Source: Arenicola marina | Lineage: Eukaryota; Annelida; Polychaeta; Arenicolidae | Reading direction: 5' to 3' | DNA length: 64,000 nucleotides | Assembly (NCBI GenBank): GCA_964019135.1 | Contig: OZ025258.1 | Span: 2,294,001 to 2,358,000 of the forward strand | Part shown: positions 1 through 64,000 of the stretch, piece by piece | Position numbering within the stretch: the first letter of the stretch is position 1 | How the letters are laid out: each line of letters opens with the position of its first letter | Notes under the pieces: model-generated | Seen by the model: only the letters and a program-made list of their open reading frames with translations | Told to the model about the DNA's origin: nothing | The model's database searches: none | Translations under genes and position numbers: made by a program

Positions 1-3000
1 TCTCTGTGGTCACTGTCCCCCACCTCTCTGTGGTCACTGTCCTCCACCTCTCTGTGGTCACTGTCCTCCACCTCTCTGTGGTCACTGTCCTCCACCTCTC
101 TGTGGTCACTGTCCTCCACCTCTCTGTGGTCACTGTCCCCCACCTCTCTGTGGTCACTGTCCCCCACCTCTGTGGTCACTGTCCCCCACCTCTCTGTGGT
201 CACTGTCCTCCACCTCTCTGTGGTCACTGTCCCCCACCTCTCTGTGGTCACTGTCCCCCACCTCTCTGTGGTCACTGTCCTCCACCTCTCTATGGTCACT
301 GTCCCCCACCTCTCTGTAGTCACTGTCCCCCATCTCTCTGTGGTCACTGTCCCCCACCTCTGTGGTCACTGTCCCCCACCTCTCTGTGGTCACTGTCCTC
401 CACCTCTCTGTGGTCACTGTCCCCCACCTCTCTGTGGTCACTGTCCTCCACCTCTCTGTGGTCACTGTCCCCCACCTCTCTGTGGTCACTCTCCTCCACC
501 TCTCTGTGGTCACTGTCCCCCTCCTCTCTGTGGTCACTGTCCTCCACCTCTCTGTGGTCACTGTCCCCCACTTCTCTGTAGTCACTGTCCCCCACCTCTC
601 TGTGGTCACTCTCCTCCACCTCTCTGTGGTCACTGTCCTCCACCACTCTGTGGTCACTGTCCCCCACCTCTCTGTCGTCACTGTCCTCCACCTCTCTGTA
701 GTCACTGTCCCCCACCTCTCTGTGGTCACTGTCTCCAACCTCTATGTGCTCACTGTCCCCCACCTCTCTGTGGTCACTGTCCTCCACCTCTCTGTGGTCA
801 CTGTCCTCCACCTCTCTGTGGTCACTGTCCTCCACCTCTCTGTGGTCACTGTCCCCCTCCTCTCTGTAGTCACTGTCCCCCACCTCTCTGTAGTCACTGT
901 CCTCCACCTCTCTGTGGTCACTGTCCTCCACCTCTCTGTGGTCACTGTCCTCCACCTCTCTGTGGTCACTGTCCTCCACCTCTCTGTGGTCACTGTTCCC
1001 CACCTCTCTGTGGTCACTTTCCCCCACCTCTCTGTGGTCACTGTCCTCCACCTCTCTGTGGTCACTGTCCTCCACCTCTCTGTGGTCACTGTCCCCCACC
1101 TCTATGTGGTCACTGTCCTCCACCTCTCTGTGGTCACTGTCCCCCACCTCTCTGTGGTCACTCTCCTCCACCTCTCTGTGGTCACTGTCCCCCTCCTCTC
1201 TGTGGTCACTGTCCTCCACCTCTCTGTGGTCACTGTCCCCCACTTCTCTGTAGTCACTGTCCCCCACCTCTCTGTGGTCACTCTCCTCCACCTCTCTGTG
1301 GTCACTGTCCTCCACCACTCTGTGGTCACTGTCCCCCACCTCTCTGTCGTCACTGTCCTCCACCTCTCTGTAGTCACTGTCCCCCACCTCTCTGTGGTCA
1401 CTGTCTCCAACCTCTATGTGCTCACTGTCCCCCACCTCTCTGTGGTCACTGTCCTCCACCTCTCTGTGGTCACTGTCCTCCACCTCTCTGTGGTCACTGT
1501 CCTCCACCTCTCTGTGGTCACTGTCCCCCTCCTCTCTGTGGTCACTGTCCCCCACCTCTCTGTAGTCACTGTCCTCCACCTCTCTGTGGTCACTGTCCTC
1601 CACCTCTCTGTGGTCACTGTCCTCCACCTCTCTGTGGTCACTGTCCTCCACCTCTCTGTGGTCACTGTTCCCCACCTCTCTGTGGTCACTTTCCCCCACC
1701 TCTCTGTGGTCACTGTCCTCCACCTCTCTGTGGTCACTGTCCTCCACCTCTCTGTGGTCACTGTCCCCCACCTCTATGTGGTCACTGTCCTCCACCTCTC
1801 TGTGATCACTGTCCTCCACCTCTCTGTGGTCACTGTCCTCCACCTCTCTGTGGTCACTGTCCTCCACCTCTCTGTGGTCACTGTCCCCCACCTCTCTGTG
1901 GTCACTGTCCTCCACCTCTCTGTGGTCACTGTCCCCCACCTCTCTGTAGTCACTGTCCCCCACCTCTCTGTGGTCACTGTCCCCCACCTCTCTGTGGTCA
2001 CTGTCCCCCACCTCTCTGTGGTCACTGTCCTCCACCTCTCTGTGGTCACTGTCCCCCACCTCTCTGTAGTCACTGTCCCCCACCTCTCTGTGGTCACTGT
2101 CCCCCACCTCTCTGTGGTCACTGTCCCCCACCTCTCTGTGGTCACTGTCCTCCACCTCTCTGTGGTCACTGTCCTCCACCTCTCTGTGGTCACTGTCCTC
2201 CACCTGTCTGTGGTCACTGTCCCCCTCCTCTCTGTGGTCACTGTCCCCCACCTCTCTGTAGTCACTGTCCTCCACCTCTCTGTGGTCACTGTCCCCCACC
2301 TCTCTGTAGTCACTGTCCCCCACCTCTCTTTGGTCACTGTCCCCCACCTCTCTGTGGTCACTGTCCCCCACCGCTCTGTGGTCACTGTCCTCCACCTCTC
2401 TGTGGTCACTGTCCTTCACCTCTCTGTGGTCACTGTCCTCCACCTCTCTGTGGTCACTGTCCCCCTCCTCTCTGTGGTCACTGTCCCCCACCTCTCTGTA
2501 GTCACTGTCCTCCACCTCTCTGTGGTCACTGTCCCCCACCTCTCTGTGGTCACTGTCCTCCACCTCTCTGTGGTCACTGTCCTCCACCTCTCTGTGGTCA
2601 CTGTCCTCCACCTCTCTGTGGTCACTGTCCTCCACCTCTCTGTGGTCACTGTCCCCCACCTCTCTGTGGTCACTGTCCTCCACCTCTCTGTGGTCACTGT
2701 CCTCCACCTCTCTGTAGTCACTGTCCCCCACCTCTCTGTGGTCACTGTCCTCCACCTCTCTGTGGTCACTGTCCCCCACCTCTCTGTGGTCACTGTCCTC
2801 CACCTCTCTGTGGTCACTGTCCTCCACCTCTCTGTGGTCACTGTCCTCCACCTCTCTGTGGTCACTGTCCCCCACCTCTCTGTGGTCACTGTCCCCCACC
2901 TCTCTGTGGTCACTGTCCTCCACCTCTCTGTGGTCACTGTCCCCCACCTCTCTGTGGTCACTCTCCTCCACCTCTCTGTGGTCACTGTCCCCCACCTCTC

Positions 3001-6000
3001 TGTGGTCACTGTCCCCCACCTCTCTGTGGTCACTGTCCCCCTCCTCTCTGTGGTCACTGTCCTCCACCTCTCTGTAGTCACTGTCCCCCACCTCTCTGTG
3101 GTCACTGTCCCCCACCTCTCTGTGGTCACTGTCCCCCACCTCTCTGTGGTCACTGTCCTCCACCTCTCTGTGGTCACTGTCCTCCACCTCTCTGTGGTCA
3201 CTGTCCCCCACCTCTCTGTGGTCACTGTCCTCCACCTCTCTGTGGTCACTGTCCCCCACCTCTCTGTAGTCACTGTCCCCCACCTCTCTGTGGTCACTGT
3301 CCCCCACCTCTCTGTGGTCACTGTCCTCCACCTCTCTGTGGTCACTGTCCTTCACCTCTCTGTGGTCACTGCCCTCCACCTCTCTGTGGTCACTGTCCTC
3401 CACCTCTCTGTGGTCACTGTCCCCCACCTCTATGTGGTCACTGTCCTCCACCTCTCTGTGATCACTGTCCTCCACCTCTCTGTGGTCACTGTCCTCCACC
3501 TCTCTGTGGTCACTGTCCTCCACCTCTCTGTGGTCACTGTCCCCCACCTCTCTGTGGTCACTGTCCTCCACCTCTCTGTGGTCACTGTCCCCCACCTCTC
3601 TGTAGTCACTGTCCCCCACCTCTCTGTGGTCACTGTCCCCCACCTCTCTGTGGTCACTGTCCTCCACCTCTCTGTGGTCACTGTCCCCCACCTCTCTGTA
3701 GTCACTGTCCTCCACCTCTCTGTGGTCACTGTCCTCCACCTCTCTGTGATCACTGTCCCCCACCTCTCTGTGGTCACTGTCCTCCACCTCTCTGTGGTCA
3801 CTGTCCTCCACCTCTCTGTGGTCACTGTCCTCCACCTCTCTGTGGTCACTGTCCTCCACCTCTCTGTGGTCACTGTCCCCCACCTCTCTGTAGTCACTGT
3901 CCTCCACCTCTCTGTGGTCACTGTCCTCCACCTCTCTGTGATCACTGTCCCCCACCTCTCTGTGGTCACTGTCCTCCACCTCTCTGTGGTCACTGTCCCC
4001 CACCTCTCTGTGGTCACTCTCCTCCACCTCTCTGTGGTCACTGTCCCCCACCTCTCTGTGGTCACGGTCCCCCACCTCTCTGTGGTCACTGTCCCCCACC
4101 TCTCTGTCGTCACTGTCCTCCACCTCTCTGTAGTCACTGTCCCCCACCTCTCTGTGGTCACTGTCTCCAACCTCTATGTGCTCACTGTCCCCCACCTCTC
4201 TGTGGTCACTGTCCTCCACCTCTCTGTGGTCACTGTCCCCCTCCTCTCTGTGGTCACTGTCCTCCACCTCTCTGTAGTCACTGTCCCCCACCTCTCTGTG
4301 GTCACTGTCCCCCACCTCTCTGTGGTCACTGTCCTCCATCTCTCTGTGGTCACTGTCCTCCACCTCTCTGTGGTCACTGTCCTCCACCTCTCTGTGGTCA
4401 CTGTCCCCCACCTCTCTGTGGTCACTGTCCCCCTCCTCTCTGTGGTCACTGTCCTCCACCTCTCTGTGGTTACTGTCCCCCACCTCTCTGTAGTCACTGT
4501 CCTCCACCTCTCTGTGGTTACTGTCCTCCACCTCTCTGTGGTCACTGTCCCCCACCTCTCTGTGGTCACTGTCCCCCACCTCTCTGTGGCCACTGTCCCC
4601 CACCTATCTGTGGTCACTGTCCTCCACATCTCTGTGGTTACTGTCCCCCACCTCTCTGTGGTCACTGTCCTCCACCTCTCTGTAGTCACTGTCGCCCACC
4701 TCTCTGTGGTCACTGTCCTCCACCTCTCTGTGGTCACTGTCCCCCACCTCTCTGTGGTCACTGTCCTCCACCTCTCTGTGGTCACTGTCCTCCGCCTCTC
4801 TGTGGTCACTGTCCTCCACCTCTCTGTGGTCACTGTCCTCCGCCTCTCTGTGGTCACTGTCCCCCACCTCTCTGTGGTCACTGTCCTCCACCTCTCTGTG
4901 GTCACTGTCCCCCACCTCTCTGTGGTCACTGTCCTCCACCTCTCTGTGGTCACTGTCCTCCGCCTCTCTGTGGTCACTGTCCCCCACCTCTCTGTGGTCA
5001 CTGTCCTCCACCTCTCTGTAGTCACTGTCGCCCACCTCTCTGTGGTCACTGTCCTCCACCTCTCTGTGGTCACTGTCCCCCACCTCTCTGTGGTCACTGT
5101 CCCCCACCTCTCTGTGGTCACTGTCCCCCACCTCTCTGTGGCCACTGTCCTCCACCTCTCTGTGGTCACTGTCCCCCACCTCTCTGTGATCACTGTCCTC
5201 CACCTCTCTGTAGTCACTGTCCTCCACCTGTCTGTGGTCACTGTCCTCCATCTCTCTGTGGTCACTGTCCTCCACCTCTCTGTGGTCACTGTCCCCCACC
5301 TCTCTGTGGTCACTGTCCCCCACCTCTCTGTAGTCACTGTCCCCCACCTCTCTGTGGTCACTGTCCCCCACCTCTCTGTGGTCACTGTCCCCCACTTATC
5401 TGTGGTCACTGTCCTCCACCTCTCTGTGGTTACTGTCCTCCACCTCTCTGTGGTCACTGTCCCCCACCTCTCTGTGGTCACTGTCCTTCTCTGTGGTCAC
5501 TGTCCCCCTCCTCTCTGTGGTCACTGTCCCCCTCCTCTCTGTGGTCACTGTCCCCCACCTCTCTGTGGTCACTGTCCCCCACCTCTCTGTAGTCACTGTC
5601 CCCCACCTCTCTGTGGTCACTGTCCTCCACCTCTCTGTGGTCACTGTCCTCCACCTCTCTGTAGTCACTGTCCCCCACCTCTCTGTGGTCACTGTCCCCC
5701 ACCTCTCTGTGGTCACTCTCCTCCACATCTCTGTGGTCACTGTCCCCCACCTCTCTGTGGTCACTGTCCCCCACCTCTCTGTGGTCAATGTCCCCCTCCT
5801 CTCTGTGGTCACTGTCCTCCACCTCTCTGTAGTCACTGTCCCCCACCTCTCTGTGGTCACTGTCCCCCACCTCTCTGTGGTCACTGTCCCCCACCTCTCT
5901 GTGGTCACTGTCCTCCACCTCTCTGTGGTCACTGTCCTCCACCTCTCTGTGGTCACTGTCCCCCACCTCTCTGTGGTCACTGTCCTCCACCTCTTTGTGG

Positions 6001-9000
6001 TCACTGTCTTCCACCTCTCTGTGGTCACTGTCCCCCACCTCTATGTGGTCACTGTCCTCCACCTCTCTGTGATCACTGTCCTCCACCTCTCTGTGGTCAC
6101 TGTCCTCCACCTCTCTGTGGTCACTGTCCTCCACCTCTCTGTGGTCACTGTCCCCCACCTCTCTGTGGTCACTGTCCTCCACCTCTCTGTGGTCACTGCC
6201 CCCCACCTCTCTGTAGTCACTGTCCCCCACCTCTATGTGGTCACTGTCCTCCACCTCTCTGTGATCACTGTCCTCCACCTCTCTGTGGTCACTGTCCTCC
6301 ACCTCTCTGTGGTCACTGTCCTCCACCTCTCTGTGGTCACTGTCCCCCACCTCTCTGTGGTCACTGTCCTCCACCTCTCTGTGGTCACTGTCCCCCACCT
6401 CTCTGTAGTCACTGTCCCCCACCTCTCTGTGGTCACTGTCCCCCACCTCTCTGTGGTCACTGTCCCCCACCTCTCTGTGGTCACTGTCCTCCACCTCTCT
6501 GTGGTCACTGTCCTCCACCTCTCTGTGGTCACTGTCCTCCACCTGTCTGTGGTCACTGTCCCCCTCCTCTCTGTGGTCACTATCCCCCACCTCTCTGTAG
6601 TCACTGTCCTCCACCTCTCTGTGGTCACTGTCCTCCACCTCTCTGTGATCACTGTCCCCCACCTCTCTGTGGTCACTCTCCCCCACCTCTCTGTGGTCAC
6701 GGTCCCCCACCTCTCTGTGGTCACTGTCCCCCTCCTCTCTGTGGTCACTGTCCTCCACCTCTCTGTAGTCACTGTCCCCCACCTCTCTGTGGTCACTGTC
6801 CCCCACCTCTCTGTGGTCACTGTCCTCCACCTCTCTGTGGTCACTGTCCCCCACCTCTCTGTGGTCACTGTCCTCCACCTCTCTGTGGTCACTGTCCCCC
6901 ACCTCTCTGTAGTCACTGTCCCCCACCTCTCTGTGGTCACTGTCCCCCACCTCTCTGTGGTCACTGTCCTCCACCTCTCTGTGGTCACTGTCCTCCACCT
7001 CTCTGTGGTCACTGTCCCCCACCTCTCTGTGGTCACTGTCCTCCACCTCTCTGTGGTCACTGTCCCCCACCTCTCTGTAGTCACTGTCCCCCACCTCTCT
7101 GTGGTCACTGTCCCCCACCTCTCTGTGGTCACTGTCCCCCACCTCTCTGTGGTCACTGTCCTCCACCTCTCTGGTCACTGTCCTCCACCTCTCTGTGGTC
7201 ACTGTCTTCCACCTGTCTGTGGTCACTGTCCCCCTCCTCTCTGTGGTCACTGTCCCCCACCTCTCTGTAGTCACTGTCCTCCACCTCTCTGTGGTCACTG
7301 TCCTCCACCTCTCTGTGGTCACTGTCCTCCACCTCTCTGTGGTCACTGTCCCCCACCTCTCTGTGGTCACTGTCCTCCACCTCTCTGTGGTCACTGTCCT
7401 CCACCTCTCTGTGGTCACTGTCCTCCACCTCTCTGTGGTCACTGTCCCCCACCTCTCTGTGGTCACTGTCCCCCACCTCTCTGTGGTCACTGTCCTCCAC
7501 CTCTCTGTGGTCACTGTCCCCCACCTCTCTGTGGTCACTCTCCTCCACCTCTCTGTGGTCACTGTCCCCCACCTCTCTGTGGTCACTGTCCCCCACCTCT
7601 CTGTGGTCACTGTCCCCCTCCTCTCTGTGGTCACTGTCCTCCACCTCTCTGTAGTCACTGTCCCCCACCTCTCTGTGGTCACTGTCCCCCACCTCTCTGT
7701 GGTCACTGTCCCCCACCTCTCTGTGGTCACTGTCCTCCACCTCTCTGTGGTCACTGTCCTCCACCTCTCTGTGGTCACTGTCCCCCACCTCTCTGTGGTC
7801 ACTGTCCTCCACCTCTCTGTGGTCACTGTCCCCCACCTCTCTGTAGTCACTGTCCCCCACCTCTCTGTGGTCACTGTCCCCCACCTCTCTGTGGTCACTG
7901 TCCTCCACCTCTCTGTGGTCACTGTCCTTCACCTCTCTGTGGTCACTGTCCCCCACCTCTCTGTGGTCACTGTCCCCCACCTCTCTGTGGTTACTGTCCC
8001 CCACCTCTCTGTAGTCACTGTCCCCCACCTCTGTGTGGTTACTGTCCTCCACCTCTCTGTGGTCACTGTCCCCCACCTCTCTGTGGTCACTGTCCCCCAC
8101 TTCTCTGTGGTCACTGTCCCCCACCTATCTGTGGTCACTGTCCTCCACCTCTCTGTGGTTACTGTCCCCCACCTCTCTGTGGTCACTGTCCTCCACCTCT
8201 CTGTAGTCACTGTCGCCCACCTCTCTGTGGTCACTGTCCCCCACCTCTCTGTGGTCACTGTCCCCCACCTCTCTGTAGTCACTGTCCTCCACCTCTCTGT
8301 GGTCACTGTCCCCCACCTCTCTGTGGTCACTGTCCCCCACCTCTCTGTGGTCACTGTCCTCCACCTCTCTGTGGTCACTGTCCCCCACCTCTCTGTGGTC
8401 ACTGTCCTCCACCTCTCTGTGGTTACTGTCCTCCACCTCTCTGTAGTCACTGTCCCCCACCTCTCTTTGGTCACTGTCCCCCACCTCTCTGTGGTCACTG
8501 TCCCCCACCTCTCTGTGGTCACTGTCCTCCACCTCTCTGTGGTCACTGTCCTCCACCTCTCTGTGATCACTGTCCTCCACCTCTCTGTGGTCACTGTCCT
8601 CCACCTCTCTGTGGTCACTGTCCCCCACCTCTCTGTGGTCACTGTCCTCCACCTCTCTGTGGTCACTGTCCCCCACCTCTCTGTGGTCACTGTCCCCCAC
8701 CTCTCTGTGGTCACTGTCCTCCACCTCTCTGTGGTCACTGTCCCCCACCTCTCTGTGGTCACTGTCCTCCACCTCTCTGTGGTCACTGTCCTCCACCTCT
8801 CTGTGGTCACTGTCCTCCACCTCTCTGTGGTCACTGTCCCCCACCTCTCTGTGGTCACTGTCCCCCACCTCTCTGTGGTCACTGTCCTCCACCTTTCTGT
8901 GATCACTGTCCTCCACCTGTCTGTGGTCACTGTCCTCCACCTCTCTGTGGTCACTGTCCTCCACCTCTCTGTGGTCACTGTCCCCCACCTCTCTGTGGTC

Positions 9001-9980
9001 ACTGTCCCCCACCTCTCTGTGGTCACTGTCCCCCACCTCTCTGTGGTCACTGTCCCCCACTTATCTGTGGTCACTGTCCTCCACCTCTCTGTGGTCACTG
9101 TCGCCCACGTCTCTGTGGTCACTGTCCTCCACCTCTCTGTGGTCACTGTCCCCCACCTCTCTGTGGTCACTGTCCTCCACCTCTCTGTGATCACTGTCCT
9201 CCACCTGTCTGTGGTCACTGTCCTCCACCTCTCTGTGGTCACTGTCCTCCACCTCTCTGTGGTCACTGTCCCCCACCTCTCTGTGGTCACTGTCCTCCAC
9301 CTCTCTGTGGTCACTGTCCCCCTCCTCTCTGTGGTCACTGTCCCCCACCTCTCTGTGGTCACTGTCCCCCACCTCTCTGTGGTCACTGTCCCCCACCTCT
9401 CTGTGGTCACTGTCCTCCACCTCTCTGTGGTCACTGTCCCCCACCTCTCTGTGGTCACTGTCCCCCACCTCTCTGTGGTCACTGTCCCCCACCTCTCTGT
9501 GGTCACTGTCCCCCACCTCTCTGTGATCACTGTCCTCCACCTCTCTGTGGTCACTGTCCCCCACCTCTCTGTGGTCACTGTCCTCCACCTCTCTGTGGTC
9601 ACTGTCCCCCACCTCTCTGTGGTCACTGTCCCCCACCTCTCTGTGGTCACTGTCCCCCACTTATCTGTGGTCACTGTCCTCCACCTCTCTGTGGTTACTG
9701 TCCTCCACCTCTCTGTAGTCACTGTCCTCCACCTCTCTGTGGTCACTGTCCCCCACCTCTCTGTGGTCACTGTCCCCCACCTCTCTGTGGTCACTGTCCC
9801 CCACCTCTCTGTGGTCACTGTCCCCCACCTCTCTGTGGTCACTGTCCCCCACCTCTCTGTGGTCACTGTCCCCCGCCTCTCTGTAGTCACTGTCCTCCAC
9901 CTCTCTGTGGACACTGTCCCCCACCTCTCTGTAGACACTGTCCCCCACCTCTCTGTGGACACTGTCCTCCACCTCTCTGT
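1..9980. repeat. 24-bp minisatellite array in an SLX1 intron
   Basis: About 415 tandem copies of a 24-bp unit, core TCTCTGTGGTCACTGTCC followed by a CCCACC or TCCACC end. The plus strand is C/T-rich. Because 24 is a multiple of 3 and the unit lacks stops in most frames, it gives very long spurious open frames on both strands (8-residue repeats such as CGHCPPPL or VVTVPHLS); none should be annotated as protein. Common variants are GTAG for GTGG, CCCCTCC for CCCCACC, and GATCAC. The right end stops about 5 bases before the AG of a 3' splice site of SLX1 (exon from 9986), so the array is intronic. It continues off the left edge of the window. Higher-order duplication is visible (see the 672-bp entry). 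Confidence 0.97.
480..1800. repeat. 672-bp higher-order repeat within the 24-bp array
   Basis: A block of 28 units is duplicated in tandem. The rare variant GTCTCCAACCTCTATGTGCT occurs at 731 and again at 1403, 672 bp apart, and the run of variants around it (CACTCTCC, CACTTCTCTGTAG, CCACCACTCTG, CTGTCGTC) recurs in the same order. A third, shorter relic with the same GTCTCCAACC marker lies at 4163, exactly 115 units from the second. This shows block-wise unequal exchange or replication slippage, not only single-unit change. Confidence 0.85.
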
Positions 9981-9985
9981 TTTAG

Positions 9986-10342
9986 TTTGAGTGGGCGTGG
10001 CAGAATCCGAAGAAGTCTTGCCGTCTGAAGCACCTGCCTGGAAAGCGAGTCTCCGAGAGTCGTTTCCAGTACCGCCTGAGGATTATGTCCCGGATGCTGA
10101 ACACCGGACCATGGAACCGGCTGCCCTTGACCGTGCGCTGGCTGATCCAGGATTACCAGCAGGACTTCGATCCAGACAGCCTGCCCCCAGCGCACATGCC
10201 GCTGGCGTTTGGACCGGTGGTCAGCACGAGGGTGGCCAGGACACGTGAGGGGCAGCGGCCCCCCCACACAGACCCCCCCGCGCTCCTGACGCCCCCTGGC
10301 TTCTCAAAGTGTCGCTGCGACGTGTGCAAACAGAAGTTTAAG
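9986..10342 (+). CDS. SLX1: SLX1 exon: end of GIY-YIG domain, linker and start of RING
   Basis: The acceptor is TCTCTGTTTTAG, ending at 9985; its polypyrimidine tract is the last minisatellite unit. The donor is AAG|GTAACT at 10342/10343. The exon is 357 nt, phase 0 at both ends, 119 residues. Residue 2 of the exon is the conserved Glu of FEWAW. The first RING cysteines (CRCDVC) are near the end. The overlapping frame ending at 10028 is array read-through. Confidence 0.92.
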
Positions 10343-11267
10343 GTAACTTTTACCACAGTGCTGCGGAAAGACAGAAAGTTGGTTGGTCTTGACTGCAGTC
10401 AATCAGATGGCAATCGGCAATCGTAGGCCATAATAAGCATGCAGGGCATAGATGGGGGGAAGAGGTATGCAGTCTGACATAGATTAGGGCTAGGGCGCTC
10501 CCTGTCGGTGGGTTCGGTAAACAACATGTGCACACGGTTGTGACGTTGCGCCAAAGGCACAAGTTTTGACTCTTGTGGGGGGACAATTTTTGAAGTATGA
10601 TTGTTTTGGGTCAATGGTGCGTTAGTAGGTTGGTAGGTTTGTGTTCTTATGCGCAAAATCGACATTCTAAATTAGCGAAACACCTCGAAATGTAACTGTA
10701 ACGCTATAACATCAAGACATACATGTGCTATTAATGTGAATGTGGTGGCTGTGGCGGCAGGGTGTGGAGGACACGCTGCGCTGTCTGGTGGGTGGCTGCC
10801 CCATGGAGGCACACACCCTGTGCACAGCCCGGATGTACCTGGCTGGCACCCCAGGCCAGCTACTGCCGGTACAGGGAAGATGTCCCCTCTGCCGCACAGA
10901 CATCCTCTGGGGAGACCTCATCCGCTTCAAATGTGGCTGTTACCAAAACCGACAAGAGGTAAGTGGGAAAACACGTGTTCATTATCTATGCGTTATCCAG
11001 TTGTTTGGCCAGCGAGTGTCAGGTACCACCTGACACTGACAGCACTTTACTTGTCTCTCGTGCTCTTCGACAGTTCGCAGTAGTTTACGGTGCAACGGGA
11101 TGAAGTTTACCCCACAACAGTATTGTAACTATATAACATCAGTAGGTACGTGTAAAAAGATTTATTTCATTAATGTATTTTGTTCCTGATAGGACAGCGA
11201 CACTGATCGTGATGATCACTGGTCCTCACAGCTACAGAGAGGGCGGGCCTCACCGCCGCACTCCTGA
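9986..11267 (+). CDS. SLX1: SLX1 structure-specific endonuclease subunit, 3' three exons (partial gene)
   Basis: Three exons, 9986-10342, 10761-10958 and 11193-11267, join in phase 0 and encode 209 residues to a TGA at 11265-11267. SLX1 is the catalytic GIY-YIG subunit of the SLX1-SLX4 nuclease, which cuts branched DNA and Holliday junctions in the nucleus. The first exon opens with FEWAWQ, the block holding the family's catalytic glutamate, and continues with MLNTGPWNRLPLTVRW and MPLAFGP, close to vertebrate SLX1. Next comes the C-terminal zinc RING (CRCDVC, then LRCLVGGCPMEAHTLC, then GRCPLCRTDILWGDLI). The last exon gives an acidic tail with DDHW, matching the HW near the vertebrate C-terminus. 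The N-terminal exons with the GIY-YIG motif lie left of the window, beyond the 24-bp array. Identification rests on recalled family sequence; I am confident of it. Confidence 0.93.
10343..10760 (+). other. SLX1 intron with a dispersed-repeat fragment
   Basis: A GT-AG intron between the two RING-coding exons. It carries no tandem array. Bases 10640-10691 are roughly 80% similar by eye to 32210-32264 (shared TTGTGTTCTTA, then CGCAAAATCGACATTC), so part of it is a dispersed repeat copy. Confidence 0.7.
10761..10958 (+). CDS. SLX1: SLX1 exon: RING zinc-finger core
   Basis: The acceptor is GTGGCGGCAG at 10760 and the donor GAG|GTAAGT at 10958/10959. The exon is 198 nt, phase 0, 66 residues. It contains the zinc ligands of LRCLVGGCPMEAHTLC and GRCPLC, then ILWGDLI, a block strongly conserved at the end of the SLX1 RING. 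In SLX1 this domain contacts the C-terminal region of SLX4. Confidence 0.93.
11193..11267 (+). CDS. SLX1: SLX1 terminal coding exon, stop inside a minisatellite unit
   Basis: The acceptor is TGTTCCTGATAG, ending at 11192. The 25 codons include an acidic stretch DSDTDRDDHW followed by [14 protein letters not shown] and TGA. The last 14 codons plus the stop are the first copy of the 24/37-bp repeat that fills the following 2 kb. The native tail past DDHW has therefore been replaced by, or has itself seeded, the array. Confidence 0.85.
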   Translation, partial: DSDTDRDDHWSSQLQRGRASPPHS

Positions 11268-13302
11268 CCGGGCAGCACGGCGGGCCTCACAGCTACAGAG
11301 AGGGCGGGCCACACCCCCGCACCCCTGACCGGGCAGCATGGCGGGCCTCACAGCTACAGAGAGGGCGGGCCACACCCCCGCACTCCTGACCGGGCAGCAT
11401 GGCGGGCCTCACAGCTACAGAGAGGGCGGGCCACACCCCCGCACTCCTGACCGGGCAGCATGGCGGGCCTCACAGCTACAGAGAGGGCGGGCCTCACAGC
11501 TACAGAGAGGGCGGGCCACACCCCCGCACTCCTGACCGGGCAGCATGGCGGGCCTCACAGCTACAGAGAGGGCGGGCCTCACAGCTACAGAGAGGGCGGG
11601 CCTCACCGCCGCACTCCTGACCGGGCAGCATGGCGGGCCTCACAACTACAGAGAGGGCGGGCCACACCCCCGCACTCCTGACCGGGCAGCATGGCGGGCC
11701 TCACAGCTACAGAGAGGGCGGGCCTCACCGCCGCACTCCTGACCGGGCAGCATGGCGGGCCTCACAGCTACAGAGAGGGCGGGCCACACAGCTACAGAGA
11801 GGGCGGGCCTCACAGCTACAGAGAGGGCGGGCCTCACAGCTACAGAGAGGGCGGGCCTCACCGCCGCACTCCTGACCGGGCAGCACGGCGGGCCTCACCG
11901 CTACAGAGAGGGCGGGCCACACCCCCGCACCCCTGACCGGGCAGCATGGCGGGCCTCACAGCTACAGAGAGGGCGGGCCACACCCCCGCACTCCTGACCG
12001 GGCAGCATGGCGGGCCTCACAGCTACAGAGAGGGCGGGCCACACCCCCGCACTCCTGACCGGGCAGCATGGCGGGCCTCACAGCTACAGAGAGGGCGGGC
12101 CACACCCCCGCACTCCTGACCGGGCAGCATGGCGGGCCTCACAGCTACAGAGAGGGCGGGCCACACCCCCGCACTCCTGACCGGGCAGCATGGCGGGCCT
12201 CACAGCTACAGAGAGGGCGGGCCACACCCCCGCACTCCTGACCGGGCAGCATGGCGGGCCTCACAGCTACAGAGAGGGCGGGCCACACCCCCGCACTCCT
12301 GGCCGGGCAGCATGGCGGGCCTCACAGCTACAGAGAGGGCGGGCCTCACCGCTACAGAGAGGGCGGGCCACACCCCCGCACTCCTGACCGGGCAGCATGG
12401 CGGGCCTCACCGCTACAGAGAGGGCGGGCCACACCCCCGCACCCCTGACCGGGCAGCATGGCGGGCCTCACAGCTACAGAGAGGGCGGGCCTCACCGCCG
12501 CACTCCTGACCGGGCAGCATGGCGGGCCTCACAGCTACAGAGAGGGCGGGCCTCACAGCTACAGAGAGGGCGGGCCTCACAGCTACAGAGAGGGCGGGCC
12601 TCACAGCTACAGAGAGGGCGGGCCTCACAGCTACAGAGAGGGCGGGCCTCACAGCTACAGAGAGGGCGGGCCACACCCCCGCACTCCTGACCGGGCAGCA
12701 TGGCGGGCCTCACAGCTACAGAGAGGGCGGGCCACACCCCCGCACTCCTGACCGGGCAGCATGGCGGGCCTCACAGCTACAGAGAGGGCGGGCCTCACAG
12801 CTACAGAGAGGGCGGGCCTCACAGCTACAGAGAGGGCGGGCCTCACAGCTACAGAGAGGGCGGGCCTCACAGCTACAGAGAGGGCGGGCCACACCCCCGC
12901 ACTCCTGACCGGGCAGCATGGCGGGCCTCACAGCTACAGAGAGGGCGGGCCACACCCCCGCACCCCTGACCGGGCAGCATGGCGGGCCTCACAGCTACAG
13001 AGAGGGCGGGCCTCACAGCTACAGAGAGGGCGGGCCACACCCCCGCACTCCTGACCGGGCAGCATGGCGGGCCTCACAGCTACAGAGAGGGCGGGCCACA
13101 CCCCCGCACCCCTGACCGGGCAGCATGGCGGGCCTCACAGCTACAGAGAGGGCGGGCCTCACAGCTACAGAGAGGGCGGGCCTCACAGCTACAGAGAGGG
13201 CGGGCCACACCCCCGCACTCCTGACCGGGCAGCATGGCGGGCCTCACAGCTACAGAGAGGGCGGGCCACACCCCCGCACCCCTGACCGGGCAGCATGGCC
13301 AT
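11224..13302. repeat. 24/61-bp composite minisatellite in SLX1 terminal exon and 3'UTR
   Basis: Two modules alternate: a 24-bp unit (core CTCACAGCTACAGAGAGGGC) and the same unit plus 37 bp (core CACCCCCGCACTCCTGACC, then GGGCAGCATGGCGGG), making 61 bp. The first modules overlap the SLX1 coding end. Short frames reading [11 protein letters not shown] or [10 protein letters not shown] are repeat products, not genes. Runs of pure 24-bp units occur at 12523-12668 and 12765-12887. Confidence 0.95.
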
Positions 13303-13414
13303 CACGTCATGCTCGAGAGATTGCTTGTATGATGGATGAGGATTATTTATAGAAAAGATGGATGTGAGAATGTAGAAAGCACTGGTAAATGAAGACCTTA
13401 AATTCATTGGCTAA

Positions 13415-13420
13415 AATAAA
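13415..13420 (+). promoter_or_regulatory. SLX1: Polyadenylation signal AATAAA, probable end of SLX1
   Basis: A canonical AATAAA in CTAAAATAAAGC, about 110 bp after the end of the 3'UTR array. It is the first good signal downstream of the SLX1 stop on the plus strand and implies a 3'UTR of about 2.2 kb, nearly all tandem repeat. Confidence 0.6.
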
Positions 13421-13744
13421 GCACCAGAAGCGATCACGCCCTCTTTCGTGAGAGTTATTATTTGTCGTCCAATAAGCAAGTTTGGACGGTCCATCTTCCA
13501 TGTAGTCCACAAAATGGATTATGCTTACAAATGGTGGGCGTGAGTCCTACGTGAGGAATTCTGAAACAGGAACAATGACCGTTCTGACAATATCAGGCCT
13601 GCTTGCTCGATTTGGCTTGGACGACTATATAGTAAGGTATGTAACACTATGGCCACCACCAACAGCATTTTGCTGGTATAATAGGTATGCATTATGAACA
13701 CTAGAGAAAACTATGTGACGTCAGTCTTTTAGGAATGGAGATTA

Positions 13745-15168
13745 GTTGTAAGAAGAATGGTTGTAGGATAGGTGGAAAATTGGTTTATGATGGGTAGAGA
13801 ATGGTTGTAGGATGGTCAAGATTGGTTGTGGGATTGGTGGAGAATTGCTGTAGGACGGGTGGAGAATGGTTGTAAGACGGTCGAGAATGGTTGTAGGACG
13901 GGTGCAGAATGGTTGTAGGATGGGTGGAAAATGGTTGTAAGGTGATGGAGAATGGTTGTAGGACTGGTGGAGAATGGTTGTAGGACTGATGGAGAATGGT
14001 TGTAGGACGGGTGGAGAATGGTTGTAGGATGGGTCGAGAATGGTTGTAGGACGGGTGCAGAATGGTTGTAGGACGAGTGGAGAATGGTTGTAGGACTGAT
14101 GGAGAATGGTTGTAGGACTGGTGGAGAATGGTTGTAGGACTGATGGAGAATGGTTGTAGGGTGGGTAGAGAATGACTGTAGGATGGGTGGAGAATGGTTG
14201 TAGGATGAGTGGAGAACGGTTGTAGGACGGGTAGATAATGGTTGTAGGATGGATGGAGAATGGTTGTAGGACGGGTGGAGAATGGTTGTAGGATGGGTAG
14301 AGAATGGTTGTAGGATGGTGGAGAATGGTTGTAGGATGGTGAAGAATGGTTGTAGGACGGGTGGAGAATGGTTGTAAGGTGATGGAGAATGGTTGTAGGA
14401 CGGGTGGATAATGGTTGTAGGAGGGTGGAGAATGGTTGTAGGATGGTGGAAAATGGTTGCAGGATGGGTGGAGAATGGTTGTAGGACGGGTGGAGAATGG
14501 TTGTAGGACTGATGGAGAATGGTAGTAGGACGGGTGGAGAATGGTTGTAAGGTGATGGAGAATGGTTGTAGGACGAGTGGAGAATGGTTGTAAGGTGATG
14601 GAGAATGGTTGTAGGACGGGTGGATAATGGTTGTAGGAGGGTGGAGAATGGTTGTAGGATGGTGGAAAATGGTTGCAGGATGGGTGGAGAATGGTTGTAG
14701 GACGGGTGGAGAATGGTTGTAGGACTGATGGAGAATGGTAGTAGGACGGGTGGAAAATAGTTGTAGGATGGGTGGAGAATGGTTGTAGGAAGGGTGGATA
14801 ATGCTTGTAGGACGGTTAGAGAATTGCTGTAGGATGGGTGGAGAATGCTTGTAGGATTGTGAAGAATGGTTGTAGGATGGGTAGAGAATGGCTGTAGGAT
14901 GGGTGGAGAATGGTTGTAGGATGAGTGGAGAATGGTTGTAGGACGGGTAGATAATGGTTGTAGGATGGATGGAGAATGGTTGTAGGACGGGTGGAGAATG
15001 GTTGTACGATGGGTGGAGAATGGTTGTAGGACGGGTGGAGAATGGTTGTAGGACTGATGGAGAATGGTTGTAGGACGGGTGGAAAATAGTGGTAAGATGG
15101 GTGGAGAATGGTTTGTAGGACGGGTGGAGAATGGTTGTAGGATGAGTGAAAAATGGTTGTAGGACGTT
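13745..15168. repeat. 22-bp minisatellite array
   Basis: About 65 degenerate copies of a 22-bp unit (core GGGTGGAGAATGGTTGTAGG). It lies between the convergent SLX1 and RNFT genes. The minus-strand frame of 468 aa (TILHPSYNHSPP type repeats) is spurious. A 216-bp internal duplication is visible: TGGATAATGG blocks at 14405 and 14621 with the same neighbours. A second, about 716-bp repetition links 14163 and 14879. Confidence 0.93.
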
Positions 15169-15180
15169 AGGCTCTCAGGT

Positions 15181-15240
15181 GGCCAGAGCACTCAATGCGA
15201 GAGCTCGAGCTTGCCGACTGAGCTATCGAGGCGGCCCCAA
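15181..15240 (-). repeat. tRNA-like head (SINE or tRNA relic)
   Basis: Read on the minus strand, this begins like a tRNA, GCCTCGATAGCTCAGTCGG, with a good A box (TAGCTCAGTCGG at 15214-15225). No B box (GGTTCGA) follows and no cloverleaf closes, so it is not a functional tRNA. A truncated tRNA-derived SINE is the likeliest reading. Confidence 0.35.
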
Positions 15241-16077
15241 AGAACGAGTGCATTCGCTACAATAAAGCACGCACGAGACTCGCTAGCGTAGGGTTTCATT
15301 TGGGAATGCACGACAGCGAACTTTCAACGTACTTATAAAATTATTGTAACACGGCAATAATTCTGCTCATGATTTGCGTGGTTTATTTGCCATGTTTAGA
15401 CACAGCAAATCGACTATTATATTCAATTTTATATTGTATCACATTTTGAAAATCTTGTTTTCTAAATCCCCACACAAGGGTCAAGTCGTCCCGTCTAACT
15501 TTCCTGAAAATAACTCACTTAAATTACGGGGGAATCAACGCTTTTACTTTGTAAAAAGATCATCCATTTAGGTCATGCTTTTTGCCGAGAAATATATGCA
15601 ATCGACAAAAAGAAAATTAATGTCGAATTTACATATGTTATGTTGTGCTGTCTGATCTAATCCCCATCACCACTCCCACCCTTAAAATTTAATTTATGCA
15701 ATCCAGTGGGTCTTGAAATTTATCAGTTCCGACTACATCAGACCAGATAGCTCAGCTCGACTGATTACACCGTGACACTGCGGAGTCCAGTCAATATTAG
15801 CAACAACTGTTCATTATAAAGATAATGCAGTTTTGTCGTTGATAATCAAGATTATGCACGGTGTTGCCGTTTATTATTTAAATAACACACACTTACGTTA
15901 ATAAAACAAGACTAGGTTTATTTCCCGGTGCATTCTTGTCGATAATGAACACTTAAGACAAAGGCGTGACGTCTCACAAGTTGTTAATGTTGTGTGATAT
16001 TCAAATGAGATATATATGTATATATAAACGGTTTATTGCGCCACATCAGATGGTGTGCCCATCAACACAGAGACAAC
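15241..16077. other. AT-rich intergenic sequence, no gene seen
   Basis: Ordinary-complexity AT-rich sequence between the 22-bp array and the RNFT 3' region. I find no exon, RNA gene or clear repeat in it. Confidence 0.6.
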
Positions 16078-16173
16078 GGTCTTCCGGTCGCATCAAGGTC
16101 ATGTTCAACGGTCTTCCGGTCGCATCAAGGTCATGTTCAACGGTCTTCCGGTCGCATCAAGGTCATGTTCAGA
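16078..16173. repeat. 32-bp tandem triplication
   Basis: Three perfect or near-perfect copies of a 32-bp unit (core CTTCCGGTCGCATCAAGGTC). The near-identity indicates a recent event. Confidence 0.95.
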
Positions 16174-16373
16174 ATATTTATCTCGCGCACTTGGCCAATA
16201 CAAAGATATACATGTCTTATATACAAAGTTTGGATCTTCACTGCGTGACAGGGAGTATATCAGATCAAATGGAATGCTTCGTGTTTAACCTCGCCAAGGT
16301 AGACTCCCGGGTGCAGCTGTTGTCTAGGCGCACAGCCGTTTAAATTGTCACCATGTGATAGCCTTTATTCGCG

Positions 16374-16928
16374 ACTGAGTAGAACCTCCTCACATCCATG
16401 AACATCACAAAATGCTGGAATCTGCAGATACAAGTGTCCACAGGTCAGCGACAAGTAGAGGATACACACCAATAGAAACTCCTCACATCCATGAACATCA
16501 CAAAATGCCGGAATCTGCAGATATGGGTGTCCACAGGTCAGCGACAAGCAGAGGTTACACACCAATAGGTCGCGCGTTGTATGGTATATGGTGTTAAGTA
16601 GAGCCTAAAATATATAGTCGTACAACCGAACTGTATCCTTCTTAGGTCTTTATGTCGTTGTATATATTGTTGGTTTTACTAGTGTTTGGTCAGATGGGTT
16701 GATTTGACCTGGTCACATGCGGATTGGCTCTAACGTGCGGCGGGTTACGCTAGGGGTGTTATACTACGGGCTGTAGCTAAAACAGACCAAAAATGCTTTG
16801 CTTTCTTTTAAAATAAAGTTTTAAAATAAAACGGCTCCATAATTTCCTATGAAGAAACTAGTCAAACATGGAGACCTATTTTTTTAGCATGGGGTTGAAG
16901 AGGTGTTTATCATGGGGATGGTTTTATT
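16374..16928 (-). promoter_or_regulatory. RNFT: Candidate RNFT polyadenylation signals
   Basis: On the minus strand AATAAA occurs 21 nt after the stop (16928-16923) and again at 16379-16374. The first would give an unusually short 3'UTR; which is used cannot be told from sequence. Confidence 0.35.
16386..16570. repeat. 93-bp tandem duplication
   Basis: Two copies of a 93-bp segment beginning CCTCACATCCATGAACATC at 16388 and 16481, differing at a few positions. It may lie in the RNFT 3'UTR or just past it. Confidence 0.9.
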
Positions 16929-16948
16929 GGTGTGTAACCCAGAAGGCG

Positions 16949-17080
16949 TTAGAACAGCTGCAGCATCGCGGAGGTGGCGCCATCTCTCCACAGCGGGTTG
17001 TCCACGATCTTGGAGCGGCACATCGGACAGGTCTTCTCGCGGTCAAACCACAGACATACGCACTCCTCGCAGAATATATG
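16949..17080 (-). CDS. RNFT: RNFT exon 8: second half of RING and C-terminus
   Basis: 132 nt including TAA at 16951-16949. The acceptor is TTATTGTAG|CAT at 17081/17080. Encodes HIFCEECVCLWFDREKTCPM, then CRSKIVDNPLWRDGATSAM and LQLF. It supplies His and four Cys of the RING. Confidence 0.94.
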   Translation of the reverse strand, partial: HIFCEECVCLWFDREKTCPMCRSKIVDNPLWRDGATSAMLQLF

Positions 17081-20000
17081 CTACAATAAAGACAAAGACA
17101 TCCATTGTAAAGACATCCATTGTAAAGACATCCAGTATGTTCTGCTATAACGTTGCGCTGGATAGGTCAATGTCAAACTGGGTCCACTGCGATAACGACT
17201 AATACCTAGAGCTCGGCAGGAGAAGAGGACTGGACCTAGCGTGACGTGGGCACTGACCCGGCAGCTGAGCTTGACCGCACTGCTCAGCTGGTCCTGACAG
17301 ATGGGACATGTGTTGTCCATGGCCTGCACCTCCTCACCACTGGGAACGCTGCCGTAAATCTGCAACGACATTACATTCACCGTTCTTACTCCACTTTTAT
17401 CTGGAGGGACTGTTGTGTATGTCAGCATTGGGCCCCATGTAGCGAGCGACCTGTACGGCTTAAACTGTAGTTGAAACACGACATTGACGAAATAAATTAA
17501 CTTACTTTGACTTGAAAACAGGAGAGAAATGCAGTCTTAAGTTCTTTGCCTTTCTGGTGAAGATGCAAACCCTGAAAACATAAAATTTTGCTATAGCTAG
17601 CTCAGCAAAGCCATGCAGAAATCTGGCGTAAATATATATTATATACATATTTATATATAACTACTTTCTATGAAGCTTCATGGACGAAAGCTTTAAAAAG
17701 AAGACTATAATCTACACTGTAGAACTTGGTAAGCTGAAGCACTGACGACACACACAAAGCTGTACAGATGAATAGGTAACAGATGTATAGGCAACAGATG
17801 TATAACAGATGTATAGGTAACAGATGTATAGGCAACAGGTGTATAGGCAACAGGTGTATAACAGATGTATAGGTAACAGATGTATAGGCAACAGGTGTAT
17901 AACAGATGTATAGGTAACAGATGTATAGGCAACAGGTGTATAGGCAACAGGTGTATAACAGATGTATAGGTAACAGATGTATATGACACAGGTGTATAAC
18001 AGATGTATAGGTAACAGATGTATAGGCAACAGGTGTATAACAGATGTATAGGCAACAGGTGTATAACAGATGTATAGGTAACAGATGTATAGGCAACAGG
18101 TGTATAACAGATGTATAGGTAACAGATGTATAGGCAACAGGTGTATAGGCAACAGGTGTATAACAGATGTATAGGTAACAGATGTATAGGCAACAGGTGT
18201 ATAACAGATGTATAGGTAACAGATGTATAGGCAACAGGTGTATAACAGATGTATAGGCAACAGGTGTATAACAGATGTATAGGTAACAGATGTATAGGCA
18301 ACAGGTGTATAGGCAACAGGTGTATAACAGATGTATAGGTAACAGATGTATAGGCAACAGGTGTATAACAGATGTATAGGCAACAGGTGTATAACAGATG
18401 TATAGGTAACAGATGTATAGGCAACAGGTGTATAAAAGATGTATAGGTCGTGGACAAAGGTGAGGCATGTTGACTGGGCGTCCATGTGCTGACCTTGAAG
18501 ACTGCGTAGACACAGACTATGCCGATGGCGATCCACTGCCCGCCATACTGGCTGTCCATCAGGAAGGCGACCCAGGGAGGCACGGGCAGTAAACTTCGGT
18601 AGAACTGACTCACAGATTCCAAAAATACATAGGTGCTCCCCTGGAACAATTAAGGCAGCTCCACGTTAACAGGGATCGGCATTATAACAATGGTTTTTGG
18701 TTCACTAACATCGAGCTTAGCACTGACTCACGTACACCGGAAAAACGCACAAACTAATGTTCATAAAATGTACATATTTATTGATTCATGTCAATGAAGG
18801 GCTACTCTGGCAAAGTTTTTTCTCTACTCTGTACCGGGTTAGGGGTTCGCGCCCTCGAGTCCGTATGTCTCTGCGACAAGGTGTCCAGTTTAAACACAAC
18901 ATACAGATTTAACAATATTGAGCAAACGTCTTTTCTGCCATACCTTTCTGCTGAAGGAGATGATGTGTCTAGGCAGAAGTCCCACAAAGGACTTTATAGC
19001 GATGGTGACAAACTTGGCGACGAAGTCCGTGACAATGACGATCCAGAAGAGCGACCAGACGGTCATGGCATTGCCGACGAGCGGCAGCTGGAAATACAGA
19101 CTAAAACAACGACAGGGGCGTCAGCAACCAGGCGTCCTGGGCGTCAGCAACCAGGCGTCCTGGGCGTCAGTAACCAGGCGTCCTGGGCGTCAGCAACCAG
19201 GCGTCCTGGGCGTCAGCAACCAGGCGTCCTGGGCGTCAGCAACCAGGCGTCCTGGGCGTCAGCAACCAGGCGTCCTGGGCGTCAGCAACCAGGCGTCATC
19301 GGCGTCAGCAACCAGGCGTCCTGGGCGTCAGCAACCAGGCGTCCTGGGCGCCGTGAGGGATGGTTACACGCGTGGCTTCCATTACCAGCCGTCAACATGG
19401 AAGAGGACCATGCAGTGCCGGGAGTATGTACTTATTGGTTGCTACACAGCCATGGAGCGTAAGGTACAGAACGGGTCATAGCAGCCATGGAGCGTAAGGT
19501 ACAGAACGGGGCATAGCAGCCATGGAGCGTAAGGTACAGAACGGGTCATAGCAGCCATGGAGCGTAAGGTACAGAACGGGGCATAGCAGCCATGGAGCGT
19601 AAGGTACAGAACGGGTCATAGCAGCCATGGAGCGTAAGGTACAGAACGGGGCATAGCAGCCATGGAGCGTAAGGTACAGAACGGGGCATAGCAGCCATGG
19701 AGCGTAAGGTACAGAACGGGTCATAGCAGCCATGGAGCGTAAGGTAAAGAACGGGTCATAGCAGCCATGGAGCGTAAGGTATAGAACGGGTCATAGCAGC
19801 CATGGAGTGTAAGGTACAGAACGGGTCATAGCAGCCATGGAGCGTAAGGTACAGAACGGGTCATAGCAGCCATGGAGTGTAAGGTACAGAACGGGTCACA
19901 GCAGCCATGGAGCGTAACGTATAGGACGGGTCATAGTAGCCATGGAGCGTAAAGTAAAGAACGGGTCATAGCAGCCATGGAGTGTAAGGTACAGAACGGG

Positions 20001-23000
20001 TCATAGCAGCCATGGAGCATAAGGTAAAGAGTGGGCCATAGCAGCCATGGAGCGTAAGGTACAGAACGGGTCATAGCAGCCATGGAGCGTAAGGTACAGA
20101 ACGGGGCATAGCAGCCATGGAGTGTAAGGTACAGAACGGGTCATAGCAGCCATGGAGCGTAAGGTACAGAACGGGTCATAGCAGCCATGGAGCGTAAGGT
20201 ACAGAACGGGTCATAGCAGCCATGGAGCGTAAGGTACAGAACGGGTCATAGCAGCCATGGAGCGTAAGGTACAGAACGGGTCATAGCAGCCATGGAGCGT
20301 AAGGTAAAGAACGGGTTATAGCAGCCATGGAGCGTAAGGTACAGAACGGGGCATAGCAGCCATGGAGTGTAAGGTACAGAACGGGTCATAGCAGCCATGG
20401 AGCGTAAGGTACAGAACGGGTCATAGCAGCCATGGAGTGTAAGGTACAGAACGGGTCACAGCAGCCATGGAGCGTAACGTATAGGACGGGTCATAGTAGC
20501 CATGGAGCGTAAAGTAAAGAACGGGTCATAGCAGCCATGGAGTGTAAGGTACAGAACGGGTCATAGCAGCCATGGAGCATAAGGTAAAGAGTGGGCCATA
20601 GCAGCCATGGAGCGTAAGGTACAGAACGGGTCATAGCAGCCATGGAGCGTAAGGTACAGAACGGGGCATAGCAGCCATGGAGTGTAAGGTACAGAACGGG
20701 TCATAGCAGCCATGGAGCGTAAGGTACAGAACGGGGCATAGCAGCCATGGAGCGTAAGGTACAGAACGGGTCATAGCAGCCATGGAGCGTAAGGTACAGA
20801 ACGGGTCATAGCAGCCATGGAGCGTAAGGTACAGAACGGGTCATAGCAGCCATGGAGCGTAAGGTACAGAACGGGTCATAGCAGCCATGGAGCGTAAGGT
20901 AAAGAACGGGTTATAGCAGCCATGGAGCGTAAGGTACAGAACGGGGCATAGCAGCCATGGAGTGTAAGGTACAGAACGGGTCATAGCAGCCATGGAGCGT
21001 AAGGTACAGAACGGGTCATAGCAGCCATGGAGTGTAAGGTACAGAACGGGTCATAGCAGCCATGGAGCGTAAGGTAAAGAGTGGGCCATAGCAGCCATGG
21101 AGCGTAAGGTACAGAACGGGTCATAGCAGCCATGGAGCGTAAGGTACAGAACGGGGCATAGCAGCCATGGAGTGTAAGGTACAGAACGGGTCATAGCAGC
21201 CATGGAGCGTAAGGTACAGAACGGGTCATAGCAGCCATGGAGCGTAAGGTACAGAACGGGTCATAGCAGCCATGGAGCGTAAGGTACAGAACGGGTCATA
21301 GCAGCCATGGAGCGTAAGGTACAGAACGGGTCATAGCAGCCATGGAGTGTAAGGTAAAGAACGGGTCATAGCAGCCATGGAGCGTAAGGTACAGAACGGG
21401 GCATAGCAGCCATGGAGCGTAAGATACAGAACGGATCATAGCAGCCATGGAGCGTAAGGTATAGAACGGGTCATAGCAGCCATGGAGCGTAAGGTACAGA
21501 ACGGGTCACAGCATTATCCCCAAGCAACAGGGATTCAGGAATTCATGTATTTGTTTGGCTTGTCTTACCATAGATCAGTTGATATGACAGATGCTCAGTG
21601 TTTAATATTGGAGGGCCAAGGTAAGCTAGCCAGCAGTAGGACGCACCTTCGGTAGAGATACTCGTCCAGGAAGACGTAGTACAGGAAGACAATGTTGCCC
21701 GCCAGAAAGGCTATCACCCAGACGATAGAGGGCGCCGTCTGTCTCCAGCCCTCCGTGTGCTGAAAGGTTGATTACCATAATTAACACTTTGCACTCCATT
21801 AAATACATCATCTATTATATATGTAACACTGGGACGATGCTTTCTACCGCATGTGGAAGCGTGATCTGAAGACAACAGTTGTACCCTGAGCAAGTATAAT
21901 CCGTTTCCTTTCATTAATATTTAAATTCCGGCACAACCAAACTCACCCGTGTCGTTATGTGCTTTTTAAATTTGTCATTGGCGTAGTAGAACGTGCCGCC
22001 TAGCGCCAGGACTATCAGCAGCCCTGGCAACAGAACAAGACAGGAATACGTGGAGCAGACACTTGCACTGAGATATGGTACAGCTTACACCGCTATTAGT
22101 TATTCACAAAAACGTGAAAGTTATCCGACAAGAGTTGAGTGCTTGTTAAGCTCTTGTATCAAAGTATCTACTTAACTTTTAGGCGGTCATTCCCACGCCT
22201 AATCGCGGTTGATAACCTCGAGCATAGTGCACAGTTGTGGAAATGCGAATTGATTACACGTGGCTGCCTATGACTGTATATGGCCTTACCTTGCCTGTGA
22301 CTGTATATGGCCTTACCTTGCCTGTGACTGTATATGGCCTTACCTTGCCTGTGACTGTATATGGCTTTACCTTGCCTATGACGTATATGGCCTTACCTTG
22401 CCTGTGACTGTATATGGCCTTACCTTGCCTGTGACTGTATATGGCCTTACCTTGCCTATGACTGTATATGGCCTTATCTTGCCTATGACTGTATATGGCC
22501 TTACCTTGCCTGTGACTGTATATGGCCTTACCTTGCCTGTGACTGTATATATCCTTACCTTGCCTATGACGTATATGGCCTTACCTTGCCTGTGACTGTA
22601 TATGGCCTTACCTTGCCTATGACGTATATGGCCTTACCTTGCCTATGACAGTATATGGCCCTACCTTGCTTATGACTGTATATGGCCTTACCTTGCCTAT
22701 GACTGTATATGGCCTTATCTTGCCTATGACTGTATATGGCCTTACCTTGCCTGTGACTGTATATGGCCTTACCTTGCCTGTGACTGTATATATCCTTACC
22801 TTGCCTATGACGTATATGGCCTTACCTTGCCTGTGACTGTATATGGCCTTACCTTGCCTATGACTCTATATGGCCTTACCTTGCCTATGACTGTATATGG
22901 CCTTACCTTGCTTATGACTGTATATGGCCTTACCTTGCCTATGACTGTATATGGCCTTACCTTGCTTATGACTGTATATGGCCTTACCTGGCCTGTGACT

Positions 23001-24533
23001 GTATATGGCCTTACCTTGCTTATGACTGTATATGGCCTTACCTTGCCTATGACTGTATATGGCCTTACCTTGCCTGTGACTGTATATGGCCTTACCTTGC
23101 CTGTGACTGTATATGGCCTTACCTTGCCTGTGACTGTATATGGCCTTACTTTGCCTGTGACTGTATATGGCCTTACCTTGCTTATGACTGTATATGGCCT
23201 TACCTTGCCTATGACTGTATGTGGCCTTATCTTGCCTGTGACTGTATATGGCCTTATCTTGCCTGCGACTGTATATGGCTTTACCTTGCCTATGACGTAT
23301 ATGGCCTTACCTTGCCTATGACGTATATGGCCTTACCTTGCCTATGACTGTATATGACCTTACCTTGCCTGTGACGTATATGGCCTTACCTTGCCTGTGA
23401 CTGTATATGACCTTACCTTGCCTGTGACGTATATGGCCTTACCTTGCCTGTGACTGTATATGGCCTTACCTTGCCTGTGACTGTATATGGCCTTGCCTTG
23501 CCTGTGACTGTACATGGCCTTACCTTGCGTGGCCTTACCTTGCTTGTGACTGTATATGGCCTTACCTTGCCTATGACGTATATGGCCTTACCTTGCCTAT
23601 GACTGTATATGACCTTACCTTGCCTGTGACGTATATGGCCTTACCTTGCCTGTGACTGTATATGGCCTTACCTTGCCTGTGACTGTATATGGCCTTGCCT
23701 TGCCTGTGACTGTACATGGCCTTACCTTGCGTGGCCTTACCTTGCTTGTGACTGTACATGGCCTTACCTTGCCTGTGACTGTACATGGCCTTACCTTGCC
23801 TGGCCTTACCTTGCTTGTGACTGTACATGACCTTACCTTGCCTATGACTGTATATGGCCTTACCTTGCCTGTGACTGTACATGACTTTGACCATGAGAAG
23901 GGCGAAGAAAGGCAGGCTGCTTTCCAACATCTGGGCCACCTTTTTTGGGAGCATGCCGGACGCCATCTGGCCCATACTGGGGGGGTTGGCTTGGCGCGGG
24001 CCAGCGGCCGTCCCGCGGGGCAGCCTCAGCGGCGGCCGCCGGTCACTGCCTGCCCCCTGCTGCTCCCCAAAGCTCCCTCCCTGCTGTCCCCGGGGGAGGG
24101 GCCGCCCGTCACCCACGTCCACAATGACGCTGTCCAGCGGCTGTCCCACCATACCCGTCAAGGGCACTTGGACGCCTTGCGGGGTGTGGGCGCCCGGGAT
24201 AAGTGCCCCCAAGTGGGGTGCCCCCAGGTGGGGTCCGCCTAAGTGGGGTCCGCCCATGTACACGGCAGGGCGCACTGTGGGCGTGGTCAAGCCGGACACC
24301 GTGGAGGTGCCACGGTGCTGAAGGTGCGCCTGCAGATGTCTGGCCAGCACAGAAGCAGATTGTTCCTTCTGGGACAGAGTTAAGTCCGGTTTTCTGCCCC
24401 CGGGCAGGCTGTGCTCGTGGCCTGGGGCGGCGGTCGGCTGTCTGGACATGGTGGGCCGCGCTACACTGGTGTCACCAGGGGGCACCACTGCAACCGCCAG
24501 ATCTCCCACAGTAGGCAGGCTCAGTGTGGACAT
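16949..24533 (-). CDS. RNFT: RING finger and transmembrane domain protein (RNFT1/RNFT2 type), complete, eight exons
   Basis: Eight exons on the minus strand join in consistent phase to 1464 nt, 487 aa: 24533-23864, 22023-21947, 21759-21647, 19100-18944, 18640-18494, 17571-17506, 17359-17258, 17080-16949. The family are ER-membrane RING-type E3 ubiquitin ligases. The N-terminal 200 or so residues are low-complexity and Pro/Gly-rich. Hydrophobic segments follow (FFALLMVKVMY, LLIVLALGGTFYYA, IVWVIAFLAGNIVFLYYVFL, VWSLFWIVIVTDFVAKF, IAIGIVCVYAVF). The RING (C3HC4) has C428, C431, C443, H445, C448, C451, C462 and C465, with the family block HIFCEECVCLWFDREKTCPM. The C-terminus WRDGATSAMLQLF matches the conserved WKDGATSxHxQ end. 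Which vertebrate paralogue is closer cannot be settled by eye. The start ATG (24533) has an in-frame TGA 12 nt upstream. Confidence 0.92.
17097..17133. repeat. 15-bp tandem repeat beside RNFT exon 8 acceptor
   Basis: Two full copies and part of a third copy of GACATCCATTGTAAA, in the intron 16 bp from the exon 8 border. Confidence 0.85.
17258..17359 (-). CDS. RNFT: RNFT exon 7: first half of RING
   Basis: 102 nt, phase 0, acceptor GTCGTTGCAG|ATT at 17360/17359, donor CCGG|GTCAGT at 17258/17257. Encodes up to DNTCPICQDQLSSAVKLSCR, holding the first three zinc-binding cysteines. Confidence 0.92.
17506..17571 (-). CDS. RNFT: RNFT exon 6: linker
   Basis: 66 nt, 22 codons, acceptor TTTTCAG|GG at 17572/17571, donor AAA|GTAAGT at 17506/17505. 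Encodes GLHLHQKGKELKTAFLSCFQ and two more residues. It is too short to stand out alone; it is supported by strong splice sites and phase 0 joins. Confidence 0.85.
17757..18455. repeat. 15/11-bp minisatellite in RNFT intron 5
   Basis: Mixed units AGGTAACAGATGTAT, AGGCAACAGGTGTAT (15 bp) and AACAGATGTAT (11 bp), usually as a 41-bp triplet. All three minus-strand frames stay open (IHLLPIHL, CYTPVAYTS types), all spurious. Confidence 0.95.
18494..18640 (-). CDS. RNFT: RNFT exon 5: transmembrane region before the RING
   Basis: 147 nt, phase 0 at both ends, acceptor TTCCAG|GGG at 18641/18640, donor AAG|GTCAGC at 18494/18493. Encodes ESVSQFYRSLLPVPPWVAFL and the helix WIAIGIVCVYAVF. The S-Q-L/F-x-R-S-L-x-P-x-P/Q-x-W block is a family hallmark. 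The long frames running left of it are array read-through. Confidence 0.92.
18944..19100 (-). CDS. RNFT: RNFT exon 4: transmembrane segments
   Basis: 157 nt, acceptor GTTGTTTTAG|T at 19101/19100, donor AAAG|GTATGG at 18944/18943. Encodes LYFQLPLVGNAMTVWSLFWI and on through VTDFVAKFVTIAIKSFVGLL. The Trp/Asp motif WxVxVTDF is typical of the family. Confidence 0.9.
19107..19351. repeat. 23-bp minisatellite in RNFT intron 3
   Basis: About ten copies of a 23-bp unit, core GGGCGTCAGCAACCAGGCGT, starting about 15 bp from the exon 4 acceptor. The plus-strand frames over it are spurious. Confidence 0.95.
19441..21510. repeat. 35-bp minisatellite in RNFT intron 3
   Basis: About 59 copies of a 35-bp unit, core GCAGCCATGGAGCGTAAGG followed by TACAGAACGGGTCATA. 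A 560-bp (16-unit) higher-order duplication is clear: the rare variant GCGTAACGTATAGGACGGG recurs at 19913 and 20473 with the same neighbours. Confidence 0.96.
21647..21759 (-). CDS. RNFT: RNFT exon 3: transmembrane segment
   Basis: 113 nt, acceptor CTTTCAG|CAC at 21760/21759, donor CGAAG|GTGCGT at 21647/21646. Encodes HTEGWRQTAPSIVWVIAFLA and the rest of a hydrophobic helix to DEYLYR. Ends two bases into a Ser codon completed by exon 4. Confidence 0.9.
21947..22023 (-). CDS. RNFT: RNFT exon 2: transmembrane segment
   Basis: 77 nt, acceptor TTGCCAG|GG at 22024/22023, donor CACGG|GTGAGT at 21947/21946. Encodes the end of a split Gly codon, then LLIVLALGGTFYYANDKF and a basic loop ending TTR. 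Ends in phase 0. Confidence 0.88.
22268..23885. repeat. 27-bp minisatellite made of RNFT exon 1 donor copies
   Basis: About 60 copies of a 27-bp unit. Read on the minus (coding) strand each unit is TACAGTCACAGGCAAG|GTAA plus GGCCATA, the last codons of RNFT exon 1 and its 5' splice site. The rightmost copy is the real exon end (donor at 23864/23863). Some units are 25 bp (loss of two bases at ACTGTA) or 15 bp, and a few have GGCAAGGCAAGG with the GT lost. Confidence 0.95.
23864..24533 (-). CDS. RNFT: RNFT exon 1: low-complexity N-terminus and first hydrophobic segment
   Basis: The start ATG is at 24533, preceded in frame by TGA; an earlier GTG is not needed. The exon is 670 nt and ends CAAG|GTAAGG at 23864/23863, one base into a Gly codon. 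The joined reading MYSHRQ-G-LLIVLALGGTF matches the family's order here (His, basic, Gly, then a helix ending in FxYAN). The last seven codons and the donor are one unit of the 27-bp array that follows. A GGPHLGGPHLGAPHLGA run at about residues 94-110 is a small internal repeat. Confidence 0.87.
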
Positions 24534-24540
24534 CACATCA

Positions 24541-24900
24541 CTTCAGCAAGTTGTAGAGTCACCTGAGAACAACTTAACGCGTTACTGGGCGTCCGAGCAA
24601 TCCCTCATAAAGTAACCTCCTTCCCAGCTCAAACAGCCCAAAGGACAGGGTAATAGACAGCCACATACAATGCCAGACATCACTTAGCACATCACTCTCT
24701 GCCCCAAGCAACTGACAGTAGATTTATAGAGAAGGTTTTACTGTACATGTATTCTCTGGTAACTACTATTAAGAAACTGCAACTTTCAGGGTAACACAAT
24801 TTTTAGCAAATTTAATTCATTTCACATGTAAAACATACTATTTTCTGATGGTTGTGACTATAATTGAGAAAGAGTTACTATACATGCTTACTGCCATATT
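24541..24900. other. Region upstream of RNFT start
   Basis: Probable 5'UTR and promoter side of RNFT, ordinary AT-rich sequence. I see no TATA box at a convincing distance and no divergent gene. Confidence 0.4.
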
Positions 24901-24907
24901 GCAAACA

Positions 24908-25078
24908 TTTTCCTGCAGAGGTGAGATTACCCTGTGATAATGGACTAACCACTACAACAAAGGCAGCATTCCTGCAGAGGTGAGATTACCCTGTGATAAT
25001 GGACCATCCACTACAACAAAGGCAGCATTCCTATAAAGGTGAGATTACCCTGTGATAATGGGCCAACCACTACAACAA
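24908..25078. repeat. 59-bp tandem triplication
   Basis: Three copies with 59-bp period (core GGTGAGATTACCCTGTGATA), starting near 24911, 24970 and 25029, with minor differences. Confidence 0.92.
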
Positions 25079-25087
25079 CAAAAAACG

Positions 25088-25258
25088 AAAAGAAGATGTT
25101 ACCATCGTTAGACAGTTGGTAAGCTTAATAGATGACAAGTAATTCGGCATCTATTACCAACTGTCTAATATGGCAGTAATGTCTTGTTTTTATAAGTAAG
25201 CCTAAAAAGAAGATGTTACCATCGTTAGACAGTTGGTAATAGATGACAAGTAATTCGG
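25088..25258. repeat. Direct duplication with internal inverted repeat
   Basis: A 35-bp segment (AGAAGATGTTACCATCGTTA then GACAGTTGGTAA) occurs twice, about 116 bp apart. A 15-bp perfect inverted copy, TTACCAACTGTCTAA at 25154-25168, pairs with 25108-25122. Confidence 0.85.
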
Positions 25259-25375
25259 TCAGTCAGTAATTCAACGTGCTGGCAAACAAGTTATACACCA
25301 GTACGACTATTATATAGCTCAAGTCTAAATATTTCTCAAAATCAGTGGGTGCAACTTATACACTGGTGTGACGTA

Positions 25376-26116
25376 TAGATCTACCCTTGGCGCAAGTGCC
25401 CCCAGGCAAGCCCGCTTCTCTAGGGGCACAACGGTAACAATGTTAAAATCCTTCGATGTTAGTAGGGAATTGACTGTAGCTTTTATTATAATATGGGCGC
25501 GTACAATTATAGCGCTTACGTATTGTATATACCTTGTTCTATCTTCTGACATCAAGAAAGTGTGTCAACACTAGATTGTTGCAGTCATATTTTCGCGAAC
25601 AAATGTTGGAGCATTTTGGACTTTTCCCTACCAACCGCCATGCGTATGCAGCGCCACTTTCCCGCCACCATTCGAACTATTTGTTGCCTGGGTCCCAAAA
25701 TTTGTAACAGTCAATGACCTGTGAAAGAGGGCGCTGCTGTTATCCGTAAGTTCAAAGTGAGCGACTGAAAAGGCCCTCTAGCGGAGAGTCATATGTAACA
25801 GAGAGGAGGAACCAAGTCGCATTCACAGGTACCAGCATCCGCCAAAAACAAATATGGCGGATGGCTGGTCGGGAACAGTCGTGTGCTCCAACATTTCTTC
25901 GCGAAAATATAACTGAAACAACCTAGTGTCGACACACTTTATTGATGTCAGATGATAGAACAAGGTATATAGAATACGTAAACACTATGATAGTTCAAGC
26001 ACACATTATAATAAAAGCTACAGTCGATTCCCTACTAACGTCAAAGGAGTTTAACATTGTTACCGTTGTGCCCCTAGAGAAGCGGGCTTACCTGGGGGCA
26101 CTTGCGCCAAGATCTA
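25376..26116. mobile_element. Foldback (MITE-like) element 1
   Basis: Two long inverted arms, about 25376-25615 and 25884-26116, roughly 80-85% identical by eye, around a 270-bp unrelated centre. Both outer ends read TAGATCT near GGCGCAAGTGCCCCCAGG. Each arm carries a 70-residue open frame (minus in the left arm, plus in the right, both starting MMS(E/D)DRTRYI and ending LEKRAxLGALAPR), so the frame is shared, but I recognise no protein. Likely a non-autonomous DNA transposon. Confidence 0.75.
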
Positions 26117-26306
26117 CCCCAGAAATTACAGCATATAAACAAGGACCCCCATGATTCAAGTGCCTGTGTTTCTAAGTAAGGCTACTGAAATCGATCTCTA
26201 GATTACATATATCCTAAGCTTACTGTCTTAGGCCTATAGGGATCTTACCAGAGGTGGCTTTAGTTTATTGAGCCTGCGATTGATGAAGTGGCCTGTCGTA
26301 AATAGG

Positions 26307-26896
26307 GATCTAAACTAAAGTCAAAGTCATAAATACCATAGACACACGTTTCGGCCCATATTTTCCGCGATTGTGCTGCGATCGCTCTACAAATCACTGA
26401 CATGAGAAAGCAACACTAGACCATTTTAATGATACCAAACTTACGTTTGTACTGCAATGTTATCCTTTTTTATGACACAAACAATATTTCTCCATGCTGA
26501 CTAACACTCCATTGGCAGCAGACACACTTTCACAAATAGACTAAATCCCAGACAATGAAAGGCTCTATAGTTGCCATGGCATCCTCGTGGCTGGTATAAA
26601 TATAGAGCATGTATTGTTCAAAGCACGTTCGGCGCCATGGCAACCATCATTTTATGACGCGTGTTTTAGTATTTTGGCGACAGAGCGTTTTCTGCCAATG
26701 GCGTGTCAGTATGGAGAAATATTCTTTGTGTCATAAAAAAGGATAACATCGCAGTAAAAACGTAAGTTTGGTATCATTAAAATGGTCTAGTGTTGCTTTT
26801 TCACGTCAGGGATTTTGAGAGTGATCGAGGCAAATTCGCGGAAAATATGGGCCGAAACGTGTGTCTACGGCATTTATGACTGACTTTTTTTAGATC
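26307..26896. mobile_element. Foldback (MITE-like) element 2
   Basis: Inverted arms of about 210 bp (26307-26520 and 26690-26896) begin and end GATCTAAA/TTTAGATC. They share AAACGTGTGTCTA-type ends and AATGGTCTAGTGTTGCTTT. No open frame of note. The sequence differs from element 1, so this is a second family. Confidence 0.8.
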
Positions 26897-28240
26897 TAGA
26901 AATCTACAGCAATATTCACTTGGAAAAATACATCAGCCCCAAAACACGGTGAAAAGCTAGTTCTGTCTTCTCATAAACTCAGCCAAATATGCTTAAAGCA
27001 CAAGCTTATTTTTTATAAATAAAATAAGTTTGACCAAACCTTAGAATTCTTATCTGGACTGTCTACGTTCCGATCAGTTTCTGTCTTATCAAAACAGTGC
27101 ACACTCGATAAAAGTAGCCCGTAATTTCGGCACGTCATTTCAGCCCGTAATTTCGGCACGTCATTTCAGCCCGTAAATTCAAAGTCGGTCAACTTGTCAT
27201 TTTGAACAGACCTCATGCATACCGATACCTCACAGTCCACAATTTTAGCAGCTGACGTCACAAAAGATGGGCAGTGCGCGTTCCCCGATTTTAAGGCAAT
27301 GAAGAGATTGTAGAAATGTCTCAGATAAAATACCATATCAGGTATCATATTTTAGTATTGGCATATATAGGGTCTATATAGTTTATATATATATTTATTG
27401 TGATTTTTGGGCCTACATATGTAATCAATTGAATCACTTGAATCACGGACTATTACAGCCTACCACCCCGACACCGCTCCCCACCCACAAGCGATTGAGG
27501 CTCGATCCTGTGATTCAAGTGTGTACTATATGTAAATAACAAACATCACAACAAAAACTGCAAATACATCGTACACCGTACATCGTCTTACTTGACGCTC
27601 TCTTCGTCTGACGTCATCTGACCTCCTGGTCAATTCTGACCCGAAGGCGGACGAACAAAGACTGCTCCTCATTCTCGTCGAGACTGCATGCTGTTTAGTT
27701 CATTGGAGGTTGGCGGAGTCTAGGACATACAGTAATCTCACAATATTAGTAACATTAATGATTTTCTGTTGCACATTGATCGATGCCAACAAATTTGAAT
27801 GAGCCGTGAATAAAAAAATTTAATTGCATGTTCTCATTTGATGGGAAGCGTTCGTTTTCACATGGAGGCTGTACACTATTGAACATGCCTTTATCCACAT
27901 CTAGTTAAATTTGCGTATTTCATAAACTACATTGGATAAGTGTTTACAAAAAAACATTCATGAATATGCCAGTGGAAATGTCAGTGAAGAAGAAATGGCT
28001 ACTGCGAGACCAGAAGAAGGACTATTCGTGTACATAGGGTGGAGGAGACAGTCACACACTATGTGAGGGTCTTATGACTGCCAGCAGACGTATGGCGTTC
28101 CTCACATCCTGCACACACTGAGACACTACAGCTTCAAGTGTTCGTGCCACGCCAAAACAACTTTAGCTCATATTAAAGTACTGCTATGACGTCATTCTAT
28201 TGTCTATACTGTACATTAAGTGTAAGTTAATGTCCAAGGA
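26897..28240. other. AT-rich intergenic sequence with small repeats
   Basis: No exon recognised. A 26-bp segment (CCCGTAATTTCGGCACGTCA and following) is duplicated in tandem at 27119-27170. A perfect 12-bp inverted repeat CACTTGAATCAC / GTGATTCAAGTG lies at 27435-27446 and 27510-27521. Confidence 0.6.
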
Positions 28241-28242
28241 AC

Positions 28243-28312
28243 ACGACATTACCGGATAATAATGGAGTCCGAGGGCGAAGCCCGAGGACCCATTGTTATC
28301 CGGTAATGTCGT
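28243..28312. repeat. 70-bp palindromic hairpin
   Basis: Perfect 17-bp arms ACGACATTACCGGATAA and TTATCCGGTAATGTCGT flank a further partly paired centre with GGGCGAAGCCC at the tip. It sits about 350 bp upstream of the Crypton coding start and its right arm overlaps the left direct repeat of that element. Confidence 0.85.
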
Positions 28313-28664
28313 TTTCCGCGGATGTTAACTTATGTAAAATCCACGTCCTTATAACTCCAATCTTGTCTTTGATCTGAGTTGGAAAGAGAAATTACGCTAC
28401 CGAATTCGGTTTCTTGACACATTTCACGCGACTGGTGATCAGAGCTTAAATCGAGTAGATCGATAGCTGCTACCATTTCAACTATCACTCGTTCTTCTAT
28501 ATTAGAGCGAGCCATTGCTTCAAACAGAATAGCTCACTTATTAGCTGCGTTCAACGTGTTTCTACAGTAATCGATTTCTTCGGCCCCAGTATTGGGATAG
28601 GTCTTCGCCCTATTTAAGTAAAAAATGCGCGGCACATGTTATTCCGGTGAAACGACGCAAAGCA

Positions 28665-30346
28665 ATGTTGAACGAATCGTATGACACACAGAAGGCTATG
28701 GACGAAGCCCTCGATATGCGCGACATGTATGAAGACGAATTCGCAACACACGTACGCTGTTCAGGTGTCAGTGACACGGAACTGATGAATTTCGCACAGG
28801 AAGGCGATATAAAAATGGGACTATATCCTCACTTCTCGGATGTCAGCGATGAAGAATTAAGTGTGGTCACTCAGCAAGTGGAGGAAGACGCTCTGTTGGT
28901 GACGGCTGCCGATGAGGCCGAATTGGCTGCGTCTGGGGTGGAACGGCGACCTGATGACAAGAGGCAGGAGCCACAAATGCGTTGCCGTTTTCCCGTGGCC
29001 CCAGAAGCAACGATTGCGGCACAGAGCGTAAAAAGGTAAGCTTATGTGCTGTTTAAAGTCCACCATAAGATATCGTTTGTATTATTACCCCCCCCCCCCC
29101 CCTTCCCAAGGTAGACGTTTTTTTACCCCCCCCCCCTCACGGTTTTCACTTTCCAGTAGATTTCATCCTCTTAAAATCGTGGAAATGCATTCTAATATTA
29201 TGCCACATTTTCAATCACTTCAGGTTTGCCCCCAAGACGGAGAGTAAGATCAAGTGGGCTGTCAAGATTTTCAACGATTGGAGAGATCAACGCAATGATT
29301 ATGCTGAACGCGACCCTGCCCTCAACCTGAGCCAAATATTTGTGCGGCTCGAGGATATGACTGTCGATGAACTAAATTATAGCCTCGCACGCTTAATCTG
29401 TGAGGCGCGCAACACCAAGGGAGAGGAATACCCTTCAGAAACGCTGCGCTCGATCGTTCTCATGATACAGATGTATCTGGAGCAGCAAGGAACTCCTTAT
29501 CGCTTTCTTTCAGATTATCGCTTTTCCCAAATTCGCAACACCCTTGACAACTGCATGAAGCAGTTGTGCCGAGAAGGCATAGTCACCGCTAAGCAGAAGG
29601 CGGATATCATCACGATAGAAGAAGAAGAACAATTGTGGGAGACTGGTATCCTCGGTGTTGACGAACCTGAGACTCTATTACATACCATGTTTTATACTAT
29701 TGGTTTAAACTTCGCCTTACGTGGGGGAGAAGAACACCGGCGACTGCGTCACGGCGAAAGAGCTCAAATTAAATTAGATAAATCCTCATCCTCGGAGAAA
29801 ATATTGCGTTACACAGAAGACCATTCAAAGTCTCATCAGGGCGGCCTGAAGCATGTCAATAGGAACAGGAAATCAGTAACTGTCTTTTGCAATGATACCA
29901 CCCCGGAAAGATGTCCCGTTCAGATCTTTGAAAAGTACTTATCTCATTGCCCGGAGCCCCACGAGGGACCCTTCTACCTTCGTCCATTGAAGCAGGCGGT
30001 CGGCGACATTTGGTTTTCTAAGGTTCCTCTTGGACGACATAAACTGAGCCAAATATTGAAGGATATTTGTGTAAAGGCAGGTCTTGGGGGCTACCGTACC
30101 AACCATTCTCTCCGCGCCACAGCCGCCACTCGGCTGTATGCGGCTGACATCGATGAGCAAGGTATCTGTGAGGTAACGGGTCACTCATCTGCAGCCGTGC
30201 GTTCGTACAAACGCACGGCTGAAACACAACAGCGTAACATCAGCCACATCGTGCAAGGACAGCGGTCTGATAACAAACGTGTGGCCAGTGCAGATGCAGA
30301 CAATGTAAAGCCTTACTCAATCACTGTAAATATTCAAATTCAATGA
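28665..30346 (+). CDS. Crypton-family tyrosine recombinase (DUF3504-like), two exons
   Basis: Exon 1 is 28665-29035 (donor AAAAG|GTAAGC), exon 2 is 29224-30346 (acceptor CACTTCAG|G). The split Arg codon joins SVK-R-FAPKTESKIKWAVKIF and gives 497 aa. The acidic N-terminus is followed by the DNA-binding-like region, then a catalytic domain with the full tyrosine-recombinase set: R290 (LRGGEEH), H418 and R421 (NHSLR), H444 (TGHSS), Y452 (VRSYKR). The family cuts and rejoins DNA through a 3'-phosphotyrosine. Related domains survive, inactive, in vertebrate ZMYM2 and QRICH1. Here frames are intact, so it may be active or recently so. The ATG at 28665 is chosen as first in frame; a GTG at 28647 also fits. 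Confidence 0.8.
29036..29223 (+). other. Crypton intron with poly-C tracts
   Basis: A 188-bp GT-AG intron with two homopolymer C runs (around 29089-29102 and 29127-29136). Confidence 0.75.
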
Positions 30347-31462
30347 AATTGGGTGATATAGATGAGATATTTGCGGCGTGCCGACAAATAAAAAGTAAAA
30401 ATTGATACTAAACGCTGCCTATGTTTTTTGTGATGTATTTCTGTGTCGTCAAAGATCTTATTATCCGCTCATGCCGTTTTCCGGGTATGTTAGCTCATGT
30501 CAATTCCACGTCGCTATAAAACTTACACACTACATTACAAGAAAATAATGTCGTGAGAGAACAATAGGATGACGTCACCAGTGGATTTTACTTTTCACGA
30601 ATGTACTGTTTAGGCGAGCTGATAAATTGCGATTGACTCAAGGAGACCAAACAATTTTACTGTTGAACAATCATCCTTCGGTTACGAAATCGACAATCGC
30701 AGTCAATGCCAATCGTGAGCAATAAGTGAGCTTGTTTGAAACAGGTCCTAATCACAATGTATGATCAACTGGAAGCTTGCCGCCCGATGGAAAGCCCCAG
30801 CAAAAACAGATACAAATTTCTCATCAAAAAAAACGTAGATCACAAAATCCACTTTTAGAAACTGAATTTGAGATCATATGTAATTCATATGCAAGACACA
30901 TACCGACATTTCCTTATATCCTATAATCACACTAGAAATCAATTTCTTTCTCGTGAATCCCACGGAACTCAGTTTGCAAAGCGTATCCTATGCATCAACA
31001 ACGCACTGGGTGTTACTTGTTTCAAACCCCATCAAAACATCGCTGCGTATCATATCCTTTCAGTATCCAATAATTTGAACGATTGTATCATATTCCACAT
31101 TCAAATGACCATTATCGTCTGTATAATGACACATAATCCATGCGAAGTAGCCTACGCGCCTTGATGCGAAACACGACTTCATTCATGCAATCTGAAAATG
31201 AACTAAACTGACTTCTGGCTGCAGCGTCCGACGTTCTTCCATGTCAGGGCAAATCACTGTTTCCGCTTAGCTCACGTTAGTTCAGGACTCAAGTTTACCA
31301 TTGCCACAACAATACATTTCTTGGGTTCTCAGATAGAATATGGACTGACTTAAGTGAGCTATTTTATTGGTTTCGGAAGTGAGAGATGCAATGTACATCT
31401 TCAAAGAACTCTTGTTCACGCTACATGGACCAGGTGAGGCTCACCGACCGTACTTTAAGTCA

Positions 31463-31560
31463 GAGAATACCCGTGTAACGGTTCATTCTTGAAAAGATAT
31501 GTACTCGGCTTGCGCCTCGTACATTCTTTTTCAAGAATGTACTGTTACATGGGCATTCTC
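31463..31560. repeat. 98-bp imperfect palindrome
   Basis: Arms of about 34 bp (GAGAATACCCGTGTAACGG and on; GAGAATGCCCATGTAACAG in the reverse complement of the right arm) with a 30-bp centre holding CTCGGCTTGCGCCTCG. Size and tip resemble the hairpin at 28243, but the stems differ. Confidence 0.8.
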
Positions 31561-32209
31561 CTTACCTTAATCTTCTGTGTTTCACGCTTATAATATCGAG
31601 CTGTAACGCCCCAAATAATAGAAGGGCATAATTTTTCCACTTGCTTTCGCACTTACCAATTTAACTTCCGCGAGCGAGGAAAGTGACGTCAAAGAGGAAT
31701 ACAAACGCATGTGCCTTTATATTTAGACTCAGATTATCTCTGCTGATTTTGCTTGAACTCAACGAAATGCACTCAGCCATAAAAACAATACACGCCCTCG
31801 CCCACAGATGTCTACGCACTGCATCAAAGCTCACCTGTCAATCTTGTGACATCATTGAGGAATTTTCAAATAACGCTCAGATGCAATGCTCCCAGAAATA
31901 AACCCGCCGGATCTCACTTTTGCTACTTTGACGAACGCGTTTATAGTGATATCGTGGAATAATAAATGTAAACTTCAATTAAAATAAATTGTTATTTGTT
32001 TATCTTCCATAAACCAAGTTAACTCTGAGCAAGACAAAATCGTGGCACAAACACTTTAAAGTTGCATATCGAGCTGTCGACCGTTGCAACGGGTGCACCA
32101 AAATAATTTTTTCATACTTCAGTGTCTAAATGGGTGTTTGTGGCAAGCGAAAGGTGGCTGGATGTGTCAAACGATCAAATGATGGGGGAGAAACGGCCAT
32201 TCAGGTGGC

Positions 32210-32264
32210 TTGTGTTCTTATACGCAAAATCGACATTCAAAAATAGCAAAACAGCTTGATATGC
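32210..32264. repeat. Dispersed repeat copy shared with SLX1 intron
   Basis: TTGTGTTCTTATACGCAAAA and the next 35 bases are about 80% similar to 10640-10691. Same orientation. Confidence 0.7.
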
Positions 32265-32654
32265 AATTTCAAGCGGAACACGGAGATTGTGTTCCGATAG
32301 CGCGGTCACGTGGTACATTTCACTCCCGGAACTTACTCCCCACCCAGAGGAGGATCACGAGGATTTCCAACATGGCATCAAGGCCCAACAATGCGTGAAG
32401 TATATATAAAGAAGTATTTCGACCTACAAAACATCTGTAAATAATATTATAACAACTAGAATAAAATAACTCCTATCCCTACTCCATATAGGCCCTATCC
32501 GTAGGCCCCAACTCCTAACCCTCATCCCAACCCCTGACCCCTAAGCCCAACCCCTGACCCCTAATCCCTAATCGATTACCACTCCCCGATCCTAACGATA
32601 ACCTTGGGAGTACGCACATACGTATGTCGTTCAGTCTTGCATTGTGTTCGTCGG

Positions 32655-35600
32655 TGTAAGGGCCGCGGTGTTTACGGGCCGCGGTGTTTAAGGGCCGCGG
32701 TGTTTAAGGGCCGCGGTGTAAGGGCCGCGGTGTGTAAGGTCCGCGGTGTAAAGGCCGCGGTGTAAGGGCCGCGGTGTGTAAGGGACGCGGTGTAAGGGCC
32801 GCGGTGTAAGGGCCGCGATGAAAGGGCCGCGGTGTGTAAGGGCCGCGGTGTAAGGGCCGCGGTGTGTAAGGGCCGCGGTGTGTAAGGGCCGCGGTGTAAG
32901 GGCCGCGGTGTGTAAGGGCCGCGGTGTAAGGGCCGCGGTGTAAGGGCCGCGGTGTAAGGGCCGCGGTGTGTAAGGGCCGCGGTGTAAGGGCCGCGGTGTA
33001 AGGGCCGCGGTGTAAGGGCCGCGGTGTGTAAGGGCCGCGGTGTAAGGGCCGCGGTGTGTAAGGGCCGCGGTGTGTAAGGGACGCGGTGTAAGGGACGCGG
33101 TGTAAGGGCCGCGGTGTAAGGGCCGCGGTGTGTAAGGGCCGCGGTGTGTAAGGGCCGCGGTGTAAGGGCCGCGGTGTAAGGGCCGCGGTGTGTAAGGGCC
33201 GCGGTGTGTAAGAGCCGCGGTATAAAGGCCGCGGTGTAAGGGCCGCGGTGTAAGGGCCGCGGTGTAAGGGACGCGGTGTGTAAGGGTCGCGGTGTAAGGG
33301 CCACGGTGTAAGGGCCGCGGTGTAAGGGCCGGGGTGTAAAGGCCGCGATGTAAGGGCCGCGGTGTAAGGGCCGCGGTGTAAGGGCCGCGGTGTGTAAGGG
33401 CCGCGGTGTAAGGGCCGCGGTGTGTAAGGGCCGCGGTGTGTAAGGGACGCGGTGTAAGGGACGCGGTGTGTAAGGGTCGCGGTGTAAGGGCCACGGTGTA
33501 AGGGCCGCGGTGTAAGGGCCGCGGTGTAAGGGCCGCGGTGTGTAAGGGCCGCGGTGTGTAAGGGCCGCGGTGTAAGGGCCGCGGTGTAAGGGCCGCGGTG
33601 TAAGGGCCGCGGTGTAAGAGCCGCGGTGTAAAGGCCGCGGTGTGTAAGGGCGGAGGTGTAAGGGCCGCGGTGTAAGGGTAGCGGTGTAAGGGCCGCGGTG
33701 TAAGGGCCGCGGTGTGTAAGGGCCGCGGTGTAAAGGCCGCGGTGTAAGGGCCGCGGTGTAAAGGCCGCGGTGTGTAAGGGCCGCGGTTTAAGGGCCACGA
33801 TCTGTAAGGGCCGCGGTGTAAGGGACGCGGTGTGTAAGGGCCGCTGTGTGTAAGGGCCGCGGTGTAAGGGCCACGGTGTGTAAGGGCCGCGGTGTAAGGG
33901 CCGCGGTGTAAGGGCCACGGTGTGTAAGGGCCGCGGTGTAAGGGCCGCGGTGTAAGGACCGCGGTGTAAGGGCCGCGGTGTAAGGGCCGCGGTGTAAGGG
34001 CCGCGGTGTGTAAGGGCCGCTGTGTGTAAGGGCCGCGGTGTAAGGGCCACTGTGTGTAAGGGCCGCGGTGTAAGGAAAGCGGTGTAAGGGCCGCGGTGTA
34101 AGGGCCGCGGTCTAAAGGCCGCGGTGTAAGGGCCGCGGTGTAAGGGCCGCGGTCTAAAGGCCGCGGTGTAAGGGCCGCGGTGTGTAAGGGCCGCGGTGTA
34201 AGGGCCGCTGTGTGTGGGCCACGGTGTGTAAGGGCCGCGGTGTAAGGGCCGCGGTGTAAGGGCCGCGGTGTAAGGGCCGCGGTGTAAGGGCCGCGGTGTA
34301 AGGGCCGCGGTGTAAGGGCCGAAGTGTGTAAGGGCCGCGGTGTGTAAGGGACGCGATGTGTAAGGGCCGCGGTGTAAGGGCCGTGGTGTAAGGGCCGCGG
34401 TGTGAGGGCCGCGGTGTAAGAACCGCGGTGTAAGGGCCGCGGTGTAAGGGCCGCGGTGTAGGCGGCCGCGGTGTAAGGGCCGCGGTGTAAGGGCCGCGGT
34501 GTAGGCGGCCGCGGTGTAAGGGCCGCGGTGTGTAAGGGCCGCAGTGTAGGCGGCCGCGGTGTAAGGGCCGCGGTGTAAGGGCCGCAGTGTGTAAGGGCCG
34601 CGGTGTATAAGGGACGCGGTGTGTAAGGGCCGCGTTGTGTAAAGGCCGCGATGTAAGGGCCGCGGTGTAAGGGCCGCGGTGTAAGGGCCGCGGTGTAAGG
34701 GCCGCGGTGTGTAAGGGCCGCGGTGTAGGCGGCCGCGGTGTAAGGGCCGCGGTGTAAGGGCCGCGGTGTAAGGGCCGCGGTGTATAAGGGACGCGGTGTG
34801 TAAGGGCCGCGTTGTGTAAAGGCCGCGATGTAAGGGCCGCGGTGTAAGGGCCGCGGTGTAAGGGCCGCGGTGTAAGGGCCGCGGTGTGTAAGGGCCGCGG
34901 TGTAAGGGCCGCAGTGTGTAAGGGCCGCGGTGTATAAGGGACGCGGTGTTTAAGGGCCGCGTTGTGTAAAGGCCGCGATGTAAGGGCCGCGGTGTAAGGA
35001 CCGCGGTGTAATGGCCGCGGTGTAAGGGCCGCGGTGTAAGGGCCGCGGTGTGTAAGGGCCGCGGTGTAAGGGCCGCGGTGTAAGGGCCGCGGTGTAAGGG
35101 CCGCGGTGTAAGGGCCGCGGTGTAGGCGGCCGCGGTGTAAGGGCCGCGGTGTTAGGGCCGAGGTGTAAGGGCCGCGGTGTAAGGGCCGCGGTGTAAGGGC
35201 CGCGGTGTGTAAGGGCCGCGGTGTGTAAGGGCCGCGGTGTAAAGGCCGCGGTGTAAGGGCCGCGGTGTAAGGGCCGCGGTGTAAGGGCCGCGGTGTGTAA
35301 GGGCCGCGGTGTAAGGGCCGCAGTGTGTAAGGGCCGCGGTGTATAAGGGACGCGGTGTGTAAGGGCCGCGGTGTAAGGGCCGCGGTGTAAGGGCCGCGGT
35401 GTAAGGGCCGCGGTGTAGGCGGCCGCGGTGTAAGGGCCGCGGTGTGTAAGGGCCGCGGTGTAAGGGCCGCGGTGTAAGGGCCGCGGTGTGTAAGGGCCGC
35501 GGTGTGTAAAGGCCGCGGTGTGTAAGGGCCGCGGTGTAAGGGCCGCGGTGTAAGGGCCGAGGTGTAAGGGCCGCGGTGTAAGGGCCGCGGTGTAAGGGCC

Positions 35601-35762
35601 GCGGTGTGTAAGGGCCGCGGTGTAAGGGCCGCGGTGTGTAAGGGCCGCGGTGTAAGAGCCGCGGTGTATAGGCCGCGGTCTAAGGGCCGCGATGTAAGGG
35701 CTGCGGCGTAAGGGCCGCGGTGTAGGCGGCCGCGGTGTAAGGGCCGCGGTGTGTAAGGGCCG
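32655..35762. repeat. 14/16-bp GC-rich minisatellite (CCGCGG units)
   Basis: About 210 units of GTAAGGGCCGCGGT (14 bp) and GTGTAAGGGCCGCGGT (16 bp), with variants GGCGGCCGCGGT and GGGACGCGG. Each unit holds a CCGCGG palindrome and CpGs. Minus-strand frames ([10 protein letters not shown] types up to 448 aa) are spurious. Confidence 0.97.
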
Positions 35763-36236
35763 CCAATTTCTAAGGTTAGGATTTAGATTATGAATAAATT
35801 TAGAATGAATATGGATATATATTTAGGCCGGATAGCTTGATCATAATACGAGACGAAACTGCGAGCTACTTTGATCGATACCCAACATACAAACACGTCT
35901 GTAAATTTGCATAGGCCGTATAACAGAAACTACGATTTTATTGCGGAAAACAAATCGCATTGAACAACATACGTACTGAAGTTTGAAGCACCCGGCTTGT
36001 GCTATTTTTGAGGTCTGGCTAAAATGACAATTTGGCTGATTTTGAATTTGCGGGTTGATATTGCAGGTTGAAATTGCAGGCTGTGACACTCTGCCACCCA
36101 AGCTCGCTTGGTGGAGCGCCGTTCGTGGGCTTACCGCAGCCGTTGGAGCGAGATTGTCTGCCACTCTCAGCCTTCGACTCACTCCGCTAGCGGAGGTTAC
36201 GTAGCGCTACCTAGCGAATGTAAGAATTACAATTAT
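35763..36236. other. Unique spacer between two arrays
   Basis: Ordinary sequence; no exon seen. The 113-aa minus frame at 35841 shows no domain. Confidence 0.5.
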
Positions 36237-39200
36237 CCCGTGTCTAGACACCGGACACCGTGCCCCCTCCCGTGTCTAGACACCGTGCCCCCTCCCGTGT
36301 CTAGACACCGTGCCCCCTCCCGTGTCTAGACGCCGGACACCGTGCCCCCTCCCGTGTCTAGACACCGGACACCGTGCCCCCTCCCGTGTCTAGACACCGG
36401 ACACCGTGCCCCCTCCCGTGTCTTGACACCGTGCCCCCTCCCGTGTCTAGACGCCGGACACCATGCCCCCTCCCGTGTCTAGACACCGTGCCCCCTCCCG
36501 TGGCTAGACACCGGACACCGTGCCCCCTCCCGTGTCTAGACACCGGACACCGTGCCCCCTCCCGTGTCTAGACGCCGGACACCGTGCCCCCTCCCGTGTC
36601 TAGACACCGGACACCGTGCCCCCTCCCGTGGCTAGACACCGGACACCGTGCCCCCTCCCGTGTCTAGACGCCGGACACCGTGCCCCCTCCCGTGTCTAGA
36701 CACCGGATACCGTGCCCCCTCCCGTGTCTAGACACCGGACACCGTGCCCCCTCCCGTGTCTAGACACCGGACACCGTGCCCCCTCCCGTGTCTAGACACC
36801 GTGCCCCCTCCCGTGTCTAGACACCGTGCCCCCTCCCGTGTCTAGACATTGGACACCGTGCCCCCTCCCGTGTCTAGACACCGGACACCGTGCCCCCTCC
36901 CGTGTCTAGACACCGGACACCGTGCACCCTCCCGTGTCTAGACACCGTGCCCCCTCCCGTGTCTAGATACCGGACACCGTGCCCCCTCCCGTGTCTAGAC
37001 GCCGGACACCGTGCCCCCTCCCGTGTCTAGACGCCGGACACCGTGCCCCCTCCCGTGTCTAGATGCCGGACACCGTGCCCCCTCCCGTGTCTAGACACCG
37101 GACACCGTGCCCCCTCCCGTGTCTAGACACCGGACACCGTGCCCCCTCCCGTGTCTAGACGCCGGACACCGTGCCCCCTCCCGTGTCTAGACACCGGACA
37201 CCGTGCCCCCTCCCGTGGCTAGACACCGGACACCGTGCCCCCTCCCGTGTCTAGACACCGGACACCGTGCCCCCTCCCGTGTCTAGACGCCGGACACCGT
37301 GCCCCCTCCCGTGTCTAGACACCGGACACCGTGCCCCCTCCCGTGTCTAGACACCGTGCCCCCTCCCGTGTCTAGACACCGTGCCCCCTCCCGTGTCTAG
37401 ACACCGTGCCCCCTCCCGTGTCTAGACACCGTGCCCCCTCCTGTGTCTAGACGCCGGACACCGTGCCCCCTCCCGTGGCTAGACACCGTGCCCCCTCCCG
37501 TGTCTAGACACCGTGCCCCCTCCCGTGTCTAGACACCGTGCCCCCTCCCGTGTCTAGACACCGGACACCGTGCCCCCTCCCGTGTCTAGACACCGGACAC
37601 CGTGCCCCCTCCCGTGTCTAGACACCGGACACCGTGCCCCCTCCCGTGTCTAGACGCCGGACACCGTGCCCCCTCCCGTGTCTAGACACCGGACACCGTG
37701 CCCCCTCCCGTGTCTAGACACCGGACACCGTGCCCCCTCCCGTGTCTAGACACCGGACACCGCGCTCCTTCCCGTGTCTAGACACCGTGCCCCCTCCCGT
37801 GTCTAGACACCGTGCCCCCTCCCGTGTCTAGACACCGGACACCGTGCCCCCTCCCGTGTCTAGACACCGGACACCGTGCCCCCTCCCGTGTCTAGACACC
37901 GGACACCGTGCACCCTCCCGTGTCTAGACACCGTGCCCCCTCCCGTGTCTAGACACCGGACACCGTGCCCCCTCCCGTGTCTAGACGCCGGACACCGTGC
38001 CCCCTCCCGTGTCTAGACGCCGGACACCGTGCCCCCTCCCGTGTCTAGATGCCGGACACCGTACCCCCTCCCGTGTATAGACACCGGACACCGTGCCCCC
38101 TCCCGTGTCTAGACACCGGACACCGTGCCCCCTCCCGTGTCTAGACACCGGACACCGTGCCCCCTCCCGTGTCTAGACACCGTGCCCCCTCCCGTGTCTA
38201 GACACCGGACACCGTGCCCCCTCCCGTGTCTAGACGCCGGACACCGTGCCCCCTCCCGTGTCTAGACGCCGTACACCGTGCCCCCTCCCGTGTCTAGATG
38301 CCGGACACCGTGCCCCCTCCCGTGTCTAGACACCGGACACCGTGCCCCCTCCCGTGTCTAGACACCGTGCCCCCTCCCGTGTCTAGACGCCGGACACCGT
38401 GCCCCCTCCCGTGTCTAGACACCGGACACCGTGCCCCCTCCCGTGGCTAGACACCGGACACCGTGCCCCCTCCCGTGTCTAGACACCGGACACCGTGCCC
38501 CCTCCCGTGTCTAGACGCCGGACACCGTGCCCCCTCCCGTGTCTAGACACCGGAAACCGTGCCCCCTCCCGTGTCTAGACACCGTGCCCCCTCCCGTGTC
38601 TAGACACCGTGCCCCCTCCCGTGTCTAGACACCGTGCCCCCTCCCGTGGCTAGACACCGTGCCCCCTCCCGTGTCTAGACACCGTGCCCCCTCCCGTGTC
38701 TAGACACCGGACACCGTGCCCCCTCCCGTGTCTAGACACCGGACACCGTGCCCCCTCCCGTGTCTAGACACCGGACACCGTGCCCCCTCCCGTGTCTAGA
38801 CACCGTGCCCCCTCCCGTGTCTAGACGCCGGACACCGTGCCCACTCCCGTGGCTAGACACCGTGCCCCCTCCCGTGTCTAGACGCCGGACACCGTGCCCC
38901 CTCCCGTGTCTAGACACCGGACACCGTGCCCCCTCCCGTGTCTAGACACCGGACACCGTGCCCCCTCCCGTGTCTAGACACCGGACACCGCGCTCCTTCC
39001 CGTGTCTAGACACCGTGCCCCCTCCCGTGTCTAGACACCGTGCCCCCTCCCGTGTCTAGACACCGGACACCGTGCCCCCTCCCGTGTCTAGACACCGGAC
39101 ACCGTGCCCCCTCCCGTGTCTAGACACCGGACACCGTGCACCCTCCCGTGTCTAGACACCGTGCCCCCTCCCGTGTCTAGACACCGGACACCGTGCCCCC

Positions 39201-41218
39201 TCCCGTGTCTAGACGCCGGACACCGTGCCCCCTCCCGTGTCTAGACGCCGGACACCGTGCCCCCTCCCGTGTCTAGATGCCGGACACCGTACCCCCTCCC
39301 GTGTATAGACACCGGACACCGTGCCCCCTCCCGTGTCTAGACACCGGACACCGTGCCCCCTCCCGTGTCTAGACACCGGACACCGTGCCCCCTCCCGTGT
39401 CTAGACACCGTGCCCCCTCCCGTGTCTAGACACCGGACACCGTGCCCCCTCCCGTGTCTAGACGCCGGACACCGTGCCCCCTCCCGTGTCTAGACGCCGG
39501 ACACCGTGCCCCCTCCCGTGTCTAGATGCCGGACACCGTGCCCCCTCCCGAGTCTAGACACCGGACACCGTGCCCCCTCCCGTGTCTAGACATCGGACAC
39601 CGTGCCCCCTCCCGTGTCTAGACGCCGGACACCGTGCACCCTCCCGTGTCTAGACGCCGGACACCGTGCCCCCTCCCGTGTCTAGACACCGGACAGCGTG
39701 CCCCCTCCCGTGTCTAGATGCCGGACACCGTGCCCCCTCCCGTGTCTAGACACCGTGCCCCCTCCCGTGTCTAGACACCGGACACCGTGCCCCCTCCCGT
39801 GTCTAGACACCGGACACCGTGCCCCCTCCCGTGTCTAGACACCGGACACCGTGCCCCCTCCCGTGTCTAGACGCCGGACACCGTGCCCCCTCCCGTGTCT
39901 AGACACCGGACAGCGTGCCCCCTCCCGTGGCTAGATGCCGGACACCGTGCCCCCTCCCGTGTCTAGACACCGGACACCGTGCCCCCTCCCGTGTCTAGAC
40001 ACCGGACACCGTGCCCCCTCCCGTGTCTAGACACCGGACACCGTGCCCCCTCCCGTGTCTAGACACCGTGCCCCCTCCCGTGTCTAGGCGCCGGACACCG
40101 TGCCCCCTCCCGTGTCTAGGCGCCGGACACCGTGCCCCCTCCCGTGTCTAGACACCGGACACCGTGCACCCTCCCGTGTCTAGACACCGGACACCGTGCA
40201 CCCTCCCGTGTCTAGACACCGTGCCCCCTCCCGTGTCTAGACACCGGACACCGTGCCCCCTCCCGTGTCTAGACACCGGACACCGTGCCCCCTCCCGTGT
40301 CTAGACGCTGGACACCGTGCCCCCTCCCGTGTCTAGATGCCGGACACCGTGCCCCCTCCCGTGTCTAGACACCGGACACCGTGCCTCCTCCCGTGGCTAG
40401 ACACCGGACACCGTGCCCCCTCCCGTGTCTAGACACCGGACACCGGGCCCCCTCCCGTGTCTAGACACCGTGCCCCCTCCCGTGTCTAGGCACCGTGCCC
40501 CCTCCCGTGTCTAGACGCCGGACACCGTGCCCCCTCCCGTGTCTAGACACCGGACACCGTGCCCCCTCCCGTGTCTAGACACTGTGCCCCCTCCCGTGTC
40601 TAGACACCGGACACCGTGCCACCTCCCATGTCTAGACACCGGACAGCGTGCCCCCCCCCCCCGTGTCTAGACACCGTGCCCCCTCCCGTGTCTAGACGCC
40701 GGACAACGTGCCCCCTCCCGTGTCTAGACACCGGACACCGTGCCCCCTCCCGTGTCTAGACACCGGACACCGTGCCCCCTCCCGTGTCTAGACACCGGAC
40801 ACCGTGCCCCCTCCCGTGTCTAGACACCGGACACCGTGCCCCCTCCCGTGTCTAGACACCGGACACCGTGCCCCCTCCCGTGTCTAGACGCCGGACACGG
40901 TGCCCCCCCGTGTCTAGACGCCGGACACCGTGCACCCTCCCGTGTCTAGACACCGGACAACGTGCCCCCTCCCGTGTCTAGACACCGGACACCGTGCCCC
41001 CTCCCGTGTCTAGACACCGGACACCGTGCCCCCTCCCGTGTCTAGACACAGGACACCGTGCCCCCTCCCGTGTCCAGACACCGGACACCGTGCCCCCTCC
41101 CGTGTCTAGACACCGGACACCGTGCCCCCTCCCGTGTCTAGACACCGGACAGCGTGCCCCCTCCCGTGTCTAGACACCGTACCCCCTCCCGTGTCTAGGC
41201 GCCGGACACCGTGCTCCG
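36237..41218. repeat. 32/25-bp minisatellite array
   Basis: About 165 units with core CCGTGTCTAGACACCGGACA then CCGTGCCCCCT (32 bp), or the same lacking CGGACAC (25 bp). A higher-order duplication of about 1228 bp is visible: the unique variant CGCGCTCCTTCCCGTG is at 37761 and 38989, each followed by the same order of CACCC, GATGCC and GTGTATAGAC variants. TCTAGA sites recur in most units. Confidence 0.97.
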
Positions 41219-41225
41219 TCCGGTG

Positions 41226-41753
41226 ACGCGTAGCTTCACTCTGCCAGCAGAGGGCGTTCGTTCCTCACATCACCTCTGCCCCACGTCACCGCCCACCTCA
41301 CGGTTAACCCCAACGGTCCTGGGGTCACGAATGGTTTTAGAGGGTTTTCTAGATTGAATATTGAATTCTCGATGCAGAATTTGAAAAATATACATTCCGT
41401 TGTCAAATGATCACAATGAAAGAGTTAAGCGAAAAATTATTTCAAAATAACACGGGGTCAAAGTTCAAAACGCTTCACGCCTTTGACCTCGACCGCACTC
41501 GAAAATATAGTTCGTAAGTAACATGGCTTCAAAGTAATCAAACTCAAATGCATTCGTCAGGTATGGTACCAGTGGCACAGTAAATGCTAAACAGCGGTGT
41601 ATTTGATGCCAAACTGCCAAAATTTATCTTCGGTTAGATTCATTTCAATTTTCGCGTATGAAGGATAATTCTGATGGTTAAATTTGACGTGGGGCAGAGG
41701 GACTATGGCGCAAGCGTAACGCCCTCTGCCGGGAGATCGGCGTAGCCTCTGTG
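41226..41753. mobile_element. Small element with about 60-bp terminal inverted repeats
   Basis: Left end 41226-41287 (CACTCTGCCAGCAGAGGGCG ... CTGCCCCACGTC) and right end 41686-41753 (GACGTGGGGCAGAGGG ... CGCCCTCTGCCGGGAG) are imperfect inverted repeats around about 400 bp without a long frame. Probably a non-autonomous DNA transposon. Confidence 0.6.
41270..41339 (-). repeat. Copy of a dispersed segment also at 56141-56210
   Basis: On the minus strand, ATTCGTGACCCCAGGACCG and GAGGTGGGCGGTGACGTGGG match 56141-56210 in plus orientation with few differences. It overlaps the left end of the TIR element. Confidence 0.8.
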
Positions 41754-44045
41754 AATTAAGGTGGACGTTGTACCAGTCTCTTTCGAGTGTCGAACGAACG
41801 CCGTAGCGGATGAGGCCTTTTCTAGGTCACGCGCCCAGCGACGTTCTTTAGGCGGGTCACAGATTTATCTGACACCTACAGGGCAATGGACCAGGAAGGC
41901 TACAGAAAGAACGCCCCACGAACACTGACTGCTGTATATCTTGCTGACGCTTAAATTTCCTAGACTGCCGACATCTGTCAAATAGATTGGCCTGTCCGGT
42001 GAAGGTTTCTGCGTCTTATAAGTAAGCGCTTCCCATCCGCTTGACAAATCACCCAAAGCGTCTGCCTTTAGAGAAGCAATTTGCAGATGGTAATCCTGGG
42101 AAAACTGAAACATTTAGAGCAGTGCTTCTATCAAAGCGATTCGCTGCTAATGCAGCCAACGGCAGGACGGACTGCTTCCGCCAGGCACTATCGTGGTAGG
42201 CACGAAAGAAATAATTTGTTAATACGCGGCTGTATAGTAAGGATAGATGACGCTCTTGACACTAATTCATGTTCTATTCTGTCTGTCGGGCTTCAGAAGC
42301 GTCTGGTTGCACTTAGATTTGCTCTTCAAATAATTTATGCCAAAAAATGTCCCTCCGCTTGGTGGAACTACTTGTGTTGTAGCGGCTGTATGTTTCAATG
42401 ACATGTTTCCTCATTTCTAAATTATGATGGAGTTCGTCATTAATCTTGTTTATATCACATTATTAACGTGACGAGCACAACCGCCTAACGATTTGGCGTT
42501 CTCACCAATAACTACAAGGAGTCTCCGCCAGTTATACAGCCTCAGAGCTCCATCGCTACGGATAGAACTCAATCCCAACAGATGGAAGTAAATCGCCATT
42601 TAAGTCAATCCCTAATTTCAATACATTAGTGATTGACTTGGCATGAATACATCATTCGGGGCAGTTTATGTTGTGAAGAAATACAACAAAATCCCGTTTG
42701 TGATCAGTTTTTCATCATTACTGTGACTGATGTGCTTTGAGTATGGTGTCGTCATTGTTTAAGCAATGCAGTGATTGCTTTGAGCCATGTTGTCATTTGT
42801 GAATGGCGAAATATTATTTTGCGCCAATATGTCGATTGCGTCGATTTGCATGTTTGTTGATGACGAAAATCTGTTAATCGCAGGTCATTGAAAAATAACT
42901 TCAAGCTTTTTGGGAAAAGGTACCAATGACCTCAGTTTTTCCGTATTTCGACACGTTTAGGCCACAGCTATCGCCATGGAGTTCTAACAGGTCATAGAGA
43001 TATGAATAGGGATGACATATATAATCTGATATTTTTTTGAGGCGTCATGTGACGTCACGATGACGTAATTGGTTCACAAAGAAATCCGCAAAAATCTGAA
43101 AAAAATGCTAAACGTGTTTGAGTGGCGTCATGTGATATGGGTACATAAAAAACACGTTCCTAGCTTACTTCCGGTCCAAGGGCGACGGCAACTCCCCATG
43201 GGAGCATGCTAAAGCCGTCTACTTCTCATCTCAGGGAACATGTCTTGGTTTGTCTTGCCTTCGTCCAAAAATTAACAGAATTGTTTTCTTTGGTTAAACA
43301 TGGTATCCGACAGTCACTGTCCTTACCATATGCAATTCGAGTAAGAAATGACGTCACAGCTATTTTTGTTTCAATTTTCTGAATGGTAAAATATATGGAT
43401 ATTTCGTGTTTTTGCGGGACCGCGGCGCACGGGTGCCCTGCCGACACAATCACTCTGTTGTCATCTTAACGACCTTAGTCGTCGTATTATTTGCGCGTTG
43501 CCTTATGTCACGTCATGTCGTCATTATTTCGTCATCACGAGCAAGTTTTAAATACGCTCTAACGTCAGAACGAAACACTTTCATTAACTTGCACGAAATC
43601 GAGGCAGCTCTGATTTAAAAAAAAAAAAACCCCAAAGACTGTCGATAACAAATGCCCGGCCACTGTATAAATCTATATCCAGGATTATGACGTTAATAAG
43701 GAAATGAACGATACAATGTTACAAACACAGGAGTGCATGTCACTGCCTTGTTGACACGGCTCCAGGCTTCAATAATCTGGGTTTTTGTTGTTATCAATCT
43801 CATATAAAATTTCCAATGGTCATGAATTGGAACCGGCCGGTCGCACAGAGCGCCACGGATTGCGCTGGCCATGTAGACTACGAGGCCGAGTCTTCCTGAC
43901 ATACAGGAACACATTTTGTCAATTGGCTTTCCTTGCCAACGTTTTTCATATAAAAAACTGTGAATACCTTGATCAGTCTTGCCATCTTACCGTGCAATTG
44001 ATTAAGCTTGTTAGATTAATTATGGACCAGGTGACTAATTTATAC
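41754..44045. other. Unique intergenic sequence, no gene recognised
   Basis: AT-rich. Frames of 82 aa (41865-42113, minus), 106 aa (42081) and 70-75 aa (43226, 43406) show no known motif. A 12-base A run lies near 43617. Confidence 0.55.
43824..43890 (-). repeat. tRNA-like relic (possible SINE head)
   Basis: Minus strand GCCTCGTAGTCTACATGGCC resembles a tRNA 5' end with A box, and GGTTCCAATTC (43834-43824) resembles a B box at suitable spacing. No cloverleaf is convincing. Confidence 0.3.
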
Positions 44046-47000
44046 CACGCAGTCTCACGCAGTCACACGCAGTCACACGCAGTCTCACGCAGCCACACGC
44101 AGCCAAACGCAGTCACACGCAGTCACACGCAGTCACACACAGCCACACGCAGTCACACACAGTCACACGCAGTCACACGCAGTCACACGCAGTCACACGC
44201 AGCCACACAGTCACACACAGTCACACGCAGCCACACACAGCCACACGCAGTCACACACAGCCACACACAGTCACACACAGTCACACGCAGTCACACACAG
44301 CCACACGCAGTCACACACAGTAACACGCAGTCACACACAGTCACACACAGTCACACGTAGTCAGTCACACACAGTCACAAACAGTCACACACAGTCTCAC
44401 ACAGTCACACACAGTCACACACAGTCACACACAGTCACACGCAGTCACACACAGTCACACGCAGTCACACAGTCACACACAGCCACACACAGTCACACAC
44501 AGCCACACACAGTCACACGCAGTCACACACAGTCACACACAGCCACACGCAGTCACACACAGTCACACGCAGTCACACACAGTCACACGTAGTCAGTCAC
44601 ACACAGTCACAAACAGTCACACACAGTCTCACACAGTCACACACAGTCACACACAGTCACACACAGTCACACGCAGTCACACACAGTCACACACAGTCAC
44701 ACACAGTCACACACAGTCACACACAATCACACATAATCACACACAGTCACACGCAGTCAGTCACACGCAGTCACACACAGTCACACACAGTCACAGTCAC
44801 ACGCAGTCACACGCAGTCAGTCACACACAGTCACACACGGTCACACACAGTCACACGCAGTCACACGCAGTCAGTCACACACAGTCACACACAGTCATAC
44901 GCAGTCAGTCACAGACAGTCACACACAGTCACACACAGTCACACACAGTCACACGCAGTCACACACAGTCACACACAGTCTCACACAGTCACACACAGTC
45001 ACACACAGTCACACACAGACACACGCAGTCACACAGTCACACACAGTCTCACACAGTCAGTCCCACACAGTCCCACACAGTCACACACAGTCACACGCAG
45101 TCACACGCAGTCACACGAAGTCACACGCAGTCACACACAGTCACACGCAGTCACACAGTCACACACAGTCATACACAGTCAGTCCCACACAGTCCCACAC
45201 AGTCACACACAGTCTCACACAGTCACACACAGTCACACACAGTAACACACAGTCACACACAGTCATACGCAGTCAGTCACACACAGTCACACGAAGTCAC
45301 ACACAGTCACACGCAGTCAGTCACACACAGTCACACACAGTCACACACAGTCACACACAGTCAGTCACACAGTCACACACAGTCACAGTCACACACAGTC
45401 ACACACAGTCACACGCAGTCACACACAGTCACACACAGTCACACACAGTCACACACAGTCACACGCAGTCACACAGAGTCACACGCAGTCACACACAGTC
45501 ACACACAATCACACATAATCACACACAGTCACACGCAGTCAGTCACACGCAGTCACACACAGTCACACACAGTCACAGTCACACGCAGTCACACGCAGTC
45601 AGTCACACACAGTCACACACGGTCACACACAGTCACACGCAGTCACACGCAGTCAGTCACACACAGTCACACACAGTCATACGCAGTCAGTCACACACAG
45701 TCACACACAGTCACACGCAGTCACACACAGTCACACACAGTCACACGCAGTCACACACAGTCACACACAGTCTCACACAGTCACACACAGTCACACACAG
45801 TCACACACAGACACACACAGTCACACGCAGTCACACAGTCACACACAGTCTCACACAGTCAGTCCCACACAGTCCCACACAGTCACACACAGTCACACGC
45901 AGTCACACGCAGTCACACGAAGTCACACGCAGTCACACACAGTCACACGCAGTCACACAGTCACACACAGTCACACACAGTCAGTCCCACACAGTCCCAC
46001 ACAGTCACACACAGTCACACGCAGTCACACGCAGTCACACGAAGTCACACACAGTCACACACAGTCATACGCAGTCAGTCACACACAGTCACACGCAGTC
46101 ACACGAAGTCACACACAGTCACACGCAGTCAGTCACACACAGTCACACACAGTCACACACAGTCACACACAGTCAGTCACACACAGTCACACGCAGTCAC
46201 ACACAGTCACACACAGTCACAGTCACACACAGTCACACGCAGTCTGACTGACTGCGTGTGACAGTCAGTCACTGCGTGTGACAGTCAGTCACACACAGTC
46301 AGTCACACACAGTCACACACAGTCACACACAGTCACACACAGTCAGTCACACACAGTCAGTCACACACAGTCACACACAGTCACACACAGTCACACGCAG
46401 TCACACGCAGTCAGTCACACACAGTCACACACAGTCATACGCAGTCAGTCACACACAGTCACACGCAGTCAGTCACACACAGTCACACACAGTCATACGC
46501 AGTCAGTCACACACAGTCACACACAGTCACACGCAGTCACACACAGTCACACACAGTCACACGCAGTCACACACAGTCACACACAGTCTCACACAGTCAC
46601 ACACAGTCACACACAGACACACACAGTCACACACAGTCAGTCACACACAGTCACACGCAGTCACACACAGTCACAGTCACACACAGTCACACGCAGTCAC
46701 ACATTCACACACAGTCAGTCACACACAGTCACACGCAGTCACACACAGTCACAGTCACACACAGTCACACGCAGTCACACGCAGTCAGTCACACACAGTC
46801 ACACACAGTCACACACAGTCACACACAGTCACACACAGTCAGTCACACACAGTCACACGCAGTCACACACAGTCACACACAGTCACACGCAGTCACACGC
46901 AGTCAGTCACACACAGTCACTCACAGTGACACACAGTCACACACAGTCACACACAGTCACACGCAGTCAGTCACACACAGTCACACGCAGTCACACACAG

Positions 47001-47886
47001 TCACAGTCACACACAGTCACACGCAGTCACACGCAGTCACACACAGTCACACACAGTCACACCCAGTCACACGCAGTCAGTCACACAGTCACACACAGTC
47101 ACACACAGACACACACAGTCACACGCAGTCACACACAGTCACACGCAGTCAGTCACACACAGTCACACACAGTCACACACAGTCACACACAGTCACACAC
47201 AGTCACACGCAGTCACACACAGTCACACACAGTCACACGCAGTCACACACAGTCACACACAGCCACACGCAGCCACACGCAGCCACACGCAGTCACACAG
47301 CCGCACGCAGTCACACGCAGCCACACGCAGTCACACGCAGCCACACACAGTCACACGCAGTCACACACAGTCACACACAGCCACACGCAGTCACACAGTC
47401 ACACACAGTCACACACAGCCACACGCAGCCACAAGCAGCCACACACAGTCACACGCAGCCACACGCAGTCACACGCAGTCACACGCAGCCACACGCAGTC
47501 ACACACAGTCGCACACAGTCACACACAGTCACACACAGTCACACGCAGCGACACGTAGTCACACGCAGCCACACGTAGTCACACACAGTCACACACAGTC
47601 ACACGCAGCCACACGCAGTCACACAGTCACACGCAGTCACACACAGTCACACGCAGCCACACGCAGTCACATGCAGTCACACGCAGTCACACACAGTCAC
47701 ACGCAGCCACACGCAGCCACACAGTCACACGCAGTCACACGCAGTCACACAGTCACACACAGCCACACACAGTCACACACAGCCACACGCAGCCACACGC
47801 AGTCACACGCAGCCACACGCAGGCACACACAGCCACACGCAGCCACACGCAGTCACACGCAACCACACGCAATCACACACAGTCAC
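44046..47886. repeat. 10-bp CA-rich minisatellite, left part
   Basis: About 380 units of CAGTCACACA / CAGTCACACG with CAGCCACACG variants towards both ends and 4-bp AGTC insertions. Long plus-strand frames (THSHTQSH) are spurious. A block of about 782 bp is repeated: the ACACAATCACACATAATCAC variant is at 44721 and 45503. A 232-bp repetition links TCACACGTAG at 44351 and 44583. Confidence 0.97.
46244..46288. repeat. Micro-inversion inside the 10-bp array
   Basis: CTGACTGACTGCGTGTGACAG and the next copy are the reverse complement of the surrounding GTCACACGCAGTC units: two units in opposite orientation. Confidence 0.85.
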
Positions 47887-50800
47887 ATTTTAGTGACTTT
47901 ATTGGACTACACAGCTATTCTGCTCATCTTGATGGTTGGGATATCCATCTATCACTTCTCATTTTGTATACACCGTTTGTTCCAGAATATCACAACATCC
48001 TGTCATAATGTGCGTCTGTATGTTTGTACGATAATGTAACCGTTATTGCAATGTACACCACCTGTACCCCCCGCCCCCACCCTCGCGCTTGTTTAACTCC
48101 AGCACTTCCAGCCCTGAGAATGGTGTACATAACCCAACAACTGCTGAATGTCACTGGGGCATTGTACCATTGTAGCACTGAACGAGGCAGTGAAACATAA
48201 CTGTGTATAATGTATTGCCACTCACATTTCGCGGTTTGTTCAGACCAAAGGTATTTTTGTCGTGACTTGCACTGAAGTGAAGTAAGTTTCATGTCAGATT
48301 GAAGTCAATTTGTCTAAACTGAGAAGGCCTGCAATTCGCTAGATTGCTGCAAACGATTTCAAACTGCCAGTTTCACTCAGGCACTAATTGCCAGACCTTG
48401 CTAGCGCTAGCGCTATAGTGGCCGGTATATGGTGTGTGGTCAGCTCACGTCACTGCCCGCTTGCGTTCCTAATTAATAGCTTAATAGCTCGTGTGGTATT
48501 TTTGCTTTAGGACGCCAGGACGGCACAGCAGCGGTCCTTTGCCGCACACGCGGAACCATCGTACCGTGCAAGTAATGGGCTTCTGCAGTCAAAACTTAAT
48601 ATCTCATCTGCTCTCTCTCCCAAGCCTCAATTCATAAAACCCTGGCTCAAGCCCAGCCCCTCCCCCCCCCCGCCCCAACTGTTTTTCGTTCGTTTTCTGT
48701 TTTTTTGTGCTCATGCTGCCGCCAAGATATGGCCCCAACTGGTTCTCCGTATGTTTAATAGTGGTGAACCTAATTGTAAATATCGTGTTTTTTCAGTTCT
48801 TGTTTCACGCGGATCTGTTAATGCTAGAGTAGGGTGCAAATATGTGTCTTTACCTTATTATCGCTCACTATTTGTTATTATTAACTGTTGTACATTGTTT
48901 GCGAGAGTGCAGTGTATCCTGTGTTATGATATGTCAACTGTATTCCTCTTATGTTAGAGAAGGATCTTGATGGCGACATTCTACAACAATTTGGTGGTGT
49001 AAATCAAAATTCACTTATTGAAACTCTGAAGATGAACAGCGATAACGAAGGGAATGTTAACCCTAATGGTGAACCTGAATTTATTCAACACTCCCCTTAT
49101 TATAATGACGATGATCGCTTAATTAATTGTTTGAACTGTAACTCGTCTGATTTTTCTTTATTAAGTTTAAATTGTTGTTCCATATCTGCAAAATTTGATG
49201 AACTTAGAATATGTTTAGAAACAGTAAGAGAACGAGGTCATGATTTTAGTGCTATATGTATCCAAGAGACTTGGTTATCGGCTGATGCCGATCTGACTCT
49301 GTTTAAATTACATGGTTACAATATTATATCACAAGGACGCTCGTGCCGTGCTCATGGAGGTTTAATTATATATTTAAAGGAGGAATATGATTATACCTCT
49401 ATATCTTATACAGGAGAAAAAACTAATTGGGAAGGACAATTTGTGAACATATCTGGCAGATTTATGAAAAAGAATATTATTATAGGTAATATTTACAGAC
49501 CTTCACGAGACTTGAACGAAAACTATAGAGTATTCACTGAACAGTTCAACCAGTATCTTAGATCGATTGATAAACAAAACAAGGAAGTGGTCATTACTGG
49601 GGATTACAATATTGATCTCCTTAAAATTTATGATAAAGCTGTCATAAACGATTTTTTTGAGACTGTCACCACATTGAATTTTTCCCTAAAATAACGCTTC
49701 CAACTAGGTTATCAAAAAATAGAGCCTCTTTGATAGATAACTTTTACTGCAAACTTTCGCCAAATACTTTACAAACCACTGCTGGGGTAATTGTAAAATT
49801 GATCTCTGACCATTTACCTTATTTTGTTTGTATGCGCACCTCACAAAGCTGCGCTAAAACGCCTAAGTTTGTAAAAATCAAGAAGCGTTACCCAGAAGGT
49901 TTGTTAAACCTGAGAAATGAGCTTTCATCGATTGACGTTTCCGATAAACTGGATACTAGTTTAACAGCAAACCCGAATGACAACTACAACCTAATTGAAG
50001 ATATTTTTCTCAATCTAAAAGAGAAGCATTTTCCAATCAGAACTGTTAAATTTAATAAGCGAAAGCATAAGAAAGCAAACTGGATTACGGCCGGTATATT
50101 GAAGTCGATTGCCTTTCGTGATAAACTATACAAAAAGGTAAAAACAACCCCAGTGGAGAGTGAACTATATGATACGCTTAACACTAATCTTCGTACGTAT
50201 AATGGCATTTTAAGGCGCAATATTCAACTAGCAAAGAGACAATATTTTCAGTCCCGTTTTGAAAAATGTAAAAGTGATATGAAACAAACCTGGAGTACTC
50301 TTAAAGACATATTAAACAGGCCAAAGGATAAGAAAAAACTCTCAGATTATTTCACTATAGACGGGCAAGCAACCTCAGACTAACTTGAAATAGTTACTAA
50401 GTTTAATGCCTTCTTTACTAATATTGGACCAAATCTCGCTGGGAAACTAAAGAAGACCTGTGATATTTCCTTCAAAAAGTACCTGCATGCTCCTTGTAAA
50501 AATAAATTAAACTTAAATACTGTTTCTGCAAATCATGTCGAAAGGGTTATTGATGGTTTAAAGCCAAGGGCTAGTTATGGGCATGATAATATTTCTGTTA
50601 AATTCCTGAAAGACATAAAACCAGAAGTACGCGAAGCTCTCTCTCATGTTATTAATCAGTCAATTACAACTGGAATCTTTCCAGATAAACTAAAAATAGC
50701 TAAAGTCATTCCGGTGTCTAAAAGCGGCGATGAAAAATTAGTAAATAATTACAGACCGATATCAGTATTGCCCGCTTTTTCTAAAGTGTTTGAGAAAATT

Positions 50801-52497
50801 ATAGTTGAACAGCTGTATCAACACTTTCAAGTTAATAAGTTATTAAATGACTGTCAGTACGGTTTTATGGCTAAACACTCATCAGAATTAGCAATCCTCG
50901 AATTAGTCGATCGGACTCTGCAGAAAATGGACGTGGGAGATGTGCCTATCAATATATTTCTTGATCTTTCCAAAGCGTTTGACACGATTAATCATAGTAT
51001 TCTCTTACAAAAATTAGACCACTATGGGCTCTCGGGAAACGCAGGTCTGCTTTTAACTAGTTATTTAAAAGATCGTAAGCAGTACGTCCATATTGAAAAT
51101 AGCGATTCAGACCTTTCTCTTATAACAACAGGGGTCCCGCAGGGTTCCATTCTTGGCCCCCTCTTATTTATAATATATATCAACGATATAGTCTCCGCCA
51201 GTACCCTCTTTAAATTTATCATTTATGCGGACGATACCAGTTTATTGAGTACTCTAAGGCCCATTATGAAGAATTCCACTGCCCTAGACTGCAGCGATAT
51301 ATTAAATAATGAACTGTCTAAAATATGCGACTGGCTAAATATAAACCGACTGTCGTTAAACCCTAACAAATGTAAGTTTATGGTATGTCATACGCCACAA
51401 AAGAGAGTGCGAATTCCTCAGCTTTACATGAACAACACTATTTTAGAGCATGTAGACAATTTTGATATGCTGGGTGTAATCATAAATAAACATATGAAGT
51501 GGCACAGTCATATCGAAAAAATCGCATGTAAAATATCTAAGGTAATTGGAATTTTTAAACAAATTAAAATATACCCTGCCTAAGCATATTCTATTGACTA
51601 TATATAACACTCTAATATTACCGCACTTAAACTATGGTATTCTAGCCTGGGGTTATCAAGCAGACAGACTATGTACACTGCAAAAAAAAGCCATACGCAT
51701 TGTTACTTTGAGTGGGTTTAGCGCACATACAGAACCATTGTTTAAGCGCCTAAATCTACTAAAATTAGAAGACATACATCGTTTACAAAAATTTAAACTT
51801 TATCACAAATTAACTAATGAAAAATTACCTGGCTATTTTTATAAACTGTCCATGGTCCGAAATGACGACGTGCATACTCATTATACTAGCTACCGAAACT
51901 ATGCTCCCACCGTTAGAGCTCAGCAAGACTTTGTTACGAAATGTATTAGATATAGTCTGGTTGAAATCGTCAATAATGAACCAAGCCAAATTATTCAAAA
52001 GGTTCATACGCATAGTTTAGAAGGGTATTCAAAATATATTAAACACTATATTGTTAATACATATTCTTATAACTGTAATATTCCACACTGTTATACCTGC
52101 CGCGTGCAATTGTCTTGAGTGTTTTATTGTAATTAATAACTATGACATTATATTTTGTAGCCCTCCTGCATTTGTTTTAACCGCACAACATTGTTGTGGT
52201 GGTGGGCCCGTGTTGGATCATTTGTTTTCAAGTTTATATGCCGCTTAGTGATTTTTTCTTATTTAATATTTGGGTGGCTCCAACGCCAGCAACCCAGCTA
52301 GGGTTTTAGTTGGAGTCTCCCCAACCAAGTGTATACTTTTTTGCTTTTCTTCTTTGACCTGTTTTATTACTATTATTTTTTTTTTTTTTTTTTTTTTTTT
52401 GACTTGATGTATGCAGGATCCCGTTTTTTTTTTTTTTTTTTATTCTTTCTTTTTGTACACTTGGTTTGAATAAATTATATTTGACATGACTTGACTT
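47887..52497 (+). mobile_element. Non-LTR retrotransposon (LINE, Jockey/CR1-like), decayed
   Basis: The interval splits the 10-bp array. It encodes an APE endonuclease and reverse transcriptase and ends with T-rich 3'UTR, AATAAA near 52469 and a tail GACATGACTTGACTTGAC that abuts the array at 52498. The left border is inferred from the end of the array. The first kilobase could be 5'UTR or unrelated sequence. Target-site duplications cannot be seen against the repeat. Confidence 0.75.
48951..52118 (+). pseudogene. LINE ORF2: APE endonuclease and reverse transcriptase, broken
   Basis: The endonuclease has LSLNCCS, IQETWLS, HGGLIIYL, GNIYRPS, ITGDYNID and, after a break, LISDHLPYF. The reverse transcriptase has LDLSKAFDTINHS, GVPQGSILGPLLFIIYINDI and FIIYADDTSLL, so the catalytic aspartates are present. 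A C-terminal region with LPHLNYGILAWG follows. Breaks: a frameshift by loss of one base in the T run at 49679-49683, a TAA at 50381-50383, and a second frameshift near 51560-51580. The first in-frame ATG is at 48951. No separate ORF1 was recognised. The exact clade cannot be fixed by eye. Confidence 0.88.
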
Positions 52498-52683
52498 GAC
52501 ACACACAGTCACACGCAGTCACACGCAGTCACACACAGTCACACGCAGTCACACACAATCACACGCAGCCACACACAGTCACACGCAGTCACACACAGTC
52601 ACACGCAGCCACACACAGTCACACGCAGTCACACGCAGTCACACACAGTCACACGCAGCCACACACAGTCACACGCAGTCACA
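52498..52683. repeat. 10-bp CA-rich minisatellite, right remnant
   Basis: Same unit and same CAGCCACACA mixture as the end of the array at 47886. This supports one original array later interrupted by the LINE. Confidence 0.93.
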
Positions 52684-53355
52684 TGCATGCAAATGCTCCG
52701 CGCAGGTCAACTTTTGAAGACTTAAAAATAGTGACGTCATAACACTATATAAAAAATGACGGCCATTTTTAAAATGGCGGCCATTTTGAACAAAATGGAT
52801 AAAATAATGTTCAGTAGATACAGTTTGCTAAATTTATTGTTTTGCAGTTATTTGTTAATATTTTCATAGTGGGTAAGCTATCACGGTGTTACGGCATGTC
52901 GACATTAGGGTAGCATTGGCTTAAGGGTGGGGGGTCATTAGACATTCTTCCCGAAAAATGCATAATATTGTCGTCAGTTTAATTTTAAAAGATAGCACAG
53001 TCATGCTGTAATACGGGTACAATACAATCGCAATGGTGTATGTGTTCAGGATTTATCAGTACAAAAGATTCTCACAATGATCAAAATTATTTTCTACTTT
53101 TTTTCGTTACAAAGGTTTTTTTATTTCTTAATTACTCCACAAAGTACTTCAAAATTTTATCGAAAGAACGCACAAGATTATACGTATCTATCGAAAATTA
53201 AATTAAGGTGTACAACCGACAAGTCTATCACATTGGAACAATATCTACAAACATGTACCAAACCGAAAATCATCCCTAGAATTTGCAAGCCGAGATGGGG
53301 CGAAATGACCCCCTGGCTCATGGACTAATAGCGCGGTAGGTCTGTTTTGGGCGAA
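52684..53355. other. Unique AT-rich spacer
   Basis: No gene recognised. Around 52755-52790, TGACGGCCATTTT and TGGCGGCCATTTT form a short near-palindromic duplication. Confidence 0.55.
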
Positions 53356-55905
53356 CGCTCCCCTATGGCGTAAGGTTGGGGTGGTGGGAAGGCCCCCCAT
53401 GGCGGGGGGTTGGGGCGCGGTGTGTAGGCTCCCCCAAAGCGGGGGGTTGAGGCGGTGTATAGGCGCCCCCAAGGCGGGGGGTTGGGGTGGTGGGTAGGGC
53501 CCCCATGTCGGGGGGTTGGGGTGATGGGTAGGCCCCTCCAAGGCGGGGGGTTGGGGCGGTGTGTAGGCCCCCCCAAGGCGGAGGGTTGGGGTGGTGGGTA
53601 GGCCCCCCATGGCGGGGGGTTGGGGTGGTGGGTAGGCCCCCCATGGCGTGGGGGGGGGGGGGTTGGGTTGGTGGCTAGGGCCCCATGGTAGGGGTAGAGC
53701 CCCCATGGTAGGGGTAGGGCCCCCATGGCGGGGGGTTGGGGTGGTCGGGGGTAGGGCCCCCATGGTAGGGGTAGGGCCCCCATGGTAGGGGTAGGGCCCC
53801 CATGGCGGGGGGTTGGGGCGGTGGGTAGGCCCCCCCATGGCGGAGGGTTAGGGTGGTAGGGGGTAGGGCCCCCATGGTCGGGGGTTGGGGTGGTGGGTAG
53901 GCCCCCCATGGCGGGGGGTTGGGGTGGTGGGTAGGCCCCCCATGGCGGGGGGTTGGGGTGGTGGGTAGGGCCCCCATGTCGGGGGGTTGGGGTGTTGGGT
54001 AGGCCCCCCCAAGGCGGGGGGTTGGGGCGGTGTGTAGGCCCCCCCAAGGCGGAGGGTTGGGGTGGTGGGTAGGCCCCCCATGGCGGGGGGTTGGGGTGGT
54101 GGGTAGGCCCCCCATGGCGGGGGGTTGGGGTGGTGGGTAGGTCCCCAATGGTGGGGGGTTGGGGTGGTGGGTAGGCCCCCCATGGCGGGGGGGTTAGGTT
54201 GGTGGGTAGGGCCCCCATGGTAGGGGTAGGGCCCCCATGGTAGGGGTAGGGCCCCCATTGTAGGGGTAGGGCCCCCATGGCGGGGGGTTGGGGTGGTCGG
54301 AGGTAGGGCCCCCATGGTAGGGGTAGGGCCCCCATGGTAGGGGTAGGGCCCCCATGGCGCGGGGTTGGGGTGGCCGGGGGTAGGGCCCCCATGGTAGGGG
54401 TAGGGCCCCCATGGTAGGGGTAGGGCCCCCATGGCGGGGGGTTGGGGCGGTGGGTAGGCCCCCCCATGGCGGAGGGTCAGGGTGGTAGGGGGTAGGGCCC
54501 CCATGGTCGGGGGTTGGGGTGGTGGGTAGGCCCCCCCATGGCGGGGGGTTGGGGTGGTGGGTAGGCCCCCCCCAAGGCGGAGGGTTGGGGTGGTGGGTAG
54601 GCCCCCCCCATGGCGGGGGGGTTGGGGTGGTGAGTAGGGCCCCCATGGCGGGGGGTTGGGGTGGTGGGTAGGCCCTCCATGGCGGGGGGGGGTGGGGTGG
54701 TGAGTAGGGCCCCCATGGTGGAGGGTCGGGGTGGTGAGTAGGCCCCCCATGGCGGGGGGTTGGGGTGGTGGGTAGGCCCCCCATGGCGGAGGGTCGGGGT
54801 GGTGGGTAGGCCCCCCATGGCGGGGGGTTGGGGTGGTGAGTAGGCCCCCCATGGCGGGGGGTTGGGGTGGTGGGTAGGCTCCCCATGGCGGGGGGTTGGG
54901 GCGGTGTGTAGCCCCTCCCCCCAAGGCGGAGGGTTAGGGTGGTGGGTAGGCCCCCCCATGGCGGGGGGTTGGGGTGGTTGGTAGGCCCCCCATGGCGGGT
55001 GGTTGGGGTGGTTGGTAGGCCCCCCATGGCGGGTGGTTGGGGTGGTTGGTAGGCCCCCCATGGCGGGTGGTTGGGGTGGTTGGTAGGCCCCCCATGGCGG
55101 GTGGTTGGGGTGGTGGGTAGGCCCCCCATGGCGGAGGGTCGGGGTGGTGGGTAGGCCCCCCCATGGCGGGGGGTTGGGGTGGTGGGTAGGCCCCCCATGG
55201 CGGGGGGTTGGGGTGGTGGGTAGGCCCCCCATGGCGGAGGGTCGAGGTGGTGAGTAGGCCCCCCATGGCGGGGGGTTGGGGTGGTGGGTAGGCTCCCCCA
55301 TGGCGGGTGGTTGGGGTGGTTGGTAGGCCCCCCATGGCGGGTGGTTGGGGTGGTGGGTAGGCCCCCCATGGCGGAGGGTCGGGGTGGTGGGTAGGCCCCC
55401 CCATGGCGGGGGGTTGGGGTGGTGGGTAGGCCCCCCATGGCGGGGGGTTGGGGTGGTGGGTAGGCCCCCCATGGCGGAGGGTCGGGGTGGTGAGTAGGCC
55501 CCCCATGGCGGGGGGTTGGGGTGGTGAGTAGGCCCCCCCAAGGCGGAGGGTTGGGGTGGTGGGTAGCCCCCCCCACCATGGCGGGGGTTGGGGTGGTTGG
55601 TAGGCCCCCCATGGCGGGGGGTTGGGGTGGTTGGTAGGCCCCCCATGGCGCGGGGTTGGGGTGGCCGGGGGTAGGGCCCCCATGGTAGGGGTAGGGCCCC
55701 CATGGTAGGGGTAGGGCCCCCATGGTGGGGGGTTGGGGCGGTGGGTAGGCCCCCCCATGGCGGAGGGTCAGGGTGGTAGGGGGTAGGGCCCCCATGGCGG
55801 GGGGTTTGGGTTGTGGGTAGGCCCCCCATGGCGGGGGGTTGGGGTGGTGGGTAGGCCCCCCCGTGGCGGGGGGTTGGGGTGGTGGGTAGGCCCCCCTATG
55901 GCGAA
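53356..55905. repeat. 34-bp G-rich minisatellite, main block
   Basis: About 75-80 units around GGTAGGCCCCCCATGGCGGG then GGGTTGGGGTGGTG (34 bp), mixed with 19-bp CCCATGGTAGGGGTAGGGC units. Minus-strand frames (PTTPTPRHGG types up to 620 aa) are spurious. A 240-bp higher-order duplication is exact at 55081 and 55321. G runs make quadruplex formation likely. Confidence 0.96.
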
Positions 55906-56340
55906 AAAGGGCCCAGGGAGGGCGATTTTGAAGCGCAAATCCAATTGCTATTTCAACGTCCCATATGGTCGAAATGGTTGTATGTGGCTTATTTTTAGGA
56001 TCCAAGCATTGGTGAATGAATTTAATGTGGGTTTCCACGCACTTTAACCATTTCATTGTGATCTTACTAAGTCTACAACGGAATGTCTATATTATGCAAA
56101 TTCTGAATCGAAAATACAAAATGCAACTTGACCAACCATATAAAACTATTCGTGACCCCAGCACCGTTGTGGTCAACTGTGAGGTGGGCGGTGACGTGGG
56201 GCAGAGGTGAGCTTCGAGCAGATGTGATTGTTGTTATGAGTACTGTTGTGATTGCTTTTAGCAGTGTTGACAATGTTTGAAGCAGTATTGTAATTGTTAT
56301 GACAACGTGATTGTTGAGGCTTCCCAATGGCTGGGAGCGA
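55906..56340. other. Spacer within the 34-bp arrays with a dispersed repeat
   Basis: Unique sequence splitting two blocks of the same array. 56141-56210 matches the reverse complement of 41270-41339. On the plus strand it reads KTIRDPSTVVVNCEVGGDVG and ends CAGAG|GTGAGC, so an exon origin is possible but unproved. Confidence 0.6.
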
Positions 56341-56344
56341 GGCT

Positions 56345-56622
56345 GGTGGGTAGGCTCCCCCATGGTGGGTAGGCTCCCCTATGGCGGGGGGTTGGGGTGG
56401 TGGGTAGGCTCCCCCATGGCGGAGGGTGGGGGTGGTGGGTAGGCTCCCCCATGGCGGAGGGTGGGGGTGGTGGGTAGGCTCCCCTATGGCGGAGGGTGGG
56501 GGTGGTGGGTAGGCTCCACTATGGCGGGGGGTGGGGGTGGTGGGTAGGCTCCCCCATTGCGGAGGGTGGGGGTGGTGGGTAGGCTCCGCCACGGCGGGGG
56601 GTTGGGGTGGTGGTGTACCCGC
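56345..56622. repeat. 34-bp G-rich minisatellite, small block
   Basis: About eight units of the same family, but with GGCTCCCCCATGGCGGAGGG variants, so it diverged separately from the main block. Confidence 0.93.
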
Positions 56623-56793
56623 CCCCCACCCTGGCGGGGTCTCTTCGGTCTGTGTATCCCCCCTCCCCCCCCCCCCGCCTGGCGGGGTCTGTCCGGTCTG
56701 CCCGCTCGTAATGTGCTTCTCGTGGTTACTTATGGCTGCATGAACCAGTCGCCCCACGTGACACAGCTGCCCGTGTAAACAAAGGTTCGTCCA

Positions 56794-56888
56794 TCTCAGG
56801 CTGTGGGTCAGAGGGGGCAGTGTGGGTCTCAGGCTGTGGGTCCGAGGGGGCAGTGAGGGTCTCAGGCTTTGGGTCAGAGGGGGCAGCC
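56794..56888. repeat. 33-bp triplication containing a splice-acceptor-like motif
   Basis: Three copies with TCTCAGGCTGTGGGTC starting at 56794, 56827 and 56860 (period exactly 33). Each carries TCTCAG|GC, a possible 3' splice site. Confidence 0.88.
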
Positions 56889-57065
56889 GCCGCCGACAGA
56901 CTCGACCAGAAGGTCGGAGCCAGGGGCTTCGGATAGCGTTTGGAAGAGATTTATGGTCCTGGCTGGTATGTCTGTATCGCGTTACAACTCATTCATCAGT
57001 GCAGATTGCTGGATACTGTCTCAACAGTGTGACGTCATCGGGGACAGGATAGGATGGCCTCGCGG
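56866..57065 (+). CDS. Candidate internal exon, unrecognised gene
   Basis: An open stretch after GGGTCTCAG (56865), ending CGG|GTAAAG at 57065/57066: 200 nt, 66 codons plus two bases. An in-frame TGA at 56854 excludes the two upstream acceptor copies in this frame. The peptide goes from a Pro/Ser-rich start to WKRFMVLAGMSVSRYNSFIS then ADCWILSQQCDVIGDRIGWP, a non-repetitive, exon-like composition with Trp and Cys. I do not recognise the family. The gene would continue beyond the window, past the following array. Confidence 0.4.
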
Positions 57066-57189
57066 GTAAAGGGGGAAGGGGGGGGGGGCGTGGGGGCAGG
57101 TGTGGATGGGATGGTGGGAAGCGGGAATGGGCAGGGTGGGGAGGTAACGGTGGAAAGGTGGGAGGGATGGAAGGATGCATCTATAGGGA

Positions 57190-60100
57190 AGGAAGGGTGG
57201 TTAGATGGGAAGGTAAGAATGGGTAGCTGGGAAGGGACGAGTGGTGAGATGGAAGGGACGGGTGGTGAGATGGGAAGGGACGGGTGGTGAGATGGGAAGG
57301 GACGGGTGGTGAGATTGGACGGGAAGGGTGGTGGGATGGGAAGGGACGGGTGGTGAGATGGTAAGGGAAGGGTGGTGAGATGGGAAGGGAAGGGTGGTGA
57401 GATGGTAAGGGAAGGGTGGTAAGATGGGAAGGGAAGGGTGGTGAGATAGGAAGGGAAGGGTGGTGAGATGGGAAGGGGAGGGTGGTGAGATGGGAAGGGA
57501 CGGGTGGTGAGATGGGAAGGGAAGGGTGGTGAGATGGGAAGGGAAGGGTGGTGGGATGGGAAGGGACGGATGGTGAGATGGGAAGGGAAGGGTGGTGAGA
57601 TGGGAAGGGAAGGGTGGTGAGATGGGAAGGGACGGGTGGTGAGATGGGAAGGGACGGGTGGCGAGATGGGAAGGGAAGGGTGGTAAGATGGGAAGGGAAG
57701 GGTGGTGAGATGGGAAGGGAAGGGTGGTAAGATGGGAAGGGAAGGGTGGTGAGAAGGGAAGGGAAGGGTGGTAAGATGGGAAGGGAAGGGTGGTGAGAAG
57801 GGAAGGGACGGATGGTGAGATGGGAAGGGAAGGGTGGTGAGATGGGAAGGGAAGGGTGGTGAGATGGGAAGGGACGGGTGGTAAGATGGGAAGGGAAGGG
57901 TGGTGAGAAGGGAAGGGACGGATGGTGAGATGGGAAGGGAAGGGTGGTGAGATGGGAAGGGAAGGGTGGTGAGATGGGAAGGGAATTGTGGTGAGATGGG
58001 AAGGGAAGGGTGGTGAGATGGGGAGGGAAGGGTGGTGAGATGGGAAGGGAAGGGTGGTGAGATGGGAAGGGAAGGGTGGTGAGAAGGGAAGGGAAGGGTG
58101 GTGAGATGGGAAGGGAAGGGTGGTGAGAAGGGAAGGGAAGGGTGGTGAGATGGGAAGGGAAGGGTGGTGAGATGGGAAGGGAAGGGTGGTGAGATGGGAA
58201 GGGAAGGGTGGTGAGATGGGGAGGGAAGGGTGGTGAGATGGGAAGGGAAGGGTGGTGAGAAGGGAAGGGAAGGGTGGTGAGATGGGAAGGGAAGGGTGGT
58301 GAGATGGGAAGGGACGGGTGGTGAGATGGGGAGGGAAGGGTGGTGAGATGGGAAGGGAAGGGTGGTGAGATGGGAAGGGGAAGGGTGGTGAGGTGGGGTG
58401 GGAAGGGTGGTGAGATGGGAAGGGAAGGGTGGTGAGATGGGAAGGGAAGGGTGGTGAGATGGGGAGGGAAGGGTGGTGAGATGGGAAGGGAAGGGTGGTG
58501 AGATGGGAAGGGAATTGTGGTGAGATGGGAAGGGAAGGGTGGTGAGATGGGAAGGGAAGGGTGGTGAGATGGGGAGGGAAGGGTGGTGAGATGGGAAGGG
58601 AAGGGTGGTGAGATGGGAAGGGGAAGGGTGGTGAGGTGGGGTGGGAAGGGTGGTGGGATGGGGAGGGACGGGTGGTGAGATGGGAAGGGAAGGGTGGTAA
58701 GATGGGAAGGGAAGGGTGGTGAGATGGGAAGGGAAGGGTGGTAAGATGGGAAGGGAAGGGTGGTGAGATGGGAAGGGACGGGTGGTGAGATTGGACGGGA
58801 AGGGTGGTGGGATGGGAAGAGACGGGTGGTGAGATGGTAAGGGACTGGTAGTGAGATGGGGAGGGAAGGGTGGTGAGATGGGAAGGGAAGGGTGGTGAGA
58901 AGGGAAGGGAAGGGTGGTGAGATGGGAAGGGAAGGGTGGTGAGAAGGGAAGGGAAGGGTTGTGAGATGGGAAGGGAAGGGTGGTGAGATGGGAAGGGACG
59001 GATGGTGAGATGGGAAGGGAAGGGTGGTGAGATGGGAAGGGAAGGGTGGTGAGATGGGAAGGGACGGGTGGTGAGATGGGAAGGGAAGGGTGGTGAGATG
59101 GGGAGGGAAGGGTGGTGAGATGGGAAGGGAAGGGTGGTGAGAAGGGAAGGGAAGGGTGGTGAGATGGGAAGGGAAGGGTGGTGAGAAGGGAAGGGAAGGG
59201 TGGTGAGATGGGAAGGGAAGGGTGGTGAGATGGGAAGGGAAGGGTGGTGAGATGGGAAGGGAAGGGTGGTGAGATGGGGAGGGAAGGGTGGTGAGATGGG
59301 AAGGGAAGGGTGGTGAGAAGGGAAGGGAAGGGTGGTGAGATGGGAAGGGAAGGGTGGTGAGATGGGAAGGGACGGGTGGTGAGATGGGGAGGGAAGGGTG
59401 GTGAGATGGGAAGGGAAGGGTGGTGAGATGGGAAGGGGAAGGGTGGTGAGGTGGGGTGGGAAGGGTGGTGAGATGGGAAGGGAAGGGTGGTGAGATGGGA
59501 AGGGAAGGGTGGTGAGATGGGGAGGGAAGAGTGGTGAGATGGGAAGGGAAGGGTGGTGAGATGGGAAGGGAATTGTGGTGAGATGGGAAGGGAAGGGTGG
59601 TGAGATGGGAAGGGAAGGGTGGTGAGATGGGGAGGGAAGGGTGGTGAGATGGGAAGGGAAGGGTGGTGAGATGGGAAGGGGAAGGGTGGTGAGGTGGGGT
59701 GGGAAGGGTGGTGGGATGGGGAGGGACGGGTGGTGAGATGGGAAGGGAAGGGTGGTAAGATGGGAAGGGAAGGGTGGTGAGATGGGAAGGGAAGGGTGGT
59801 AAGATGGGAAGGGAAGGGTGGTGAGATGGGAAGGGACGGGTGGTGAGATTGGACGGGAAGGGTGATGGGATGGGAAGAGACGGGTGGTGAGATGGTAAGG
59901 GACTGGTAGTGAGATGGGGAGGGAAGGGTGGTGAGATGCGAAGGGACGGGTAGTGAGATTGGACGGCAAGGGTGGTGGGATGGGAAGGGACGGGTGGTGA
60001 GATGGTAAGAGACGGGTATTGAGATGGGGAGGGAAGGGTGGTGAGATGGGAAGGAACGGGTGGGAGATGGGAAGGGAAGGGTGGTGAGATGGGGAGGGAC

Positions 60101-63100
60101 GGGTAGTGAGATGGGGAGGGAAGGGTGGTGGGATGGGAAGGGACGGGTGGTGAGATGGTAAGGGACGGGTAGTGAGATGGGGAGGGAAGGGTGGTGAGAT
60201 GGGAAGGGAAGGGTGGTGAGATGGGAAGGGAAGGGTGGTGAGATGGGAAGGGACGGGTGGTTAGATGGGAAGGGAAGGGTGGTGATATGGGAAGGGAAGG
60301 GTGGTGAGATTGGACGGGAAGGGTGGTGGGATGGGAAGGGACGGGTGGTGAGATGGTAAGGGACGGGTGGTGAGATGGGAAGGGAAGGGTGGTGAGATGG
60401 GGAGGGAAGGGTGGTGAGATGGGAAGGGAAGGGTGGTTAGATGGGAAGGAAAGGGTGGTGGGACGGGAAGGGAAGGGTGGTGAGATGGGAAGGAAAGGGT
60501 GGTGGGACGGGAAGGGAAGGGTGGTGAGATGGGAAGGGAAGGGTGGTGAGATGGGAAGGGAAGGGTGGTGGGACGGGAAGGGAAGGGTGGTGAGATGGGA
60601 AGGGAAGGGTGGTGGGACGGGAAGGGAAGGGTGGTGAGATGGGAAGGGACGGGTGGTGAGATGGGAAGGGAAGGGTGGTGAGATGGGAAGGGACGGGTGG
60701 TGAGATGGGAAGGGAAGGGTGGTGAGATGGGAAGGGACGGGTGGTGAGATGGGAAGGGAAGGGTGGTGAGATGGGAAGAGAAGGGTGGTGAGATGGGAAG
60801 GGACGGGTGGTGAGATGGGAAGGGAAGGGTGGTGAGATGGGAAGGGGAAGGGTGGTGAGATGGGGAGGGAAGGGTGGTGAGATGGGAAGGGAAAGGGTGG
60901 TGAGATGGGAAGGGCAGGGTGGTGAGATGGGAAGGGACGGGTGGTGAGATGGGAAGGGAATTGTGGTGAGATGGGAAGGGAAGGGTGGTGGGATGGGAAG
61001 GGACGGGTGGTGAGATGGGAAGGGAAGGGTGGTGAGATGGGAAGGGAAGGGTGGTGAGATGGGAAGGGAATTGTGGTGAGATGGGAAGGGAAGGGTGGTG
61101 AGATGGGAAGGGAAGGGTGGTGAGATGGGAAGGGAAGGGTGGTGAGATGGGAAGGGAATTGTGGTGAGATGGGAAGGGAAGGGTGGTGGGATGGGAAGGG
61201 ACGGGTGGTGAGATGGGAAGGGAAGGGTGGTGAGATGGGAAGGAACGGGTGGTGAGATGGGAAGGGAAGGGTGGTGAGATGGGAAGGGACGGGTGGTGAG
61301 ATGGGAAGGGAAGGGTGGTGAGATGGGAAGGGACGGGTAGTGAGATTGGACGGGAAGGGTTGTGGGATGGGAAGGGATGGTTGGTGAGATGGTAAGAGAC
61401 GGGTAGTGAGATGGGGAGGGATAGGGTGGTGAGATGGGAAGGGAAGGGTGGTGAGATGAGAAGGGAAGGGTGGTGAGATGGGAAGGGACGAGTAGTGAGA
61501 TGGGGAGGGAAGGGTGGTGAGATGGGAAGGGATGGGTGGTGAGATGGGAAGGGACGGGTGGTGAGATGGGAAGGGAAGGGTGGTGAGATGGGAAGGGAAG
61601 GGTGGTGAGATTGGACGGGAAGGGTGGTGGGATGGGAAGGGACGGGTGGTGAGATGGTACGGGACGGGTGGTGAGATGGGAAGGGAAGGGTGGTGAGATG
61701 GGAAGGGACGGGTGGTGAGATAGGAAGGGAAGGGTGGTGAGATGGGGAGGGAGGGGTGGTGAGATGGGAAGGGAAGGGTGGTGAGATGGGGAGGGAAGGG
61801 TGGTGAGATGGGGAGGGAAGGGTGGTGAGTGGGGAAGGGAAGGGTGGAGGGACGGGAAGGGAAGGGTGGTGAGATGGAAAGGGACGGGTGGTGGGATGGG
61901 GAGGGAAGGGTGGTGAGAGGGGAAGGGAGGGGTGGTGAGATGGGAAGGGAAGGGTGGTGGGACGGGAAGGGAAGGGTGGTGGGATGGGAAGGGAAGGGTG
62001 GTGAGATGCGAAGGGAAGGGTGGTGGGACGGGAAGAGAAGGGTGGTGGGGTGGGAAGGAAAGGGTGGTGGGATGGGAAGGGACGGGTGGTGAGATGGGAG
62101 GAGACAGGTGGTGAGATGGGAAGGGACGGGTGGTGAGATGGGAAGGGAAGGGTGGTGAGATGGGAAGGAACGGGTGGTGAGATGGGAAGGGAAGGGTAGT
62201 GAGATGGGAAGGGATGGGTGGTGAGATGGGGAGCGAAGGGTGGTGAGATGGGGAGGGAAGGGTGGTGAGATGGGGAGGGAAGGGTGGTGAGATGGGAAGG
62301 GATGGGTGGTGAGATGGGGAGCGAAGGGTGGTGAGATGGGGAGGGACGGGTGGTGAGACGGGAAGGGAAGGGTTGTGAGATGTGAAGGGAAGGGTGGTGG
62401 GATGGGAAGGAAAGGGTGGTGAGATGGGAAGGGAAGGGTGGTGAGAAGGGAAGGGAAGGGTGGTGAGATGGGAAGGGAAGGGTGGTGGGATGGGAAGGGA
62501 AGGGTGGTGAGATGGGAAAGGAAGGGTGGTGAGAAGGGAAGGGACGGGTGGTGGGATGGGGAGGGACGGGTGGTAGGACGGGAAGGGAAAGGTGGTGAGA
62601 TGGGAAGGGAAGGGTGGTGAGATGGGAAGGGAATTGTGGTGAGATGGGAAGGGAAGGGTGGTGAGATGGGAAGGGAAGGGTGGTGAGATGGGGAGGGAAG
62701 GGTGGTGAGATGGGAAGGGAAGGGTGGTGAGATGGGAAGGGGAAGGGTGGAGAGGTGGGGTGGGAAGGGTGGTGGGATGGGGAGCGACGGGTGGTGAGAT
62801 GGGAAGGGATGGGTGGTGAGATGGGAAGGGAAGGGTGGTGGGATGGGAAGGGAAGGGTGGTGAGATGGGGAGGGAAGGGTGGTGAGATGGGAAGGGAAGG
62901 GTGGTGAGATGGGAAGGGACGGGTGGTGGGATGGGAAGAGAAGGGTGGTGAGATGGGAAGGGAAGGGTGGTGAGATGGGAAGGGAAGGGTGGTGAGATGG
63001 AGAGGGAAGGGTGGTGAGATGGGAAGGGAAGGGTGGTGAGATGGGAAGGGACGGGTGGTGAGATGGGAAGGGAAGGGTGGTGAGATGGGAAGGGAAGGGT

Positions 63101-64000
63101 GGTGAGATGGGAAGGGAAGGGTGGTGAGATGGGAAGAGAAGGGTGGTGAGATGGGAAGGGAAGGGTGGTGAGATGGGAAGGGAAGGGTGGTGGGACGGGA
63201 AGGGAAGGGTGGTGAGATGGGGAGGGAAGGGTGGTGAGAAGGGAAGGGACGGGTGGTGAGATGGGAAGGGAAGGGTGGTGAGATGGGGAGGGAAGGGTGG
63301 TGAGATGGGAAGGGAAGGGTGGTGAGATGGGAAGGGAAGGGTGGTGAGATGGGAAGGGAAGGGTGGTGAGATGGGAAGGGAAGGGTGGTAAGAAGGGAAG
63401 GGACGGGTGGTGAGATGGGAAGGGAAGGGTGGTGAGATGGGGAGGGAAGGGTGGTGAGATGGGAAGGGAAGGGTGGTGAGATGGGAAGGGAAGGGTGGTG
63501 AGATGGGAAGGGAAGGGTGGTGAGATGGGAAGGGACGGGTGGTGAGATGGGAAGGGACGGGTGGTGAGATGAGAAGGGAAGGGTGGTGAGATGGGAAGGG
63601 ACGGGTGGTGGGATGGGAAGGGAAGGGTGGTGAGATGGGGAGGGAAGGATGGTGAGAAGGGAAGGGACGGGTGGTGAGATGGGAAGGGAAGGGTGGTGAG
63701 ATGGGGAGGGAAGGGTGGTGAGATGGGAAGGGAAGGGTGGTGAGATGGGAAGGGAAGGGTGGTGAGATGGGGAGGGAAGGGTGGTGAGAAGGGAAGGGAC
63801 GGGTGGTGAGATGGGAAGGGAAGGGTGGTGAGATGGGGAGGGAAGGGTGGTGAGATGGGAAGGGAAGGGTGGTGAGATGGGAAGGGAAGGGTGGTGAGAT
63901 GGGAAGGGAAGGGTGGTGAGATGGGAAGGGACGGGTGGTGAGATGGGAAGGGACGGGTGGTGAGATGAGAAGGGAAGGGTGGTGAGATGGGAAGGGACGG
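57190..64000. repeat. 22-bp G/A-rich minisatellite to window end
   Basis: About 310 units of core GGTGGTGAGATGGGAAGGGA plus AG or CG (22 bp), nearly free of C on the plus strand. The minus-strand 922-aa frame (HHPSLPISPPFPSHLTTLPF) is spurious. A tandem block of exactly 1058 bp is visible: AGGTGGGGTG at 58391/59449 and 58634/59692, TTGGACGGGA at 58791/59849, and GGGAATTG at 58510/59568. Each unit has three to four G3 runs. Confidence 0.97.

Follow-up and report, generated by a model that had tools for sequence, protein, structure and literature searches.

A minisatellite of 61 copies of the exon 1 donor in an RNFT-like gene of the annelid Arenicola marina resembles the mirages of lancelets

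The window, i.e. the whole stretch of 64,000 nucleotides that was analysed, contains on its minus strand a gene of eight exons that join into one open frame of 487 amino acids, with GT and AG at all introns. The translation ends in a C-terminal C3HC4 RING finger (PF13920, E 1.2e-9, residues 425-469), and hydrophobic stretches are visible in it. We take the gene to be RNFT, a RING finger and transmembrane E3 ligase. The start of exon 1 was placed, by assumption, at the first ATG in the open frame. The features of the gene, all on the minus strand, are listed below; exons are read from the frame and a slash marks the exon-intron border.

23864..24533, minus strand: first coding exon, phase 1, ending in ...MVKVMYSHRQ (open frame)
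23858..23866, minus strand: canonical 5' splice site AAG/GTAAGG, last exon base 23864 (parse and reading frame)
22265..23883, minus strand: minisatellite with 61 donor copies, mostly of 27 bp (TRF and donor parse)
23645..23837, minus strand: nine further in-frame donors, eight GT and one GC (23699), the coordinates being those of the last base before the donor (parse)
23571..23573, minus strand: first in-frame stop when exon 1 is read through, +290 nt (frame translation)
21947..22023, minus strand: exon 2, which completes the G codon and continues with LLIVLALGGTFYYANDKFKKHITTR, acceptor TTGCCAG/GG
21759-21647, minus strand: exon 3
19447-21513, minus strand: 35-bp intron array, 133 nt from exon 3 (TRF)
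19116-19350, minus strand: 23-bp intron array, 15 nt from exon 4 (TRF)
19100-18944, minus strand: exon 4
18640-18494, minus strand: exon 5
17764-18448, minus strand: 41-bp intron array, 45 nt from exon 5 (TRF)
17571-17506, minus strand: exon 6
17359-17258, minus strand: exon 7, which together with exon 8 gives the RING finger and the stop
17080-16949, minus strand: exon 8

The gene lies in a repeat-rich neighbourhood, with 27 merged tandem arrays (period of at least 10) in the window. From the left edge of the window (1-9986) extends a pyrimidine-rich array with a 24-bp unit, which is at least 9.98 kb long and stops 5 nt short of an exon at 9986; the last unit therefore provides the polypyrimidine tract of the acceptor. 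By eye, this exon is SLX1-like, and an SLX1_C match at 10740-11033 on the plus strand (E 4.7e-15) identifies an SLX1 nuclease gene in convergent orientation to that of RNFT. On the plus strand there is also an open frame at 29069-30346 with matches to DUF3504, QRICH1 and a tyrosine recombinase, which resembles a Crypton-type element or a gene of such origin, and pieces of a non-LTR retrotransposon at 48930-52118, in which one frame is endonuclease-like and another matches RVT_1 (E 1.4e-32). At 32506-32571, inside the chromosome arm, there are short, degenerate, telomere-like repeats of CCCTAAC.

Elsewhere in the genome, the mitochondrion (15,942 bp) carries a COX1 with 13 TGA codons, read with code table 5; under the vertebrate mitochondrial code, COX1 would contain internal stops, and the echinoderm and ascidian codes were compared with table 5 by eye. 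Taken as a circle, it has its protein genes on a single strand, arranged as cox1-cox2-cox3-nad6-cob-atp6-nad5-nad4L-nad4-LSU rRNA-nad1-nad3-nad2, where names other than COX1 and LSU rRNA were given by eye from the translations. We take this to be the annelid order. The genome also has a match of 82.5 bits to Eryth_link_C, the erythrocruorin linker, presumably an annelid family, and none was found in 14 control genomes. A lancelet host, which the published mirages had first suggested, was rejected on these annelid markers; GFP gave no match in this genome, but as the control genomes gave none either, this by itself says little.

Intron 1 of the RNFT-like gene is 1840 bp long and consists mostly of a 27-bp tandem array, located by TRF at 22265-23883. 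Parsing on the minus strand (seed of 11 nt, at most 2 mismatches) yields 61 donor-centred copies, each unit being formed by about 21 nt of exon end followed by GTAAGG. The spacing from donor to donor is 27 bp in 47 cases, 26 bp in ten and 15 bp in three. Fifty copies, the real exon 1 donor included, read AAG/GTAAGG; the other 11 of the 61 differ from it, as AAG/ATAAGG (4), AAG/GCAAGG (2), AAG/GTAAAG (2) or single variants (3), so that GT is kept in 55. The array contains the string AAGGTAAGG 50 times, whereas 200 mononucleotide shuffles average 0.025 occurrences; on both strands of the remaining window it is found a single time.

The outermost copy, donor 1 of 61, coincides with the end of exon 1, which reads ...GTC ATG TAC AGT CAC AGG CAA G/GTAAGG on the minus strand. 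The predicted end at 23864 is supported by the unbroken eight-exon frame that terminates in the RING. The first-pass annotation had described, at 22268..23885, a minisatellite of about 60 copies of a 5' splice site, each unit combining the end of exon 1 with its donor, the outermost copy being the real exon end and dozens of donors being nearly identical. All of this is borne out, the outermost junction through the reading frame, except that the array reaches 22265. By eye, no splice-site copies were seen in the 35-, 23- and 41-bp intron arrays of the same gene.

It could be argued that the array is a plain intron satellite that resembles the exon end, or an artefact of assembly. Tandem arrays make up 64% of the window, and arrays that adjoin exons are therefore expected. 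However, the first copy sits within coding exon 1 and contributes to the protein sequence. At this identity the assembly (867 Mb in 762 contigs searched) has the array, like exons 1 and 2, at a single place, and the same arrangement is seen at other loci. We regard this explanation as extremely improbable.

The frame of exon 1 stays open for 290 nt into the intron, up to the stop that the first-pass annotation had correctly placed at 23573-23571. Before it there are ten in-frame donors, of which nine have GT and one has GC; one of the ten is the real donor, and eight of the nine further ones are identical to it in all nine letters. The annotation had counted about eight further in-frame donors down to about 23639 and explained the change of phase by a 2-base deletion. 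The in-frame run exists, but its further members are nine and the last is at 23645, and the phase is lost through the 26-bp units, each of which lacks one base. The first of these lies between donors 10 and 11, so the first nine spacings (27 or 15 bp) all keep the frame; donors 11 and 12 have lost it, and all later ones (13-61) lie beyond the stop.

This run is what favours another proposal of the first-pass annotation, a tunable insertion in which donors of the first ten units add blocks of nine or five residues and the copy number sets the mix. Nine further donors before the stop, eight with the letters of the real one, and nine spacings none of which breaks the frame speak for it. Against this, ten of the 60 spacings are 26 bp, which gives nine frame-keeping spacings at the start a chance of about 1 in 6 if independence is assumed.

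The units themselves indicate how the array grew. Among the 60 donor-to-donor units there are 24 types, and the blocks FDGHI and HKUHAV recur, hence several units were probably copied at one time. Units with the ATG that marks the true exon lie close to it, at donors 1, 3, 5, 6, 8 and 16 of 61; most others have ATA. If units were independent, all six would fall among the first 16 donors with a chance of 1.4e-4, a figure to be read with the facts that units are not independent and that the cut at 16 was chosen after the positions had been viewed. Unit 2, which reads GTAAGG+TCATGTACAGTCACAAGCAAG, suggests that the seed consisted of 21 nt from the exon and 6 nt from the intron.

Arrays of the same kind are found at other genes of this genome. 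We read 11 further donor arrays and three acceptor arrays, mostly in dynein heavy chain genes, as follows.

C4: 22-bp donor array, 35 donor copies, exon end ...SIIMAAK/GTAAGC (found by similarity to the RNFT array)
C1: 33-bp donor array, 45 donor copies, starting inside an exon-like frame (found by donor pattern)
L049: five donor arrays of 23, 41, 109/144, 63 and 56 bp in one 10-kb dynein stretch
L055, 153-1054, minus strand: 95 bp x 9.5 donor array in a dynein paralogue, at the same exon end as the L056 array
L056, 146-3042, minus strand: 78 bp x 37 donor array with about 36 donors in a dynein paralogue, at the same exon end as the L055 array
L054, 1182-2155, minus strand: 87-bp acceptor array whose 11 copies each combine the acceptor with the beginning of the exon, the last copy being the real one
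L061 (C11), 1546-1801: 54-bp donor array in dynein, with five copies across which the exon frame stays open up to the limit of the available sequence
L058-L061: 34-bp donor array, besides the 54-bp one, and 75-bp and 62-bp acceptor arrays

Eight of the 11 donor arrays lie at exons that match the dynein motor families AAA_6, AAA_7 or AAA_8, and the evidence beyond dynein consists of the RNFT array with those on C4 and C1. For the C4 gene, no Pfam family could be named from the joined exons; directly after its 22-bp array follows a 33 bp x 37 array with CCAGGGTGAGC across the unit joint (L012, minus strand, 5250-6469). The frame at the C1 array gives a FYVE match below the cut-off. In L049, four exon ends are covered by matches to AAA_7 and AAA_8, and the fifth, at the 56-bp array, is without a match. 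An AAA_6 search of the genome gave 94 matches, and tandem repeats of exon pieces were visible in three paralogues; the 95- and 78-bp donor arrays and the 87-bp acceptor array were picked up through these visible tandem matches. The L055 and L056 arrays may reflect common inheritance or two separate origins. An open frame of 1037 amino acids runs through the 87-bp array, and exact acceptor motifs number 11 in L054, three in L059 (4.0 copies by TRF) and two in L060. L057, fetched together with L054-L056, has no array at an exon edge. The 23-bp array of L007 (C17) was considered as a donor array and rejected, its consensus having no GT donor.

In ten of the 11 other donor arrays the parsing script (11-nt seed, at most 2 mismatches) meets a stop before any additional in-frame copy of the donor, which speaks against the tunable insertion. 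For the 23-bp dynein array the script placed the junction one base early, and the immediate stop is unaffected. The exception is the 54-bp array of L061, the only donor array besides that of RNFT, among 12, to be open in frame. The unit length is a multiple of three in five of the 12 (27, 33, 63, 78, 54), not so in six (22, 23, 41, 56, 95, 34) and mixed in one (144/109); no frame bias in unit length was seen among these 12 arrays.

To see how often arrays cross exon edges, we used L058-L061 (10.4 kb, 17 AAA_6 exon pieces), four of nine stretches, which were selected for shortness and did not include the three paralogues already known to have arrays. Exon limits in this set are the ends of profile matches, and borders are thus inexact. 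Of 12 merged arrays, four straddle an edge (two donors, two acceptors) compared with 4.3 under random placement (P (>=4) 0.75), and none lies inside an exon piece, where 2.0 would be expected (P 0.10). With L054-L057 included, 28 exon pieces show seven straddled edges, a count that errs upward because these loci were fetched partly for their visible tandem matches. In the small L058-L061 set the arrays show no attraction to splice sites; they seem to land anywhere, and those that cross a junction to survive.

These counts bear on whether the arrays are under selection, with repeated donors holding U1 on long introns or raising expression. Tandem triples that carry a donor are more frequent genome-wide than the backward pattern, 4630 against 740 for AAGGTAAG and 4652 against 2015 for CAGGTAAG. 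But these counts are of overlapping matches and not of arrays (a 5-bp repeat makes up one of the groups listed), and an excess of donor triples is expected because introns begin with such donors. For both patterns, the places listed are the first ones on C1. Among seven AAGGTAAG array regions, an exon-like frame anchors the array of L051; the array queried in L049 runs on the opposite strand, and the five donor arrays described above are the ones on the exons of the gene; in L047, L048 and L050 no exon could be recognised. Selection is further disfavoured by straddling that is no commoner than random placement, by the existence of acceptor arrays, and by the RNFT donor itself, which varies in 11 of the 61 copies. 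We consider it very unlikely.

Our preferred reading, to which we give a probability of roughly 0.8, is that the RNFT array is a neutral minisatellite of the type called "mirage", seeded by a tandem duplication across the junction of exon 1 and intron 1, with the exon-most donor in use. A short tandem duplication would have happened to cover the junction, and repeated unequal exchange or slippage, multi-unit blocks included, would then have expanded the array into the intron. The array would be tolerated because its outermost copy leaves the exon intact and still joined to a functional donor. Productive RNFT mRNA would come from this exon-most donor, by likeness to the other arrays, and the remaining copies would be intron. 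At the dynein motor exons, which host eight of the 11 other donor arrays, inserts should break the motor, and productive splicing there should thus use the boundary copy. One point against this reading is that the first ten RNFT donors are all in frame.

What would single out the first donor is less obvious. The 50 AAG/GTAAGG donors score equally with a position matrix and with pairing to the U1 5' end. The letters of the first donor are the same as those of 49 others, and we found no distinguishing sequence mark, so position would have to decide, through exon definition or first-come binding. Masking of the internal donors by RNA structure was rejected, since local folding predicts the first donor to be the least accessible of all 61. 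When equal donors compete, the one nearer the 3' splice site is generally expected to win. Given equal donors, this 3'-ward preference and the low accessibility, use of the exon-most copy requires another cause, e.g. exon definition or first-come commitment.

Internal donors could also be used without regulation and at a low level, with the array acting as a sink of splicing noise in which transcripts are mostly frameshifted or truncated and then degraded. Fifty-five copies have GT and 50 have the nine letters and the score of the real donor, while copies 11 and 12 shift the frame and copies from 13 onward lie past the stop, all of which fits such a sink. In the accessible text of the lancelet reports, on the other hand, aberrant mRNAs were not seen (PMC3087553, PMC3902484). 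We hold this option to be possible, at somewhat less than even odds; the odds of these alternatives are not mutually exclusive, and low-level stray use of internal donors is compatible with the neutral mirage too.

Regulated use is another matter. Identical donors and a poorly accessible first donor mean that there is no sequence pointer to regulation, and the copy-number-dependent insertion proposed by the first-pass annotation finds no positive support in them; together with the absence of an in-frame run in ten of 11 comparable arrays and the normal splicing reported for lancelet arrays in the portions of the reports available to us (PMC3087553, PMC3902484), this makes it improbable. Internal donors may nevertheless be used in RNFT, as this array and the C11 dynein array are the two of 12 open in frame. 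A broader version, in which arrays are pervasive, the exon-most donor is reliably chosen, and the few arrays open in frame, RNFT included, give copy-number-dependent isoforms, is also improbable, if slightly less so. If pervasive arrays with exon-most choice are real, they constitute a natural experiment on the selection of 5' splice sites. Most donors of the array are identical in their letters, so the deciding factor must be position, exon context or timing, and a long-standing question about 5' splice-site choice becomes testable by ordinary RNA reads. Gene annotation is affected as well, because the arrays yield false tandem exon pieces; one dynein exon start shows as eight neighbouring AAA_6 matches.

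The closest known counterparts are the mirages of lancelets, tandem copies of intron-exon boundaries described in Adh3 (Canestro et al. 2002, as cited in PMC3087553 and PMC3902484) and in the globins BflGb6 and BflGb9 (PMC3087553), and, according to the accessible part of a further report, in amphioxus troponin C and, in similar form, PGBD5 (PMC3902484). As far as the available text goes, their AG/GT signals occur in many copies, their length is unstable, and no interference with splicing is reported (PMC3087553, PMC3902484). In structure, the RNFT array is a mirage as judged from its letters: the unit spans exon and intron across the splice junction, the authentic junction, as placed by the frame, is the boundary copy, and the arrangement recurs at several genes with 11 donor and three acceptor arrays more. 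Like the amphioxus mirages, it consists of minisatellite-like copies of an exon-intron boundary, at a donor or an acceptor, with the signals in many copies.

The differences are in host and scale. Mirages are known from cephalochordates and the host here is an annelid, a difference in the place found and not in mechanism. Unit lengths in the accessible text are 10-72 bp for Adh3 and about 150-160 bp for the globins, and the BflGb6 mirage has 6 and 3 units in two haplotypes (PMC3087553), compared with 61 donor copies in RNFT; unlike the lancelet mirages, the annelid dynein has several arrays in one gene. We found no annelid mirages in print among the matches listed from open-licence PMC papers, where published mirages were found only for lancelets, and the annelid host and the scale are what is new. 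The structure is thereby extended to a distant phylum and to a larger size, with 61 copies of one donor and several arrays in one gene.

Three other systems share parts of this picture. Earthworm metallothionein genes have minisatellites in intron 1, with units of about 180 bp on average, and these are annelid intron minisatellites as in RNFT, but copies of a splice junction are not described in the part of that report available (PMC12783039). A model in which introns are gained when AG/GT proto-splice sites are duplicated in tandem, as outlined in the accessible text (PMC3087553), likewise begins with a duplication across a splice signal, whereas in RNFT the old intron has become longer and none has been added. 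Tandem alternative splice sites also place more than one usable site within a short distance. These (of NAGNAG or GTNNGT type) comprise two or three sites a few nucleotides apart, whereas the RNFT array offers tens of sites 27 bp apart in an array that grows.
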